The notes beneath the pieces were generated by a model. The model worked only from the letters and a program-made list of their open reading frames with translations, did not search any database and had not been told where the DNA came from. A DNA stretch of 37,189 nucleotides from a virus: IMG/VR virus record IMGVR_UViG_3300030012_002207, positions 1 to 37,189 of that record, one strand, 5' to 3'. This document shows, piece by piece, positions 1 through 37,189 of this stretch. Numbering within the stretch: position 1 is the first letter of the stretch; every line of letters starts with the position of its first letter. The translations under genes and the position numbers were made by a program.

Positions 1-1562
1 CAAAAGATTTTGTAATATCAACTGATAGTACAGAAGCTATGCGTATTGATGCGTCTCAAAACGTAGGCATAGCAGTTTCTGATAATTTAGATAGAGCATT
101 TACTATTGGAACAGGGACGGCTAAAACATCTACTTCTACTGCTTATCCATTCTCTATACAGACAAACGAATCTTCAGGTGCGGGTAGATTTTCAATGCAT
201 TATGTTGGCGGCTCAGATGCAGCTTCTAGACAAGTTTTGTTCCAGATGGAAGAAGAAGGTGTAGCCAATGCAGGAGACATAGTACTGAATCCTTATGGTG
301 GTCAAGTCGGTATAGGCAGAACTCCTACTCTAGCTAACTCAAAACTAGAAGTAGGTGGAGCAGATAACGTACCTCTTATAAATGTTGAAGCTAGTGGAGC
401 TACAGCAGGCATAGGAATAGGAGGCAGTAGTTTTAAATTTTATTATGGAACATCTGAAAAGTTTCGTATTACGTCAGAGGGCACAATAGGAATGGGACCA
501 GGCTCAGGTAACCTTGCAGGTAGTATTATAATTAATGATGATGGTGTAACAGGAACATTAAATAATGCTTACTACAATACAGTTTTAGGGTGGGAAGCAG
601 CAGACGATCTTACATCTGGTCAATCTAACACTATAGTAGGAAACCAAGCAGGCTACAAACTTACGTCAGGAAATATGAATACTCTCATAGGAAGAATGGC
701 AGGAGAGAAACTTACAACAGGTGCTTCTAATATTGCTATTGGGTACGACCCTTTATCAAATGGTACTGTTACTGGAAATTATAATATAGCAATAGGGCAC
801 GAGACATTATACGGTGTAACTTCAGGGGGCGAAAATATTTGCATGGGCAGAGACTCAGGGCATGATATAACTTCAGGAAATCAAAACGTAGCATTAGGGC
901 ATGAAGCTCTGACAAAATGCACTAGCGGAACAGGAAATACGGGAGTAGGTTTTCAGTCTCTTGAGAAAGCGACAGGAGGTAGTAACACAGCAGTTGGCTA
1001 TAAAGCAGGTGAAGATGTAACAAGTGGTGGGAATAATTTCTTTGTTGGCTACAACACAGGAACTTCAGGAAGTCCCGGTGGTTCAATTACTTCTGGAAAC
1101 AATGAAGGTGTACTAGGAAACTCAAGTGTAAGTAAAATTAATACTCAAGTATCAATTACAGTAGCTTCTGATGAAAGAGACAAAACAGATTTTCAACCTT
1201 TAAATGCAGGACTAGACTTTGTAAATCAATTAACTCCTTATACTTACTATTGGGATAAACGTACTAACTATGTAAATTGGGAAGAAAATCCAGATACAGA
1301 TTTAAATACAGTAGAACATGATGGTACTCATAAAGAGGACTGGATGGACATTGGATTTAAAGCACAAGATGTGGTTGCTTTAGAAGAATCTATAGGTCAT
1401 ACTTTAGATGATAAAACAAACCTTGTTTCTAATCAAACAGGGGATGGTACACAATATCAATTACAATATGAAAAGTTTGTACCGATATTGGTTAAAGCAG
1501 TACAAGAGTTAAATACTAAACTAGAAGCCGCAGAAGCAAGAATAGAAAAACTAGAGTCTTAA
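1..1562 (+). CDS. Tail fibre / receptor-binding protein with C-terminal S74 chaperone (5' partial)
   Basis: The frame is open from the left edge, so the 5' end is missing. The first in-frame ATG (base 39) lies inside a STEAMRI motif typical of fibre shafts, so it is not the start. Counted from that ATG, residues about 165-350 form a run of roughly 23-residue repeats of the type N-x-x-(I/V)-G-x-x-A-x-x-x-L-T-S-G, as in beta-structured fibres and adhesins. From about residue 377 (SDERDKTDFQPL, later GFKAQDVV) it matches the intramolecular chaperone family called peptidase S74. That domain trimerises the fibre and then cuts itself off before the conserved Ser. The last 25 residues look like a coiled coil. 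Function in host binding follows from the family. It is the only structural gene visible and is transcribed opposite to the replication block. Confidence 0.88.
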   Translation, partial: KDFVISTDSTEAMRIDASQNVGIAVSDNLDRAFTIGTGTAKTSTSTAYPFSIQTNESSGAGRFSMHYVGGSDAASRQVLFQMEEEGVANAGDIVLNPYGGQVGIGRTPTLANSKLEVGGADNVPLINVEASGATAGIGIGGSSFKFYYGTSEKFRITSEGTIGMGPGSGNLAGSIIINDDGVTGTLNNAYYNTVLGWEAADDLTSGQSNTIVGNQAGYKLTSGNMNTLIGRMAGEKLTTGASNIAIGYDPLSNGTVTGNYNIAIGHETLYGVTSGGENICMGRDSGHDITSGNQNVALGHEALTKCTSGTGNTGVGFQSLEKATGGSNTAVGYKAGEDVTSGGNNFFVGYNTGTSGSPGGSITSGNNEGVLGNSSVSKINTQVSITVASDERDKTDFQPLNAGLDFVNQLTPYTYYWDKRTNYVNWEENPDTDLNTVEHDGTHKEDWMDIGFKAQDVVALEESIGHTLDDKTNLVSNQTGDGTQYQLQYEKFVPILVKAVQELNTKLEAAEARIEKLES

Positions 1563-1577
1563 AAATACAAAATAATA

Positions 1578-1602
1578 AAAAACCCGCACTAAGCGGGTTT
1601 TT
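1578..1602. terminator. Bidirectional intrinsic terminator
   Basis: A perfect GC-rich stem (CCCGC/GCGGG, extended by five A-T pairs) has a five-base loop ACTAA. It is flanked by A5 on the left and T5 on the right, so it can work on both strands. It lies between the convergent fibre gene and the leftward replication block. Confidence 0.9.
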
Positions 1603-1605
1603 CAT

Positions 1606-1845
1606 TTAAGAAACTTCCGTTCCTTCAGGTGGCGATTCTGGCTGCTCGACAGCCTCTTTCAGCATTTTAGTATAGGAGTCTTTTGAGAGTGAGAGTCTTT
1701 CAACTGCTAATTGTGCATTTGCTAACTCTACTTCATTTGCTTGAATCCTACCTAAAAGCGTTCTTGCTTCTTCAGGAAGCTCAGAAATAATATATTTCTG
1801 TCCATCTAGTTCCAGAATCGGCTCTTGATCTACTTGAGTACTCAT
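1606..1845 (-). CDS. Small conserved phage protein (DUF6447-like)
   Basis: 79 residues, acidic at the C-terminus (ends PPEGTEVS). The core has the pattern of short phage proteins of the DUF6447 type: a D-G-x-x-Y/I strand (LDGQKYIISELPEEA) followed by one long helix (RIQANEVELANAQLAVERL). The family assignment is from memory of this pattern and is moderate. It is the last gene of the leftward replication operon and its start overlaps the nrdB stop by 4 bases (ATGA), so translation is probably coupled. The function is unknown. Confidence 0.75.
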   Translation of the reverse strand: MSTQVDQEPILELDGQKYIISELPEEARTLLGRIQANEVELANAQLAVERLSLSKDSYTKMLKEAVEQPESPPEGTEVS

Positions 1846-2798
1846 TTAAATATATCCTGCCAATTTCCTTGTGTACTAGCCTTAGCATACTCGGTAGCAC
1901 GATTTTCAAAAAAGTTGGTATGCTCAACTGCATTTACTTGCATGTCAATCCAAGGAAGAGGGTTAGTGGTGCTATGAAATATTTTTTTCATACCTATACC
2001 TAATAATCTTCTATCAGCAATATATCTAATATATTCTTTTACTTCTTTTGCGGTTAGATCAGGAACTTCTGCTTTATCAAAACAAATATCAATAAAGTTA
2101 TCTTCTAGTTCTACTGTTTTTTCTGCCGCACAATAGATTTCATACTTTAACTTATCTGTCCATAACTCAGGGTGTTCCTGCATGAAAGTACGAAATAGTT
2201 TTGACAAACCTTCAACATGCAATGATTCATCACGAATACTCCATGTAACAATCTGTCCCATGCCTTTCATTAAATTATGTCTTGGATAGTTTAGAAGAAT
2301 CGCAAAACTACTAAATAGTTGCACTCCTTCTGTAAAAGCACTATATACTGCCATTGTTTTTGCCATATCAAATGGAGTTTTCATACTAAAATCTTGTAAG
2401 TATTCATGTTTCTCCATCATTGCATGTATGTCAAAAAACTCTTGGTACATGTCTTCTGACTTTCCTAAAGTCTCTAGAAGTAATGAATATGCTTCTTGAT
2501 GCACTGCTTCCATAGCAGCATAACTAACTAGCATCATTCTTACTTCTGGTTGTTTAAATGTAGGCAAGTAGTGGTGCGCATAGCCTCCACATACATCTAC
2601 ATCTGCTTGAGTGAAGAACTTAAATATATTATCTAGTAATAATCTTTCGCCTTCACTTAATTTTTCTCTATAGTCTTTTATGTCGTCCTGTAAAGGCACC
2701 TCATCAGGTAGCCAATGCATTTGTTGTTGTTTCTTATAGTTCTCAAATGCCCAGGGGTACTTAAAAGGTTTATAGTATTCTCTTTCTTCTAATAACAT
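1842..2798 (-). CDS. nrdB: Class Ia ribonucleotide reductase, beta subunit
   Basis: 318 residues. The small subunit carries the di-iron centre and tyrosyl radical used by NrdA to reduce ribonucleotides. The metal ligands can be placed by spacing against E. coli NrdB: D66, E97, H100 (MEAVH), E157, E191 and H194 (DESLH). The radical tyrosine is present as Y104 in HQEAY, which argues for a conventional class Ia enzyme rather than a Tyr-less Ic/Id type. The gene follows nrdA with a 1-base gap and overlaps the next small gene by 4 bases. It supplies dNTPs for phage replication. Confidence 0.96.
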   Translation of the reverse strand: MLLEEREYYKPFKYPWAFENYKKQQQMHWLPDEVPLQDDIKDYREKLSEGERLLLDNIFKFFTQADVDVCGGYAHHYLPTFKQPEVRMMLVSYAAMEAVHQEAYSLLLETLGKSEDMYQEFFDIHAMMEKHEYLQDFSMKTPFDMAKTMAVYSAFTEGVQLFSSFAILLNYPRHNLMKGMGQIVTWSIRDESLHVEGLSKLFRTFMQEHPELWTDKLKYEIYCAAEKTVELEDNFIDICFDKAEVPDLTAKEVKEYIRYIADRRLLGIGMKKIFHSTTNPLPWIDMQVNAVEHTNFFENRATEYAKASTQGNWQDIFK

Positions 2799-2799
2799 C

Positions 2800-4566
2800 T
2801 TATCCCTCGCAACTTAGACAACCTTCTTGTTCAAAGATTATCTCTCTTTTTACTTCGTTAGATACATTATCTGCACGACTGATTGCTTCACTTCGTAAAT
2901 AGTAAAGCGTTTTCATATTTTTAGCCCATGCTAACATATGTGCGTTATGCAAATCTCCTTTATTTACATCAGGGGGAAAGAATAAATTTACGCTCTGTGA
3001 TTGACAAATAAACTCTTGTCTCATACTTGCGTGTTCTATCACCCATGCCTGATTTATTTCAACAGCAGTTTTAAAAACATTTTTTTCTTCTGGTGTTAAA
3101 AATTCTAAATGCTGTACACTTCCTCTGTTAGTAATAATACTCTGCCATGTTTCAGAAGTGTTTTCATTATACTTTTCTAATACTTTTTCTAAGTATTTAT
3201 TTTTGTGCAAATGAGAACCAGATTTAGTTTTCTGCGTGTATGCATTTGCACGAAAAGGCTCAATACTTGGACTAGTATTACCACATATAATTGAACTACT
3301 TGCATTAGGAGCGATAGCCAATAAATGTGCATTTCTTACTGATGCAGTATCATCATCAGGGCAAGCCCCTCTCTCTACTGCAAGTTTTCTAGTTGTTTCA
3401 TCTGCCTTTTCTTTTATGTAACTAAACATTTTCATGTTGTTACTTGTTGCCCACATACCTTCAAAGGGTACATTTGTCTTTTGTAAATACGCATGGAATC
3501 CCATCGCGCCTAATCCTATACTGCGTTCTCTCATAGCACTAAATCGTGCTTTTTCAAGTTGTGGAGGAGCAGTATCAATAAAAACTGTTAGAACATTATC
3601 TAACATTCGTACTAAGTCAGGTATAAATGCTGGAATCTTTGACCATTCATCAAAATACTCTAAGTTTACACTTGATAAACAGCATACAGCAGTTCTTTCA
3701 TCATTTGTTGCAAGAGTTATCTCAGAACAAAGATTACTATGATGTACTGATAATCCTTTTCTTTTTTGAAACTCAGGTAAATTTTCTTGTACAGCATCTT
3801 CAAACATAAGATATGGTTCTCCTGTTTCCATACGATTCTGTAATAATTTTACCCATAGTGTTCTTGCTGACACTATCTTTTTAACTTCTTGACTGTGTGG
3901 ATCAATAAGTGCCCAACTATCATCAAAGCCATCTTCTTTAGTTGCCCTATGTATGATTTGCATAAACGTATCAGGTATTACTACACCATGATGTAAGTTC
4001 AAACACTTACGATTTGTATCTCCACCTGTAGGCTTTCTTATATCTAAAAACTCTTCTATTTCGGGGTGGCTCATATGTAAGTATGAAGCATAGCTTCCCC
4101 TGCGAGTTACTCCCTGTGAAAATGCTAACATTTCTGCATCGACTACTTTCATAAAAGGTATAACGCCTGTGCTTTCAGATCCCTTAGAAGTTTTTGTACC
4201 TTGTGCTCGAACATCTGTCCAAGTGCCTCCAATACCTCCACCAAAAGACGAAAGATACGCATTTTCTGTATAGTGCTCTGTAATACCTTCTCGGCTATCG
4301 TCTACATAATTTAAAAAACAACTAATCGGTAAGCCTCTCTTAGTACCACCATTTGATAATACGGGAGTTGCAAACATAAACCATTGCTTACTAGCGTAGT
4401 CATACAATCTTTGTGCATGAGCCTCATCATCTGCAAATGCTTGAGCTGCTCGTGCAAAGGCTTCCTGAGGAGAAGTCTCGCCAGGAATCATATATCTTTC
4501 TTTTAGAGTTCTTAAACTAAACTCATCAAGTAAACTATCTTTACTGTAATCTATTTCTATTTTCAT
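2800..4566 (-). CDS. nrdA: Class Ia ribonucleotide reductase, alpha subunit (short form)
   Basis: 588 residues, clearly shorter than the roughly 750 of E. coli NrdA. The N-terminal ATP-cone activity domain is missing and the protein begins almost directly with the catalytic barrel. Active-site residues are visible: C83 (ISCFLN), the N278-x-C280-x-E282 triad (NLCSE) and the second redox Cys at 295/296 (CCLSS). The C-terminal tail ends in CLSCEG, the thiol pair that is re-reduced by thioredoxin or glutaredoxin. Loss of the cone should make the enzyme insensitive to dATP shut-down, as in other viral reductases (inference from the family). The start overlaps the end of the exonuclease gene by 26 bases. 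Confidence 0.96.
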   Translation of the reverse strand: MKIEIDYSKDSLLDEFSLRTLKERYMIPGETSPQEAFARAAQAFADDEAHAQRLYDYASKQWFMFATPVLSNGGTKRGLPISCFLNYVDDSREGITEHYTENAYLSSFGGGIGGTWTDVRAQGTKTSKGSESTGVIPFMKVVDAEMLAFSQGVTRRGSYASYLHMSHPEIEEFLDIRKPTGGDTNRKCLNLHHGVVIPDTFMQIIHRATKEDGFDDSWALIDPHSQEVKKIVSARTLWVKLLQNRMETGEPYLMFEDAVQENLPEFQKRKGLSVHHSNLCSEITLATNDERTAVCCLSSVNLEYFDEWSKIPAFIPDLVRMLDNVLTVFIDTAPPQLEKARFSAMRERSIGLGAMGFHAYLQKTNVPFEGMWATSNNMKMFSYIKEKADETTRKLAVERGACPDDDTASVRNAHLLAIAPNASSSIICGNTSPSIEPFRANAYTQKTKSGSHLHKNKYLEKVLEKYNENTSETWQSIITNRGSVQHLEFLTPEEKNVFKTAVEINQAWVIEHASMRQEFICQSQSVNLFFPPDVNKGDLHNAHMLAWAKNMKTLYYLRSEAISRADNVSNEVKREIIFEQEGCLSCEG

Positions 4567-5413
4567 CTAAATATCCATATATTGTAGAGGATAAATCCTC
4601 TAAATTGATATCTGCATCAAGAAGCGCTTGGTCACAATACTCAAGCAAATCCATCAGCTCCATGTTTGTAAGCAACTGATCTATATTTTCATTTAGTGAC
4701 TGTATATATTTATAATTACTACTAAATGGTGCTGCGTCGTAAATGTCAAATGCATTTCCAAACTCTTTTACTAAACCTTCTGCTCTCTTCGGACCAATCT
4801 GTGGTATGCCTGGTACATTGTCTCCAGAATCTCCCATCAGACATTTGATTGTTATATATTCTTCTACAGAATAATTATGATTTACACTCCAGTTCTCATA
4901 CGTTGTTTCTTTTCTATTTATATAAGAAAAACGAGAGACATTTGGATTGATAAGTAAATCCCAATCTCTATCAGTACTCATTAACCATATATGATCAATT
5001 TCATACTTTTCTCTATTTTTTACTATGTGAGCTGCTATATCATCAGCCTCCACTCCTCTGAAGCGTAGAACACACCATCTCCTGTCCATAAGTGCAAGAG
5101 TGCGTTCCATTTCTTCTATAAATTTTTGAAAAGCCTCTGCCTCTGCAGGTGTTTGCTTTTCATACTTTTCTTTTCTGTTACCTTTATACTCAGGATAAAT
5201 ATTCTGACGAAAGGTACTTCCACCCCAATCCGCAGCTATAATAATAGTGCCGCAGTTATAAGAGCTTGCAAGAGACTCTACAGTACGCATATAATCGTCT
5301 GCAAAGTCCGTGCGACCTTGATGCTTCCATCTAAAACCTAGATTAAGTGCATCAATAACTATTACTCTATCATGAGGAGCCTCGCTCCCCATATCCATGA
5401 AACTTTTAGCCAT
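4541..5413 (-). CDS. 5'-3' exonuclease / flap endonuclease (T5 D15-like)
   Basis: 290 residues with the PIN-like fold of flap endonucleases: VIVIDALNLGFRW at the N-terminus, an acidic GVEADDIAAHIV motif, STDRDWD, and the metal and helix-hairpin-helix block GDSGDNVPGIPQIGPKRA. These are the conserved motifs of the polymerase I 5'-nuclease domain and of the T4 RNase H/T5 exonuclease. The phage polymerase lacks this domain, so the gene supplies primer and flap removal in trans. It overlaps both neighbours. Confidence 0.92.
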   Translation of the reverse strand: MAKSFMDMGSEAPHDRVIVIDALNLGFRWKHQGRTDFADDYMRTVESLASSYNCGTIIIAADWGGSTFRQNIYPEYKGNRKEKYEKQTPAEAEAFQKFIEEMERTLALMDRRWCVLRFRGVEADDIAAHIVKNREKYEIDHIWLMSTDRDWDLLINPNVSRFSYINRKETTYENWSVNHNYSVEEYITIKCLMGDSGDNVPGIPQIGPKRAEGLVKEFGNAFDIYDAAPFSSNYKYIQSLNENIDQLLTNMELMDLLEYCDQALLDADINLEDLSSTIYGYLDENRNRLQ

Positions 5414-5846
5414 TTATAAACCTCGGTTGTTCAAAGATTAGCCAATCCGTAGCTAAACTAACATAACAATCCAAGTGCTTTACATATACCCACCGTTCGA
5501 CTTTTTGTGGCTCATCTTGTTGTGCCACATATATTTTTGATCTATTATACTTAAAAAACAGAACAGGCTTTTGCTTTGCCTGTTCTGCTTGAGTTACTGC
5601 CTGTGTCCACCATTTTATGAATTGATTAGATGTTGTACTAATTACTTTGTCAGTAAAATGATTATCTTTATAATTTTTTACTTCTATACAGTAATTGTTC
5701 TCTTTATTGGGTACAAACAAATCTCCTTTCATATATTCAAGTGCACCTGACATGGGTACTCTTTCAAAGTCTAGGTTAGTATGTGTTTTAAGTAAATCTC
5801 TTACTTGACGCTCTCCTGCCGCGCCTTTTGCTCTTGGGTCTACCAT
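5406..5846 (-). CDS. Hjc-like PD-(D/E)xK nuclease (probable Holliday junction resolvase)
   Basis: 146 residues. The N-terminus KGAAGERQVRDLL supplies the first acidic residue, KGDLFV the second and CIEVKNY the E-x-K, in the order seen in archaeal Hjc-type resolvases and related phage endonucleases. Its place between the flap nuclease and the SbcCD pair fits a role in resolving branched replication intermediates. Other PD-(D/E)xK endonucleases share these motifs, so the exact substrate is less sure than the fold. Coordinates touch the groES-like gene by one base. Confidence 0.8.
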   Translation of the reverse strand: MVDPRAKGAAGERQVRDLLKTHTNLDFERVPMSGALEYMKGDLFVPNKENNYCIEVKNYKDNHFTDKVISTTSNQFIKWWTQAVTQAEQAKQKPVLFFKYNRSKIYVAQQDEPQKVERWVYVKHLDCYVSLATDWLIFEQPRFING

Positions 5847-6181
5847 TAATCTTCTTCTACGAATAGAATATCTTTTTCTGTTAATATTACATAAAAGTCA
5901 TCTTCGACTTTTAACTTTCTCTGTGCAGCGTGCCATTCAAAATACACTCTGTCACCTACTTTTACTTCGAAGGGAACTTCAAATCCAGTTTTAGTAAGTC
6001 TGGAATAATCTCCTACACCTACTACTTCGCCACTATTATCAAGTCTCCGCGATGAATCAGGAATAATTATCCCTCCACTCGTTTCTTTTGACTCAACTTT
6101 ACCACGTTTTATGATAATATTGTCTCTTATTGGTCTTGGAACGCTCTCTACTTCGATATAATCACTTCTTACCTGTGCCAT
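5846..6181 (-). CDS. GroES-like co-chaperonin (cpn10)
   Basis: 111 residues. RPIRDNIIIKRGKVESKETSG followed by GIIIPDSS matches the cpn10 N-terminus and the mobile loop that docks onto GroEL. EVVGVGDYSR, KVGDRVYFEW and a C-terminal ILTEKDILFVEE complete the fold. No GroEL gene is visible, so it should work with the host chaperonin, as T4 gp31 does for its capsid protein. It sits oddly inside a DNA-repair operon rather than with structural genes. Confidence 0.88.
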   Translation of the reverse strand: MAQVRSDYIEVESVPRPIRDNIIIKRGKVESKETSGGIIIPDSSRRLDNSGEVVGVGDYSRLTKTGFEVPFEVKVGDRVYFEWHAAQRKLKVEDDFYVILTEKDILFVEED

Positions 6182-6359
6182 ATCTCTCCATTAAATAATC
6201 ACTATATTCTCTAGTATATTCCTCATATGAAAGGGATATACCTCCAAAAACAGATCCATGCTCATCACAGTAGTCTAGCCACATACGACGACAGAACTGT
6301 TCAAACTCGTCTAAATCTGACGAGTGTATAAAATCTACTGTATCTTTTATCTTACTCAT
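6162..6359 (-). CDS. Small acidic protein, unknown function
   Basis: 65 residues from the ATG at 6359 (begins MSKIKDTVDFIHSSDL). A longer reading starts at 6392 with a 4-base ATGA overlap with the sbcC-like stop but adds a very basic MTARNRRRCFR. AGGAG lies 13 bases upstream of 6359, so neither start is decisive. The protein is rich in Asp, Glu, Tyr and Arg. I do not recognise a family. It overlaps the groES-like start by 20 bases. Confidence 0.7.
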   Translation of the reverse strand: MSKIKDTVDFIHSSDLDEFEQFCRRMWLDYCDEHGSVFGGISLSYEEYTREYSDYLMERYGTGKK

Positions 6360-6388
6360 TCTAAAGCATCTTCTCCTATTTCTTGCTG

Positions 6389-8185
6389 TCATTCTAATCT
6401 ACTAATATTATCTGTCTTGAGGACTTCAATCTTGTCTAAAAGAGGGTGAGTCCAGCCATGTGATACTATATAAGTATTTAAGCCTTCTTCTCTTAATAGA
6501 ACTTCTACTAGCTTTTCTCTTCCTTGCTCGTCAAGTACATTTATGACTTCATCAAGAAAGAGAACATTTATCCGACTTTTTGATATACTACTCATCAATT
6601 TTCGTATAGCTATCAAAGTCGCTGTGTTAACTCTTGTCAATTCACCGCTACTAAGTGCGGTTATATCAATAATATTTCCTTCGTCTGTAACTTCTACGTT
6701 TAGTTTATCATTAGTTACTACGAAGTTGATGCTAAATCTCCCATCACTTAAATCCGCTAAGTAATCATTTGCTAAATCTTCTAACTCTTTTACCATATTC
6801 TCAATCTTATATGCAATAAGACCGTTAGTAGAAAAAGCTTTCTTTAGTACTTCTATATGTCCTGCTGTCTCTTCGACTTTAGATAATTTTTCTGTAATTT
6901 CTTCAAGTTCATTCTCAAACTCTGCGGTTTGCTCAAGGATAACTTGAATCCTTGTATTTTTCTTCGTTCGTTCTTCGTTTTGTGTTGCTATCTCCTGTAT
7001 CTGCGATTTGGCGTGAGTAATCTGTTCTCTCAACTGATCAATTTTATCAGATAACTCTCTCGCATCAAGAACCTCTGTAGGTAGAGTTTTATCTATTCGA
7101 GAATGTAAATCTTCAAACTCTCGTTTCGTATTTACATACTCTTTATATTTTTGTTTCTCTTTTATTCTAGCTTGTATTTCTACATCTAGTTCACCTAAAC
7201 GGGCTCTATGTTCTTCTACTTGTTGCTGTGCTTCTGCTATCCATTTTTTAACAAAATCTTCTGGAATAGACTGATCACAAGTTGGACAAGTGCCTTCTAA
7301 GTTTTTATACTTTTCTTCTTTCCTTTCCCACTCAGAAACATATCCACCAAGTCTGCCTTTCTTAGAAATTAAGTCATCAAACGGCTCTGGCTCAGGCAGT
7401 TTACTTTGTAGTAAACTCATATCTAGCTGAGCAAATAGTTGCTTATATGTATTATTTTCGTTAATTTTTTGATTTTTTTCCGAAATATTTTCAAAGTCTA
7501 CAAATAAAGAACGTAATTCTTTCTCATCTTCTTCCGAATATTCTGGTAATTTTATCATTGGAAGTATGGTACTATCACTCAATTTATTTTCATCTAACCA
7601 TTTTACAATAGTTTTTGATTTTCCATCTAGTTCCGCAAGTTGCTGACCTGAAGTCCTTGCAAGTTCACGAAAAACGTCATAGTAAGCGACATAATCTTCC
7701 AAGTTTAGTAAGTCTATCAAAAACTTTTTTCTGTTTGCATCTGTCGCTGTTAGAAACTGCAAAGATGTATTTGTATTTTGATATACTAACTGTGTAAATG
7801 TTTTAAAGTCCAGACCCAGTATCTGCTCGACTGTTTTATATGTATTTGTTGCAGTATGACTACTAATATCTTCGTCACCTTCAAATAACTTAACTTTTAT
7901 ACTCCCTCTGCTTCTGCGTACATCTATTGCATAGTCAGTATCCTCTACTGCAAAGGTTAAATTTATATTATAACCTGCATTTATGAATCTATTTTGTATA
8001 TCGGCTTTTTTGATGCCTTTACTATTCTTGTTGTATAAGGCTTCTTCGATAATAAGTGGAATGGAAGACTTGCCCATGCCATTGGTACCCACCAGTTGAG
8101 TGAGAGTGCTATTGTTAAGGTTAATACTGTTATCTTTTCCATAGCTAAAGCAGTTATCCCACTTCAGCATTTTTAGAGTTATCAT
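6389..8185 (-). CDS. sbcC: SbcC/Rad50-like ATPase, recombination nuclease subunit (T4 gp46 type)
   Basis: 598 residues. Walker A GTNGMGKS (33-40), a long coiled-coil middle with a zinc hook CPTC near residue 300, the ABC signature LSSGELTRV near 513, Walker B VLFLDEV near 543 and a VSHGW switch motif near 573 define the SMC/Rad50 architecture. With the SbcD-like protein encoded just upstream it should form the nuclease that processes DNA ends, as T4 gp46/47 or T5 D13/D12 do. The length suits the short phage forms. The start overlaps the sbcD-like gene by 32 bases. Confidence 0.94.
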   Translation of the reverse strand: MITLKMLKWDNCFSYGKDNSINLNNSTLTQLVGTNGMGKSSIPLIIEEALYNKNSKGIKKADIQNRFINAGYNINLTFAVEDTDYAIDVRRSRGSIKVKLFEGDEDISSHTATNTYKTVEQILGLDFKTFTQLVYQNTNTSLQFLTATDANRKKFLIDLLNLEDYVAYYDVFRELARTSGQQLAELDGKSKTIVKWLDENKLSDSTILPMIKLPEYSEEDEKELRSLFVDFENISEKNQKINENNTYKQLFAQLDMSLLQSKLPEPEPFDDLISKKGRLGGYVSEWERKEEKYKNLEGTCPTCDQSIPEDFVKKWIAEAQQQVEEHRARLGELDVEIQARIKEKQKYKEYVNTKREFEDLHSRIDKTLPTEVLDARELSDKIDQLREQITHAKSQIQEIATQNEERTKKNTRIQVILEQTAEFENELEEITEKLSKVEETAGHIEVLKKAFSTNGLIAYKIENMVKELEDLANDYLADLSDGRFSINFVVTNDKLNVEVTDEGNIIDITALSSGELTRVNTATLIAIRKLMSSISKSRINVLFLDEVINVLDEQGREKLVEVLLREEGLNTYIVSHGWTHPLLDKIEVLKTDNISRLE

Positions 8186-9116
8186 GAAATATTCCTAAAA
8201 TTTGTGTTACTGTCTCATCTTTTAATTCCAGAATATAACTTAGATATTCTGCTAGCTCCTCTTCCATTGTCATATCTGAATCTAATATTAGAGTTGCTTC
8301 TGTTTTTCTTTTTACTACTTTTTTATCTAGTAGTTCTGTATTTTTAATAAGTGAAAGATCGGCAACATCTCCCTCTAGCTCATAGATCGTATAGTCGTAT
8401 GTAGTTGGGATCATAGCGTTCGGATCTGTTACCGTCTTTCTAATTAGTTGTGGTAGATTAAACTCTTTCCATTCCCATTGCCAACTAGCCTCATCAATTA
8501 ATAAGTATCCTGTTTGCACTTTTGTTCTGTGAAACTGAGTAGACATTGGACTACCAGGGTATACAATATTTAATTGAGTATTAGAGTGACTATGCAAATC
8601 TCCTGCAAATACTACTGGAAACTGTGCCAGTTTATTTAAATCTATCTCAGGAGATACATGAGGTGGTATAGAGCCTCTCACATGAGTGAATAAAGGCTTT
8701 CGTATATCTAAGTCTAATACTGGATTCCACTTTTTATGTAAATAACAATACGGTAATATACTGTATTGATCTGTTACTGTTATTTCATCTATAACTGTAA
8801 CTAAAGGATTTAATCTTTGAGTTGCAGATTTTAGTTGTGTAAAGAATGTTTTATTTTTTCTAGTAGCTTCATGGTTCCCATCAAATATAATTGTAGGAAT
8901 AGTTACTCCACTAATAAAATCGAAATATAACTCTAACTCAGGCATTGATGGTAACCTATCAAATAGATCACCACCAATAATATGTAAATCACACTTATGT
9001 TCTGTGATTGCCTGTCCTACTTGTTCAAAAAATAGTTTATATCGATTTATAGCCCACTCTGTAGGTACGTTCTTTTGTCCTAACTTTACGTGCCAATCTG
9101 CTGTAAATAAAATCAT
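8154..9116 (-). CDS. sbcD: SbcD/Mre11-like nuclease subunit (T4 gp47 type)
   Basis: 320 residues. The calcineurin-like phosphoesterase motifs appear in order: FTADWHVKLG at the N-terminus, GGDLFDR near 50, DGNHEA near 80 and FAGDLHSHS near 175. These carry the Asp, His and Asn metal ligands of Mre11. It pairs with the ATPase downstream, and the gene order D then C with overlap is the usual one. The start overlaps the DoxX gene stop by 4 bases. Confidence 0.94.
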   Translation of the reverse strand: MILFTADWHVKLGQKNVPTEWAINRYKLFFEQVGQAITEHKCDLHIIGGDLFDRLPSMPELELYFDFISGVTIPTIIFDGNHEATRKNKTFFTQLKSATQRLNPLVTVIDEITVTDQYSILPYCYLHKKWNPVLDLDIRKPLFTHVRGSIPPHVSPEIDLNKLAQFPVVFAGDLHSHSNTQLNIVYPGSPMSTQFHRTKVQTGYLLIDEASWQWEWKEFNLPQLIRKTVTDPNAMIPTTYDYTIYELEGDVADLSLIKNTELLDKKVVKRKTEATLILDSDMTMEEELAEYLSYILELKDETVTQILGIFHDNSKNAEVG

Positions 9117-9556
9117 ACTCCGTACCTAGCATTTCCTCTGAGAGCAAAGTATAAGCCACCTACATACAAACTTACATGTAAGTAGTCTCTCCAAATTACA
9201 TCCCATAAACTATTTGGGCTCATTAGCCATAAAACTCCTGTCACAACACAAGTCATAGTAATACCACTAAATCTAGTAAGTAAGTCTCCAATATTCCAAA
9301 TAATATTTTGTGAAGTCTCACCAAACCATTTATGCGTAGGTATAATACCAATTACACCTCCGACTATGAGTCCAATAGCAGATCCTATTTCACCATAGGT
9401 TACAAACCACCAAACAATATATGGTAGATTCCACATCTCTGCTACTGCTCCATCTACTGGGAACTTACTAAGTCCTTGTTGTAAGAACATCACACTAAGT
9501 GGTATTCTTAATAAAAATGTAGCAAGCGGTGCTGCTACTTTTGGTATGTATTTCAT
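9113..9556 (-). CDS. DoxX-family inner membrane protein
   Basis: 147 residues with about four hydrophobic helices. The N-terminus RIPLSVMFLQQGLSKF has the arrangement of the DoxX family, whose members are membrane proteins linked to respiratory, sulfur or redox metabolism. The second and third helices carry GEIGSAIGLIVGGVIG and TMTCVVTGVLWLM. It lies between a peroxiredoxin gene (2-base gap) and sbcD (4-base overlap). DoxX proteins are often partnered with thiol-redox enzymes in cells, so the pair may act together; this is inference. It is unusual cargo for a phage. Confidence 0.82.
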   Translation of the reverse strand: MKYIPKVAAPLATFLLRIPLSVMFLQQGLSKFPVDGAVAEMWNLPYIVWWFVTYGEIGSAIGLIVGGVIGIIPTHKWFGETSQNIIWNIGDLLTRFSGITMTCVVTGVLWLMSPNSLWDVIWRDYLHVSLYVGGLYFALRGNARYGV

Positions 9557-9558
9557 AT

Positions 9559-10071
9559 CTATCCTACTAATTTATCTCCAGGTGTCCAAGCACACCCTGT
9601 TAATCCTCCTTCTTGAATCGCTAATAAAGTTCTATGAATCTCTTTAGCGTCTCTGCCTGTATCTAAGCAATTTACTGATACGTGCTTAACTATATTATTT
9701 GGATCAATAATATATGTTGCTCTATAATGGACTCCTTCCTCTTCACTTACGATTCCAAGTTCATACCCTAAAGCCATGCCAGAATCTGCGGCAAGAGTAT
9801 GCTTAAGAGAACCAATAGGTGAGTTAGGTTGTTGTTTCCAAGCAAGTTTACAAAATTCATTGTCTCCACTTACTCCAATAACCTGTGCATCATCTACTAA
9901 TTGATCAAAAGCTACAATCTCTGTAGGGCAAATGAAAGTAAAATCTTTGGGGTAAAAATACATTACTGTCCATTGTGAGTCAATGTCAGCTTGAGTTATC
10001 CCAGCGATAGTATTATCACTTTCACAAGTTGCCATTGTGAACTCGGGAAACTCTTGTCCAACTGTTACCAT
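9559..10071 (-). CDS. 2-Cys peroxiredoxin (AhpC/TSA family)
   Basis: 170 residues. FYPKDFTFICPTEIVAF holds the peroxidatic Cys (C48) with the PxxxT/SxxC active site of peroxiredoxins. C160 in the C-terminal GLTGCAWTPGD is placed as the resolving cysteine. The protein should reduce H2O2 or organic peroxides using a host thioredoxin-type donor. Length and motifs are intact. It is translated from the leftward DNA-metabolism operon between the ssDNA-binding protein and DoxX, so it would be made early, perhaps protecting RNR and the Fe-S enzymes during infection. Confidence 0.94.
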   Translation of the reverse strand: MVTVGQEFPEFTMATCESDNTIAGITQADIDSQWTVMYFYPKDFTFICPTEIVAFDQLVDDAQVIGVSGDNEFCKLAWKQQPNSPIGSLKHTLAADSGMALGYELGIVSEEEGVHYRATYIIDPNNIVKHVSVNCLDTGRDAKEIHRTLLAIQEGGLTGCAWTPGDKLVG

Positions 10072-10715
10072 TTTTGTTCTCCATCATTGCTAGAAAATTC
10101 TTCTGCAACTTCTTGGTCAGGAGCCTCACTACTCCCTGCTCTAACTCTATCTAATAGTTCTTTTTGAGCATCAGCACTTGGGCGAGGAAGTACCTCATCC
10201 ATAGATTTCAACCCTGATATCAACTCTCTTTCTTCTTCATCTAATGCTCTAGTTTTACACCTGAGTACTTGTAGTTGGTACTCTACATTGAAAGCCATTG
10301 GTCCAGTTTTTACTCTTTTAAAGTGTACATCCCAACCTGTTTCGGGATCTGTGGGGTCACCAAGATCTTCTGCAGCAAGCATTACTTGCTCCAGTAATTT
10401 TTTCTTTAAGTTGAGTACTTTGACTTGCTTGTCTTTTGGATCAATACATTGTATTGCATACGACCAACCACACTTCATCTCAGGGTAGTAGTCCTTTACG
10501 TGATCTTTTTCTTTATTATCAAAAGATTCTGTAGAACGATTAAAGGAAAGACACTCCATAGGAATGTTCTTTGCGTTCTCACCTTTTATCCAATAAACAT
10601 ATCTAGGAAGTATATCTCCTACCATTCTTACGACATTGTCGCCATCTTGATATGTATATTGATTTATGGAAGACTTCTTAGCCTTACCTTCTAATTGTGC
10701 AAATTTTAATGCCAT
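10065..10715 (-). CDS. Single-stranded DNA-binding protein (gp32-like)
   Basis: 216 residues from the ATG at 10715, chosen because AAGGAG lies 8 bases upstream and because the preceding gene ends one base away. The frame stays open further to 10769 but adds a basic stretch without an SD. The protein has an N-terminal basic segment (MALKFAQLEGKAKKSS), a beta-rich core with aromatic residues, and a disordered acidic tail (PDQEVAEEFSSNDGEQ). This is the layout of phage replicative SSBs, in which the tail recruits partners. The assignment rests on layout and context more than on a clear motif. Confidence 0.65.
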   Translation of the reverse strand: MALKFAQLEGKAKKSSINQYTYQDGDNVVRMVGDILPRYVYWIKGENAKNIPMECLSFNRSTESFDNKEKDHVKDYYPEMKCGWSYAIQCIDPKDKQVKVLNLKKKLLEQVMLAAEDLGDPTDPETGWDVHFKRVKTGPMAFNVEYQLQVLRCKTRALDEEERELISGLKSMDEVLPRPSADAQKELLDRVRAGSSEAPDQEVAEEFSSNDGEQKW

Positions 10716-10716
10716 T

Positions 10717-11115
10717 TTATTTCTCCTTCTGTGACTTCTCATACTGAAAATGAACTTGTCCATTCTCAATCTTAAGTAGCCTATTCTTTTTAATTATGTT
10801 CTGCACTCCTTTGGGAAGTCGTGCTAGTTCTATTGTTAGTTTCTTTGTTGTTAAATATTCGTTATAACTTCTAAAAGATGCTACAGCGATATACTCAGCC
10901 CATTCTGAATCAGAAGCGGACTTACGATGCTTGTAAATAAACTCAGGATTTAGTAAAAAACTATCACCTGAGTAATCTTTTCCATAAAATTTAAAGAGTC
11001 TGTCTCGTCTACTTGTAGGTGGATAATCATATGTTAGATACCAAACTATAAGTAAGATGTCAGAAACCTTATTATTGCTATGTTTTGCGATCTTTTTCCA
11101 ATTATATCGTATCAT
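10717..11115 (-). CDS. Conserved hypothetical protein, unknown function
   Basis: 132 residues, basic, no membrane segment. It contains YPPTSRRDRLFKFYGKDYSGDS and a C-terminal KKNRLLKIENGQVHF. The start is unresolved. The ATG at 11115 lies only 3 bases after a strong -10 box, so transcription from that promoter would begin inside the codon or just after it, and no other ATG follows for many codons. Either this gene is read from an upstream message or it uses a non-standard start. It precedes the ssDNA-binding protein by one base. Confidence 0.75.
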   Translation of the reverse strand: MIRYNWKKIAKHSNNKVSDILLIVWYLTYDYPPTSRRDRLFKFYGKDYSGDSFLLNPEFIYKHRKSASDSEWAEYIAVASFRSYNEYLTTKKLTIELARLPKGVQNIIKKNRLLKIENGQVHFQYEKSQKEK

Positions 11116-11117
11116 AT

Positions 11118-11146
11118 ATTATACTAAAAAATTCAACTCCTGTCAA
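11118..11146 (-). promoter_or_regulatory. Sigma-70-type promoter, leftward
   Basis: TTGACA (11141-11146), 17-base spacer and TATAAT (11118-11123), with the A-rich AAATACTTC extension in front of the -35 box that recurs in this genome. The expected start point is near 11111, inside the annotated start of the gene at 10717-11115. Confidence 0.8.
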
Positions 11147-11157
11147 GAAGTATTTTT

Positions 11158-12438
11158 TCATAGGTCATTTACCTCGTATCCTTGCTTCATGTAGTAGCCT
11201 CGTCTATTGTTCGCCTGTCTTCGTGCAGTTTTTCCTACTAAATTTATATCCACTACAACAGGCTGTGCTTTATCTTCCTGTACTCTTATAATACGTCCTA
11301 TAAGCTGCGTCAACAAAGGTTCGTTGTTTACAGGAGTTCCTAAGATGAGACAACTTAGACAGTCAAGTGATACACCTTCTGAAAATATCGACTGTGTACC
11401 ATATAAAATATTTTTATCGTGCCAAAGTTCTTTCATCATCTTAGGACGTTCTTCATGAGGTATATCTCCTGTAATTGCTATAGCCTCATCTCCACTCAGT
11501 TTAGCACAAGTTTTTAGAAACTCTACTCGGTCTGAGACAACCAAAACTTTATGACCCTTAGCTGCATAGGCACTTGCTATCATAGCAATCGAATGTACAT
11601 ACTCCTCTTGATACGAGAGGTGTGTAACTTTATTTGCCCATGGGATATTCTGTCCATCCATAAATCTTACGTCCGAAGATATAATATCTACTTTAGGTAT
11701 CATATAGTTTTCTTTCGGTGGTTTGTGTACTGTTTGTCCAAAATAGTCTCTAAACACTACATGCTTACCATCTTTTCTTTCAATAGTTCCTGACAATCCG
11801 ATCTTATATTTTGCTTTATTTTTGTCGATAATCTTAGCAAAAGTAGGACTGCTAACATGATGCATCTCATCAAGTATCACAGTTCCAAATTGATCGGAAA
11901 TGTCAGAGACCCTACGGTATAAAGACTGAACACTCCCTATAACAATGGGGCTGTTCATATTGAATTTACCGCCACCAATAATTCCTACGTCAATGTCAAA
12001 GACTTTCTTTGCCTCTGTTTGCCATTGTTTTAGCAAAGCTAAAGTATGGACAACGACGAGAGTTTTTTGACCAAGATTTGATGCGATTGCTAAGGCAGTA
12101 AATGTCTTGCCCCAGCTTACCCAAGCGTTAATTATACAACTGCTATCGACTTTGTCGAACACCTCTTGCTGGCTTGGTCGTAACTTAAACTTGAAAGAAG
12201 GAAATTCTATCGGTTTGGTCACACGTTTATCAACTACTTCATAATCTTTCGGAATCAAATCTTCTCTACCACTTGGCATAGTAATCAACTCTTTTCGAAT
12301 AATCCCCATATTTTTAATTGTAATTGGGGGATCTCGTGGATCATGACTTGGTATTGTATATGTAAGTGTGCTATCGATATCCGACTGCTGACGAGGAGTC
12401 GCACTCATATAGATTCTATTACTTAGCACTGCTTTCAT
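11158..12438 (-). CDS. uvsW: Superfamily 2 DNA helicase (UvsW-like)
   Basis: 426 residues. Q-type motif LRPSQQEVFDKV, Walker A AWVSWGKT (105-112), DEMH box (190-193), motif III SGTIERKDG and motif VI QLIGRIIRVQ form a complete SF2 core of the UvsW/XPB kind. The Walker A is odd: Trp replaces the usual Gly or Ser before GKT. UvsW-type enzymes unwind branched DNA and R-loops and help shift from origin- to recombination-driven replication. The stop lies 11 bases before the 11141 promoter box, and the start overlaps its upstream neighbour by 4 bases. Confidence 0.9.
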   Translation of the reverse strand: MKAVLSNRIYMSATPRQQSDIDSTLTYTIPSHDPRDPPITIKNMGIIRKELITMPSGREDLIPKDYEVVDKRVTKPIEFPSFKFKLRPSQQEVFDKVDSSCIINAWVSWGKTFTALAIASNLGQKTLVVVHTLALLKQWQTEAKKVFDIDVGIIGGGKFNMNSPIVIGSVQSLYRRVSDISDQFGTVILDEMHHVSSPTFAKIIDKNKAKYKIGLSGTIERKDGKHVVFRDYFGQTVHKPPKENYMIPKVDIISSDVRFMDGQNIPWANKVTHLSYQEEYVHSIAMIASAYAAKGHKVLVVSDRVEFLKTCAKLSGDEAIAITGDIPHEERPKMMKELWHDKNILYGTQSIFSEGVSLDCLSCLILGTPVNNEPLLTQLIGRIIRVQEDKAQPVVVDINLVGKTARRQANNRRGYYMKQGYEVNDL

Positions 12439-12914
12439 ATCTTTCGTCTTGTAGGTTTTATTTCTTGCTCAAGAAAGTCGTAGATAACCCAAGGCAAACC
12501 GTTTAGATATAGCACTTGTGCCCACGACTCGGTACTTTTTGGAGGACGTTTTTCCGAGAAAGAATGATGAATGTCTTTTAACCAGATTGTAGAAGTATGT
12601 ATGTTATCCTCAACTTTTCGAATCTTATGACATTTCAACTGTGTATATGTAGACTTCTCGTAATGGAAATACTTTCCTGAGGTGTCTACATAGTTCTTGC
12701 CTCTATGTTTTATCAATCCCACTACATCATCAATTTGAAACTTGAGTGGAAATAAATTTTTTAAAGGTGTCCTCAACCTTCTTTGCCCAATAGTATCCCC
12801 AGTTTGGTTTAAGTCATCAAGTATTTTATCGTCTATAAAAACAATACCATCTTGTTTCCAGATATTATCTGAGTTCAAAACGTAAACTGGGTACACTAAG
12901 TCAAATCTAACCAT
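12435..12914 (-). CDS. Conserved hypothetical protein of the replication operon
   Basis: 159 residues from the ATG at 12914 (MVRFDLVYPVYVLN); an in-frame ATG at 12950 lies well inside polA and is less likely. Features: GIVFIDDKILDD, GQRRLRTPLKNLFPLKFQ and a Lys/His/Trp-rich C-terminal half, with no known domain. It overlaps the polA stop by 8 bases and the uvsW-like start by 4, so it is locked into the operon and is probably a replication or repair accessory. The function is unknown. Confidence 0.8.
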   Translation of the reverse strand: MVRFDLVYPVYVLNSDNIWKQDGIVFIDDKILDDLNQTGDTIGQRRLRTPLKNLFPLKFQIDDVVGLIKHRGKNYVDTSGKYFHYEKSTYTQLKCHKIRKVEDNIHTSTIWLKDIHHSFSEKRPPKSTESWAQVLYLNGLPWVIYDFLEQEIKPTRRKI

Positions 12915-15177
12915 ATAGTTTAGTATACTTGCCCATACTATAGTCATCACCTATCTCAAAGTCACAACCAACTGGAGCACCATTTATGTATACACCTCTG
13001 TCCATTTGTACAAACTCTGTAAGTTTTTTACTGTACGCATCAATCTCATGATGTGGACACTCTGCAAGAATGGAGTCATGTACAAGAGCAAAAATTCTAC
13101 TCTTTAGTCCGTTCTCTTTTATATAGTTATTCATATCTATTGCGGCAAGCAAGTTCATATCGGAAGATACAGACTGAACTAAGAAGTTAATGCCACTTCT
13201 TACTTCATGACTTGCTATGCCTTTATCAGCACTTCTCACATTTTCAAGTCTGCGCTTTCTACCAAAGGTAGAATATAAGAACGCATTTGCTTCAATAAAC
13301 TCTTTTTGTTCTTCTAACCAATGCTTTAGTCTGCTGAACTGATCAAAGTATTGGCTAATAACTCTCTGTGCGTCTTGAACAGAGAAGTGAGACCCTGAGT
13401 CTTTTGTAACTTGTTGTGATATTTTATTAGGCCCTGCTCCATACATAATACCGAAAGTAACAGCTTTAGCTGCCTGTCTTTCAAATGAGTATAGTTCAGC
13501 GACCTCATCTATCTCACAAGGCAGTCTAAAAACTAACTTTGCAATCGAACTGTGAAAGTTTCCACCAGATCTAAATACTTCACTTAGATTTTTATCACCA
13601 GATAGTGCAGCAGCTACATATACCTCTGCAGTTGTTAAGTCCATTGCAACTATCTGATTTCCTTCTTTTGCTTTGATGCAACCTTTGACAATCGGATTGT
13701 CTCGAGGTATCTGTTGCATATTCAATTTACCACTTGAAGAAAGTCTACCTGATGTTGTAGCGTGTAGGTTGAAATTAGTTCTCAATCTACTATCTCTATC
13801 AAGTTGCGGTATAATCTTATCTAAATAAGTATTTTTAATCTTAGATTTCTGACGAATATTTAAGATTAGATTCGGTACTGGGTGCTGATCCGCAAGCTGG
13901 GCTAAAACCTCTGCATCTGTAGAGTGTGCGCCTGTACCAGTTAGTTTACCTGTAGGTTCTAATCCAATAGCATCAAATAGTAAGTTTCGTAACTGTACTG
14001 TACTGTTTGGATTGAACTCTTTGCCTTGTGCTTTTTCAAATAGTTGTACTTCTTTATAGCTATACAACTGTTCAATAGCTTCACTTATTTCTTTTTCCAT
14101 CAAGTTTTGTGCCTCTTCTAATCTTCTACGATCAAAAGGTACACCATTATCTTGACAGTCTTTTAAGAATAGCATACCAGGAATAAGAATATCCTTGTAT
14201 ACTTTTACTAGTTTTGGATTTTTATTAAGAGCCTCTAGCATTAGCTCATAGAGTTCATAAGTAACTGCAGCGTCCATCGCAGCATATACTTGCATCACAT
14301 CAAATGGGATAGATTCCCAAGTAAACTGTGATTTTAGAACTCCGTTTCGCTTACAATAATCAGCTATATAATTATGTAAGTCTTGTTCATAGTTTCCATA
14401 CTTTGTATGCTTCAAAGCTAGTTGCTTCAATCCATGTGTTCCTGGATTTTCATTCAACATATAGTGCATCAACATGGTATCTTCTATGCGTGGAAACTCA
14501 AAATTGAAATGGTACTCTAAAAATGCCAAGTCAAACTTTGCGTTATGAAAGACGGTTATCTTTTTGGTAAAGAGCTTCTGGAGTAAAACCTCCACTTCCT
14601 CGTCTACCACGTCTGTTAAAATGTATACTGCATGATCTCTGCAGTAGGCGAGACTTAACCCTAGGATATGCCCGTCTCTTGGGTACAGTCCTGTTGTCTC
14701 TGTATCGCATGATATGTAACCTGTTGGAGCGTTTAGCGCTTTGTTTATCCATTCAATTGCCTCTTCCTTGTTGTCAATTCCATAGAATGACTCTGTAGAT
14801 ATATCTACTGGTTTTAAATCCCCACTAACATATCCTAAGATATTTTTTAGTGAGTCCTCCCATGTTCTTCTTGCCTCAGGTCTAAAGGCGAGCATAGCAG
14901 GATTGATAACTGGGAGAAATTTATCGTCTATAAGTCGCCCGCTATGCTCTGTGATTGATCTCTCAGGAGTGAACTGCTGTAACGCCTCACTCCCTACGAG
15001 AATGACCCAATCGTAGACATCAAGATCAATGTCAATATCTACGTCTCTTTTTAAAACCTTTTTAATATCTGGATTACTACATAAATGGTAGTGATCAAAC
15101 TCAAACTCATTTTGAAAATGAGTTACATAATCTGTTCTGTTTGGTGCTTTGTCTATCAAAGCTACTTTGTTAGTCAT
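12907..15177 (-). CDS. polA: Family A DNA polymerase with 3'-5' exonuclease
   Basis: 756 residues. The proofreading domain shows exo I SCDTETTGL (D158, E160), exo II HNAKFDLAFL (D216) and exo III YAAMD (D302). Polymerase motif A is AMDLTTAEVYVAAAL (D513, E518), motif B RQAAKAVTFGIMYG (R567, K571, F575, Y579) and motif C ALVHDSILAEC (H700, D701). The residue equivalent to E. coli 762 is Phe. The Glu after the motif C Asp is Ser, and motif A has TTA in place of the usual SQI. There is no 5'-nuclease domain; that activity is encoded separately at 4541-5413. This is the replicative polymerase. Confidence 0.96.
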   Translation of the reverse strand: MTNKVALIDKAPNRTDYVTHFQNEFEFDHYHLCSNPDIKKVLKRDVDIDIDLDVYDWVILVGSEALQQFTPERSITEHSGRLIDDKFLPVINPAMLAFRPEARRTWEDSLKNILGYVSGDLKPVDISTESFYGIDNKEEAIEWINKALNAPTGYISCDTETTGLYPRDGHILGLSLAYCRDHAVYILTDVVDEEVEVLLQKLFTKKITVFHNAKFDLAFLEYHFNFEFPRIEDTMLMHYMLNENPGTHGLKQLALKHTKYGNYEQDLHNYIADYCKRNGVLKSQFTWESIPFDVMQVYAAMDAAVTYELYELMLEALNKNPKLVKVYKDILIPGMLFLKDCQDNGVPFDRRRLEEAQNLMEKEISEAIEQLYSYKEVQLFEKAQGKEFNPNSTVQLRNLLFDAIGLEPTGKLTGTGAHSTDAEVLAQLADQHPVPNLILNIRQKSKIKNTYLDKIIPQLDRDSRLRTNFNLHATTSGRLSSSGKLNMQQIPRDNPIVKGCIKAKEGNQIVAMDLTTAEVYVAAALSGDKNLSEVFRSGGNFHSSIAKLVFRLPCEIDEVAELYSFERQAAKAVTFGIMYGAGPNKISQQVTKDSGSHFSVQDAQRVISQYFDQFSRLKHWLEEQKEFIEANAFLYSTFGRKRRLENVRSADKGIASHEVRSGINFLVQSVSSDMNLLAAIDMNNYIKENGLKSRIFALVHDSILAECPHHEIDAYSKKLTEFVQMDRGVYINGAPVGCDFEIGDDYSMGKYTKLYG

Positions 15178-16006
15178 ATAAATACTTCCTTAATTTTTTT
15201 ACTCGATCTTCTGGCAAGCTACCTGGGTCTAATCCATCAGGCATAGTTTCTATCTTAGCCAAAAGTTCTACTTGTTCACATAAGTCTGCAACCTTTTCTG
15301 CAGCCTCTCTCCCTGCGGTGTCTCCATCAAATAGAATATCTACTTGTCGTACACCAATAAACTTTAACATACTTAGTTTGTATGTATCGATATTTTGTGT
15401 GCCAAAGCAACACATTGCATTTGTTAAACCTTTATCATGAAGGTTTATTGCATCAAAAATTCCTTCCACCAATATTATTCTGCCAAGTATTGGTTTGGCA
15501 GTAAAAGGAAACAAGGGCAACTTAGATTTTGGAGGATAGATTAAGTACTTAGGTACTACTGTTCTATCCTGATGTCTACCTATAAATGCTCTTGTAGCGC
15601 CAGTTACATCTGTTACAGGAAACACAACTCGACCTATGAAATGCGACTCATGGTGTGTAAAAGCACCAAAGTTTGCATATGTTTTTGGTTTGATGTTTCT
15701 AAAGTTTCCTATGTAGGGTAGTGCATCACTAGGTGCTATCAATCCTATATTCTGTGCCCTTATTTCTTCTATCTTCTTCTTTACATTATTTCTTTTAATC
15801 TCAAGGTGACTAACTGGGGCATCAAAGTGTTTGAAGATATTTCCTTTGAACCCGCAGGCAAAACAGTTGAAGATCCCTGTGATTTTATCAATACGCATAG
15901 ATGGATTGTTGTCATCATGTTCTGGGTTCAGACACGATACAACATAGTCCGCACCTTGATTGCGAAATACTATCTTATGTTTATATAAAATCTCCTCTAC
16001 GTTCAT
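15170..16006 (-). CDS. DNA primase (CHC2 zinc finger + TOPRIM)
   Basis: 278 residues. A zinc-binding N-terminus has C25, H30, C48 and C51 (CLNPEHDDNNPS, then FNCFACGFKG). The TOPRIM part has LVEGIFDAINL near 182 and DILFDGDTAGREAA near 228, giving the catalytic Glu and Asp residues. No helicase domain is fused, unlike T7 gp4; the helicase is a separate gene two genes upstream. It overlaps polA by 8 bases. Confidence 0.94.
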   Translation of the reverse strand: MNVEEILYKHKIVFRNQGADYVVSCLNPEHDDNNPSMRIDKITGIFNCFACGFKGNIFKHFDAPVSHLEIKRNNVKKKIEEIRAQNIGLIAPSDALPYIGNFRNIKPKTYANFGAFTHHESHFIGRVVFPVTDVTGATRAFIGRHQDRTVVPKYLIYPPKSKLPLFPFTAKPILGRIILVEGIFDAINLHDKGLTNAMCCFGTQNIDTYKLSMLKFIGVRQVDILFDGDTAGREAAEKVADLCEQVELLAKIETMPDGLDPGSLPEDRVKKLRKYLYD

Positions 16007-16137
16007 ATGCTATTGTATACTAATCTAAACATTGGAAGAAACAATACTATTACTAAAATCCATGCAGTAAGTGTTTCTAAAAATGCTATTAATCCTCTAT
16101 CAACTTCTGTTTCGACTTCTTGTCGTTCAGTTTCCAT
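16003..16137 (-). CDS. 44-residue single-pass membrane protein nested between primase and ParB-like genes
   Basis: An acidic N-terminal half (METERQEVETEVDRG) is followed by one hydrophobic helix (TAWILVIVLFLPMFRLVY). A strong SD (AGGAGAAGAG) lies 4 bases before the ATG at 16137. The first 49 bases overlap the 3' end of the ParB-like gene in another frame, and the stop overlaps the primase ATG (ATGA). The SD, overlap and composition together make it a likely real gene despite its size. The function is unknown; it could tether or modulate the replication proteins, but nothing proves this. Confidence 0.68.
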   Translation of the reverse strand: METERQEVETEVDRGLIAFLETLTAWILVIVLFLPMFRLVYNSI

Positions 16138-16607
16138 TTCAGCTCTTCTCCTAAATCTTCGTAATATGTCATATCGACCCCCGTTCCCGTTTTGTCCATA
16201 TCATAATACAAACTTTTAAATACAAGCTCCCATAATTGAAATGTAATAGCTATGATGCGGTTTCGTTCTTCGATATCGCCCCATAGATAATACAAGTTAT
16301 GATAATCTTCAGTAAACTGCATTACTTGAATGTCCATATCATAATCAGGACTATTTTTTCTAATTTCGTGTATTGCGCGTACACGCTGTCCTCCAGCAAG
16401 AGGCCAATGGCTTTTTAGACATAATATAGGATTGTGCATACCCTCTGCTAATAAACTTTCCATTAGAGGTTCATTAACTGGGATATTCTCTATATTTTCA
16501 CTAACTGTAGGCTGCTCTAGCAACCATGAAGCTTTTCTACTATACCATTTGTAGGGAGGCAAAGCTACTAGCTCTGCGGACTTTTTTCCAATTCTATCAC
16601 TTGCCAT
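16089..16607 (-). CDS. ParB/sulfiredoxin-like domain protein
   Basis: 172 residues. PVNEPLMESLLAEGMHNPIL followed by LAGGQRVRAIHEIRK is the ParB N-terminal motif pair (a PI-type strand and the G-G-x-R box). A poorly conserved C-terminal helical part follows. In phages such domains occur in nucleases, ATPases and modification factors as well as partition proteins, so no partition role is claimed; no parA or parS is visible. An SD (AGGAG) precedes the ATG. Its coordinates meet the helicase gene by one base. Confidence 0.75.
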   Translation of the reverse strand: MASDRIGKKSAELVALPPYKWYSRKASWLLEQPTVSENIENIPVNEPLMESLLAEGMHNPILCLKSHWPLAGGQRVRAIHEIRKNSPDYDMDIQVMQFTEDYHNLYYLWGDIEERNRIIAITFQLWELVFKSLYYDMDKTGTGVDMTYYEDLGEELKWKLNDKKSKQKLIED

Positions 16608-17962
16608 TATAACTCCTGTATCTCCTCTCCTGAAGCCATTTCTTTTTTCATTGCTTCTCTTTGCTTTGGTGTCATACTAGACTGTGGACCAATCTTCAAT
16701 GTATCCCAAGATATTTGGGAAGAAAAATCTTCAATCGGACCGTTTCTCATCTTCTTACACTCAAAGGTCATACAATTATCACCAGGCTCCCAAGTCTCTA
16801 GTGAGTAGGCGGCATCTGCGGCATCTAATATACCTTTTGCAAATCTTGCCTCGCCTGTGGCATCTACTTGATATGGACTAACATATAGGCATTTGTGCTC
16901 CTGTGCATACTGCTTTAAGGTTTTACTGACTTCTATCTGCTCTGTCCAATCATATTGCCCACCTTTACTTGGAAGCGTGGATCGTTTTACTTGATTAATA
17001 TAGTCTACAATTACAACTCCAATGTCCAAATAATTCATTCGAACTTCTACTTCAGCTTTAATTTTAGCTAAAGTAAGAGCAGGATCATAGACTATATCCA
17101 TTTGTCTATCTAGCCGTAATGGAAGTTTAATTAAAGTTTCTTGAAACTTATCATAGTCTCCATGAGTATAAAAATCAGCTAAAATATTAGCACTACCTTC
17201 ATATCTACTTGCGTTCCACTCTGCAAGTTGTTTGAACTCTTGCTGTGTTAGCATACGATTCCTCAGTCTCTCTAAAGGTATACCTGTGGCAATAGATGCC
17301 ATACGTCTAAACGTCTGATCTTTTGTCATTTCTATCGTAAAGAAAAGACTACTCTTACCAGCTTCATACTGGTTTACGGCAATGTTTGCACATACAAGAG
17401 ACTTACCACTTCCTCTACGTCCACCAATTAGAACTAAGTCTGTTTTTGCAAAGTGATTCTTGGAATCATACTCTGTATTCAGTCCTAATGGTATGTAGTT
17501 TTTCAACTGTTCCACAGTCTCTAGTGGATTGATTTTTTGCATATTGATTTCTTCTGAGTCCTCTATCTCAACTTTATTTCGCATATCTACTGATATATCT
17601 TCTAAAGCAAGAATATGTTCTTCTGCGCTTGACATAGCAACAGAATTATCCACATACTTATCTAGTTTATTTAAGATTTCGCCATGTGTATATTCGTTTT
17701 TTAGGTATTCAAGTAGGTGAGGAGCCTCTGAGTCCACATCAAGAGTTTCTATCGCAAAGATTTTTTCTTTGATAGTTTGGTCTCTAAGACTTAGTTTTAA
17801 GTCATCAAATGTGGGTAGAGTCTTGAAAGTCGAGAAGTGTGTTTCAACGGCTCGAAAGATTGGTTGGTATTCTGTGGGTAAATAATGAGATTCAAGAGAG
17901 CCCCAGGTTTCCATGTCCTGTTCGACAATTATCTTGTTAATAAGTGCTGAACTTATGTTCAT
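16607..17962 (-). CDS. DnaB-like replicative helicase
   Basis: 451 residues from the ATG at 17962, chosen because GGGAG lies just upstream; the frame continues to 18001 without an SD. RecA-type motor: Walker A GGRRGSGKS near 179-187, LFFTIEMTKDQTFRR (motif H1a/H2), VVIVDYINQVKR (Walker B) and a C-terminal SLETWEPGDNCMTFECKKMRNG resembling the DnaB arginine-finger region. The N-terminal 150 residues are helical, as in DnaB. It works with the separate primase downstream. Confidence 0.92.
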   Translation of the reverse strand: MNISSALINKIIVEQDMETWGSLESHYLPTEYQPIFRAVETHFSTFKTLPTFDDLKLSLRDQTIKEKIFAIETLDVDSEAPHLLEYLKNEYTHGEILNKLDKYVDNSVAMSSAEEHILALEDISVDMRNKVEIEDSEEINMQKINPLETVEQLKNYIPLGLNTEYDSKNHFAKTDLVLIGGRRGSGKSLVCANIAVNQYEAGKSSLFFTIEMTKDQTFRRMASIATGIPLERLRNRMLTQQEFKQLAEWNASRYEGSANILADFYTHGDYDKFQETLIKLPLRLDRQMDIVYDPALTLAKIKAEVEVRMNYLDIGVVIVDYINQVKRSTLPSKGGQYDWTEQIEVSKTLKQYAQEHKCLYVSPYQVDATGEARFAKGILDAADAAYSLETWEPGDNCMTFECKKMRNGPIEDFSSQISWDTLKIGPQSSMTPKQREAMKKEMASGEEIQEL

Positions 17963-17982
17963 TATTCTCCCAAATATATGTG

Positions 17983-18017
17983 CAAAAGAAAGCGTGGTCA
18001 AGTTACCTTAACCACGC
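17983..18017 (-). terminator. Intrinsic terminator / attenuator, leftward
   Basis: On the minus strand an 11-pair stem starting GCGTGGTTAAG closes a GTAA (GNRA) loop and is followed by TTTCTTTT. It lies between the HTH gene and the helicase start, so it can limit read-through into the replication block. No consensus promoter was seen between it and the helicase ATG. Confidence 0.8.
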
Positions 18018-18034
18018 CTCTAGGATTGAAAAGT

Positions 18035-18760
18035 TTAGCTGGACGCTTTTTCTTTTCTTGCTGCACCATCATAGTCTGCACAAGCAAGACCTCTTCTGGT
18101 TAGCATAGTTTTGACACCTCTGACTGTTTTGCCAATCTCATCAGCAATCTGGTCAACTGTGTGCTCAGAGATATCCCCTAGCGCAGTAAGTGCATCTACT
18201 TTAGAAGCAGCTGTACTTTCTCTTTGAGAAGGGATAGCGTCTATCTCACCTGTTCTTAGGAAAGAAAGAGCTTTACCTCTGATTGAATTTACAGGCTTGC
18301 CAAGAGCATCAGCGATGTCCTCAACAAAAGCCCCGTCACCTACCATTTGTAAGAATGTAGCTTCTTCAGACTCTGTGTAAGTTCTGACTGAAGCAGGTTT
18401 CTCAGTAGGTTTAACGTGATCTGTCAATTCCATAGAAAGAATCTTTCCTTGAATTGATTTAGCACTATATTTGCCTCCTTCGAAGGCACTAGCAATCTCT
18501 GCATATGTGTAGTTACCAGAGTTATCTGATACAAATGCTGATAAAGTTGCTTCCTCCTGCTCAGAAAAAGTTCTAGTAGAAACTGAAGATGCGAGTTCAA
18601 CCTCGAATCCCATTTTTCTTAATTTAGAACTAACTGATCTAGGAGATGTTTCAAGCTGCTCAGCTGCTTCTGCAACTGTTGCTTGAGATACGGGTGATTC
18701 TCCACCCACGAACTCTGTTAATTCTTGAGTTCTTTCGTCTGTCCACTTAGGTACTGCCAT
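18035..18760 (-). CDS. Four-module helix-turn-helix (Myb/trihelix-like) DNA-binding protein
   Basis: 241 residues from ATG 18760 (SD GGAG). Four related helical modules can be seen: WTDERTQELTEFV to PRSVSSKLRKMGF; FSEQEEATLSAFV to AKSIQGKIL; YTESEEATFLQMV to VNSIRGKALSF; and a last one ending TVRGVKTMLTRRGL. Each ends in a basic recognition-type helix with S-(V/I)-x-x-K. It is the largest member of a family found at least six times in the window. A role as regulator or nucleoid-type DNA binder is inferred. It precedes the helicase, with a terminator in between. Confidence 0.78.
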   Translation of the reverse strand: MAVPKWTDERTQELTEFVGGESPVSQATVAEAAEQLETSPRSVSSKLRKMGFEVELASSVSTRTFSEQEEATLSAFVSDNSGNYTYAEIASAFEGGKYSAKSIQGKILSMELTDHVKPTEKPASVRTYTESEEATFLQMVGDGAFVEDIADALGKPVNSIRGKALSFLRTGEIDAIPSQRESTAASKVDALTALGDISEHTVDQIADEIGKTVRGVKTMLTRRGLACADYDGAARKEKASS

Positions 18761-19526
18761 TATTTTCTCCAATTAGCTGTTTTATGTTTGTTACTATTCT
18801 TATTCCTTTTGATTCTGCTGACTTTGTTTTACTAGAAGCTATGCCACTTTCATTGACTAGGATTGTTACATCTTTTGTTAAAGTATCCTTTACTCGATAT
18901 CCATATTTCTCTAATTCCATTTTTGCTTCTGCTTTCGTTTTATAGGAAGTCAAGCGTCCTGAGATACAAACTACTTCGTTTATATCTACGACTGGTACTC
19001 CTTCGAAAATATCTGCCTTCCATGTGAAAGGTAAAGTTTTATATCTGTTTTTGTATTCTTTATTATACCAACTACAGATATTAGTTGTAACTTTTGGACC
19101 TAACCCTGCTTCACTACATCTCTTCTCGCTGATTTCTTCGACGTGTGAAATCTTATCGCATAATTTTTGAGAAGCTGTAGATCCAAAAAGTGGAATAGCA
19201 AAAGCAGGTAGTAACTCTTGAAGGTTAGCATTTTTACTTAATTCTATCTCATTTACTAACTTCATTGCTAGTTTTTCTGAACCTAGCTTTTGTTCTATTC
19301 GTTCTTGTGTCAGCTCGTATATATCTTCTATACACTCTAAACCAAGTTTTTCTATGGTCTTTGTTCCAAGACCTTTGATTCTAAGAGTCTTAGCAAAACC
19401 TTCCACGATCTTTGAATTTTTTGCTGGGCAACTTGTGTTGTTGCAGTAGAGCTGATCATTTATCAGCTCTAATTCGGTTTGGCATGAAGGACATACCTCT
19501 GGAATTTCAATCGCTTGTTGTTTCAT
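18747..19526 (-). CDS. NAD-dependent DNA ligase, C-terminal subunit (Zn finger, HhH, BRCT)
   Basis: 259 residues. It has a four-Cys zinc finger (C12, C15, C28, C33), helix-hairpin-helix repeats (KTLRIKGLGTKTIEKLGLE) and a C-terminal BRCT domain (VVCISGRLTSYKTKAEAKMEL). Together with the separate adenylation subunit upstream it rebuilds a complete LigA, as in phage T5, where the enzyme is also in two genes. It has its own promoter (19551-19579) and a leader of about 18 bases. It overlaps the HTH gene by 14 bases. Confidence 0.92.
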   Translation of the reverse strand: MKQQAIEIPEVCPSCQTELELINDQLYCNNTSCPAKNSKIVEGFAKTLRIKGLGTKTIEKLGLECIEDIYELTQERIEQKLGSEKLAMKLVNEIELSKNANLQELLPAFAIPLFGSTASQKLCDKISHVEEISEKRCSEAGLGPKVTTNICSWYNKEYKNRYKTLPFTWKADIFEGVPVVDINEVVCISGRLTSYKTKAEAKMELEKYGYRVKDTLTKDVTILVNESGIASSKTKSAESKGIRIVTNIKQLIGENNGST

Positions 19527-19550
19527 CTACTCTTTTTATCAATTATTAAT

Positions 19551-19579
19551 ATTATACTAAATCTGACATCAAATGTCAA
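19551..19579 (-). promoter_or_regulatory. Sigma-70-type promoter for ligase C-terminal subunit
   Basis: TTGACA (19574-19579), 17-base spacer, TATAAT (19551-19556); start expected near 19544. An inverted repeat TGACAT-CAA-ATGTCA (19564-19578) overlaps the -35 box and spacer and could be an operator. Confidence 0.88.
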
Positions 19580-19582
19580 GAT

Positions 19583-20521
19583 TTATTTTTCTGCAAGTCC
19601 TACAATTCTAGGAATTATTTCTCCTGACCTGATAACCTCAACCTTACAACCTATGTAAAGTCCGAGTGCTTCGATGTAAGACTTATTGTGTAGTGTTGCT
19701 CTACTGACTGTAGCCTCTCCTATAACGCAAGGTTCTAGAATAGCTACTGGCGAGACCACTCCTGACTTTCCTACTTGCCATATGACATCTAGCAAAGTTG
19801 TGATAACACCATCTTGTTGTTCTTTTAACGCAAATGCACCTCTGGGATGATGACTTGTGTATCCAAGTCTTTCAAATACTTCATTTGAATCGAGTCTCCA
19901 TACTGTACCATCTTGAGGAAAGTTTGACCAATCCCCTTTCATTACAGTACTGAAACCTTCCATATCAAGCAGTTCCATTTCTCTTGACCATCTTGGCAAG
20001 GCATATGGCTGTACTCCATAGGCTGCAAAAAACAAGTCTCGGGAGAGGAATTCGTCTACGCTTTTTAGGTTCAAAGCACCTGAAGCATAGTTCCTCGAAT
20101 TCGGTACGGATTTGGGAGCAACTACTTCTCCCGTGACTTGAAAAAGACTTAACGCTTTGTCTATCTTTTTGGGTATGATGTCCCACGCTAGAAACTTATC
20201 TGTAATATCTAACCCTGCTTTGCCATCTCCTCTTGTAAGAACTTGTGTAAGTTCTCCTTTTACATACAGTAATGATACTGCTGCTCCGTCTAGCTTGGGG
20301 GTTACTACTACATCTCCATGTGGGAGTGGAGAATCTTCTCCTCTAAAAACTTTCTGAAGTGAATACATACGAAACGCGTGAGGAACTTTTCCACTAGCTG
20401 AACCAACTTTGGCATACTTAGCAATATCTGCAAGCCTATCAAACTCCTCATCTGATAGAGTTGGAGTTCCTGCATAGTAGTCCTCACTCGCTTTATCTAA
20501 TAACTTCGTTAATTTTTCCAT
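19583..20521 (-). CDS. NAD-dependent DNA ligase, adenylation/OB subunit
   Basis: 312 residues. The Ia-domain signature YYAGTPTLSDEEFDRLADI near the N-terminus binds NAD; TPKLDGAAVSL contains the adenylated K76 (KLDG), and RGDGKAGLDIT and LKEQQDGVITTLLDV are the other nucleotidyltransferase motifs. The C-terminal part (ATLHNKSYIEALGL, IIPRIVGL) is the OB fold. The ATG at 20521 lies exactly 7 bases after the -10 box, so the message should start at or next to the A of ATG and be leaderless. The N-terminus is conserved, so a later start is unlikely. Confidence 0.93.
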   Translation of the reverse strand: MEKLTKLLDKASEDYYAGTPTLSDEEFDRLADIAKYAKVGSASGKVPHAFRMYSLQKVFRGEDSPLPHGDVVVTPKLDGAAVSLLYVKGELTQVLTRGDGKAGLDITDKFLAWDIIPKKIDKALSLFQVTGEVVAPKSVPNSRNYASGALNLKSVDEFLSRDLFFAAYGVQPYALPRWSREMELLDMEGFSTVMKGDWSNFPQDGTVWRLDSNEVFERLGYTSHHPRGAFALKEQQDGVITTLLDVIWQVGKSGVVSPVAILEPCVIGEATVSRATLHNKSYIEALGLYIGCKVEVIRSGEIIPRIVGLAEK

Positions 20522-20527
20522 TTATAT

Positions 20528-20556
20528 ATTATATCAAAATACAGATTCCATGTCAA
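20528..20556 (-). promoter_or_regulatory. Sigma-70-type promoter, predicted leaderless ligase mRNA
   Basis: TTGACA (20551-20556), 17-base spacer, TATAAT (20528-20533), preceded by AAAATAATTC. The expected start point coincides with the ATG at 20521. Confidence 0.9.
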
Positions 20557-20559
20557 GAA

Positions 20560-20877
20560 TTATTTTCCGATATGTTCTAAATCTTCCACAGGCACAACCT
20601 GATAGCTTCCTTTATTGTATGGTATTGCTACTGTGTACTTGCGTTTAGCTTCTTCTTTGTAAGAATCATCTTCAACTACGCAAGGGGCTAACTTATCGCC
20701 CTTCCAAGAAGGATACTTTTCAGTATGTGCGTTTATTTGCTCCATACGAAGTCTCGCATGAAGGGGAATCTTTGGTTTACTTGTAGGAGTTCGCGTACTC
20801 TTCTTCGACTTGCGAGGAAGAGGTTTACGTTTCTTTCCATTAAAACTGTATCTCATGTTTCCGTATATTATTGCCAT
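20560..20877 (-). CDS. Basic hypothetical protein, predicted leaderless mRNA
   Basis: 105 residues from ATG 20877 (MAIIYGNMRYSFNGKKRKP). The reading frame is open to 20907, but that start lies upstream of the predicted transcription start. The ATG at 20877 sits exactly 7 bases after the -10 hexamer. The N-terminal half is rich in Lys, Arg, Pro and Ser (KPLPRKSKKSTRTPTSKPK), suggesting nucleic-acid contact. The C-terminus (VAIPYNKGSYQVVPVEDLEHI) looks folded. No family is recognised. Confidence 0.75.
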   Translation of the reverse strand: MAIIYGNMRYSFNGKKRKPLPRKSKKSTRTPTSKPKIPLHARLRMEQINAHTEKYPSWKGDKLAPCVVEDDSYKEEAKRKYTVAIPYNKGSYQVVPVEDLEHIGK

Positions 20878-20883
20878 TGTAAT

Positions 20884-20912
20884 ATTATGAAGGCAATAGC
20901 TTGGCAAGTCAA
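20884..20912 (-). promoter_or_regulatory. Sigma-70-type promoter, leftward
   Basis: TTGACT (20907-20912), 17-base spacer, CATAAT (20884-20889), with AAATACTTC upstream. The start point coincides with the ATG at 20877. Confidence 0.82.
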
Positions 20913-20932
20913 GAAGTATTTGCGATTTAGCG

Positions 20933-21235
20933 TCAAGAATATGAATCTTGCATTACGTCTTTGAAGTGTTCATACACTTCTTTTTTGTTCTCTGTAAGTG
21001 ATAATATTTCAACTAACCCTGAGAATAGTTCTCTGGAGTTAGATAGGTCAAGAGGCATCGAAACTCCTTGTTTCGTAGCTTGCCACTCACCATTGAAATC
21101 TATATAATACTTTCTAAGGTGTAGATATTCTTTTCCATAAAAAGTATTTACTACTAAGCGTATCTGCTCGTAGCCGTCCTCACTCTCATGAATAATACGA
21201 GAATAAAACTCTGGTTCTTGAAATATATCTACCAT
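20933..21235 (-). CDS. PC4-like (transcriptional coactivator p15) DNA-binding protein
   Basis: 100 residues. The middle shows the PC4 pattern of curved beta strands and helix: QIRLVVNTFYGKEYLHLRKY, then DFNGEWQATKQGVSMPL followed by a helix (SRELFSGLVEILS). PC4 proteins bind ssDNA and melted DNA; a phage relative exists in T5, where it is tied to late DNA metabolism. The start overlaps the upstream small gene by 7 bases. Assignment is by pattern. Confidence 0.78.
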   Translation of the reverse strand: MVDIFQEPEFYSRIIHESEDGYEQIRLVVNTFYGKEYLHLRKYYIDFNGEWQATKQGVSMPLDLSNSRELFSGLVEILSLTENKKEVYEHFKDVMQDSYS

Positions 21236-21498
21236 CTTGTATTCCTCAATATGCTAGACAATGGGGTGATGTTTGTTACATTGGCAGGTCTAAGTAGACG
21301 ATACGAGTCCGTATCCCAACACCATAAAAGAACTGTGTCTTTTGTTGGGCGAGCTCTGTTTCGTTTCTGCTGTATGTATGGGGTTGTAAAATCTAAAGTA
21401 CATACATTGTACTTTAACTTTCGAGAGTTAGTGCTTCTGTATGTGATTATAGCATCGCCACACTCTGTCACCTTTCTGATAAATTCGTCTCTTTTCAC
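21229..21498 (-). CDS. Hypothetical protein with GTG start
   Basis: 89 residues, starting at GTG 21498 with AAAGGA 9 bases upstream. Contains RKLKYNVCTLDFTTPYIQ and a conserved-looking SYRLLRPANVTNITPLSSIL. No known domain. A TATAAT at 21518-21523 lies just upstream, but the nearest TTGAAT is 26 bases away, so the promoter is weak or altered. The gene precedes the PC4-like gene with a 7-base overlap. Confidence 0.78.
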   Translation of the reverse strand: MKRDEFIRKVTECGDAIITYRSTNSRKLKYNVCTLDFTTPYIQQKRNRARPTKDTVLLWCWDTDSYRLLRPANVTNITPLSSILRNTRW

Positions 21499-21580
21499 GA
21501 GTGATTCCTTTCATTTAATTATAAGAAACCACGCTACCGAATATGTTTAATTCAAGAAATATGCTAAAACTTTTGAATGT

Positions 21581-21613
21581 AAAACACTAGGGATAGCAGT
21601 ACTACCCCTAGTG
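21581..21613 (-). terminator. Intrinsic terminator, leftward
   Basis: An eight-pair stem CACTAGGG/CCCTAGTG (21585-21592 and 21606-21613) with a 13-base loop is followed on the minus strand by TTTTA. It ends the transcript of the small HTH gene at 21625-21981. Confidence 0.75.
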
Positions 21614-21624
21614 CCTCAGGTGGG

Positions 21625-21981
21625 TTAATCGTTTACTGAGTTAATAACTCCAGCTAGATACTGTGCTGCTTTGCCTGACAGCTTTGATATAATATCCATG
21701 TCGGGTTCTTGTCCTGCGTCTGAGATAGCACCAGCAAGTTCTTGATGCATAGCATCTTTACTTACTCTACCGCCTCCTGTCTTTCCGCCTGATGAACCAC
21801 CTGCTGAAGGATTCTTTTTAACATATACTCCAGCTCTAGTAAGTATCATTCTGACTCCGTTCGGGCTCTCGCCTAACTCCTCAGCTATGTCTTTTACTAT
21901 CTCCATACTTGTTTCTGGAGTAGCTCCTGCTTCGGTATACATATTAACTGCTTGTTCTTTCGATTCGTCTGTCCAAGCCAT
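21625..21981 (-). CDS. Myb/trihelix-like DNA-binding protein (paralogue)
   Basis: 118 residues from ATG 21981 (MAWTDESKEQAVNMYTEAG), chosen for its SD (GGAG 8 bases upstream) and because three paralogues also begin MA-x-(W/Y)T. The frame is open to ATG 22062, which would lie exactly at the transcription start and add 27 Arg-rich residues. N-terminal module ends SPNGVRMILTRAGVYVKK. After a Gly/Ser linker a second module (VSKDAMHQEL to AAQYLAGVINS) matches the C-terminal module of the proteins at 31642 and 34589. Confidence 0.75.
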   Translation of the reverse strand: MAWTDESKEQAVNMYTEAGATPETSMEIVKDIAEELGESPNGVRMILTRAGVYVKKNPSAGGSSGGKTGGGRVSKDAMHQELAGAISDAGQEPDMDIISKLSGKAAQYLAGVINSVND

Positions 21982-22068
21982 TCTTCGTCTCCGTTTTGTA
22001 CCTCGATAGCCAGGGCAAGAGCCTGTTGCTTCGAGTTGTTGTTGATAAAATCTGTCTCCCATATTTAT

Positions 22069-22097
22069 ATTATAGAAGCAGATACTATTAAAGTCAA
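22069..22097 (-). promoter_or_regulatory. Sigma-70-type promoter, leftward
   Basis: TTGACT (22092-22097), 17-base spacer, TATAAT (22069-22074), AAATAGTTC upstream. The start point is near 22062, on the ATG of the longer reading of the HTH gene. The -35 box overlaps the stop codon of the preceding coiled-coil gene. Confidence 0.88.
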
Positions 22098-22255
22098 GAA
22101 CTATTTACTGTTAGCTTTTCTTTTAGTTCGTGATTTTCCTCTAATAGCTTTTCGACTTTCTGATATAGACTATATACTTTACGGTTTAGTTCTCGAATCT
22201 CTTGTTCATAATGATTCTGAGGTACTCCGTATTTATTGTCGGTATCTTCATTCAT
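22094..22255 (-). CDS. 53-residue coiled-coil protein, predicted leaderless mRNA
   Basis: Runs from ATG 22255 to TGA 22094. The C-terminal two thirds is a regular heptad helix (REL-x6-YSLYQKVEKLLEENHELKEK), the N-terminus is acidic (MNEDTDNKYG). The ATG lies exactly 7 bases downstream of a consensus -10 box and no SD can exist. The clean frame between two promoters supports a real gene. It could dimerise or be an antagonist of a host or phage coiled-coil protein; no family is recognised. Confidence 0.7.
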   Translation of the reverse strand: MNEDTDNKYGVPQNHYEQEIRELNRKVYSLYQKVEKLLEENHELKEKLTVNSS

Positions 22256-22261
22256 ATTTTT

Positions 22262-22290
22262 ATTATACTAAATTATTAACCAAATGTCAA
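22262..22290 (-). promoter_or_regulatory. Sigma-70-type promoter, predicted leaderless mRNA
   Basis: TTGACA (22285-22290), 17-base spacer, TATAAT (22262-22267), AAATACTTC upstream. The start point coincides with ATG 22255. Confidence 0.9.
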
Positions 22291-22316
22291 GAAGTATTTT
22301 TCTCATGGTTAGGTAC

Positions 22317-22514
22317 TTACCTGACTCCTTTTATATAGTTTAGTTTCTCGTCTGCTAAGGCTGCCTTGCCGATTTGCTCGTCAATCATAGCCATAACATC
22401 TGAGTGGTCTCCTATACCTGTTGGATTTAACAGATATATTCTAATATTAGTATGGGCGGTAGCTTTCTCGCCTTCATACTTTTTTATTAATGCTTCTTTT
22501 ATTTCGTCTTTCAT
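22317..22514 (-). CDS. Small hypothetical protein
   Basis: 65 residues from ATG 22514 (MKDEIKEALIKKYEGEKAT), overlapping the stop of the membrane-protein gene by 4 bases (ATGA). The frame is open further upstream but that part is a shadow of the membrane gene. It is helical and charged with a segment IYLLNPTGIGDHSDVMAMID. The function is unknown. It is the last gene of the operon that starts at 25715. Confidence 0.75.
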   Translation of the reverse strand: MKDEIKEALIKKYEGEKATAHTNIRIYLLNPTGIGDHSDVMAMIDEQIGKAALADEKLNYIKGVR

Positions 22515-22765
22515 TCTGTTTTCCCTAGTATAGAGTTTACAAACGCCTTTATAAACTCCTCTGTGTTTAATATTATTATAAGTAATGCAGGTGCAAATAC
22601 AACTGAAAATGCAAAACACAAAGCCAAATATAGACTCATGTTCTGACATACAACATTAGTTGGATCTAACTCTTTAGCAACTAAAAAAGCAGGATACCAA
22701 ACTGTTACTGATACTGTAAATGCTCCTGAAAAAGCAAATAACATATAGAAGTATAAAAATTCCAT
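22511..22765 (-). CDS. Two- or three-helix membrane protein
   Basis: 84 residues. A hydrophobic N-terminal helix (FLYFYMLFAFSGAFTVSVTVW) and a second long hydrophobic stretch (SLYLALCFAFSVVFAPALLI) flank a short Pro/Asp loop; the tail is charged. A good SD (AGGAG) precedes the ATG. No family is recognised. Confidence 0.8.
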   Translation of the reverse strand: MEFLYFYMLFAFSGAFTVSVTVWYPAFLVAKELDPTNVVCQNMSLYLALCFAFSVVFAPALLIIILNTEEFIKAFVNSILGKTE

Positions 22766-22778
22766 GTGTTCTCCTTTT

Positions 22779-23489
22779 TCACTCGAACGTTACTCCATAT
22801 TCTTTTAAGTGCTCGAGACTTCCTAGACGATATGCTAGTGTGTGGCTATTGAATCCGAGTTTCTTTCTGCCAGACCACCAACCCAAAGTCTTAATTGATT
22901 CATCATAATGATATAAATTGTAGTTGTATACCGTATAGAGTTTTGCTCCATACTTTTCTTCGTAGTCAAGAGTTTTGATTCCAGGTCTGGAATCTTGATA
23001 CTCTTTTGTCCACTCATTGCCTACAATACATGGCATATGATATTGAGAGTTCCAAGCTATTTCACCTTCTTGAAACTCCTCCTTTATACAAGCATCAGGT
23101 AATAATACCTCTGCTAATTTTTCATCTCCTACAGGTCGTCTAGGTACTCCTACTCTATCAATAATACCTTTAACAAAAGCGGATGACCTGTATAGTCTTT
23201 TTGCAATATCAGTTATACTATCGCCTTCGATATAGTCTGTTATTGCTTGTTTTATTTCATGAGGTGCTGCAGGCTTTCCTTTATTCATAGCTTTTCTAGT
23301 AGCCACTCTTTCCTGCTCCTCATGATATTCGTCTAAGATATTATTCAGTCTTGTAGTATTGTAACTGATTCTTAGCATTTCACAAGCTACTTTTTTAGTA
23401 GCTCCATCTTCTAGTGCTGCAATTACTCGTTTGATGTTTGCAGTACTTAAATCCTCATAACTCTTTGCTCTTACGCCTCTCTTTGCCAT
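22779..23489 (-). CDS. Helix-turn-helix protein with unknown C-terminal domain
   Basis: 236 residues. Two HTH-like segments: IKRVIAALEDGATKKVACEM to YNTTRLNNIL (residues about 18-55) and IKQAITDYIEGDSITDIAKR to SSAFVKGIIDRVGVPRRP (about 78-118). They resemble resolvase or transposase-type HTHs. The C-terminal half (EIAWNSQYHMPCIVGNEW, LYTVYNYNLYHYDESIKTLG) is rich in aromatic residues and has no motif I recognise. It follows the DUF3310-like gene by one base. A DNA-binding regulator is likely. Confidence 0.78.
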   Translation of the reverse strand: MAKRGVRAKSYEDLSTANIKRVIAALEDGATKKVACEMLRISYNTTRLNNILDEYHEEQERVATRKAMNKGKPAAPHEIKQAITDYIEGDSITDIAKRLYRSSAFVKGIIDRVGVPRRPVGDEKLAEVLLPDACIKEEFQEGEIAWNSQYHMPCIVGNEWTKEYQDSRPGIKTLDYEEKYGAKLYTVYNYNLYHYDESIKTLGWWSGRKKLGFNSHTLAYRLGSLEHLKEYGVTFE

Positions 23490-23490
23490 T

Positions 23491-23811
23491 CTAATCCATG
23501 TCCATTTGTAGTTGTTTCTCGTACTCGATAAATTTAGCTTCTTCTTCTCTATCTAACATACCGAGCAATATTACTGCGTAGTGAATAATCTTGTACAGGT
23601 CTGCTTCATTTCTGCCCTCTTTTTTACCATATCTTTGGGCATACTTCATGATGTTTCCTATACAAAACCCTTCACCATGCTGTGCATCAAAAATAACTTC
23701 TGTAGTTTGAATATTCCCTCGACCATAGTGCTGTTGGTAGGTTAAGTCTATGTATCCTTTCACTACCTTCAATATATGATCTTCATTAAATTTGTACTTA
23801 ATCTCACTCAA
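23491..23811 (-). CDS. DUF3310-like protein (T7 gp1.7 relative)
   Basis: 106 residues. FCIGNIMKYAQRYGKKEGRNE followed by DLYKIIHYAVILLG matches the DUF3310 core (G-N-x-x-K-Y-x-x-R). T7 gp1.7 of this type acts as a nucleotide kinase. The start is TTG at 23811, overlapping the upstream stop as TTGA, with GGAG 9 bases ahead; no in-frame ATG lies nearby. It may take part in nucleotide metabolism with RNR and the MazG-like protein. Confidence 0.8.
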   Translation of the reverse strand: MSEIKYKFNEDHILKVVKGYIDLTYQQHYGRGNIQTTEVIFDAQHGEGFCIGNIMKYAQRYGKKEGRNEADLYKIIHYAVILLGMLDREEEAKFIEYEKQLQMDMD

Positions 23812-24008
23812 GTGTTATCTCCATCTTTGTATTGTAAATCTGACTTATCAAAAATTTTGCTTTTCTGTCGGTTAAATTTATCTTTACACCATTGTATTGT
23901 TGTAAAATATGTGTCTGTTTGTTTGATAAAAGAAATAATAAATATCCAAATACCTAAACTAAATATCCACTTTGCCATAGTCCAAGGCAGGAGAAATATT
24001 TCAATCAT
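23808..24008 (-). CDS. Single-pass membrane protein
   Basis: 66 residues. One N-terminal hydrophobic helix of 25 residues (IFLLPWTMAKWIFSLGIWIF...) and a basic, cytoplasmic-type tail (KDKFNRQKSKIFDKSDLQYK). A strong SD (GAGGAG) lies in the preceding 44-residue gene. The function is unknown. Confidence 0.75.
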   Translation of the reverse strand: MIEIFLLPWTMAKWIFSLGIWIFIISFIKQTDTYFTTIQWCKDKFNRQKSKIFDKSDLQYKDGDNT

Positions 24009-24139
24009 ATCTCTCCTCTTTCTTTTTCTATAGCTATCTGTTCTGCTATCTCTACACCAAATAGTTTTTTATCCTCTCTCCAAGCTTCTACTTCTGCAAA
24101 GGCTTGTCTATGGTGCGCAGGTATTGTTCTTTTCTTCAC
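24005..24139 (-). CDS. 44-residue charged protein with GTG start
   Basis: Begins at GTG 24139 inside the TAGTG junction with the MazG-like gene; GGGGGA lies 7 bases upstream. The product, which includes IPAHHRQAFAEVEAWREDKK, is an amphipathic charged helix. The stop overlaps the ATG of the next gene. Tight packing on both sides supports it. No function is known. Confidence 0.6.
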   Translation of the reverse strand: MKKRTIPAHHRQAFAEVEAWREDKKLFGVEIAEQIAIEKERGEI

Positions 24140-24549
24140 TATATATCCCCCACTTTTCTAACTTCTGATCGTGCTACTTCGAAACCATTTGGGTATCTGG
24201 CTTCTAGTTTTTTAATATTTTCTTCCATGACTTCTTGTGGTGTAAAACCAAGTGCTGTACAGCCTTGTACCCAATACCACAATACATCTCCTAGTTCTCT
24301 TTTAAGATGATATCTTTCATCTTCATTGTATGGTTTTCCTTGAAATATAATTTTCTTAATTACTTCTGAAAACTCACCTGATTCAGCTTGCATACCTATG
24401 GAAGCTGTGAGTAGTTGCGACCACTCTGTATCTGATTCATACCCCAAACTAACGAGTTTTCCTACTAAAGATGAAGTAGATAAACTCTCATCTGAGGTTG
24501 TACTGATTACGAACTTTGCGTAATCATTAAATTGTTTTGTCTCTGTCAA
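24139..24549 (-). CDS. MazG-like nucleotide pyrophosphohydrolase
   Basis: 136 residues. The all-alpha NTP pyrophosphatase motif is visible: MQAESGEFSEVIKKIIFQG (E-x-x-E) followed by KRELGDVLWYWVQGC (E-x-x-D), which bind Mg and the nucleotide. Phage MazG proteins are proposed to hydrolyse dNTPs or (p)ppGpp; which one cannot be told here. It overlaps the upstream small gene by 23 bases. Confidence 0.85.
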   Translation of the reverse strand: MTETKQFNDYAKFVISTTSDESLSTSSLVGKLVSLGYESDTEWSQLLTASIGMQAESGEFSEVIKKIIFQGKPYNEDERYHLKRELGDVLWYWVQGCTALGFTPQEVMEENIKKLEARYPNGFEVARSEVRKVGDI

Positions 24550-24709
24550 TCTTTTTCTCCACTAATTCTATTACCCTATCCTTCGAATATCTTAACCCTG
24601 AGAACATTTGTCTATCACCATTTGTGTACTCTACATGATATCTTTTGTAACCAAAAGGTCTTGTAGAAAAGATTCTAGCATCTCCTAAATTTTCTTCTAG
24701 TAATCTCAT
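24527..24709 (-). CDS. Small basic hypothetical protein
   Basis: 60 residues (MRLLEENLGDARIFSTRPFG...), with a beta-like YKRYHVEYTNGDRQMFSG. It overlaps the cytochrome gene stop by 4 bases (ATGA) and the MazG-like start by 23. Translation coupling is likely; no family is recognised. Confidence 0.7.
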   Translation of the reverse strand: MRLLEENLGDARIFSTRPFGYKRYHVEYTNGDRQMFSGLRYSKDRVIELVEKKIDRDKTI

Positions 24710-25146
24710 TTGCTTGGTGCTCCTTCTTCTATAAATTGTCCTATTATATCTATCTGAGCGTCAGACAGCATAGCTGCTTGTCCCCACATTGTAGAGGACA
24801 TTGGTCCGACTTGCTCTTTGTTTTTATAAGCATTTAGTTTTCCTACTATGTAGTCTTTACTTTGTCCTACTAGCTTTGGAAACATACCTATTCCTTCACC
24901 TTTCTGTCCATGACAAGCAGCACAACCTGCCCATAAACCTCGAATATCACTAAACGGGTCTCCAGCGGCAAGCTGTTTCTTTCTTCTTTCCATGTCAGCA
25001 GGTGTACCAAAATTTCTTACATACTCTTCATAGCACTCTCCATAACAAGACTCGTTTCTATCCATAGATAAATCGTTTCCACTTGTATATAAAAAGGTAC
25101 TCAATAGTAGTATTGGTCCTCCGACTCCTAATACGAACTCTCTCAT
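24706..25146 (-). CDS. Class I c-type cytochrome
   Basis: 146 residues. An N-terminal hydrophobic segment (FVLGVGGPILLLSTFLY) serves as signal anchor. The haem-binding motif is C75-A-A-C78-H79 (AGCAACHGQKGEG), followed by PKLVGQSKDYIVGKLNAYK and, near 116-127, PMSSTMWGQAAMLSDAQI, which offers the axial Met and the usual LSDxQ turn. The pattern is that of small periplasmic cytochromes c. Two extra Cys (34 and 38) lie before the domain. The host Ccm system would attach haem. It overlaps both neighbours by 4 bases, so it is a genuine operon member. Confidence 0.9.
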   Translation of the reverse strand: MREFVLGVGGPILLLSTFLYTSGNDLSMDRNESCYGECYEEYVRNFGTPADMERRKKQLAAGDPFSDIRGLWAGCAACHGQKGEGIGMFPKLVGQSKDYIVGKLNAYKNKEQVGPMSSTMWGQAAMLSDAQIDIIGQFIEEGAPSK

Positions 25147-25715
25147 CTTGTTATCCTGTTTTCATAGTCTGCCAGTTCTTCATCCCACCACTCAGGTTTA
25201 TCTCTTCCTTTCCAACTCGCAAAGGTTGCTTTGTCGAAATGGTAGAAGTCGCGATACGACTGTATGGCATCATCGGATTTAAGATCATCTGGCATTGCCA
25301 TTGCAAAAGGTGTAAGTCCGCTTCTTGGTATATGTTTAAGGTCAGGTAATCTGAGAACCACCTCCTGCACGGATTTATGTGTCTTTCCATACCTATACCC
25401 ATACTCGTCATTGAGGGCGAGTGCATAGCAGTATAACCACTCGTAGTTGTCGAGTGATTCTCTTGCCCATATAGTGCAAGGGTGGTTATGCATAGTAGGG
25501 AGGTAAGGAACATAACGTGGTTCTTTGACTTTGACCTCTCGTAATAATTGTAATTCATTTTTATTTAGTTTCCTCGGTACATATCCTAGAAAATGATCTA
25601 TCCAATGTGTGGTGCATAACATCTGTGCTGCCTCCAAAGGCATCTTTACAATATGCTTGTCTACATGGTATTCTGCACACTTGTCAATGTCATGGTCTAA
25701 GATAAAAATATTCAT
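25143..25715 (-). CDS. Conserved marine-phage protein, unknown function
   Basis: 190 residues. The N-terminus MNIFILDHDIDKCAEYHVDK, then HIVKMPLEAAQML, is typical of a family often seen in cyanophages and other marine phages. Later motifs are TMHNHPCTIWARES, YRYGKTHKS and a C-terminal YRDFYHFDKATFASWKGRD. Conserved Asp, His, Lys and Cys look catalytic, but no activity is known to me. ATG 25715 lies exactly 7 bases after the -10 box: the mRNA is predicted to be leaderless. It is the first gene of the operon containing the cytochrome. Confidence 0.85.
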   Translation of the reverse strand: MNIFILDHDIDKCAEYHVDKHIVKMPLEAAQMLCTTHWIDHFLGYVPRKLNKNELQLLREVKVKEPRYVPYLPTMHNHPCTIWARESLDNYEWLYCYALALNDEYGYRYGKTHKSVQEVVLRLPDLKHIPRSGLTPFAMAMPDDLKSDDAIQSYRDFYHFDKATFASWKGRDKPEWWDEELADYENRITR

Positions 25716-25721
25716 AGTAGT

Positions 25722-25750
25722 ATTATACTAAAATTAAGTTTGTAAGTCAA
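25722..25750 (-). promoter_or_regulatory. Sigma-70-type promoter, predicted leaderless mRNA
   Basis: TTGACT (25745-25750), 17-base spacer, TATAAT (25722-25727), AAATATATC upstream. The start point coincides with ATG 25715. Confidence 0.9.
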
Positions 25751-25953
25751 GATATATTTTGAGGTAAGGTGGGAACAACACCCAAATACATGGGTGTTGT
25801 CAGTTGTGCTTCAGCAGAACAGAGTGCGTATAAGACTCGATCACCTCCTTCATACTCTGCGCATAGCGTAGCTGAAGGATTGTATTTACTTCTTATCTTG
25901 TCCTGCCGTTGGAGCTTTGTGCGTTCCAGCATATAATCCAAACCATGCTGCAC
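25747..25953 (-). CDS. Possible small protein with internal hairpin (doubtful)
   Basis: An open frame of 68 codons whose first 67 bases overlap the end of the membrane gene. The unique part (NPSATLCAEYEGGDRVLYAL...) has no clear SD. The stretch coding for TPMYLGVV contains a nine-pair hairpin (25775-25783 with 25792-25800) without a T-run, so the region may instead be a 3' UTR structure. It is kept only because the stretch would otherwise be empty. Confidence 0.3.
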   Translation of the reverse strand: MQHGLDYMLERTKLQRQDKIRSKYNPSATLCAEYEGGDRVLYALCSAEAQLTTPMYLGVVPTLPQNIS

Positions 25954-26269
25954 CCGCTCCGACTAATACAGATATTAGTCCTGATTGTTCCAAGCTAGGA
26001 TCAGGTAAATCCATGAACCAGAACGTTGCGAAATATAGAAGGAACATATAAATACTTAGGAAAGCTCGAGGAAATATTCTCCAGCTATCTACCATCTGTG
26101 CAAGAAAGATACCTTTCTGCCAAGGATTTACGTTGTTTACATCTTCTAATTCTCTTATTCTGTCCTTGAGTTCTGACTTTTCTTGGAGAAGAGACATGAA
26201 TTTATTTAGATCAATTTCGACCTCGTTTCTGTCCATATCCCCTGAGAATTGCCCTGGTTGCATTGCCAT
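25886..26269 (-). CDS. Membrane protein with N-terminal coiled coil, lysis region
   Basis: 127 residues. A helical charged first part (KFMSLLQEKSELKDRIRELE) is followed by two hydrophobic helices (AFLSIYMFLLYFATFWFM and ISVLVGAGAAWFGLYAGT) and a short polar tail. Such proteins near endolysin and spanins are holin candidates. This and the 52-residue protein just upstream are the best two, but neither can be assigned by sequence alone. Confidence 0.8.
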   Translation of the reverse strand: MAMQPGQFSGDMDRNEVEIDLNKFMSLLQEKSELKDRIRELEDVNNVNPWQKGIFLAQMVDSWRIFPRAFLSIYMFLLYFATFWFMDLPDPSLEQSGLISVLVGAGAAWFGLYAGTHKAPTAGQDKK

Positions 26270-26275
26270 AGTTTA

Positions 26276-26434
26276 TTACTCTCCTTTATAGAAAGTCCAA
26301 GCACCGTAGGCTAACCCTGCTACTGCTAAAACCTTTGCCAGTCCACCTGTAAACAGTACAATCAGACTTACTGCCATCAATACTGCTCCATCCCAAGATG
26401 TTCTCTCAGAAACTCTCGCTTTTAACCACTCCAT
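26276..26434 (-). CDS. 52-residue membrane protein (holin candidate)
   Basis: Runs from ATG 26434 to TAA 26276. An amphipathic start (MEWLKARVSERTSWDGAV) is followed by a hydrophobic helix (MAVSLIVLFTGGLAKVLAVA) and a weaker one (GLAYGAWTFY). GGAG lies 6 bases before the ATG. The first 29 bases overlap the coiled-coil gene. Size and topology fit a small holin or antiholin next to the lysozyme and spanin genes. Confidence 0.75.
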   Translation of the reverse strand: MEWLKARVSERTSWDGAVLMAVSLIVLFTGGLAKVLAVAGLAYGAWTFYKGE

Positions 26435-26597
26435 CTATTTCTCCATCGAGCTGCTGTCGCAACTCCTTAACCTCTAGCTCTAGTCTAGCGATTTCATTTG
26501 CATTTTTACATACTTCGAGTTGTCTCTCCAAAGATGTAATACTCATCATCAGATTCGCTCTGATAACTTGTTCTCTATTTCTTGCTGTCCTTGTCAT
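26406..26597 (-). CDS. Small coiled-coil protein
   Basis: 63 residues, almost entirely one charged helix with heptads (SITSLERQLEVCKNANEIAR, then LELEVKELRQQL). The start overlaps the preceding gene by 23 bases, the end overlaps the 52-residue membrane gene. No family is recognised. Confidence 0.72.
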   Translation of the reverse strand: MTRTARNREQVIRANLMMSITSLERQLEVCKNANEIARLELEVKELRQQLDGEIDGVVKSESF

Positions 26598-26787
26598 TCT
26601 TTATCATTTTTAGCCATTCAAACCCTGGCTCGTCTATATTGATAGGTGTTGCATCTATGCCATACACCTGATTATTTGTAATCCATATGCTGTCTTGTGT
26701 TAGTGCTTCGTGTAGCCAATCACTTGGCGTTTGCTCTTTGCTAGGCTCGCACTCTATAAAAAGTTTAAACTCATATATTTGTTTCAT
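26575..26787 (-). CDS. Small acidic hypothetical protein
   Basis: 70 residues (MKQIYEFKLFIECEPSKEQT..., then WLHEALTQDSIWITNNQVYG). Beta-rich at the N-terminus, charged C-terminus. GGGAG lies 6 bases before the ATG. The start lies inside the upstream membrane gene by 17 bases. The function is unknown. Confidence 0.75.
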   Translation of the reverse strand: MKQIYEFKLFIECEPSKEQTPSDWLHEALTQDSIWITNNQVYGIDATPINIDEPGFEWLKMIKNDKDSKK

Positions 26788-27094
26788 TTTTCTCCCAGCT
26801 TACTAGCCACTTTGCATTGTTCTGTCTTGCTTCTTTGAATACTAAGTTAGTTATAAAAATTGGAATAACTATACTAAAGTGTATCCAAATTGAACTTACA
26901 ATGCTATAGTTTTTCCACTCTAACCATGCCCATGCAACTATTCCAAAGTATGCACTCCACATAGTAAAGAGTGCCATAGTAAAATATAACTGCATCGAAG
27001 GTTCTTTAATATAGCTTAGAGGATTATATCTATTGTCCATAATAATCTGCCAGCTATTTACTGTAAATAATATTCCCTTTTTTATTAATTTCAT
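26771..27094 (-). CDS. Two-helix membrane protein, lysis region
   Basis: 107 residues. Two hydrophobic stretches (LYFTMALFTMWSAYFGIVAW and IHFSIVIPIFITNLVF) are separated by a short loop, and both ends are basic or polar. SD AGGAG precedes the ATG; a 4-base overlap joins it to the o-spanin gene. It could be a holin component or an inner-membrane regulator of lysis. Confidence 0.78.
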   Translation of the reverse strand: MKLIKKGILFTVNSWQIIMDNRYNPLSYIKEPSMQLYFTMALFTMWSAYFGIVAWAWLEWKNYSIVSSIWIHFSIVIPIFITNLVFKEARQNNAKWLVSWEKNETNI

Positions 27095-27477
27095 TCCTGC
27101 TCCTGTTTTGGCATAGTCACTTTTCGATAATATACTACTACATCTTTCATCTCTGTAATATACCTTTTGAGTTCTTGCATATTATATGCCATAACTTCAT
27201 AGTCTGGTATTGACATTGCAAGAAAGATAACTTCTCCTTCTTGCTCTTTAATATCTGTTAAAAATGTATCTAAATTTTTCTCTGTTACTGCAAACCACTT
27301 CGGCTCTTTGAGATCAATCTCTCGTGGCATTACGGGTTGTACGATTGTACGGTCTAACGGTTTGGCGTCAATCTCTATTCGTTTATTTCCCAGCATGCTG
27401 CAACTGGAGACCATCATCGAGATCGTCAACAGTAACACTAAGTTTTTCGATATCCTCGAATATGTGCTTTGTTCCAT
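27091..27477 (-). CDS. Probable o-spanin (outer-membrane lipoprotein)
   Basis: 128 residues with a lipoprotein signal: a basic start, hydrophobic LVLLLTISMM and lipobox VSSC at about residues 23-26. The mature part is long for an o-spanin (about 100 residues) and includes PLDRTIVQPVMPREIDL, a Pro-containing linker typical of Rz1-like proteins. Its first 95 bases overlap the i-spanin gene in another frame, the classical Rz/Rz1 arrangement. Role: fusion of inner and outer membranes at lysis. Confidence 0.75.
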   Translation of the reverse strand: MEQSTYSRISKNLVLLLTISMMVSSCSMLGNKRIEIDAKPLDRTIVQPVMPREIDLKEPKWFAVTEKNLDTFLTDIKEQEGEVIFLAMSIPDYEVMAYNMQELKRYITEMKDVVVYYRKVTMPKQEQE

Positions 27478-27778
27478 TATTAATTTTCCTTTCCATTTTT
27501 ACTGGATCTTCCAGTATCTTTGCTGATAACTCATAGTTAGCGATAAACTGTGAGTATCTGTTTAGCTCTCGTTGAGCTTGCTGGCTCAATAAGGTTTGTT
27601 GTTTTAAGGCTTCTGTCTGTAATGTGAAGTCCGCTTGCAAACTTGCTATCGCTTCCTTCTGAGTTGCAACAGCACCTTCAAGTGCTAAATTGTTTGCTAC
27701 TAGTTTTTGGTTTTCTCCATACAACCACCAGCAACCTACTCCTAATATTATTACTAGCCCTACAAAAAATTGATTCAT
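27383..27778 (-). CDS. Probable i-spanin (Rz-like)
   Basis: 131 residues with an N-terminal membrane anchor (FFVGLVIILGVGCWWLYG) and a long periplasmic coiled coil (ATQKEAIASLQADFTLQTEA and on), which is the Rz layout. The C-terminal part overlaps the o-spanin gene. Its position directly after the lysozyme block supports the call. Confidence 0.78.
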   Translation of the reverse strand: MNQFFVGLVIILGVGCWWLYGENQKLVANNLALEGAVATQKEAIASLQADFTLQTEALKQQTLLSQQAQRELNRYSQFIANYELSAKILEDPVKMERKINNGTKHIFEDIEKLSVTVDDLDDGLQLQHAGK

Positions 27779-28014
27779 AATTGTTCTATCCTATAGTTTA
27801 GTCCATCGGCTCCTCGTATTTCTACTACATCACCTTTGTCGGTTACAAACTTTAAATACTTTTCTTTTCTCTTGTGAAACCTTTTGACTATAAACTCTTG
27901 GTCATCTTGATCACCCCAAGTGTTATTGTAACTAACCTTGAGAGCATATCTTGGAAACAGTTTATATTTTATCCAATATAAAAACCTTTTCAATAGTGCT
28001 TTTATTTTGTCCAT
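27775..28014 (-). CDS. Small basic hypothetical protein, lysis region
   Basis: 79 residues: basic amphipathic N-terminus (MDKIKALLKRFLYWIKYKLF), then a beta-type domain (LKVSYNNTWGDQDDQEFIVK and VVEIRGADGLNYRIEQL). It overlaps the lysozyme stop by 13 bases and the i-spanin start by 4. The basic amphipathic helix could sit on the membrane. The function is unknown. Confidence 0.78.
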   Translation of the reverse strand: MDKIKALLKRFLYWIKYKLFPRYALKVSYNNTWGDQDDQEFIVKRFHKRKEKYLKFVTDKGDVVEIRGADGLNYRIEQL

Positions 28015-28427
28015 AAATCTGCCTCTGCTTGTCTGCGTCTCGTAAGTCCTGCTAAAACTTTACCAGACGCTTTGTTCCACCTTAACATTTCTGATGGAAC
28101 AGAATTCTTATCCCCTGCATTTAATTTTTTCAGAAGTGTACTACTATTTAAGTTTCCTACTCCTAAATTATATGTCCATGATGTCAACGCATCAAACTCA
28201 CTCTGTGTGAGATCAACTTGAACAACACCTAATACTTGTTGTCCAAACTCTTCTAATTCTTCTAATAAGTCTCTTTCTGCCTGTAGCTCTGTGACTTTAT
28301 CACCCTCTTGTACATTCCTAGTACGACCATACCCTATCGTCCACACGTTTGCAGGACAAAGATATGCTTCACTCTCGAATCCTTCGAAGTGTTTAACTAA
28401 TTCTACACAATCTTTACTTGGTTTCAT
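28002..28427 (-). CDS. GH24 lysozyme (endolysin)
   Basis: 141 residues from ATG 28427, which forms an ATGA overlap with the Fe-S carrier stop; the frame extends upstream to 28457 without support. HFEGFESEAYLCPANVWTIG gives the catalytic set E15-8x-C24-5x-T30, the variant of the lysozyme triad in which Asp is replaced by Cys. DALTSWTYNLGVGNLNSSTL and RRRQAEADLW are the other family motifs. No signal or SAR helix is evident, so release should depend on a holin. Confidence 0.92.
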   Translation of the reverse strand: MKPSKDCVELVKHFEGFESEAYLCPANVWTIGYGRTRNVQEGDKVTELQAERDLLEELEEFGQQVLGVVQVDLTQSEFDALTSWTYNLGVGNLNSSTLLKKLNAGDKNSVPSEMLRWNKASGKVLAGLTRRRQAEADLWTK

Positions 28428-28729
28428 GAAAATCCCATTGAAACACCACACCCACATGCACTTACTACATTTGGATTGTGTATCTCAAATCCTGTCTCTA
28501 CTAAGTTCTCCTTCCAGTCAATGATTGAGCCATGAAGATATCCCATGCTGTGCATATCTATAACTAGTACGTCTTCAATCACATGATCGCTTTGAGGAGA
28601 GATAGAGTCTGCTATATCCCAGAGATATTGGAAGCCATTGCAACCTCCACCAGAAAGAGAGAGGCGGAGCAAATCCTTGCCCAGCCTCTCTGTGATTTTA
28701 TTCTTTGCTAATTCTGTTATTGTTATCAT
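28424..28729 (-). CDS. A-type iron-sulfur cluster carrier (IscA/ErpA/HesB family)
   Basis: 101 residues from ATG 28729 (MITITELAKNKITERL); an upstream in-frame ATG at 28789 adds an unrelated N-terminus. The three cluster-binding cysteines are present: C30 in SLSGGGCNGFQYLWD, and C92 and C94 in SACGCGVSMGF. The protein should receive Fe-S clusters and pass them to apo-enzymes. It is placed between lysozyme and a small membrane protein, not with DNA genes. Confidence 0.92.
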   Translation of the reverse strand: MITITELAKNKITERLGKDLLRLSLSGGGCNGFQYLWDIADSISPQSDHVIEDVLVIDMHSMGYLHGSIIDWKENLVETGFEIHNPNVVSACGCGVSMGFS

Positions 28730-28757
28730 AAATATAACTTTAAAAGACCTAGTTATC

Positions 28758-28901
28758 TCAACTTGCCCAAGACATAAACATAACTGCAAACCAGATACCT
28801 ACTACTGCAGGTAGTAAATATAGTAATGTAGTTATACGATGTCGGATGTGTCTCAACGTTTCCAAAGAATTACCACTTGTAACTCTATGTAACACTTTCA
28901 T
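28758..28901 (-). CDS. 47-residue single-pass membrane protein
   Basis: N-terminal half basic with several His (LHRVTSGNSLETLRHIRHRI), C-terminal hydrophobic helix (TTLLYLLPAVVGIWFAVMFM). The ATG at 28901 is only one base from GGAG, too close. The GTG two codons later (28895) has a 7-base spacing and is an equally good start, giving 45 residues. The function is unknown. Confidence 0.65.
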   Translation of the reverse strand: MKVLHRVTSGNSLETLRHIRHRITTLLYLLPAVVGIWFAVMFMSWAS

Positions 28902-28936
28902 TCTCCTGTGTAATCTAGGCGTTCAATACGCCTCCG

Positions 28937-29359
28937 TTAAACGATATCTATTATTTTTGGTCTTTTTTCTTCTGGTATCTCCACATGAAGGTCTATTGTT
29001 AGCATGCCGTCAATAAACTCTGCCTTGTCGACTATTACATCATCTGTAATAGTAAAAGCTCTTTTAAAAGCTTTTCTTGTTATCCCTCTATGTAGATATG
29101 ACTCGTCTGCCACATCTTTCAGATTCTTTTCTCCACTTATCTCGAGTTTACCATCAACCCTTTCGATTGTTATATTCTCTTTTTTGTAACCCGCAAGTGC
29201 AAATTCTATTTGATATTGCTCTCCGTCTTTTGTTACATTGAATCGTGGATACGATTTATCTTCGTATGTAGGCATTGAAGCGAACCTTTCGAAAAAACGA
29301 TCTGCTCCAATCCATGACCTGTGAAGGTCGTGTATTGTGGGTAATGTTCTAACTACCAT
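28937..29359 (-). CDS. Small heat-shock protein (Hsp20/alpha-crystallin)
   Basis: 140 residues from ATG 29359 (MVVRTLPTIHDLHRSW), with AAAGGAG at good spacing. The alpha-crystallin core runs from YPRFNVTKDGEQYQIEFALA through KKENITIERVDGKLEISGEK to the signature ending IDGMLTIDLHVEIPE, with a C-terminal KRPKIIDI anchor of the I-x-I type. Phage Hsp20s are common in marine T4-like phages. A holdase role during infection is inferred. Confidence 0.94.
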   Translation of the reverse strand: MVVRTLPTIHDLHRSWIGADRFFERFASMPTYEDKSYPRFNVTKDGEQYQIEFALAGYKKENITIERVDGKLEISGEKNLKDVADESYLHRGITRKAFKRAFTITDDVIVDKAEFIDGMLTIDLHVEIPEEKRPKIIDIV

Positions 29360-29440
29360 AATTTTTCTCCTTTGTCTCCTTTCGGACGACATCTGTGAGA
29401 CCCTTTCGGCATCTCGGTTAATAAAAATCCCATGTACTGA

Positions 29441-29539
29441 CTAATTTTCATCTTCATTGCAAAGAAGTGAGTACACTTTCAATCCCGCCCCCTGCTGACG
29501 CAGTACTGGAACAGTCCAGTTATAAACTGAACTTTTCAT
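29441..29539 (-). CDS. 32-residue peptide, predicted leaderless mRNA
   Basis: Runs from ATG 29539 to TAG 29441 (MKSSVYNWTVPVLRQQGAGL...). The ATG lies exactly 7 bases after a consensus -10 box. The peptide is too short to recognise. It may be a real micro-gene or a leader peptide ahead of the Hsp20 operon; Hsp20 begins 82 bases further on. Confidence 0.45.
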   Translation of the reverse strand: MKSSVYNWTVPVLRQQGAGLKVYSLLCNEDEN

Positions 29540-29545
29540 TCTTAT

Positions 29546-29574
29546 ATTATACTAAAAACTTAACCAAAAGTCAA
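29546..29574 (-). promoter_or_regulatory. Sigma-70-type promoter upstream of Hsp20 and lysis genes
   Basis: TTGACT (29569-29574), 17-base spacer, TATAAT (29546-29551), AATTAATC upstream. The start point coincides with ATG 29539. It is the only consensus promoter ahead of Hsp20, the Fe-S carrier and the lysis genes. Confidence 0.88.
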
Positions 29575-29585
29575 GATTAATTTTT

Positions 29586-29732
29586 TTAGTCCTCTTGCTT
29601 TTTGGTTAATAGTCCCTCTTCCTCAAAATACCAAATGGCATCTTGAATTCCTTGGGTGTTTCCTATTTTAAAAGAAGTGTAAGAAACTCCGATTAAAACT
29701 AGTAAATAAGTTATTATTTCGATTTCACTCAT
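29586..29732 (-). CDS. 48-residue single-pass membrane protein
   Basis: ATG 29732 has a clear SD (GGAG, 8-base spacing) and a 14-base leader from the 29753 promoter. One N-terminal hydrophobic helix (IITYLLVLIGVSYTSFKIG) and an acidic/basic tail (AIWYFEEEGLLTKKQED). Clean frame, own promoter. The function is unknown. Confidence 0.75.
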   Translation of the reverse strand: MSEIEIITYLLVLIGVSYTSFKIGNTQGIQDAIWYFEEEGLLTKKQED

Positions 29733-29752
29733 AATTTTTCTCCAGTTTGTAT

Positions 29753-29781
29753 ATTATAGTAAATTTCAGAGATAAAGTCAA
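29753..29781 (-). promoter_or_regulatory. Sigma-70-type promoter, leftward arm of divergent pair
   Basis: TTGACT (29776-29781), 17-base spacer, TATAAT (29753-29758), AAATATTTC upstream. It faces away from the rightward promoter at 29813-29841; the two -35 boxes are 31 bases apart, close enough for a shared regulator. Confidence 0.88.
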
Positions 29782-29812
29782 GAAATATTTTCCACATAGT
29801 TGAAAAAAGTTC

Positions 29813-29841
29813 TTGACTTCTTCTCCTGTTTTTAGTATAAT
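29813..29841 (+). promoter_or_regulatory. Sigma-70-type promoter, rightward arm
   Basis: TTGACT (29813-29818), 17-base spacer, TATAAT (29836-29841), AAAAGTTC upstream. The start point, near 29848, coincides with the GTG of the Myb-like gene. It drives the bS21 operon. Confidence 0.9.
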
Positions 29842-29847
29842 ATAACT

Positions 29848-30042
29848 GTGAATATGAAAACGAAATACGAAATCAAAAACCCTCGCTGGACACAGAAAGA
29901 GGACTACTATTTGAAACAAGCCTACGGGGCTAGTTCGGTAGAACAAATAGCACTCATGCTAGACCGAAGTGAAGATGCTATACGAGGGAGAGTAAAGCGA
30001 TTACGCAAAAAGGGGTGGAGTTTTGACTCTACTCGGAGGTAA
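29848..30042 (+). CDS. Myb/SANT-like DNA-binding protein
   Basis: 64 residues. One compact three-helix module: RWTQKEDYYLKQAYG, VEQIALMLDRSEDAIRGRVK and RLRKKGW, close to the GcrA/SANT type. The start is GTG 29848, exactly at the predicted transcription start, or ATG 29854 six bases later; neither has room for an SD. It is the first gene of the rightward operon and probably a regulator. Confidence 0.82.
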   Translation: MNMKTKYEIKNPRWTQKEDYYLKQAYGASSVEQIALMLDRSEDAIRGRVKRLRKKGWSFDSTRR

Positions 30043-30044
30043 AT

Positions 30045-30317
30045 ATGAAAGCAATGAAAAATAATGTTGTCGAGTTCACAGGAGAATACTACACAAAGAT
30101 AAAGAGAAGTCAGGCACTCAATGAGGAGTTGTCTCTCTTATTAATTGAAGAATTTGAAAAACTCGGAATCGACACACAAGATAACCAGTTTCTATTCGAT
30201 ATGGCTTGGGTTGTAAAGTTTTTACAAGTTACACTCGATAACCAACTCGGTATTGCAAACGATTTAGGTAGACTCATGCAGAATATTACAAAACAAGATG
30301 AGGCTCACTTAAATTGA
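30045..30317 (+). CDS. Conserved hypothetical phage protein
   Basis: 90 residues (MKAMKNNVVEFTGEYYTKIK...), all helical, with AWVVKFLQVTLDNQLGIAND. It starts 2 bases after the Myb-like stop, with CGGAGG as SD. Its stop overlaps the bS21 start as TTGA. No family name recalled; the pattern is familiar from marine phages. Confidence 0.8.
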   Translation: MKAMKNNVVEFTGEYYTKIKRSQALNEELSLLLIEEFEKLGIDTQDNQFLFDMAWVVKFLQVTLDNQLGIANDLGRLMQNITKQDEAHLN

Positions 30318-30532
30318 CTTCTGTTCGTGTAGACAAAGGACGTTTTGAGCAAGCTCTTCGTCGCTGGAAAAGAAAGGTAGATGCGACAGGCAAAATGCAA
30401 GAAGTTCGAGAGCGTCAGTTTTACACAAAGAAGTCAGACAAACTGCGTAAAAAGAAAGCAGCAGGAACGATTCGCTGTAAACAAAAACAACGAAAAGCAG
30501 GACTTCCACCTGAACCACGATGGCTAAAATGA
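30314..30532 (+). CDS. rpsU: Ribosomal protein bS21 homologue
   Basis: 72 residues. VRVDKGRFEQALRRWKRKVD followed by EVRERQFYTKKSDKLRKKKA and a basic Lys/Arg tail follows bS21 almost along its length (E. coli: ALRRFKR... EVRRREFYEK). bS21 sits on the 30S platform by the anti-SD helix and affects initiation. The start is TTG 30314, overlapping the previous stop as TTGA; no ATG is available. Phage-encoded bS21 is known from several marine phages and would enter host ribosomes. Confidence 0.88.
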   Translation: MTSVRVDKGRFEQALRRWKRKVDATGKMQEVRERQFYTKKSDKLRKKKAAGTIRCKQKQRKAGLPPEPRWLK

Positions 30533-30660
30533 AAACAATTAACGATATTATACTGGAGAGTAAAATGAGGCAAAATGCATACAAAGGACAATTCTGGTGT
30601 CATGAAAGAAAAGACTTTTTCTCATGGGAGGAGTTTATCAACTATGAACACAAAGAATAG
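30529..30660 (+). CDS. 43-residue hypothetical protein
   Basis: ATG 30529 overlaps the bS21 stop (ATGA); an alternative ATG at 30520 adds three residues. Sequence begins MKTINDIILESKMRQNAYKG and ends FFSWEEFINYEHKE. The frame continues exactly to the start region of the next gene, so it fits the operon. The function is unknown. Confidence 0.65.
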   Translation: MKTINDIILESKMRQNAYKGQFWCHERKDFFSWEEFINYEHKE

Positions 30661-30808
30661 ACTTTGGACTTTATGGGCGAAAAGCTTGGGAGCAAAAGTT
30701 GGTACACAAAGAGATGCTGACATCGTTGCTCTCTTTCGCACATCTGTAGTACTCGTAAACTTCATCACCTGTCTTTTTATTATTGCCAATGTAATTCGAC
30801 ATTGGTAA
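30644..30808 (+). CDS. 54-residue single-pass membrane protein
   Basis: ATG 30644 with GGAGG 12 bases upstream. A basic amphipathic start (MNTKNRLWTLWAKSLGAKVG) is followed by a hydrophobic helix (VVLVNFITCLFIIANVI). The last codons form a seven-pair inverted repeat (30786-30792 with 30799-30805) without a T-run. It is the last gene of the bS21 operon. A longer frame to 30575 is open but has no SD. Confidence 0.7.
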   Translation: MNTKNRLWTLWAKSLGAKVGTQRDADIVALFRTSVVLVNFITCLFIIANVIRHW

Positions 30809-30973
30809 ATTCCGAACAATAACACATTTTTCACCAAGCAGATACCATACCTGCGTTGGTCATGCACTTCTGGAGCAAACAATTTTATTTTGAACTAGTC
30901 ATAAATGCACTTTATTTTTGTTAGATGAAGCGTACACAGACCTCACGATCGTCCACCTACGCAAAAATGATAC

Positions 30974-31002
30974 TTGTAATGTGTCAAAAAGTGTGATAAA
31001 AT
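30974..31002 (+). promoter_or_regulatory. Possible promoter for structured RNA
   Basis: TTGTAA (30974-30979), 17-base spacer, TAAAAT (30997-31002). Weaker than the other promoters and without their A-rich extension. The start would be near 31009, just before the hairpin region. Confidence 0.45.
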
Positions 31003-31008
31003 ATATAT

Positions 31009-31190
31009 AAATCTAGTAGTTGACAACGCAAACAACGAATTCTCTCCAACTCTCAACATCCTCGAGACGCGAGAGCAGCTCTCCCTTAGGAGAGATGCTC
31101 GAAGGAGTCGAGAGATTGTTGTTGAGAATAATTGTTGCAACTATTACGACCATCTAAAATACGACGACCATAACACCTTATATGGTCTTA
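31009..31190 (+). ncRNA. Candidate structured non-coding RNA
   Basis: A nested imperfect hairpin: CAAC/GTTG (31033-31036 with 31134-31137), AATT/AATT (31038-31041 with 31130-31133), CTCAACA/TGTTGAG (31052-31058 with 31120-31126), CTCGA/TCGAG (31061-31065 with 31108-31112) and an inner stem GAGCA-G-CTCTCC / GGAGAG-A-TGCTC closing a CTTA loop (31073-31100). A seven-pair hairpin GACCATA/TATGGTC (31166-31187) follows. The alternation of pairing segments over 105 bases is unlikely by chance. The transcribed strand is inferred from the promoter; no known RNA family fits. Confidence 0.5.
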
Positions 31191-31290
31191 AATGATTCCC
31201 TCAAACAAATCCCACTTTCACAACTTCACCAAATCGCCGATATATTAAGACTTATATGTAATAAAATAACCCATACGATTGGGTATAATT

Positions 31291-31359
31291 ATGATGACAA
31301 AGGACGAATTTGCCCTTAGTTTGTATTGGTATAAACGGTTTGGCGTGAAGGAGTCCTAG
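31291..31359 (+). CDS. Possible 22-residue micro-ORF
   Basis: MMTKDEFALSLYWYKRFGVK and two more residues. A TATAAT lies 2 bases upstream (31284-31289) but has no -35 box, and there is no SD. The peptide looks protein-like (acidic start, Trp/Tyr helix), but the evidence is thin. It ends in an eight-pair inverted repeat (31349-31356 with 31368-31375) shared with the end of the leftward gene. Confidence 0.3.
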   Translation: MMTKDEFALSLYWYKRFGVKES

Positions 31360-31649
31360 ATTTTATTGGACTCCTCGTACGTAAATGGTAGTGAAATGCT
31401 ATAGGGATTCCTAATTTCGCCTACCCACTTGAAATCTTTAGCCACGACGGCTGGTGTAACCCAAGATGCCCACTCTACTATTGCAAGTTCATCTCTCAGT
31501 AACGAACCTTCACAATACTTTTCAATAAACGTCTCGGCTTCGGCTGCTAGATAATGCAACCTTCCTTCTTCATCCTTTGCGACTGCAAAAGCGTGTCCTT
31601 CTTTATTCTTTACAGATGCTAGTATCTCTCCCATAAATGCGTCAGTCAA
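31356..31649 (-). CDS. Hypothetical protein with TTG start
   Basis: 97 residues. The best start is TTG 31649 because a perfect AGGAGG lies 5 bases upstream; an internal ATG at 31634 has no SD. Contains EILASVKNKEGHAFAVAKDE and FIEKYCEGSLLRDELAIVEW; acidic, globular. It overlaps the HTH gene stop by 8 bases. The function is unknown. Confidence 0.75.
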   Translation of the reverse strand: MTDAFMGEILASVKNKEGHAFAVAKDEEGRLHYLAAEAETFIEKYCEGSLLRDELAIVEWASWVTPAVVAKDFKWVGEIRNPYSISLPFTYEESNKI

Positions 31650-31971
31650 TGTCGACCTCCTCACTTATCAAGTCTAAAAGGTACTTTAAATCAGCCTTTG
31701 GAGCCTTCTCTAAACCCATCAGTTTATTACTATCGCCCACAAGATTTTGAGCAATCATGTTGACCATCTGCTTTTTAGTTACAGGTCGTTGTCCTGTTTT
31801 GGATAGATACTCAGCCTTTTTATACACACCTTCTCTCGAAAGTTTGCCAATCACAGACTTCACACTCTTATCCATTTCTTTTGCTATAATCTCTACTGTT
31901 TCCCTTGTAGGCTCAGCAGTATACCATGCAATCATAACTTCTACTTGTTCGTCAGTATAATTAGCTGCCAT
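31642..31971 (-). CDS. Myb/trihelix-like DNA-binding protein (paralogue)
   Basis: 109 residues from ATG 31971 (MAANYTDEQVEVMIAWYTAE), with GGAG upstream. N-terminal module: EIIAKEMDKSVKSVIGKLSREG then VYKKAEY; C-terminal module VTKKQMVNMIAQNLVG to DLKYLLDLISE. It is the closest relative of the protein at 34589-34945; both modules align without large gaps. A regulator or DNA-organising protein is inferred. It overlaps both neighbours. Confidence 0.82.
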   Translation of the reverse strand: MAANYTDEQVEVMIAWYTAEPTRETVEIIAKEMDKSVKSVIGKLSREGVYKKAEYLSKTGQRPVTKKQMVNMIAQNLVGDSNKLMGLEKAPKADLKYLLDLISEEVDID

Positions 31972-32167
31972 AACTACTCTCTCCATCCCAACTAAAATTC
32001 TTAGCAATCTTTTTCTCAAAGTACGCATCTACAAGAGATATTGCTAAGTATTCGACCATATTAAATTCATCAGAAATAACTTGCACTATCTCTGGTTCTG
32101 AGAGTCCTTTTACATCTAACTCGTCAATTCTTTCAGTCATCTCGAACATTCTTTTTGTTCCTGACAT
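31961..32167 (-). CDS. Small acidic hypothetical protein
   Basis: 68 residues (MSGTKRMFEMTERIDELDVK...), with LSEPEIVQVISDEFNMVEYL, a helical pattern like a short winged or UBA-type helix bundle. SD AAGGAG precedes the ATG. It overlaps the HTH gene by 11 bases. Unknown. Confidence 0.75.
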   Translation of the reverse strand: MSGTKRMFEMTERIDELDVKGLSEPEIVQVISDEFNMVEYLAISLVDAYFEKKIAKNFSWDGESSYGS

Positions 32168-32177
32168 TTTCTTCTCC

Positions 32178-32252
32178 TTATAATTTACTTACATACCATA
32201 CTACAAAGCCAACAAGGGCTGTTAGTATTAATACTACTAATACATCTTCCAT
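32178..32252 (-). CDS. 24-residue membrane micro-protein
   Basis: MEDVLVVLILTALVGFVVWY and four more residues: two acids, one hydrophobic helix, Lys near the end. It starts one base after the upstream stop (TGATATG) and ends with TAA, whose last bases run into the AAGGAG SD of the next gene. Similar in build to the 24-residue frame at 33642-33716. Confidence 0.5.
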   Translation of the reverse strand: MEDVLVVLILTALVGFVVWYVSKL

Positions 32253-32253
32253 A

Positions 32254-32505
32254 TCAGTCGTCCCACTCATCCTCAAAAAAGAGGATTTCTTTGCCGTTCT
32301 CAACAGCATCTTTTAATACCTCATGCTCATCTAATAAGTCTTTCATATACTCTGAGGAGACTTTCAACTCATGTGTCAACTCTTTCATACGATTCTTTAC
32401 TAGATGTATTTCTTTTTCACAAGCCAGCAACTCTACTTCTTCTCTCCTCATTGGAGTTGGAAACTGAATCACATTGCTCTTGGGTACTACTTTTAGTTTT
32501 GTCAT
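32254..32505 (-). CDS. Coiled-coil hypothetical protein
   Basis: 83 residues. A basic N-terminus (MTKLKVVPKSNVIQFPTPMR), then one long charged helix (VELLACEKEIHLVKNRMKEL and on) and an acidic end (FFEDEWDD). An AAGGA SD lies upstream. Its first 89 bases overlap the preceding gene in another frame, which is unusually long. Confidence 0.75.
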   Translation of the reverse strand: MTKLKVVPKSNVIQFPTPMRREEVELLACEKEIHLVKNRMKELTHELKVSSEYMKDLLDEHEVLKDAVENGKEILFFEDEWDD

Positions 32506-32668
32506 TTATTATCCTTTTCCTTGCATGATATCGTTTTGCAACTGTCCATGCTTGTTCCTCGCTCATTTTTAAAAACTTAGTTAGAACATCAACTGCTTGC
32601 GAGGGGTTCATTTGTTGTTCTTCTATTAATGTGGAGTATAACTCCTTACCATCGTCTAATGTATCTAT
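32417..32668 (-). CDS. Hypothetical protein, probable AUA start codon
   Basis: 83 residues if it starts at ATA 32668; the first ATG is only at 32611 and has no SD. AGGAGAAAATT stands directly before the ATA, the same SD and spacing that precedes ATG in the genes at 28937-29359 and 29586-29732. The extra part (DTLDDGKELYSTLIEEQQ) reads as protein and flows into MNPSQAVDVLTKFLKMSEEQ. The C-terminal 29 residues are the shadow of the next gene. Unknown function. Confidence 0.6.
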   Translation of the reverse strand: MDTLDDGKELYSTLIEEQQMNPSQAVDVLTKFLKMSEEQAWTVAKRYHARKRIINDKTKSSTQEQCDSVSNSNEERRSRVAGL

Positions 32669-32709
32669 AATTTTCTCCTAAAATTCTTAACTGATTTTTC
32701 AGTATGTCT

Positions 32710-32738
32710 ATTATATCAAAGTTAAACTTTAAAGTCAA
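32710..32738 (-). promoter_or_regulatory. Sigma-70-type promoter, leftward
   Basis: TTGACT (32733-32738), 17-base spacer, TATAAT (32710-32715), AAATAGTTC upstream. Start near 32703, giving a 35-base leader to the ATA start at 32668. Confidence 0.9.
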
Positions 32739-32760
32739 GAACTATTTTTCTGTCAGGTAT

Positions 32761-32790
32761 AAAAAAAGGCAGGACTATTGTCCCACCTTT
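32761..32790 (-). terminator. Intrinsic terminator of the PPK2 operon
   Basis: On the minus strand an 11-pair stem with two G-T wobbles (AAAGGTGGGAC with GTCCTGCCTTT), loop AATA, then a run of T. It follows the gene at 32812-33018 and insulates the next promoter. Confidence 0.88.
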
Positions 32791-32811
32791 TCTTCGAGGG
32801 TGCATCGACTG

Positions 32812-33018
32812 TTAATACTTTTTTGCATCAGGTAGCTCTAATTCCTCATGAATAGCTACTATACTTACCTGCCACTCATCTCTTGCTCCAATTCTTTTTG
32901 CATCACCCTCAGTCTTTTCTTCTAACTTGAGAATCAAATCATTCTCATCTGATGCTATAATTCTTAATGTTTTTGTTCGTGTAAAGTCTTGCTCTATCTC
33001 AACGTCATATACCTTCAT
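32812..33018 (-). CDS. Small acidic hypothetical protein
   Basis: 68 residues (MKVYDVEIEQDFTRTKTLRI...), beta-rich, with a helix SDENDLILKLEEKTEGDAKR. Pattern resembles small phage proteins of ferredoxin-like build, but no family is assigned. A perfect SD (AAGGAG) precedes the ATG, and it overlaps the PPK2 stop by 14 bases. Confidence 0.78.
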   Translation of the reverse strand: MKVYDVEIEQDFTRTKTLRIIASDENDLILKLEEKTEGDAKRIGARDEWQVSIVAIHEELELPDAKKY

Positions 33019-33640
33019 GTTCTCTCCTTAGTATGTCTACTACTTTAGTTATTAAAGATAGTCGCCCAGCAACTTTATTATTGTAATCTATCGTATGCCA
33101 CTCGCCACATTGTGTGAGGACTCGTTCTTTTAGAATAGTCATCTGGTCATACTTTGATAACGCAATCGCATCATTTGGGGAGAACTTCCACTTTTTCAAA
33201 GGGCATACCTGTCTGTTAGCAAGTCTTGCACTCTGTTCTTCCTCAGAGATTGAAAGCCATAGCTTGATGAATGTTACATCTCTCTGTTTGTTTTCCCACT
33301 CGTTTACTTCTTTCATAAACTTGGTGTATTGTTTCTCAGAGCACCAGCCATTTAGATGCTGAACCATTGCTCTTGAATACCAACTTCTGTCAAAGAATAC
33401 GATTTGATTATTGCTAGGCAACTTCTTTTTCCAAGACTTAAGCCAATGTTTCATAGCCCAAGCACTTGGTTTGTTGCTTAACGAAACGGAGTACTTATTT
33501 GTTGGTAGATAGTGCGTCAACTCACGAATAGTTCCCGACTTACCTGCTGTGTCTCTACCTTCTAGTATTACAGCTACACGTCCAAAATCTTTCTCAACTA
33601 TCTCGTTGAGTAATACTTGTTGTAGTTCTAGTTTTGTCAT
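33005..33640 (-). CDS. ppk2: Polyphosphate kinase 2 (PPK2 family)
   Basis: 211 residues from ATG 33640 (SD GGGAGA; the frame is open to 33655). Diagnostic motifs in order: VILEGRDTAGKSGTIREL (Walker A, residues about 25-41), SNKPSAWAMKHW, VFFDRSWYSRAMV (Walker B and lid, near 82-94), LWLSISEEEQSARL, and PLKKWKFSPND followed by the YDQMTILKERVLTQ helix. PPK2 enzymes transfer phosphate between polyphosphate and nucleoside mono- or diphosphates. It is short but complete over the catalytic core. In this phage it could make NTPs or dNTPs from host polyphosphate; the direction is inferred. Confidence 0.92.
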   Translation of the reverse strand: MTKLELQQVLLNEIVEKDFGRVAVILEGRDTAGKSGTIRELTHYLPTNKYSVSLSNKPSAWAMKHWLKSWKKKLPSNNQIVFFDRSWYSRAMVQHLNGWCSEKQYTKFMKEVNEWENKQRDVTFIKLWLSISEEEQSARLANRQVCPLKKWKFSPNDAIALSKYDQMTILKERVLTQCGEWHTIDYNNKVAGRLSLITKVVDILRREHEGI

Positions 33641-33641
33641 A

Positions 33642-33716
33642 TTAGTATCTCCCATTTGTATTGTTAAACATAATCCACAGAATTAGAATAATTACTAACG
33701 CTATTCCTAATTCCAT
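33642..33716 (-). CDS. 24-residue membrane micro-protein upstream of PPK2
   Basis: MELGIALVIILILWIMFNNT and four more residues. The ATG lies inside the end of the preceding gene, and the TAA is one base from the PPK2 ATG, so it may couple translation. The PPK2 SD is contained in its last codons. The weak SD (AAAGAG) keeps confidence moderate. Confidence 0.45.
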   Translation of the reverse strand: MELGIALVIILILWIMFNNTNGRY

Positions 33717-33943
33717 GACTCTTTTATTGCGGCTAAGAATCTATCGAGTAAAGACTTAGAACCCTCGTAGGGTTCAACCCTTACCTTGTCTTGTAGGGTA
33801 TCGTGAATTAATTTATACCCATTGTTATACTCGATAGTTCTTATTCCATTGTTGAAGTGGTAGTATTTTAATTCTTTACCCCACTCTTCTGCTTCAAGCA
33901 TAAGTTTTTGTTTTTCTACTCTGTCTGTATATTCAGTCATCAT
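33707..33943 (-). CDS. Hypothetical protein
   Basis: 78 residues: helical start (DRVEKQKLMLEAEEWGKELK), beta hairpins (YYHFNNGIRTIEYNNGYKLI) and a short helix at the end (SLLDRFLAAIKESW). It overlaps the upstream gene by 4 bases (ATGA). Unknown. Confidence 0.75.
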   Translation of the reverse strand: MMTEYTDRVEKQKLMLEAEEWGKELKYYHFNNGIRTIEYNNGYKLIHDTLQDKVRVEPYEGSKSLLDRFLAAIKESWN

Positions 33944-34158
33944 TTTCTCACTATCCTTATGCCTCTTTTCACGAGTTCATTTCTAATCTTTGCCTTCATC
34001 TTAGGCTTGGTTCTGTCATTGTTCAAAGCCTTGAACAGTTCTTCTTTTGATACCATAGCCATACTTCTGAACTTGATACCATACTTTCTTTGATTAGACG
34101 AACCATATGATGTACCTCTCATTAGGTACTTTGTTCTTTTTTCAAATAATACTGACAT
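33940..34158 (-). CDS. Small basic hypothetical protein
   Basis: 72 residues, strongly basic (RTKYLMRGTSYGSSNQRKYG, KALNNDRTKPKMKAKIRNEL). First gene of the PPK2 operon, with a 38-base leader and SD GAGGAG. The C-terminal helix pair may bind nucleic acid. No family is recognised. Confidence 0.78.
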   Translation of the reverse strand: MSVLFEKRTKYLMRGTSYGSSNQRKYGIKFRSMAMVSKEELFKALNNDRTKPKMKAKIRNELVKRGIRIVRK

Positions 34159-34202
34159 TGTTGCACTCCTCTTACGCTAAATTGATTAAACTTTCAGATT
34201 GT

Positions 34203-34231
34203 ATTATGATTGCAAATACATAGAAAGTCAA
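34203..34231 (-). promoter_or_regulatory. Sigma-70-type promoter of the PPK2 operon
   Basis: TTGACT (34226-34231), 17-base spacer, CATAAT (34203-34208), AAATATTTC upstream. Start near 34196. Confidence 0.85.
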
Positions 34232-34588
34232 GAAATATTTAGTCGAACTGCCCCCGCTTCTACGCAATTTCGACATGAGACGCCAATAACAGTCTGTCTC
34301 TTACCGCATGTGGATACTATGCTCACATTACTTGTTGGTCTGATTCACTATCTGACTCGCACTTCCCGAGTATCCTGAGTGGTTTCTGTTTAGGTCTGTA
34401 AACCACTCTGAAAATTATGACCAGCTACTCTAATAGCTACTATCCGAACTTATTCAAGCGTCTATCGGAAAGACACTACAAGATGATATTTTGGTTGTAT
34501 CCTTGCGTCAATCACCCCTGCCTTCGGTAGTCAGGAAACCCCCATCATGTTTCACCTGCTTACGGGACTGCAGGTAACAGAGCCGTAG
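34232..34588 (-). other. 357-base hairpin-rich non-coding region (candidate RNA or 3' UTR)
   Basis: No protein frame of note. Read on the minus strand it contains many local hairpins: ACCTGC/GCAGGT, TCCGA/TCGGA, AGCTA/TAGCT, GAGTGGTTT/AAACCACTC (nine pairs), ACTCG/CGAGT, and at the end GTCGAA...TTCGAC (10 pairs with one bulge, 34242-34274). It is visibly richer in G and C than its surroundings. It lies downstream of the HTH gene at 34589, so it would be transcribed as its 3' region. No tRNA, tmRNA or RNase P signature was found. Confidence 0.45.
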
Positions 34589-34945
34589 CTACGACTGTAC
34601 TGCTGCGAATAAAAGTTCTAAGTCAGTCTTGGAAGCCTTGACTAGAGTTGGAAACTCAGCCCCTAACTCTTGTTGTATCATTCCTACTAAGTCCGACTTT
34701 CTGACCACAGGTTTCCCTGCTTTGGTCTGCCTTTCTTGAGCGACGTATACGCCTTCTCTACTTAGTTTGGCAATGATGCTTCTCGCACTTTTACCGAACT
34801 TTTCTGCCAGAGCATCGACTGTTGCTCTTGTTGGGTCAGCTTTATATATGCTAACCATTTGTTCTACTTGTTCATCTGTATAATTAGTTGTTGTTGCCAC
34901 TTCTGGTTTTCTCCTTAATTTATTAATTATGTCCGTGAATTTCAT
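34589..34945 (-). CDS. Myb/trihelix-like DNA-binding protein (paralogue)
   Basis: 118 residues from ATG 34945, 8 bases after the -10 box, so the mRNA is leaderless or nearly so. Alternatively it starts at GTG 34900 (AAGGAG upstream), giving (M)ATTTNYTDEQVEQMVSIYK like its paralogues. N-terminal module: LAEKFGKSARSIIAKLSREG then VYVAQE; C-terminal module VVRKSDLVGMIQQELG to DLELLFAAVQ. Very close to 31642-31971 and matched in the C-terminal module by 36209-36496. Confidence 0.82.
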   Translation of the reverse strand: MKFTDIINKLRRKPEVATTTNYTDEQVEQMVSIYKADPTRATVDALAEKFGKSARSIIAKLSREGVYVAQERQTKAGKPVVRKSDLVGMIQQELGAEFPTLVKASKTDLELLFAAVQS

Positions 34946-34952
34946 ATTATGT

Positions 34953-34981
34953 ATTATGATTGAAATTACCTAAAAAGTCAA
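34953..34981 (-). promoter_or_regulatory. Sigma-70-type promoter for the 34589-34945 DNA-binding protein
   Basis: TTGACT (34976-34981), 17-base spacer, CATAAT (34953-34958), AAATAATTC upstream. Start at about 34946, one base from ATG 34945. Confidence 0.86.
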
Positions 34982-35001
34982 GAATTATTTTTCTGTTACC
35001 T

Positions 35002-35127
35002 CTAAATAATTTCTTTATGTTCTAGCACTATCAGGGTGGTAGTTATTATCAGAAAGGTTAGGGTGGCAAGTAATACATCATACTTCTTCACCCAATCCCT
35101 TACTTTCATCTTCTGAATAGTCGTCAT
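35002..35127 (-). CDS. 41-residue single-pass membrane protein
   Basis: ATG 35127 overlaps the upstream stop (TAATG). Basic N-terminus (MTTIQKMKVRDWVKKYDV), hydrophobic helix (LLATLTFLIITTTLIVLE), short tail. SD weak, so translation is probably coupled. Unknown. Confidence 0.6.
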   Translation of the reverse strand: MTTIQKMKVRDWVKKYDVLLATLTFLIITTTLIVLEHKEII

Positions 35128-35324
35128 TACACTTTCTCGTAGAGGTTCAAGCCTAAGTAAATAGTCTTGCCATTTACTTCTAGCGGTTTGTTACCTGAAG
35201 ACGAGGCTATGATGTTTGACTTGCCACTTGTACTTCTTCCGAAGTCTTGATTTGTGTCTATCTCGATAGACAATAAACCTTTGTTATCTATGCTGTAGGT
35301 TATTCCTTTACCTAGTTCTGCCAT
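35127..35324 (-). CDS. Small hypothetical protein
   Basis: 65 residues (MAELGKGITYSIDNKGLLSI...), with EIDTNQDFGRSTSGKSNIIA and a C-terminal KTIYLGLNLYEKV. All-beta pattern. Similar small beta proteins occur in early regions of many phages; no function assigned. The start overlaps the upstream gene by 17 bases. Confidence 0.75.
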   Translation of the reverse strand: MAELGKGITYSIDNKGLLSIEIDTNQDFGRSTSGKSNIIASSSGNKPLEVNGKTIYLGLNLYEKV

Positions 35325-35550
35325 CTCTTAACTCCTGTTTCCTAGCTTCTTCTATTGCTTTTCTTCTTGCAGCTTCTTCCTGCTCTTTTACAAACTCAGC
35401 TTTCTCTTCATCACACTCTATGTAAAAGCCTACTAGCTTTCTTCTTTGTAATTCTTTTCTGGCTGCTTTGCCTTCTGGTGTTTGGTCAAACCTTAACTTG
35501 TTTAAGTGAAAGTTTGGTAAACACATCATTGTTATATCTATTGTTGTCAT
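35308..35550 (-). CDS. Small charged hypothetical protein
   Basis: 80 residues: an N-terminal MTTIDITMMCLPNFHLNKLR and a long Glu/Lys/Arg helix (FVKEQEEAARRKAIEEARKQ). GGGAG precedes the ATG. It is the first gene after the promoter at 35764-35792, with a leader of about 207 bases. Unknown. Confidence 0.75.
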   Translation of the reverse strand: MTTIDITMMCLPNFHLNKLRFDQTPEGKAARKELQRRKLVGFYIECDEEKAEFVKEQEEAARRKAIEEARKQELRDGRTR

Positions 35551-35757
35551 GTCGTTACTCCCTTGTTTGTGGTCAGCAATCCAGAGTGGCTCGGAGGGGA
35601 TAGCCGTGGCATAGTTTCTATACTAAAAGTACACTTACCTCACTCTCTCTATCTCAAGGCTCGGAAACTACTGGTCTAAAAAGATTCTCAGCCTGTCTCC
35701 GCCTCCCTCGTCATCGCCGTTTATTCATCTCTCTGAATTGCTTCCCGATTTCGATTT
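35551..35757 (-). promoter_or_regulatory. Long 5' leader (about 207 bases)
   Basis: Region between the predicted start at 35757 and the ATG at 35550, in contrast to the leaderless or very short leaders elsewhere. It includes TAGT/ACTA and GGCT/AGCC pairings and several purine-rich runs, but no riboswitch class is recognised and only very short frames. It could be regulatory RNA or a small RNA. Confidence 0.4.
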
Positions 35758-35763
35758 ATAAGT

Positions 35764-35792
35764 ATTATGAAAGTAAACGCATCGAATGTCAA
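35764..35792 (-). promoter_or_regulatory. Sigma-70-type promoter, leftward
   Basis: TTGACA (35787-35792), 17-base spacer, CATAAT (35764-35769). Start near 35757. The stretch 35793-35935 between it and the first rightward promoter carries no gene and has GC-rich patches (GAGGGGCGGCACGCG). Confidence 0.82.
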
Positions 35793-35935
35793 CAAAAATT
35801 TACTCCATTACACAAAATACTTTCAAAAACTTTTAGTCGGACTACTCACGCAAACGACCTCCGAGGGGCGGCACGCGTAATCGTTCTGCTACGCAGAAAT
35901 TTACGATAATTTATGTCAATTTAAGCAAATTTATC

Positions 35936-35964
35936 TTGACTTATCTCGCGTTTTGTGGTATAAT
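35936..35964 (+). promoter_or_regulatory. Strong rightward promoter P1 (extended -10)
   Basis: TTGACT (35936-35941), 17-base spacer, TATAAT (35959-35964) preceded by TGG, an extended -10 element. Start near 35971. It is followed by the repeat unit described at 35936-36035. Confidence 0.93.
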
Positions 35965-36035
35965 CCGCACTTATGTGGGCACGGCATCAGTTTTGCACTT
36001 CGTTTTTGCACTTTGGCGCGGAGCGCGCCTTTCTG
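35936..36035 (+). repeat. Promoter-plus-repeat unit, copy A
   Basis: The same module as 36546-36640: a promoter ending TTGTGGTATAATC, then two direct repeats TTTTGCACTT spaced 13 bases apart (35991 and 36004), then GGCGCG-GAG-CGCGCC (36015-36029). A 14-base palindrome GGCTTTGCAAAGCC follows at 36041-36054. Likely a duplicated regulatory element. Confidence 0.75.
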
Positions 36036-36131
36036 CAAACGGCTTTGCAAAGCCATTTGCGCCAATCAATACAATTTTTGCTGCCCCGATTCTTTTAGTG
36101 AAATTATTTTCTGTTTTTGGGCAAAAAGTTC

Positions 36132-36160
36132 TTGACATTTTTTCGGATTGCCCCTATAAT
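36132..36160 (+). promoter_or_regulatory. Perfect consensus rightward promoter P2
   Basis: TTGACA (36132-36137), 17-base spacer, TATAAT (36155-36160), with AAAAAGTTC upstream as in the leftward family. Start near 36167; leader of about 42 bases to ATG 36209. Confidence 0.95.
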
Positions 36161-36208
36161 TCTTTTATCGATTCGGGAATAGTCCCAAATCAAAATGGAG
36201 AATCAACA

Positions 36209-36496
36209 ATGGCATACACTAGCATACAAGAGCAAAAAATCAGGGACGCTGCCCCTATCGATAAAGCAGTAGCAGAAAAATTAGCATCAGAATTTGGCGT
36301 AACTTTAAGGTCAGTAATCAGCAAAGCAATCAACATGCAAGTTGAGTATATCAAAGAAGAAAGAACAAAGGCTCAGCCCAAAGTTCTCAAAGCTCAGATA
36401 GTCAAAGACATCGAGAAGGCTTTAGGTATCAACGCACACAGTTTAGTTAATGCTAATGCCAAAGACCTAGCGACACTGCTTGACGCAGTATCCTAG
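36209..36496 (+). CDS. Small DNA-binding protein of the trihelix-like family (paralogue)
   Basis: 95 residues from ATG 36209, with GGAG 9 bases upstream. The frame is open to 35936 but that part contains promoters P1 and P2 and is not coding. N-terminal part MAYTSIQEQKIRDAAPIDK to VTLRSVISKAINMQVEYIK; C-terminal module VLKAQIVKDIEKALGI to KDLATLLDAVS aligns with the proteins at 31642 and 34589. Driven by a perfect promoter and closed by a terminator: probably an early master regulator. Confidence 0.85.
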   Translation: MAYTSIQEQKIRDAAPIDKAVAEKLASEFGVTLRSVISKAINMQVEYIKEERTKAQPKVLKAQIVKDIEKALGINAHSLVNANAKDLATLLDAVS

Positions 36497-36505
36497 GACA
36501 GACTA

Positions 36506-36532
36506 GGGAAGTTTAAAAAACTTCCCTTTTTT
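36506..36532 (+). terminator. Intrinsic terminator, rightward
   Basis: Nine-pair stem GGGAAGTTT/AAACTTCCC, loop AAA, then six T. It lies 10 bases after the stop of the gene at 36209-36496. Confidence 0.92.
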
Positions 36533-36545
36533 GTGCAAAAATTAC

Positions 36546-36574
36546 TTGACTTTCTGAGAGATTTGTGGTATAAT
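36546..36574 (+). promoter_or_regulatory. Strong rightward promoter P3 (extended -10)
   Basis: TTGACT (36546-36551), 17-base spacer, TATAAT (36569-36574) preceded by TGG, nearly identical to P1. Start near 36581. No protein gene follows on this strand before 37120, so it may drive an RNA or read through to genes right of the window. Confidence 0.92.
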
Positions 36575-36640
36575 CGGCGCGCCTGCGGCAGACTTCACTT
36601 TTGCACTTCACTTTTGCACTTTGGCGCAGAGCGCCTCTTA
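36546..36640 (+). repeat. Promoter-plus-repeat unit, copy B
   Basis: Second copy of the module at 35936-36035. It has an exact tandem 13-mer TTCACTTTTGCAC (36594-36606 and 36607-36619), then GGCGC-AGA-GCGCC (36623-36635). A related TTTAGCACTT (36654-36663) leads into the eight-pair hairpin GGGCGCAG/CTGCGCCC (36664-36682). Confidence 0.75.
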
Positions 36641-36730
36641 CAAAAAATATCAGTTTAGCACTTGGGCGCAGTGCCTGCGCCCCTCTGACGCTGTGCTGGT
36701 GTGTTAGTGTAGTAATACAGTAACCTCAAG

Positions 36731-36745
36731 TGAGAATCATTCTCA
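36731..36745. promoter_or_regulatory. Fur-box-like operator 1
   Basis: TGAGAATCATTCTCA is a perfect 7-1-7 inverted repeat on the plan of the Fur box (TGATAATNATTATCA), with A-T flanks. It lies about 150 bases downstream of the P3 start and 275 bases from the start of the leftward membrane gene, so its target is not obvious. Confidence 0.65.
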
Positions 36746-36815
36746 TTTAGAAAACGTCGCCCAGCCTCGCCCCTTTCTCGCAGTCTTTTCAAAAAATGGC
36801 TATAGAGTATTTTTC

Positions 36816-37019
36816 TTAGTTAATGAAAAATACCCAAATCAAACCGAATACAACAAGCAATTCGCCAATCACCGAAACAGAGAGATAACCTTTTTTCAGC
36901 ATTTCAAGAAATGCGATTTCCTCTCGAATTTCATAAGGCACATTCGCTTGCTCAAGATTCACGATATGCTCATCTTCGTATTCTGTGTAGATATATTTTT
37001 TTCTCTTAAATATTTCCAT
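36816..37019 (-). CDS. Tail-anchored membrane protein
   Basis: 67 residues. A charged, mostly acidic N-terminal part (MEIFKRKKYIYTEYEDEHIV, NLEQANVPYEIREEIAFLEM) and a C-terminal hydrophobic helix (SVIGELLVVFGLIWVFFIN) reaching the end. GAGAAG precedes the ATG by about 8 bases. It lies between the two Fur-box-like sites on the strand opposite to P3 and P4. The function is unknown; the topology suggests a cytoplasmic domain held at the inner membrane. Confidence 0.72.
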   Translation of the reverse strand: MEIFKRKKYIYTEYEDEHIVNLEQANVPYEIREEIAFLEMLKKGYLSVSVIGELLVVFGLIWVFFIN

Positions 37020-37084
37020 GTGCTTATCTTCTCATTTTTAGCAGACCAATGCAAGAAATTTCGAAATTATTTTTTCGAAAAATG

Positions 37085-37114
37085 TTGACAAGATATATTT
37101 CGGCATGGTAAAAT
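37085..37114 (+). promoter_or_regulatory. Rightward promoter P4
   Basis: TTGACA (37085-37090), 18-base spacer, TAAAAT (37109-37114) preceded by TGG and followed by CGGCGC as in P3. Start near 37121, directly in front of Fur-box-like site 2. The gene it serves lies beyond the right edge. Confidence 0.85.
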
Positions 37115-37123
37115 CGGCGCCCT

Positions 37124-37146
37124 CAAATGAGAATGATTCTCATTTG
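37124..37146. promoter_or_regulatory. Fur-box-like operator 2
   Basis: The core TGAGAATGATTCTCA (37128-37142) sits in a perfect 23-base palindrome with 11-base arms around G37135. It begins about 3 bases after the predicted P4 start, a position where a bound repressor would block initiation or early elongation. The 19-base core AATGAGAATGATTCTCATT fits the gammaproteobacterial Fur-box plan very well. Confidence 0.75.
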
Positions 37147-37189
37147 GCTTTTGGGTTTCTTAAACAGACGTGGTTTAAAATTACTTCGT

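Follow-up and report, generated by a model that had tools for sequence, protein, structure and literature searches.

Phage takeover of photosynthetic electron flow is textbook knowledge, and aerobic heterotrophs are far more numerous hosts than phototrophs. Among the described systems, cyanophages carry the genes for plastocyanin (petE) and PTOX, a pair thought to prevent a back-up of electrons (PMC3037559). On the respiratory side, a study of Indian Ocean viromes claims respiratory-chain genes in marine viruses on the basis of viral cbb3 oxidase reads (PMC3474794), and phage haem-synthesis genes have been proposed to support respiration (PMC11480375). A study of nitrogen genes in oxygen-minimum zones states that it saw no cytochrome electron carriers among its phages (PMC8115048).

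Here, a cytochrome c gene is described in a 37,189-base IMG/VR virus record (the window, that is, the whole stretch of DNA that was analysed). The gene and the relevant parts of its product are:

24706-25146, minus strand: class I cytochrome c gene with an N-terminal hydrophobic segment (Pfam, PDB sequence matches, predicted fold)
25081-25137, minus strand: N-terminal hydrophobic segment, residues 4-22, signal anchor or signal peptide (hydropathy)
25033-25047, minus strand: Cys34-x3-Cys38 of the CYGECYEEY module (alignment of relatives)
24910-24924, minus strand: haem c attachment motif CAACH, residues 75-79 (sequence, alignment)
24787-24789, minus strand: distal haem ligand Met120 (alignment)

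The reading frame starts with ATG, encodes 146 residues and matches Pfam PF00034 (Cytochrom_C) with 30.4 bits (E 1e-6), above the gathering score of 21.3 bits, a cut-off also passed in an independent six-frame scan. By sequence, the PDB entries closest to it are cytochromes c552, c554 and c4, and Met120 aligns with the Met of the c552/c554 cytochromes. The AlphaFold model has a mean pLDDT of 80, exceeding 90 over most of the haem domain and low at residues 1-34. The predicted fold matches class I cytochromes c, with 8yts (Z 13.5, 1.8 Å rmsd, 81 residues), 2zzs (Z 12.8, 1.7 Å, 79 residues), 4o1w (Z 12.5) and 1cno (Z 12.3) nearly tied. The most hydrophobic 19-mer spans residues 4-22 (mean Kyte-Doolittle 1.60), where the model places a helix (residues 2-23) with low confidence. 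The protein has the CxxCH motif, the C-terminal distal Met, the profile score and the fold of a class I cytochrome c. It falls outside the c552/c554 subfamily (single haem domain, cleaved signal peptide, no extra N-terminal module) because it carries an anchor and a C-x3-C-Y module. Pfam, fold and alignment agree with the sequence-only reading, which had proposed a class I cytochrome c with a CAACH motif, a downstream Met and an N-terminal hydrophobic segment, and the frame encodes a phage-borne, probably membrane-anchored protein of this class. In some family members the anchor may be cleaved, judging from the AMA that stands before the mature part in several sequences (e.g. L014, L020).

The window protein belongs to a large phage family. 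Scanning IMG/VR with it gave 65 loci, and scanning with their alignment matched 457 stretches, 450 of which encode a relative, numbers that do not represent independent species and come mostly from fragmentary contigs. Residues C34, C38, Y39, G47, C75, H79, P90 and G94 are invariant in all 103 distinct phage proteins, while C78 of the haem motif is kept in 102 of them. Met120, Trp121 and Gln123 are kept in every phage-family sequence covering them, and Met120 is also invariant in all Halieaceae and c5xx sequences that cover the position. The same reading had remarked on two extra cysteines, 34 and 38, as unusual. They are present and more than chance; rather than a peculiarity of one protein they are a family hallmark common to the Halieaceae homologues, as constant as the haem motif itself (103/103 phage and 16/16 Halieaceae proteins, 0/15 c5xx-type relatives). 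Why is this module so strictly kept? Simple electron carriage does not explain its invariance. The C-x3-C-Y may form a disulphide or a dimer link; alternatively, it may be a metal site. The phage cytochrome is under purifying selection, with a median dN/dS of 0.14 and a maximum of 0.29 in a simple pairwise estimate (Nei-Gojobori, 183 close pairs).

PHROGs gives no match for the window cytochrome and one weak match among 40 family members, tblastn with two different family members found no relative in INPHARED phages, and the viral structure library returned no match with E < 0.001. With the family essentially absent from these resources, membership in a known phage protein family was rejected. 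PLSDB plasmids gave no match to the cytochrome. A defence system was likewise rejected, PADLOC giving no match. The open-access literature, a scope that leaves most subscription journals and preprints outside, yielded no earlier description of the phage family.

The surrounding genes that matter for the argument are:

25143-25715, minus strand: Pyr_excise/phrog_624 gene, upstream, overlapping the cytochrome by 4 bp (Pfam/PHROGs-type matches)
24527-24709, minus strand: 60-aa gene, downstream, overlapping the cytochrome, with a homologue at the same place in four other contigs
24139-24549, minus strand: MazG-like pyrophosphatase of the cytochrome operon
1842-2798, minus strand: class I ribonucleotide reductase beta subunit
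2800-4566, minus strand: class I ribonucleotide reductase alpha subunit

The cytochrome overlaps both of its neighbours by 4 bp, so that the packed operon of the sequence-only reading holds for this gene. Overlaps of 4 bp or 1 bp are found in most contigs: among all contigs with distinct cytochromes, 66 show an upstream gap of -4 or -1, and 55 a downstream gap of -4. Four independent contigs, L073, L075, L077 and L085, repeat the arrangement Pyr_excise/phrog_624, cytochrome, 60-aa gene, MazG; therefore, the window contig is not chimeric at the cytochrome, and an assembly chimera, against which that reading had cautioned, was rejected. The ribonucleotide reductase genes of the window lie 20 kb from the cytochrome, whereas in many other phage contigs the beta gene adjoins it.

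The family occurs in two phage backgrounds. The window group has a PolA-type polymerase, gp46/47-like recombination genes and a class I ribonucleotide reductase. Other carriers are T4-like, with the usual order nrdA, nrdB, cytochrome, glutaredoxin; in one such record of 146 kb (G001), ORF inspection reveals structural and replication genes of T4 type. The nearest match to the major capsid protein of this record is that of Methylophilales phage Melnitz (68.5%), followed by Pelagibacter phage HTVC008M (64.2%), and the cytochrome was not found in the records of these two phages. A host search by near-DNA match gave no near match among phages for the first 12 kb.

Several other genes of the window deserve mention. 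A DoxX-family membrane protein and an adjoining peroxiredoxin gene occupy 9113-9556 and 9559-10071, and in some other contigs (such as L048) DoxX homologues immediately follow the cytochrome gene. A polyphosphate kinase 2 gene (33005-33655) could supply nucleotide triphosphates from polyphosphate. There are also genes for an A-type Fe-S carrier (ErpA/IscA-like), an Hsp20 and a GroES-like protein (28424-28789, 28937-29392 and 5846-6181, respectively), and for small, similar-looking HTH-like proteins (e.g. KSVKSVIGKLSREGVY) at 18035-18772, 21625-22062, 31642-32028, 34589-34945 and 35936-36496.

Cellular relatives with the N-terminal Cys module were found, in our samples, only in Halieaceae. Scanning 84,980 species yielded six loci, four of them on contigs with phage genes and one (L072) a weak partial match; L071, from a MAG of Haliea sp., has bacterial neighbours. 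Because L067-L070 carry phage genes, their MAG labels (Sphingobacteriales, Planctomycetaceae, Synechococcus) were discounted as evidence for a host. When 61 Halieaceae (OM60/NOR5) genomes, sampled evenly from this one GTDB family, were searched with a profile, 16 proved to have a full-length homologue with E < 1e-27, far from the ordinary c4/c5-type hits near 1e-12. All 16 keep C-x3-C-Y. The 15 c5xx-type relatives compared lack both the N-terminal Cys module and a Trp after the axial Met. At the thresholds used, 398 Pseudomonadota and 369 gammaproteobacterial genomes gave no full-length homologue besides that of the Halieaceae query genome. Because the second residue varies in Halieaceae, a search of 294 genomes from the order for the exact CYGECYE codon pattern found it in only 1. 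The cytochrome neighbourhoods in Halieaceae are neither respiratory operons nor ribonucleotide reductase/glutaredoxin operons. Members of this family have been described with aa3 and sometimes cbb3 oxidases (PMC10100682).

The comparison with cellular cytochromes that the sequence-only reading had called for separates the phage proteins from both other groups. In a maximum-likelihood tree built on few columns, with weak inner forks, three groups separate: the phage proteins (96/80), the Halieaceae proteins (99/94) and the c5xx outgroup (100/97). The single phage clade implies that, as far as sampled, the cytochrome entered phages once and diversified there; its separation from the Halieaceae implies that the gene is long established in phages, and a recent pick-up from a host was rejected by this tree. 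On the simplest reading of these sequences, Halieaceae or a near relative would be the origin of the phage gene. The identity of the host does not follow from such an origin.

A second gene of the window may be connected to the cytochrome:

26771-27094, minus strand: small membrane protein of the MDNR/NPL family, with an invariant His72 in the second hydrophobic helix, a candidate partner

MDNR proteins are about 100-150 residues long and combine two hydrophobic helices with an N-terminal M-D/N-x-x-x-N-P-L motif and the invariant His. In 21 phage loci, their gene immediately precedes that of the cytochrome. Among the Halieaceae genomes, it is present in 16 of 61, 12 of which also carry the cytochrome (itself in 16 of 61), a co-occurrence with a Fisher p of 1.4e-6 when kinship is ignored, and it adjoins the cytochrome in four (G185, G268, G133, G367). 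A search of 273 further gammaproteobacterial genomes did not detect it. The wider MDNR-like family covers at least 576 IMG/VR stretches in addition to Halieaceae, and includes phages without the cytochrome, with weak matches that keep the His in Melnitz and Phage C48C1. The pairing is therefore not obligatory. No Pfam or NCBIfam family matches MDNR at a meaningful score, and Foldseek found no fold match in the PDB. In Halieaceae, a short, conserved segment at the N-terminus, LTPYEWEQWYAxxGVP, is fused to either DUF3429 or the MDNR membrane domain next to the cytochrome (L187:7217-7873, L071:5439-6086, L176:7224-7790). In the window, MDNR comes directly after a lysis cassette (27091-28457) consisting of a lysozyme (PF00959) and an overlapping membrane-protein/lipoprotein pair that is spanin-like.

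Some relatives of the window phage encode an alternative oxidase (PF01786, 237.8 bits), an enzyme that drains quinol without proton pumping. Of the loci fetched, 21 contain it (15 stretches if distinct cytochromes are counted), and in L064, L143 and L147 its gene immediately follows that of the cytochrome, with a 4-bp overlap between the two genes in L143 and L064. L143 has MDNR, cytochrome and alternative oxidase in a row, each gene overlapping the next by ATGA. The phage oxidases group with those of three Halieaceae in a single clade (100/100) that is distinct from the common gammaproteobacterial type, and all three sampled Halieaceae carriers of the phage-type enzyme have the cytochrome. 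The window contains no alternative oxidase, nor does the stretch seen of most large carriers, many of which are fragments. With the phage enzyme as query, cyanophage PTOX was not recovered at E 1e-3. Phage genes of this kind are located at L143:8432-8995 (plus strand), L069:9366-9974 (plus strand), L064:10330 onward and in L151; in Phage C48C1 (OQ984149, 26249-26815) the alternative oxidase is annotated only as a hypothetical protein.

We lean towards reading the cytochrome as an auxiliary metabolic gene for electron transport, carried by marine tailed phages, that keeps host respiration going. It has the attributes of such a gene: it is encoded in a phage genome, is under selection and has a cellular homologue. 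The preserved axial ligands and the fold favour an electron carrier whose maturation is left to the host. The N-terminal helix would tether the class I cytochrome to the outer side of the host's inner membrane, where host Ccm would attach one haem at CAACH, with His79 and Met120 as axial ligands. The protein would then carry electrons between respiratory complexes of the host, the simplest route being from bc1 to a cytochrome c oxidase of the aa3 or cbb3 type. Respiration, proton-motive force and quinone turnover would be sustained while the phage drives nucleotide and DNA synthesis, and a chain kept oxidised would presumably sustain the quinone-dependent steps of nucleotide synthesis. Related phages add a quinol-level outlet, the alternative oxidase, within the cytochrome operon. 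Haem attachment, export, the redox partner, the benefit to infection and the host are the elements of this account that we infer. The earlier suggestion that the cytochrome could keep electrons flowing to a terminal oxidase gains strength from the hundreds of relatives, the haem ligands kept under purifying selection and the alternative oxidase operons in some of the relatives.

Does the cytochrome serve the host chain at all? It is possible, if unlikely, that cytochrome and MDNR, with the alternative oxidase where present, constitute a separate small quinol/thiol branch, perhaps directed against over-reduction or oxidative stress, in which the invariant His of MDNR would possibly bind haem b or quinone. 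The overlapping trio in L143, the placement of MDNR directly upstream in 21 loci and beside the cytochrome in four Halieaceae genomes, the location of His72 in a hydrophobic helix, and the peroxiredoxin and DoxX genes of the window are all consistent with such a branch. However, MDNR-like genes also occur in phages without the cytochrome, the haem b site is hypothetical, the structure search for MDNR was empty, and alternative oxidase, as a quinol-oxidising enzyme, can work without cytochrome c. It is decidedly less probable that the C-x3-C-Y is the working part, as a redox sensor or thiol enzyme, with the haem domain reading or setting the redox state and no bulk flow of electrons. Here the conservation of C34 and C38, at least equal to that of the haem motif (103/103) and common to Halieaceae, and the glutaredoxin gene next door in many phages have to be set against location, since glutaredoxin and ribonucleotide reductase are cytoplasmic whereas the haem c domain must be periplasmic; moreover, the protein retains the axial Met typical of electron carriers.

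The long divergence of the phage lineage from the cellular one would also suit a decoy or inhibitor that competes with the host cytochrome and slows or reroutes respiration. We regard this as very improbable, given that all electron-transfer ligands are kept under purifying selection and that the oxidase co-encoded in relatives points to more, not less, oxygen use. As for a passenger host gene or an assembly chimera, a single contig would by itself exclude neither, and the nearest cellular genes are those of Halieaceae, but synteny in independent contigs, some 450 IMG/VR stretches, a single phage clade and purifying selection make this scarcely credible. Conversely, the electron-carrier reading has a bolder form, which we consider rather doubtful: marine phages of heterotrophs would carry a complete small respiratory branch (MDNR, an anchored cytochrome c whose C-x3-C is a redox or metal module, and alternative oxidase), the heterotroph equivalent of petE-PTOX, and the MDNR-cytochrome pair would be an undescribed redox complex derived from OM60/NOR5.

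The electron-carrier reading suggests that viruses keep host respiration running while they replicate, through a family common to hundreds of marine virus contigs. A phage-specific cytochrome c family, with alternative oxidase operons in some contigs, makes the manipulation of heterotroph respiration by phages directly testable and would tie viral infection to oxygen consumption in the surface ocean. It also draws attention to an uncharacterised pair of cytochrome and membrane protein in the OM60/NOR5 clade.

Compared with described systems, phage soxD (PMC8190135) is similar as a phage gene with c-type cytochrome motifs; it encodes a sulfane dehydrogenase subunit, is known from two contigs only and has motifs missing, whereas the window protein is a stand-alone small carrier with all ligands. 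The viral cbb3 data (PMC3474794) are, as described in that study, oxidase subunit sequence counts from a viral size fraction rather than a gene conserved in a phage operon. The c552/c554 cytochromes of marine gammaproteobacteria (PDB 1cno, 2zzs, 4o1w) resemble the phage family in the sequence and fold of the haem domain (27-37% identity, Z 12-13) and in CxxCH and Met; differently to the phage family, they lack the N-terminal anchor and the C-x3-C-Y module, and the relatives compared have no Trp after the axial Met. The Halieaceae anchored cytochrome (loci L156-L171) is alike over its full length, in the C-x3-C-Y module and in its MDNR partner, but is chromosomal, forms a separate clade and lies outside ribonucleotide reductase/glutaredoxin operons. 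The likeness to cyanophage photosynthesis genes that the sequence-only reading had drawn is apt, specifically for petE and PTOX: cytochrome and alternative oxidase together resemble the plastocyanin-PTOX pair in being a phage-borne carrier and a quinol-level oxidase, a combination thought to balance electron flow. It is a parallel in function and not membership, the window having the haem c carrier without the oxidase. The cyanophage pair places a Cu carrier in a photosynthetic chain, while the phages described here place a haem c carrier, presumably, in the aerobic respiration of heterotrophs.
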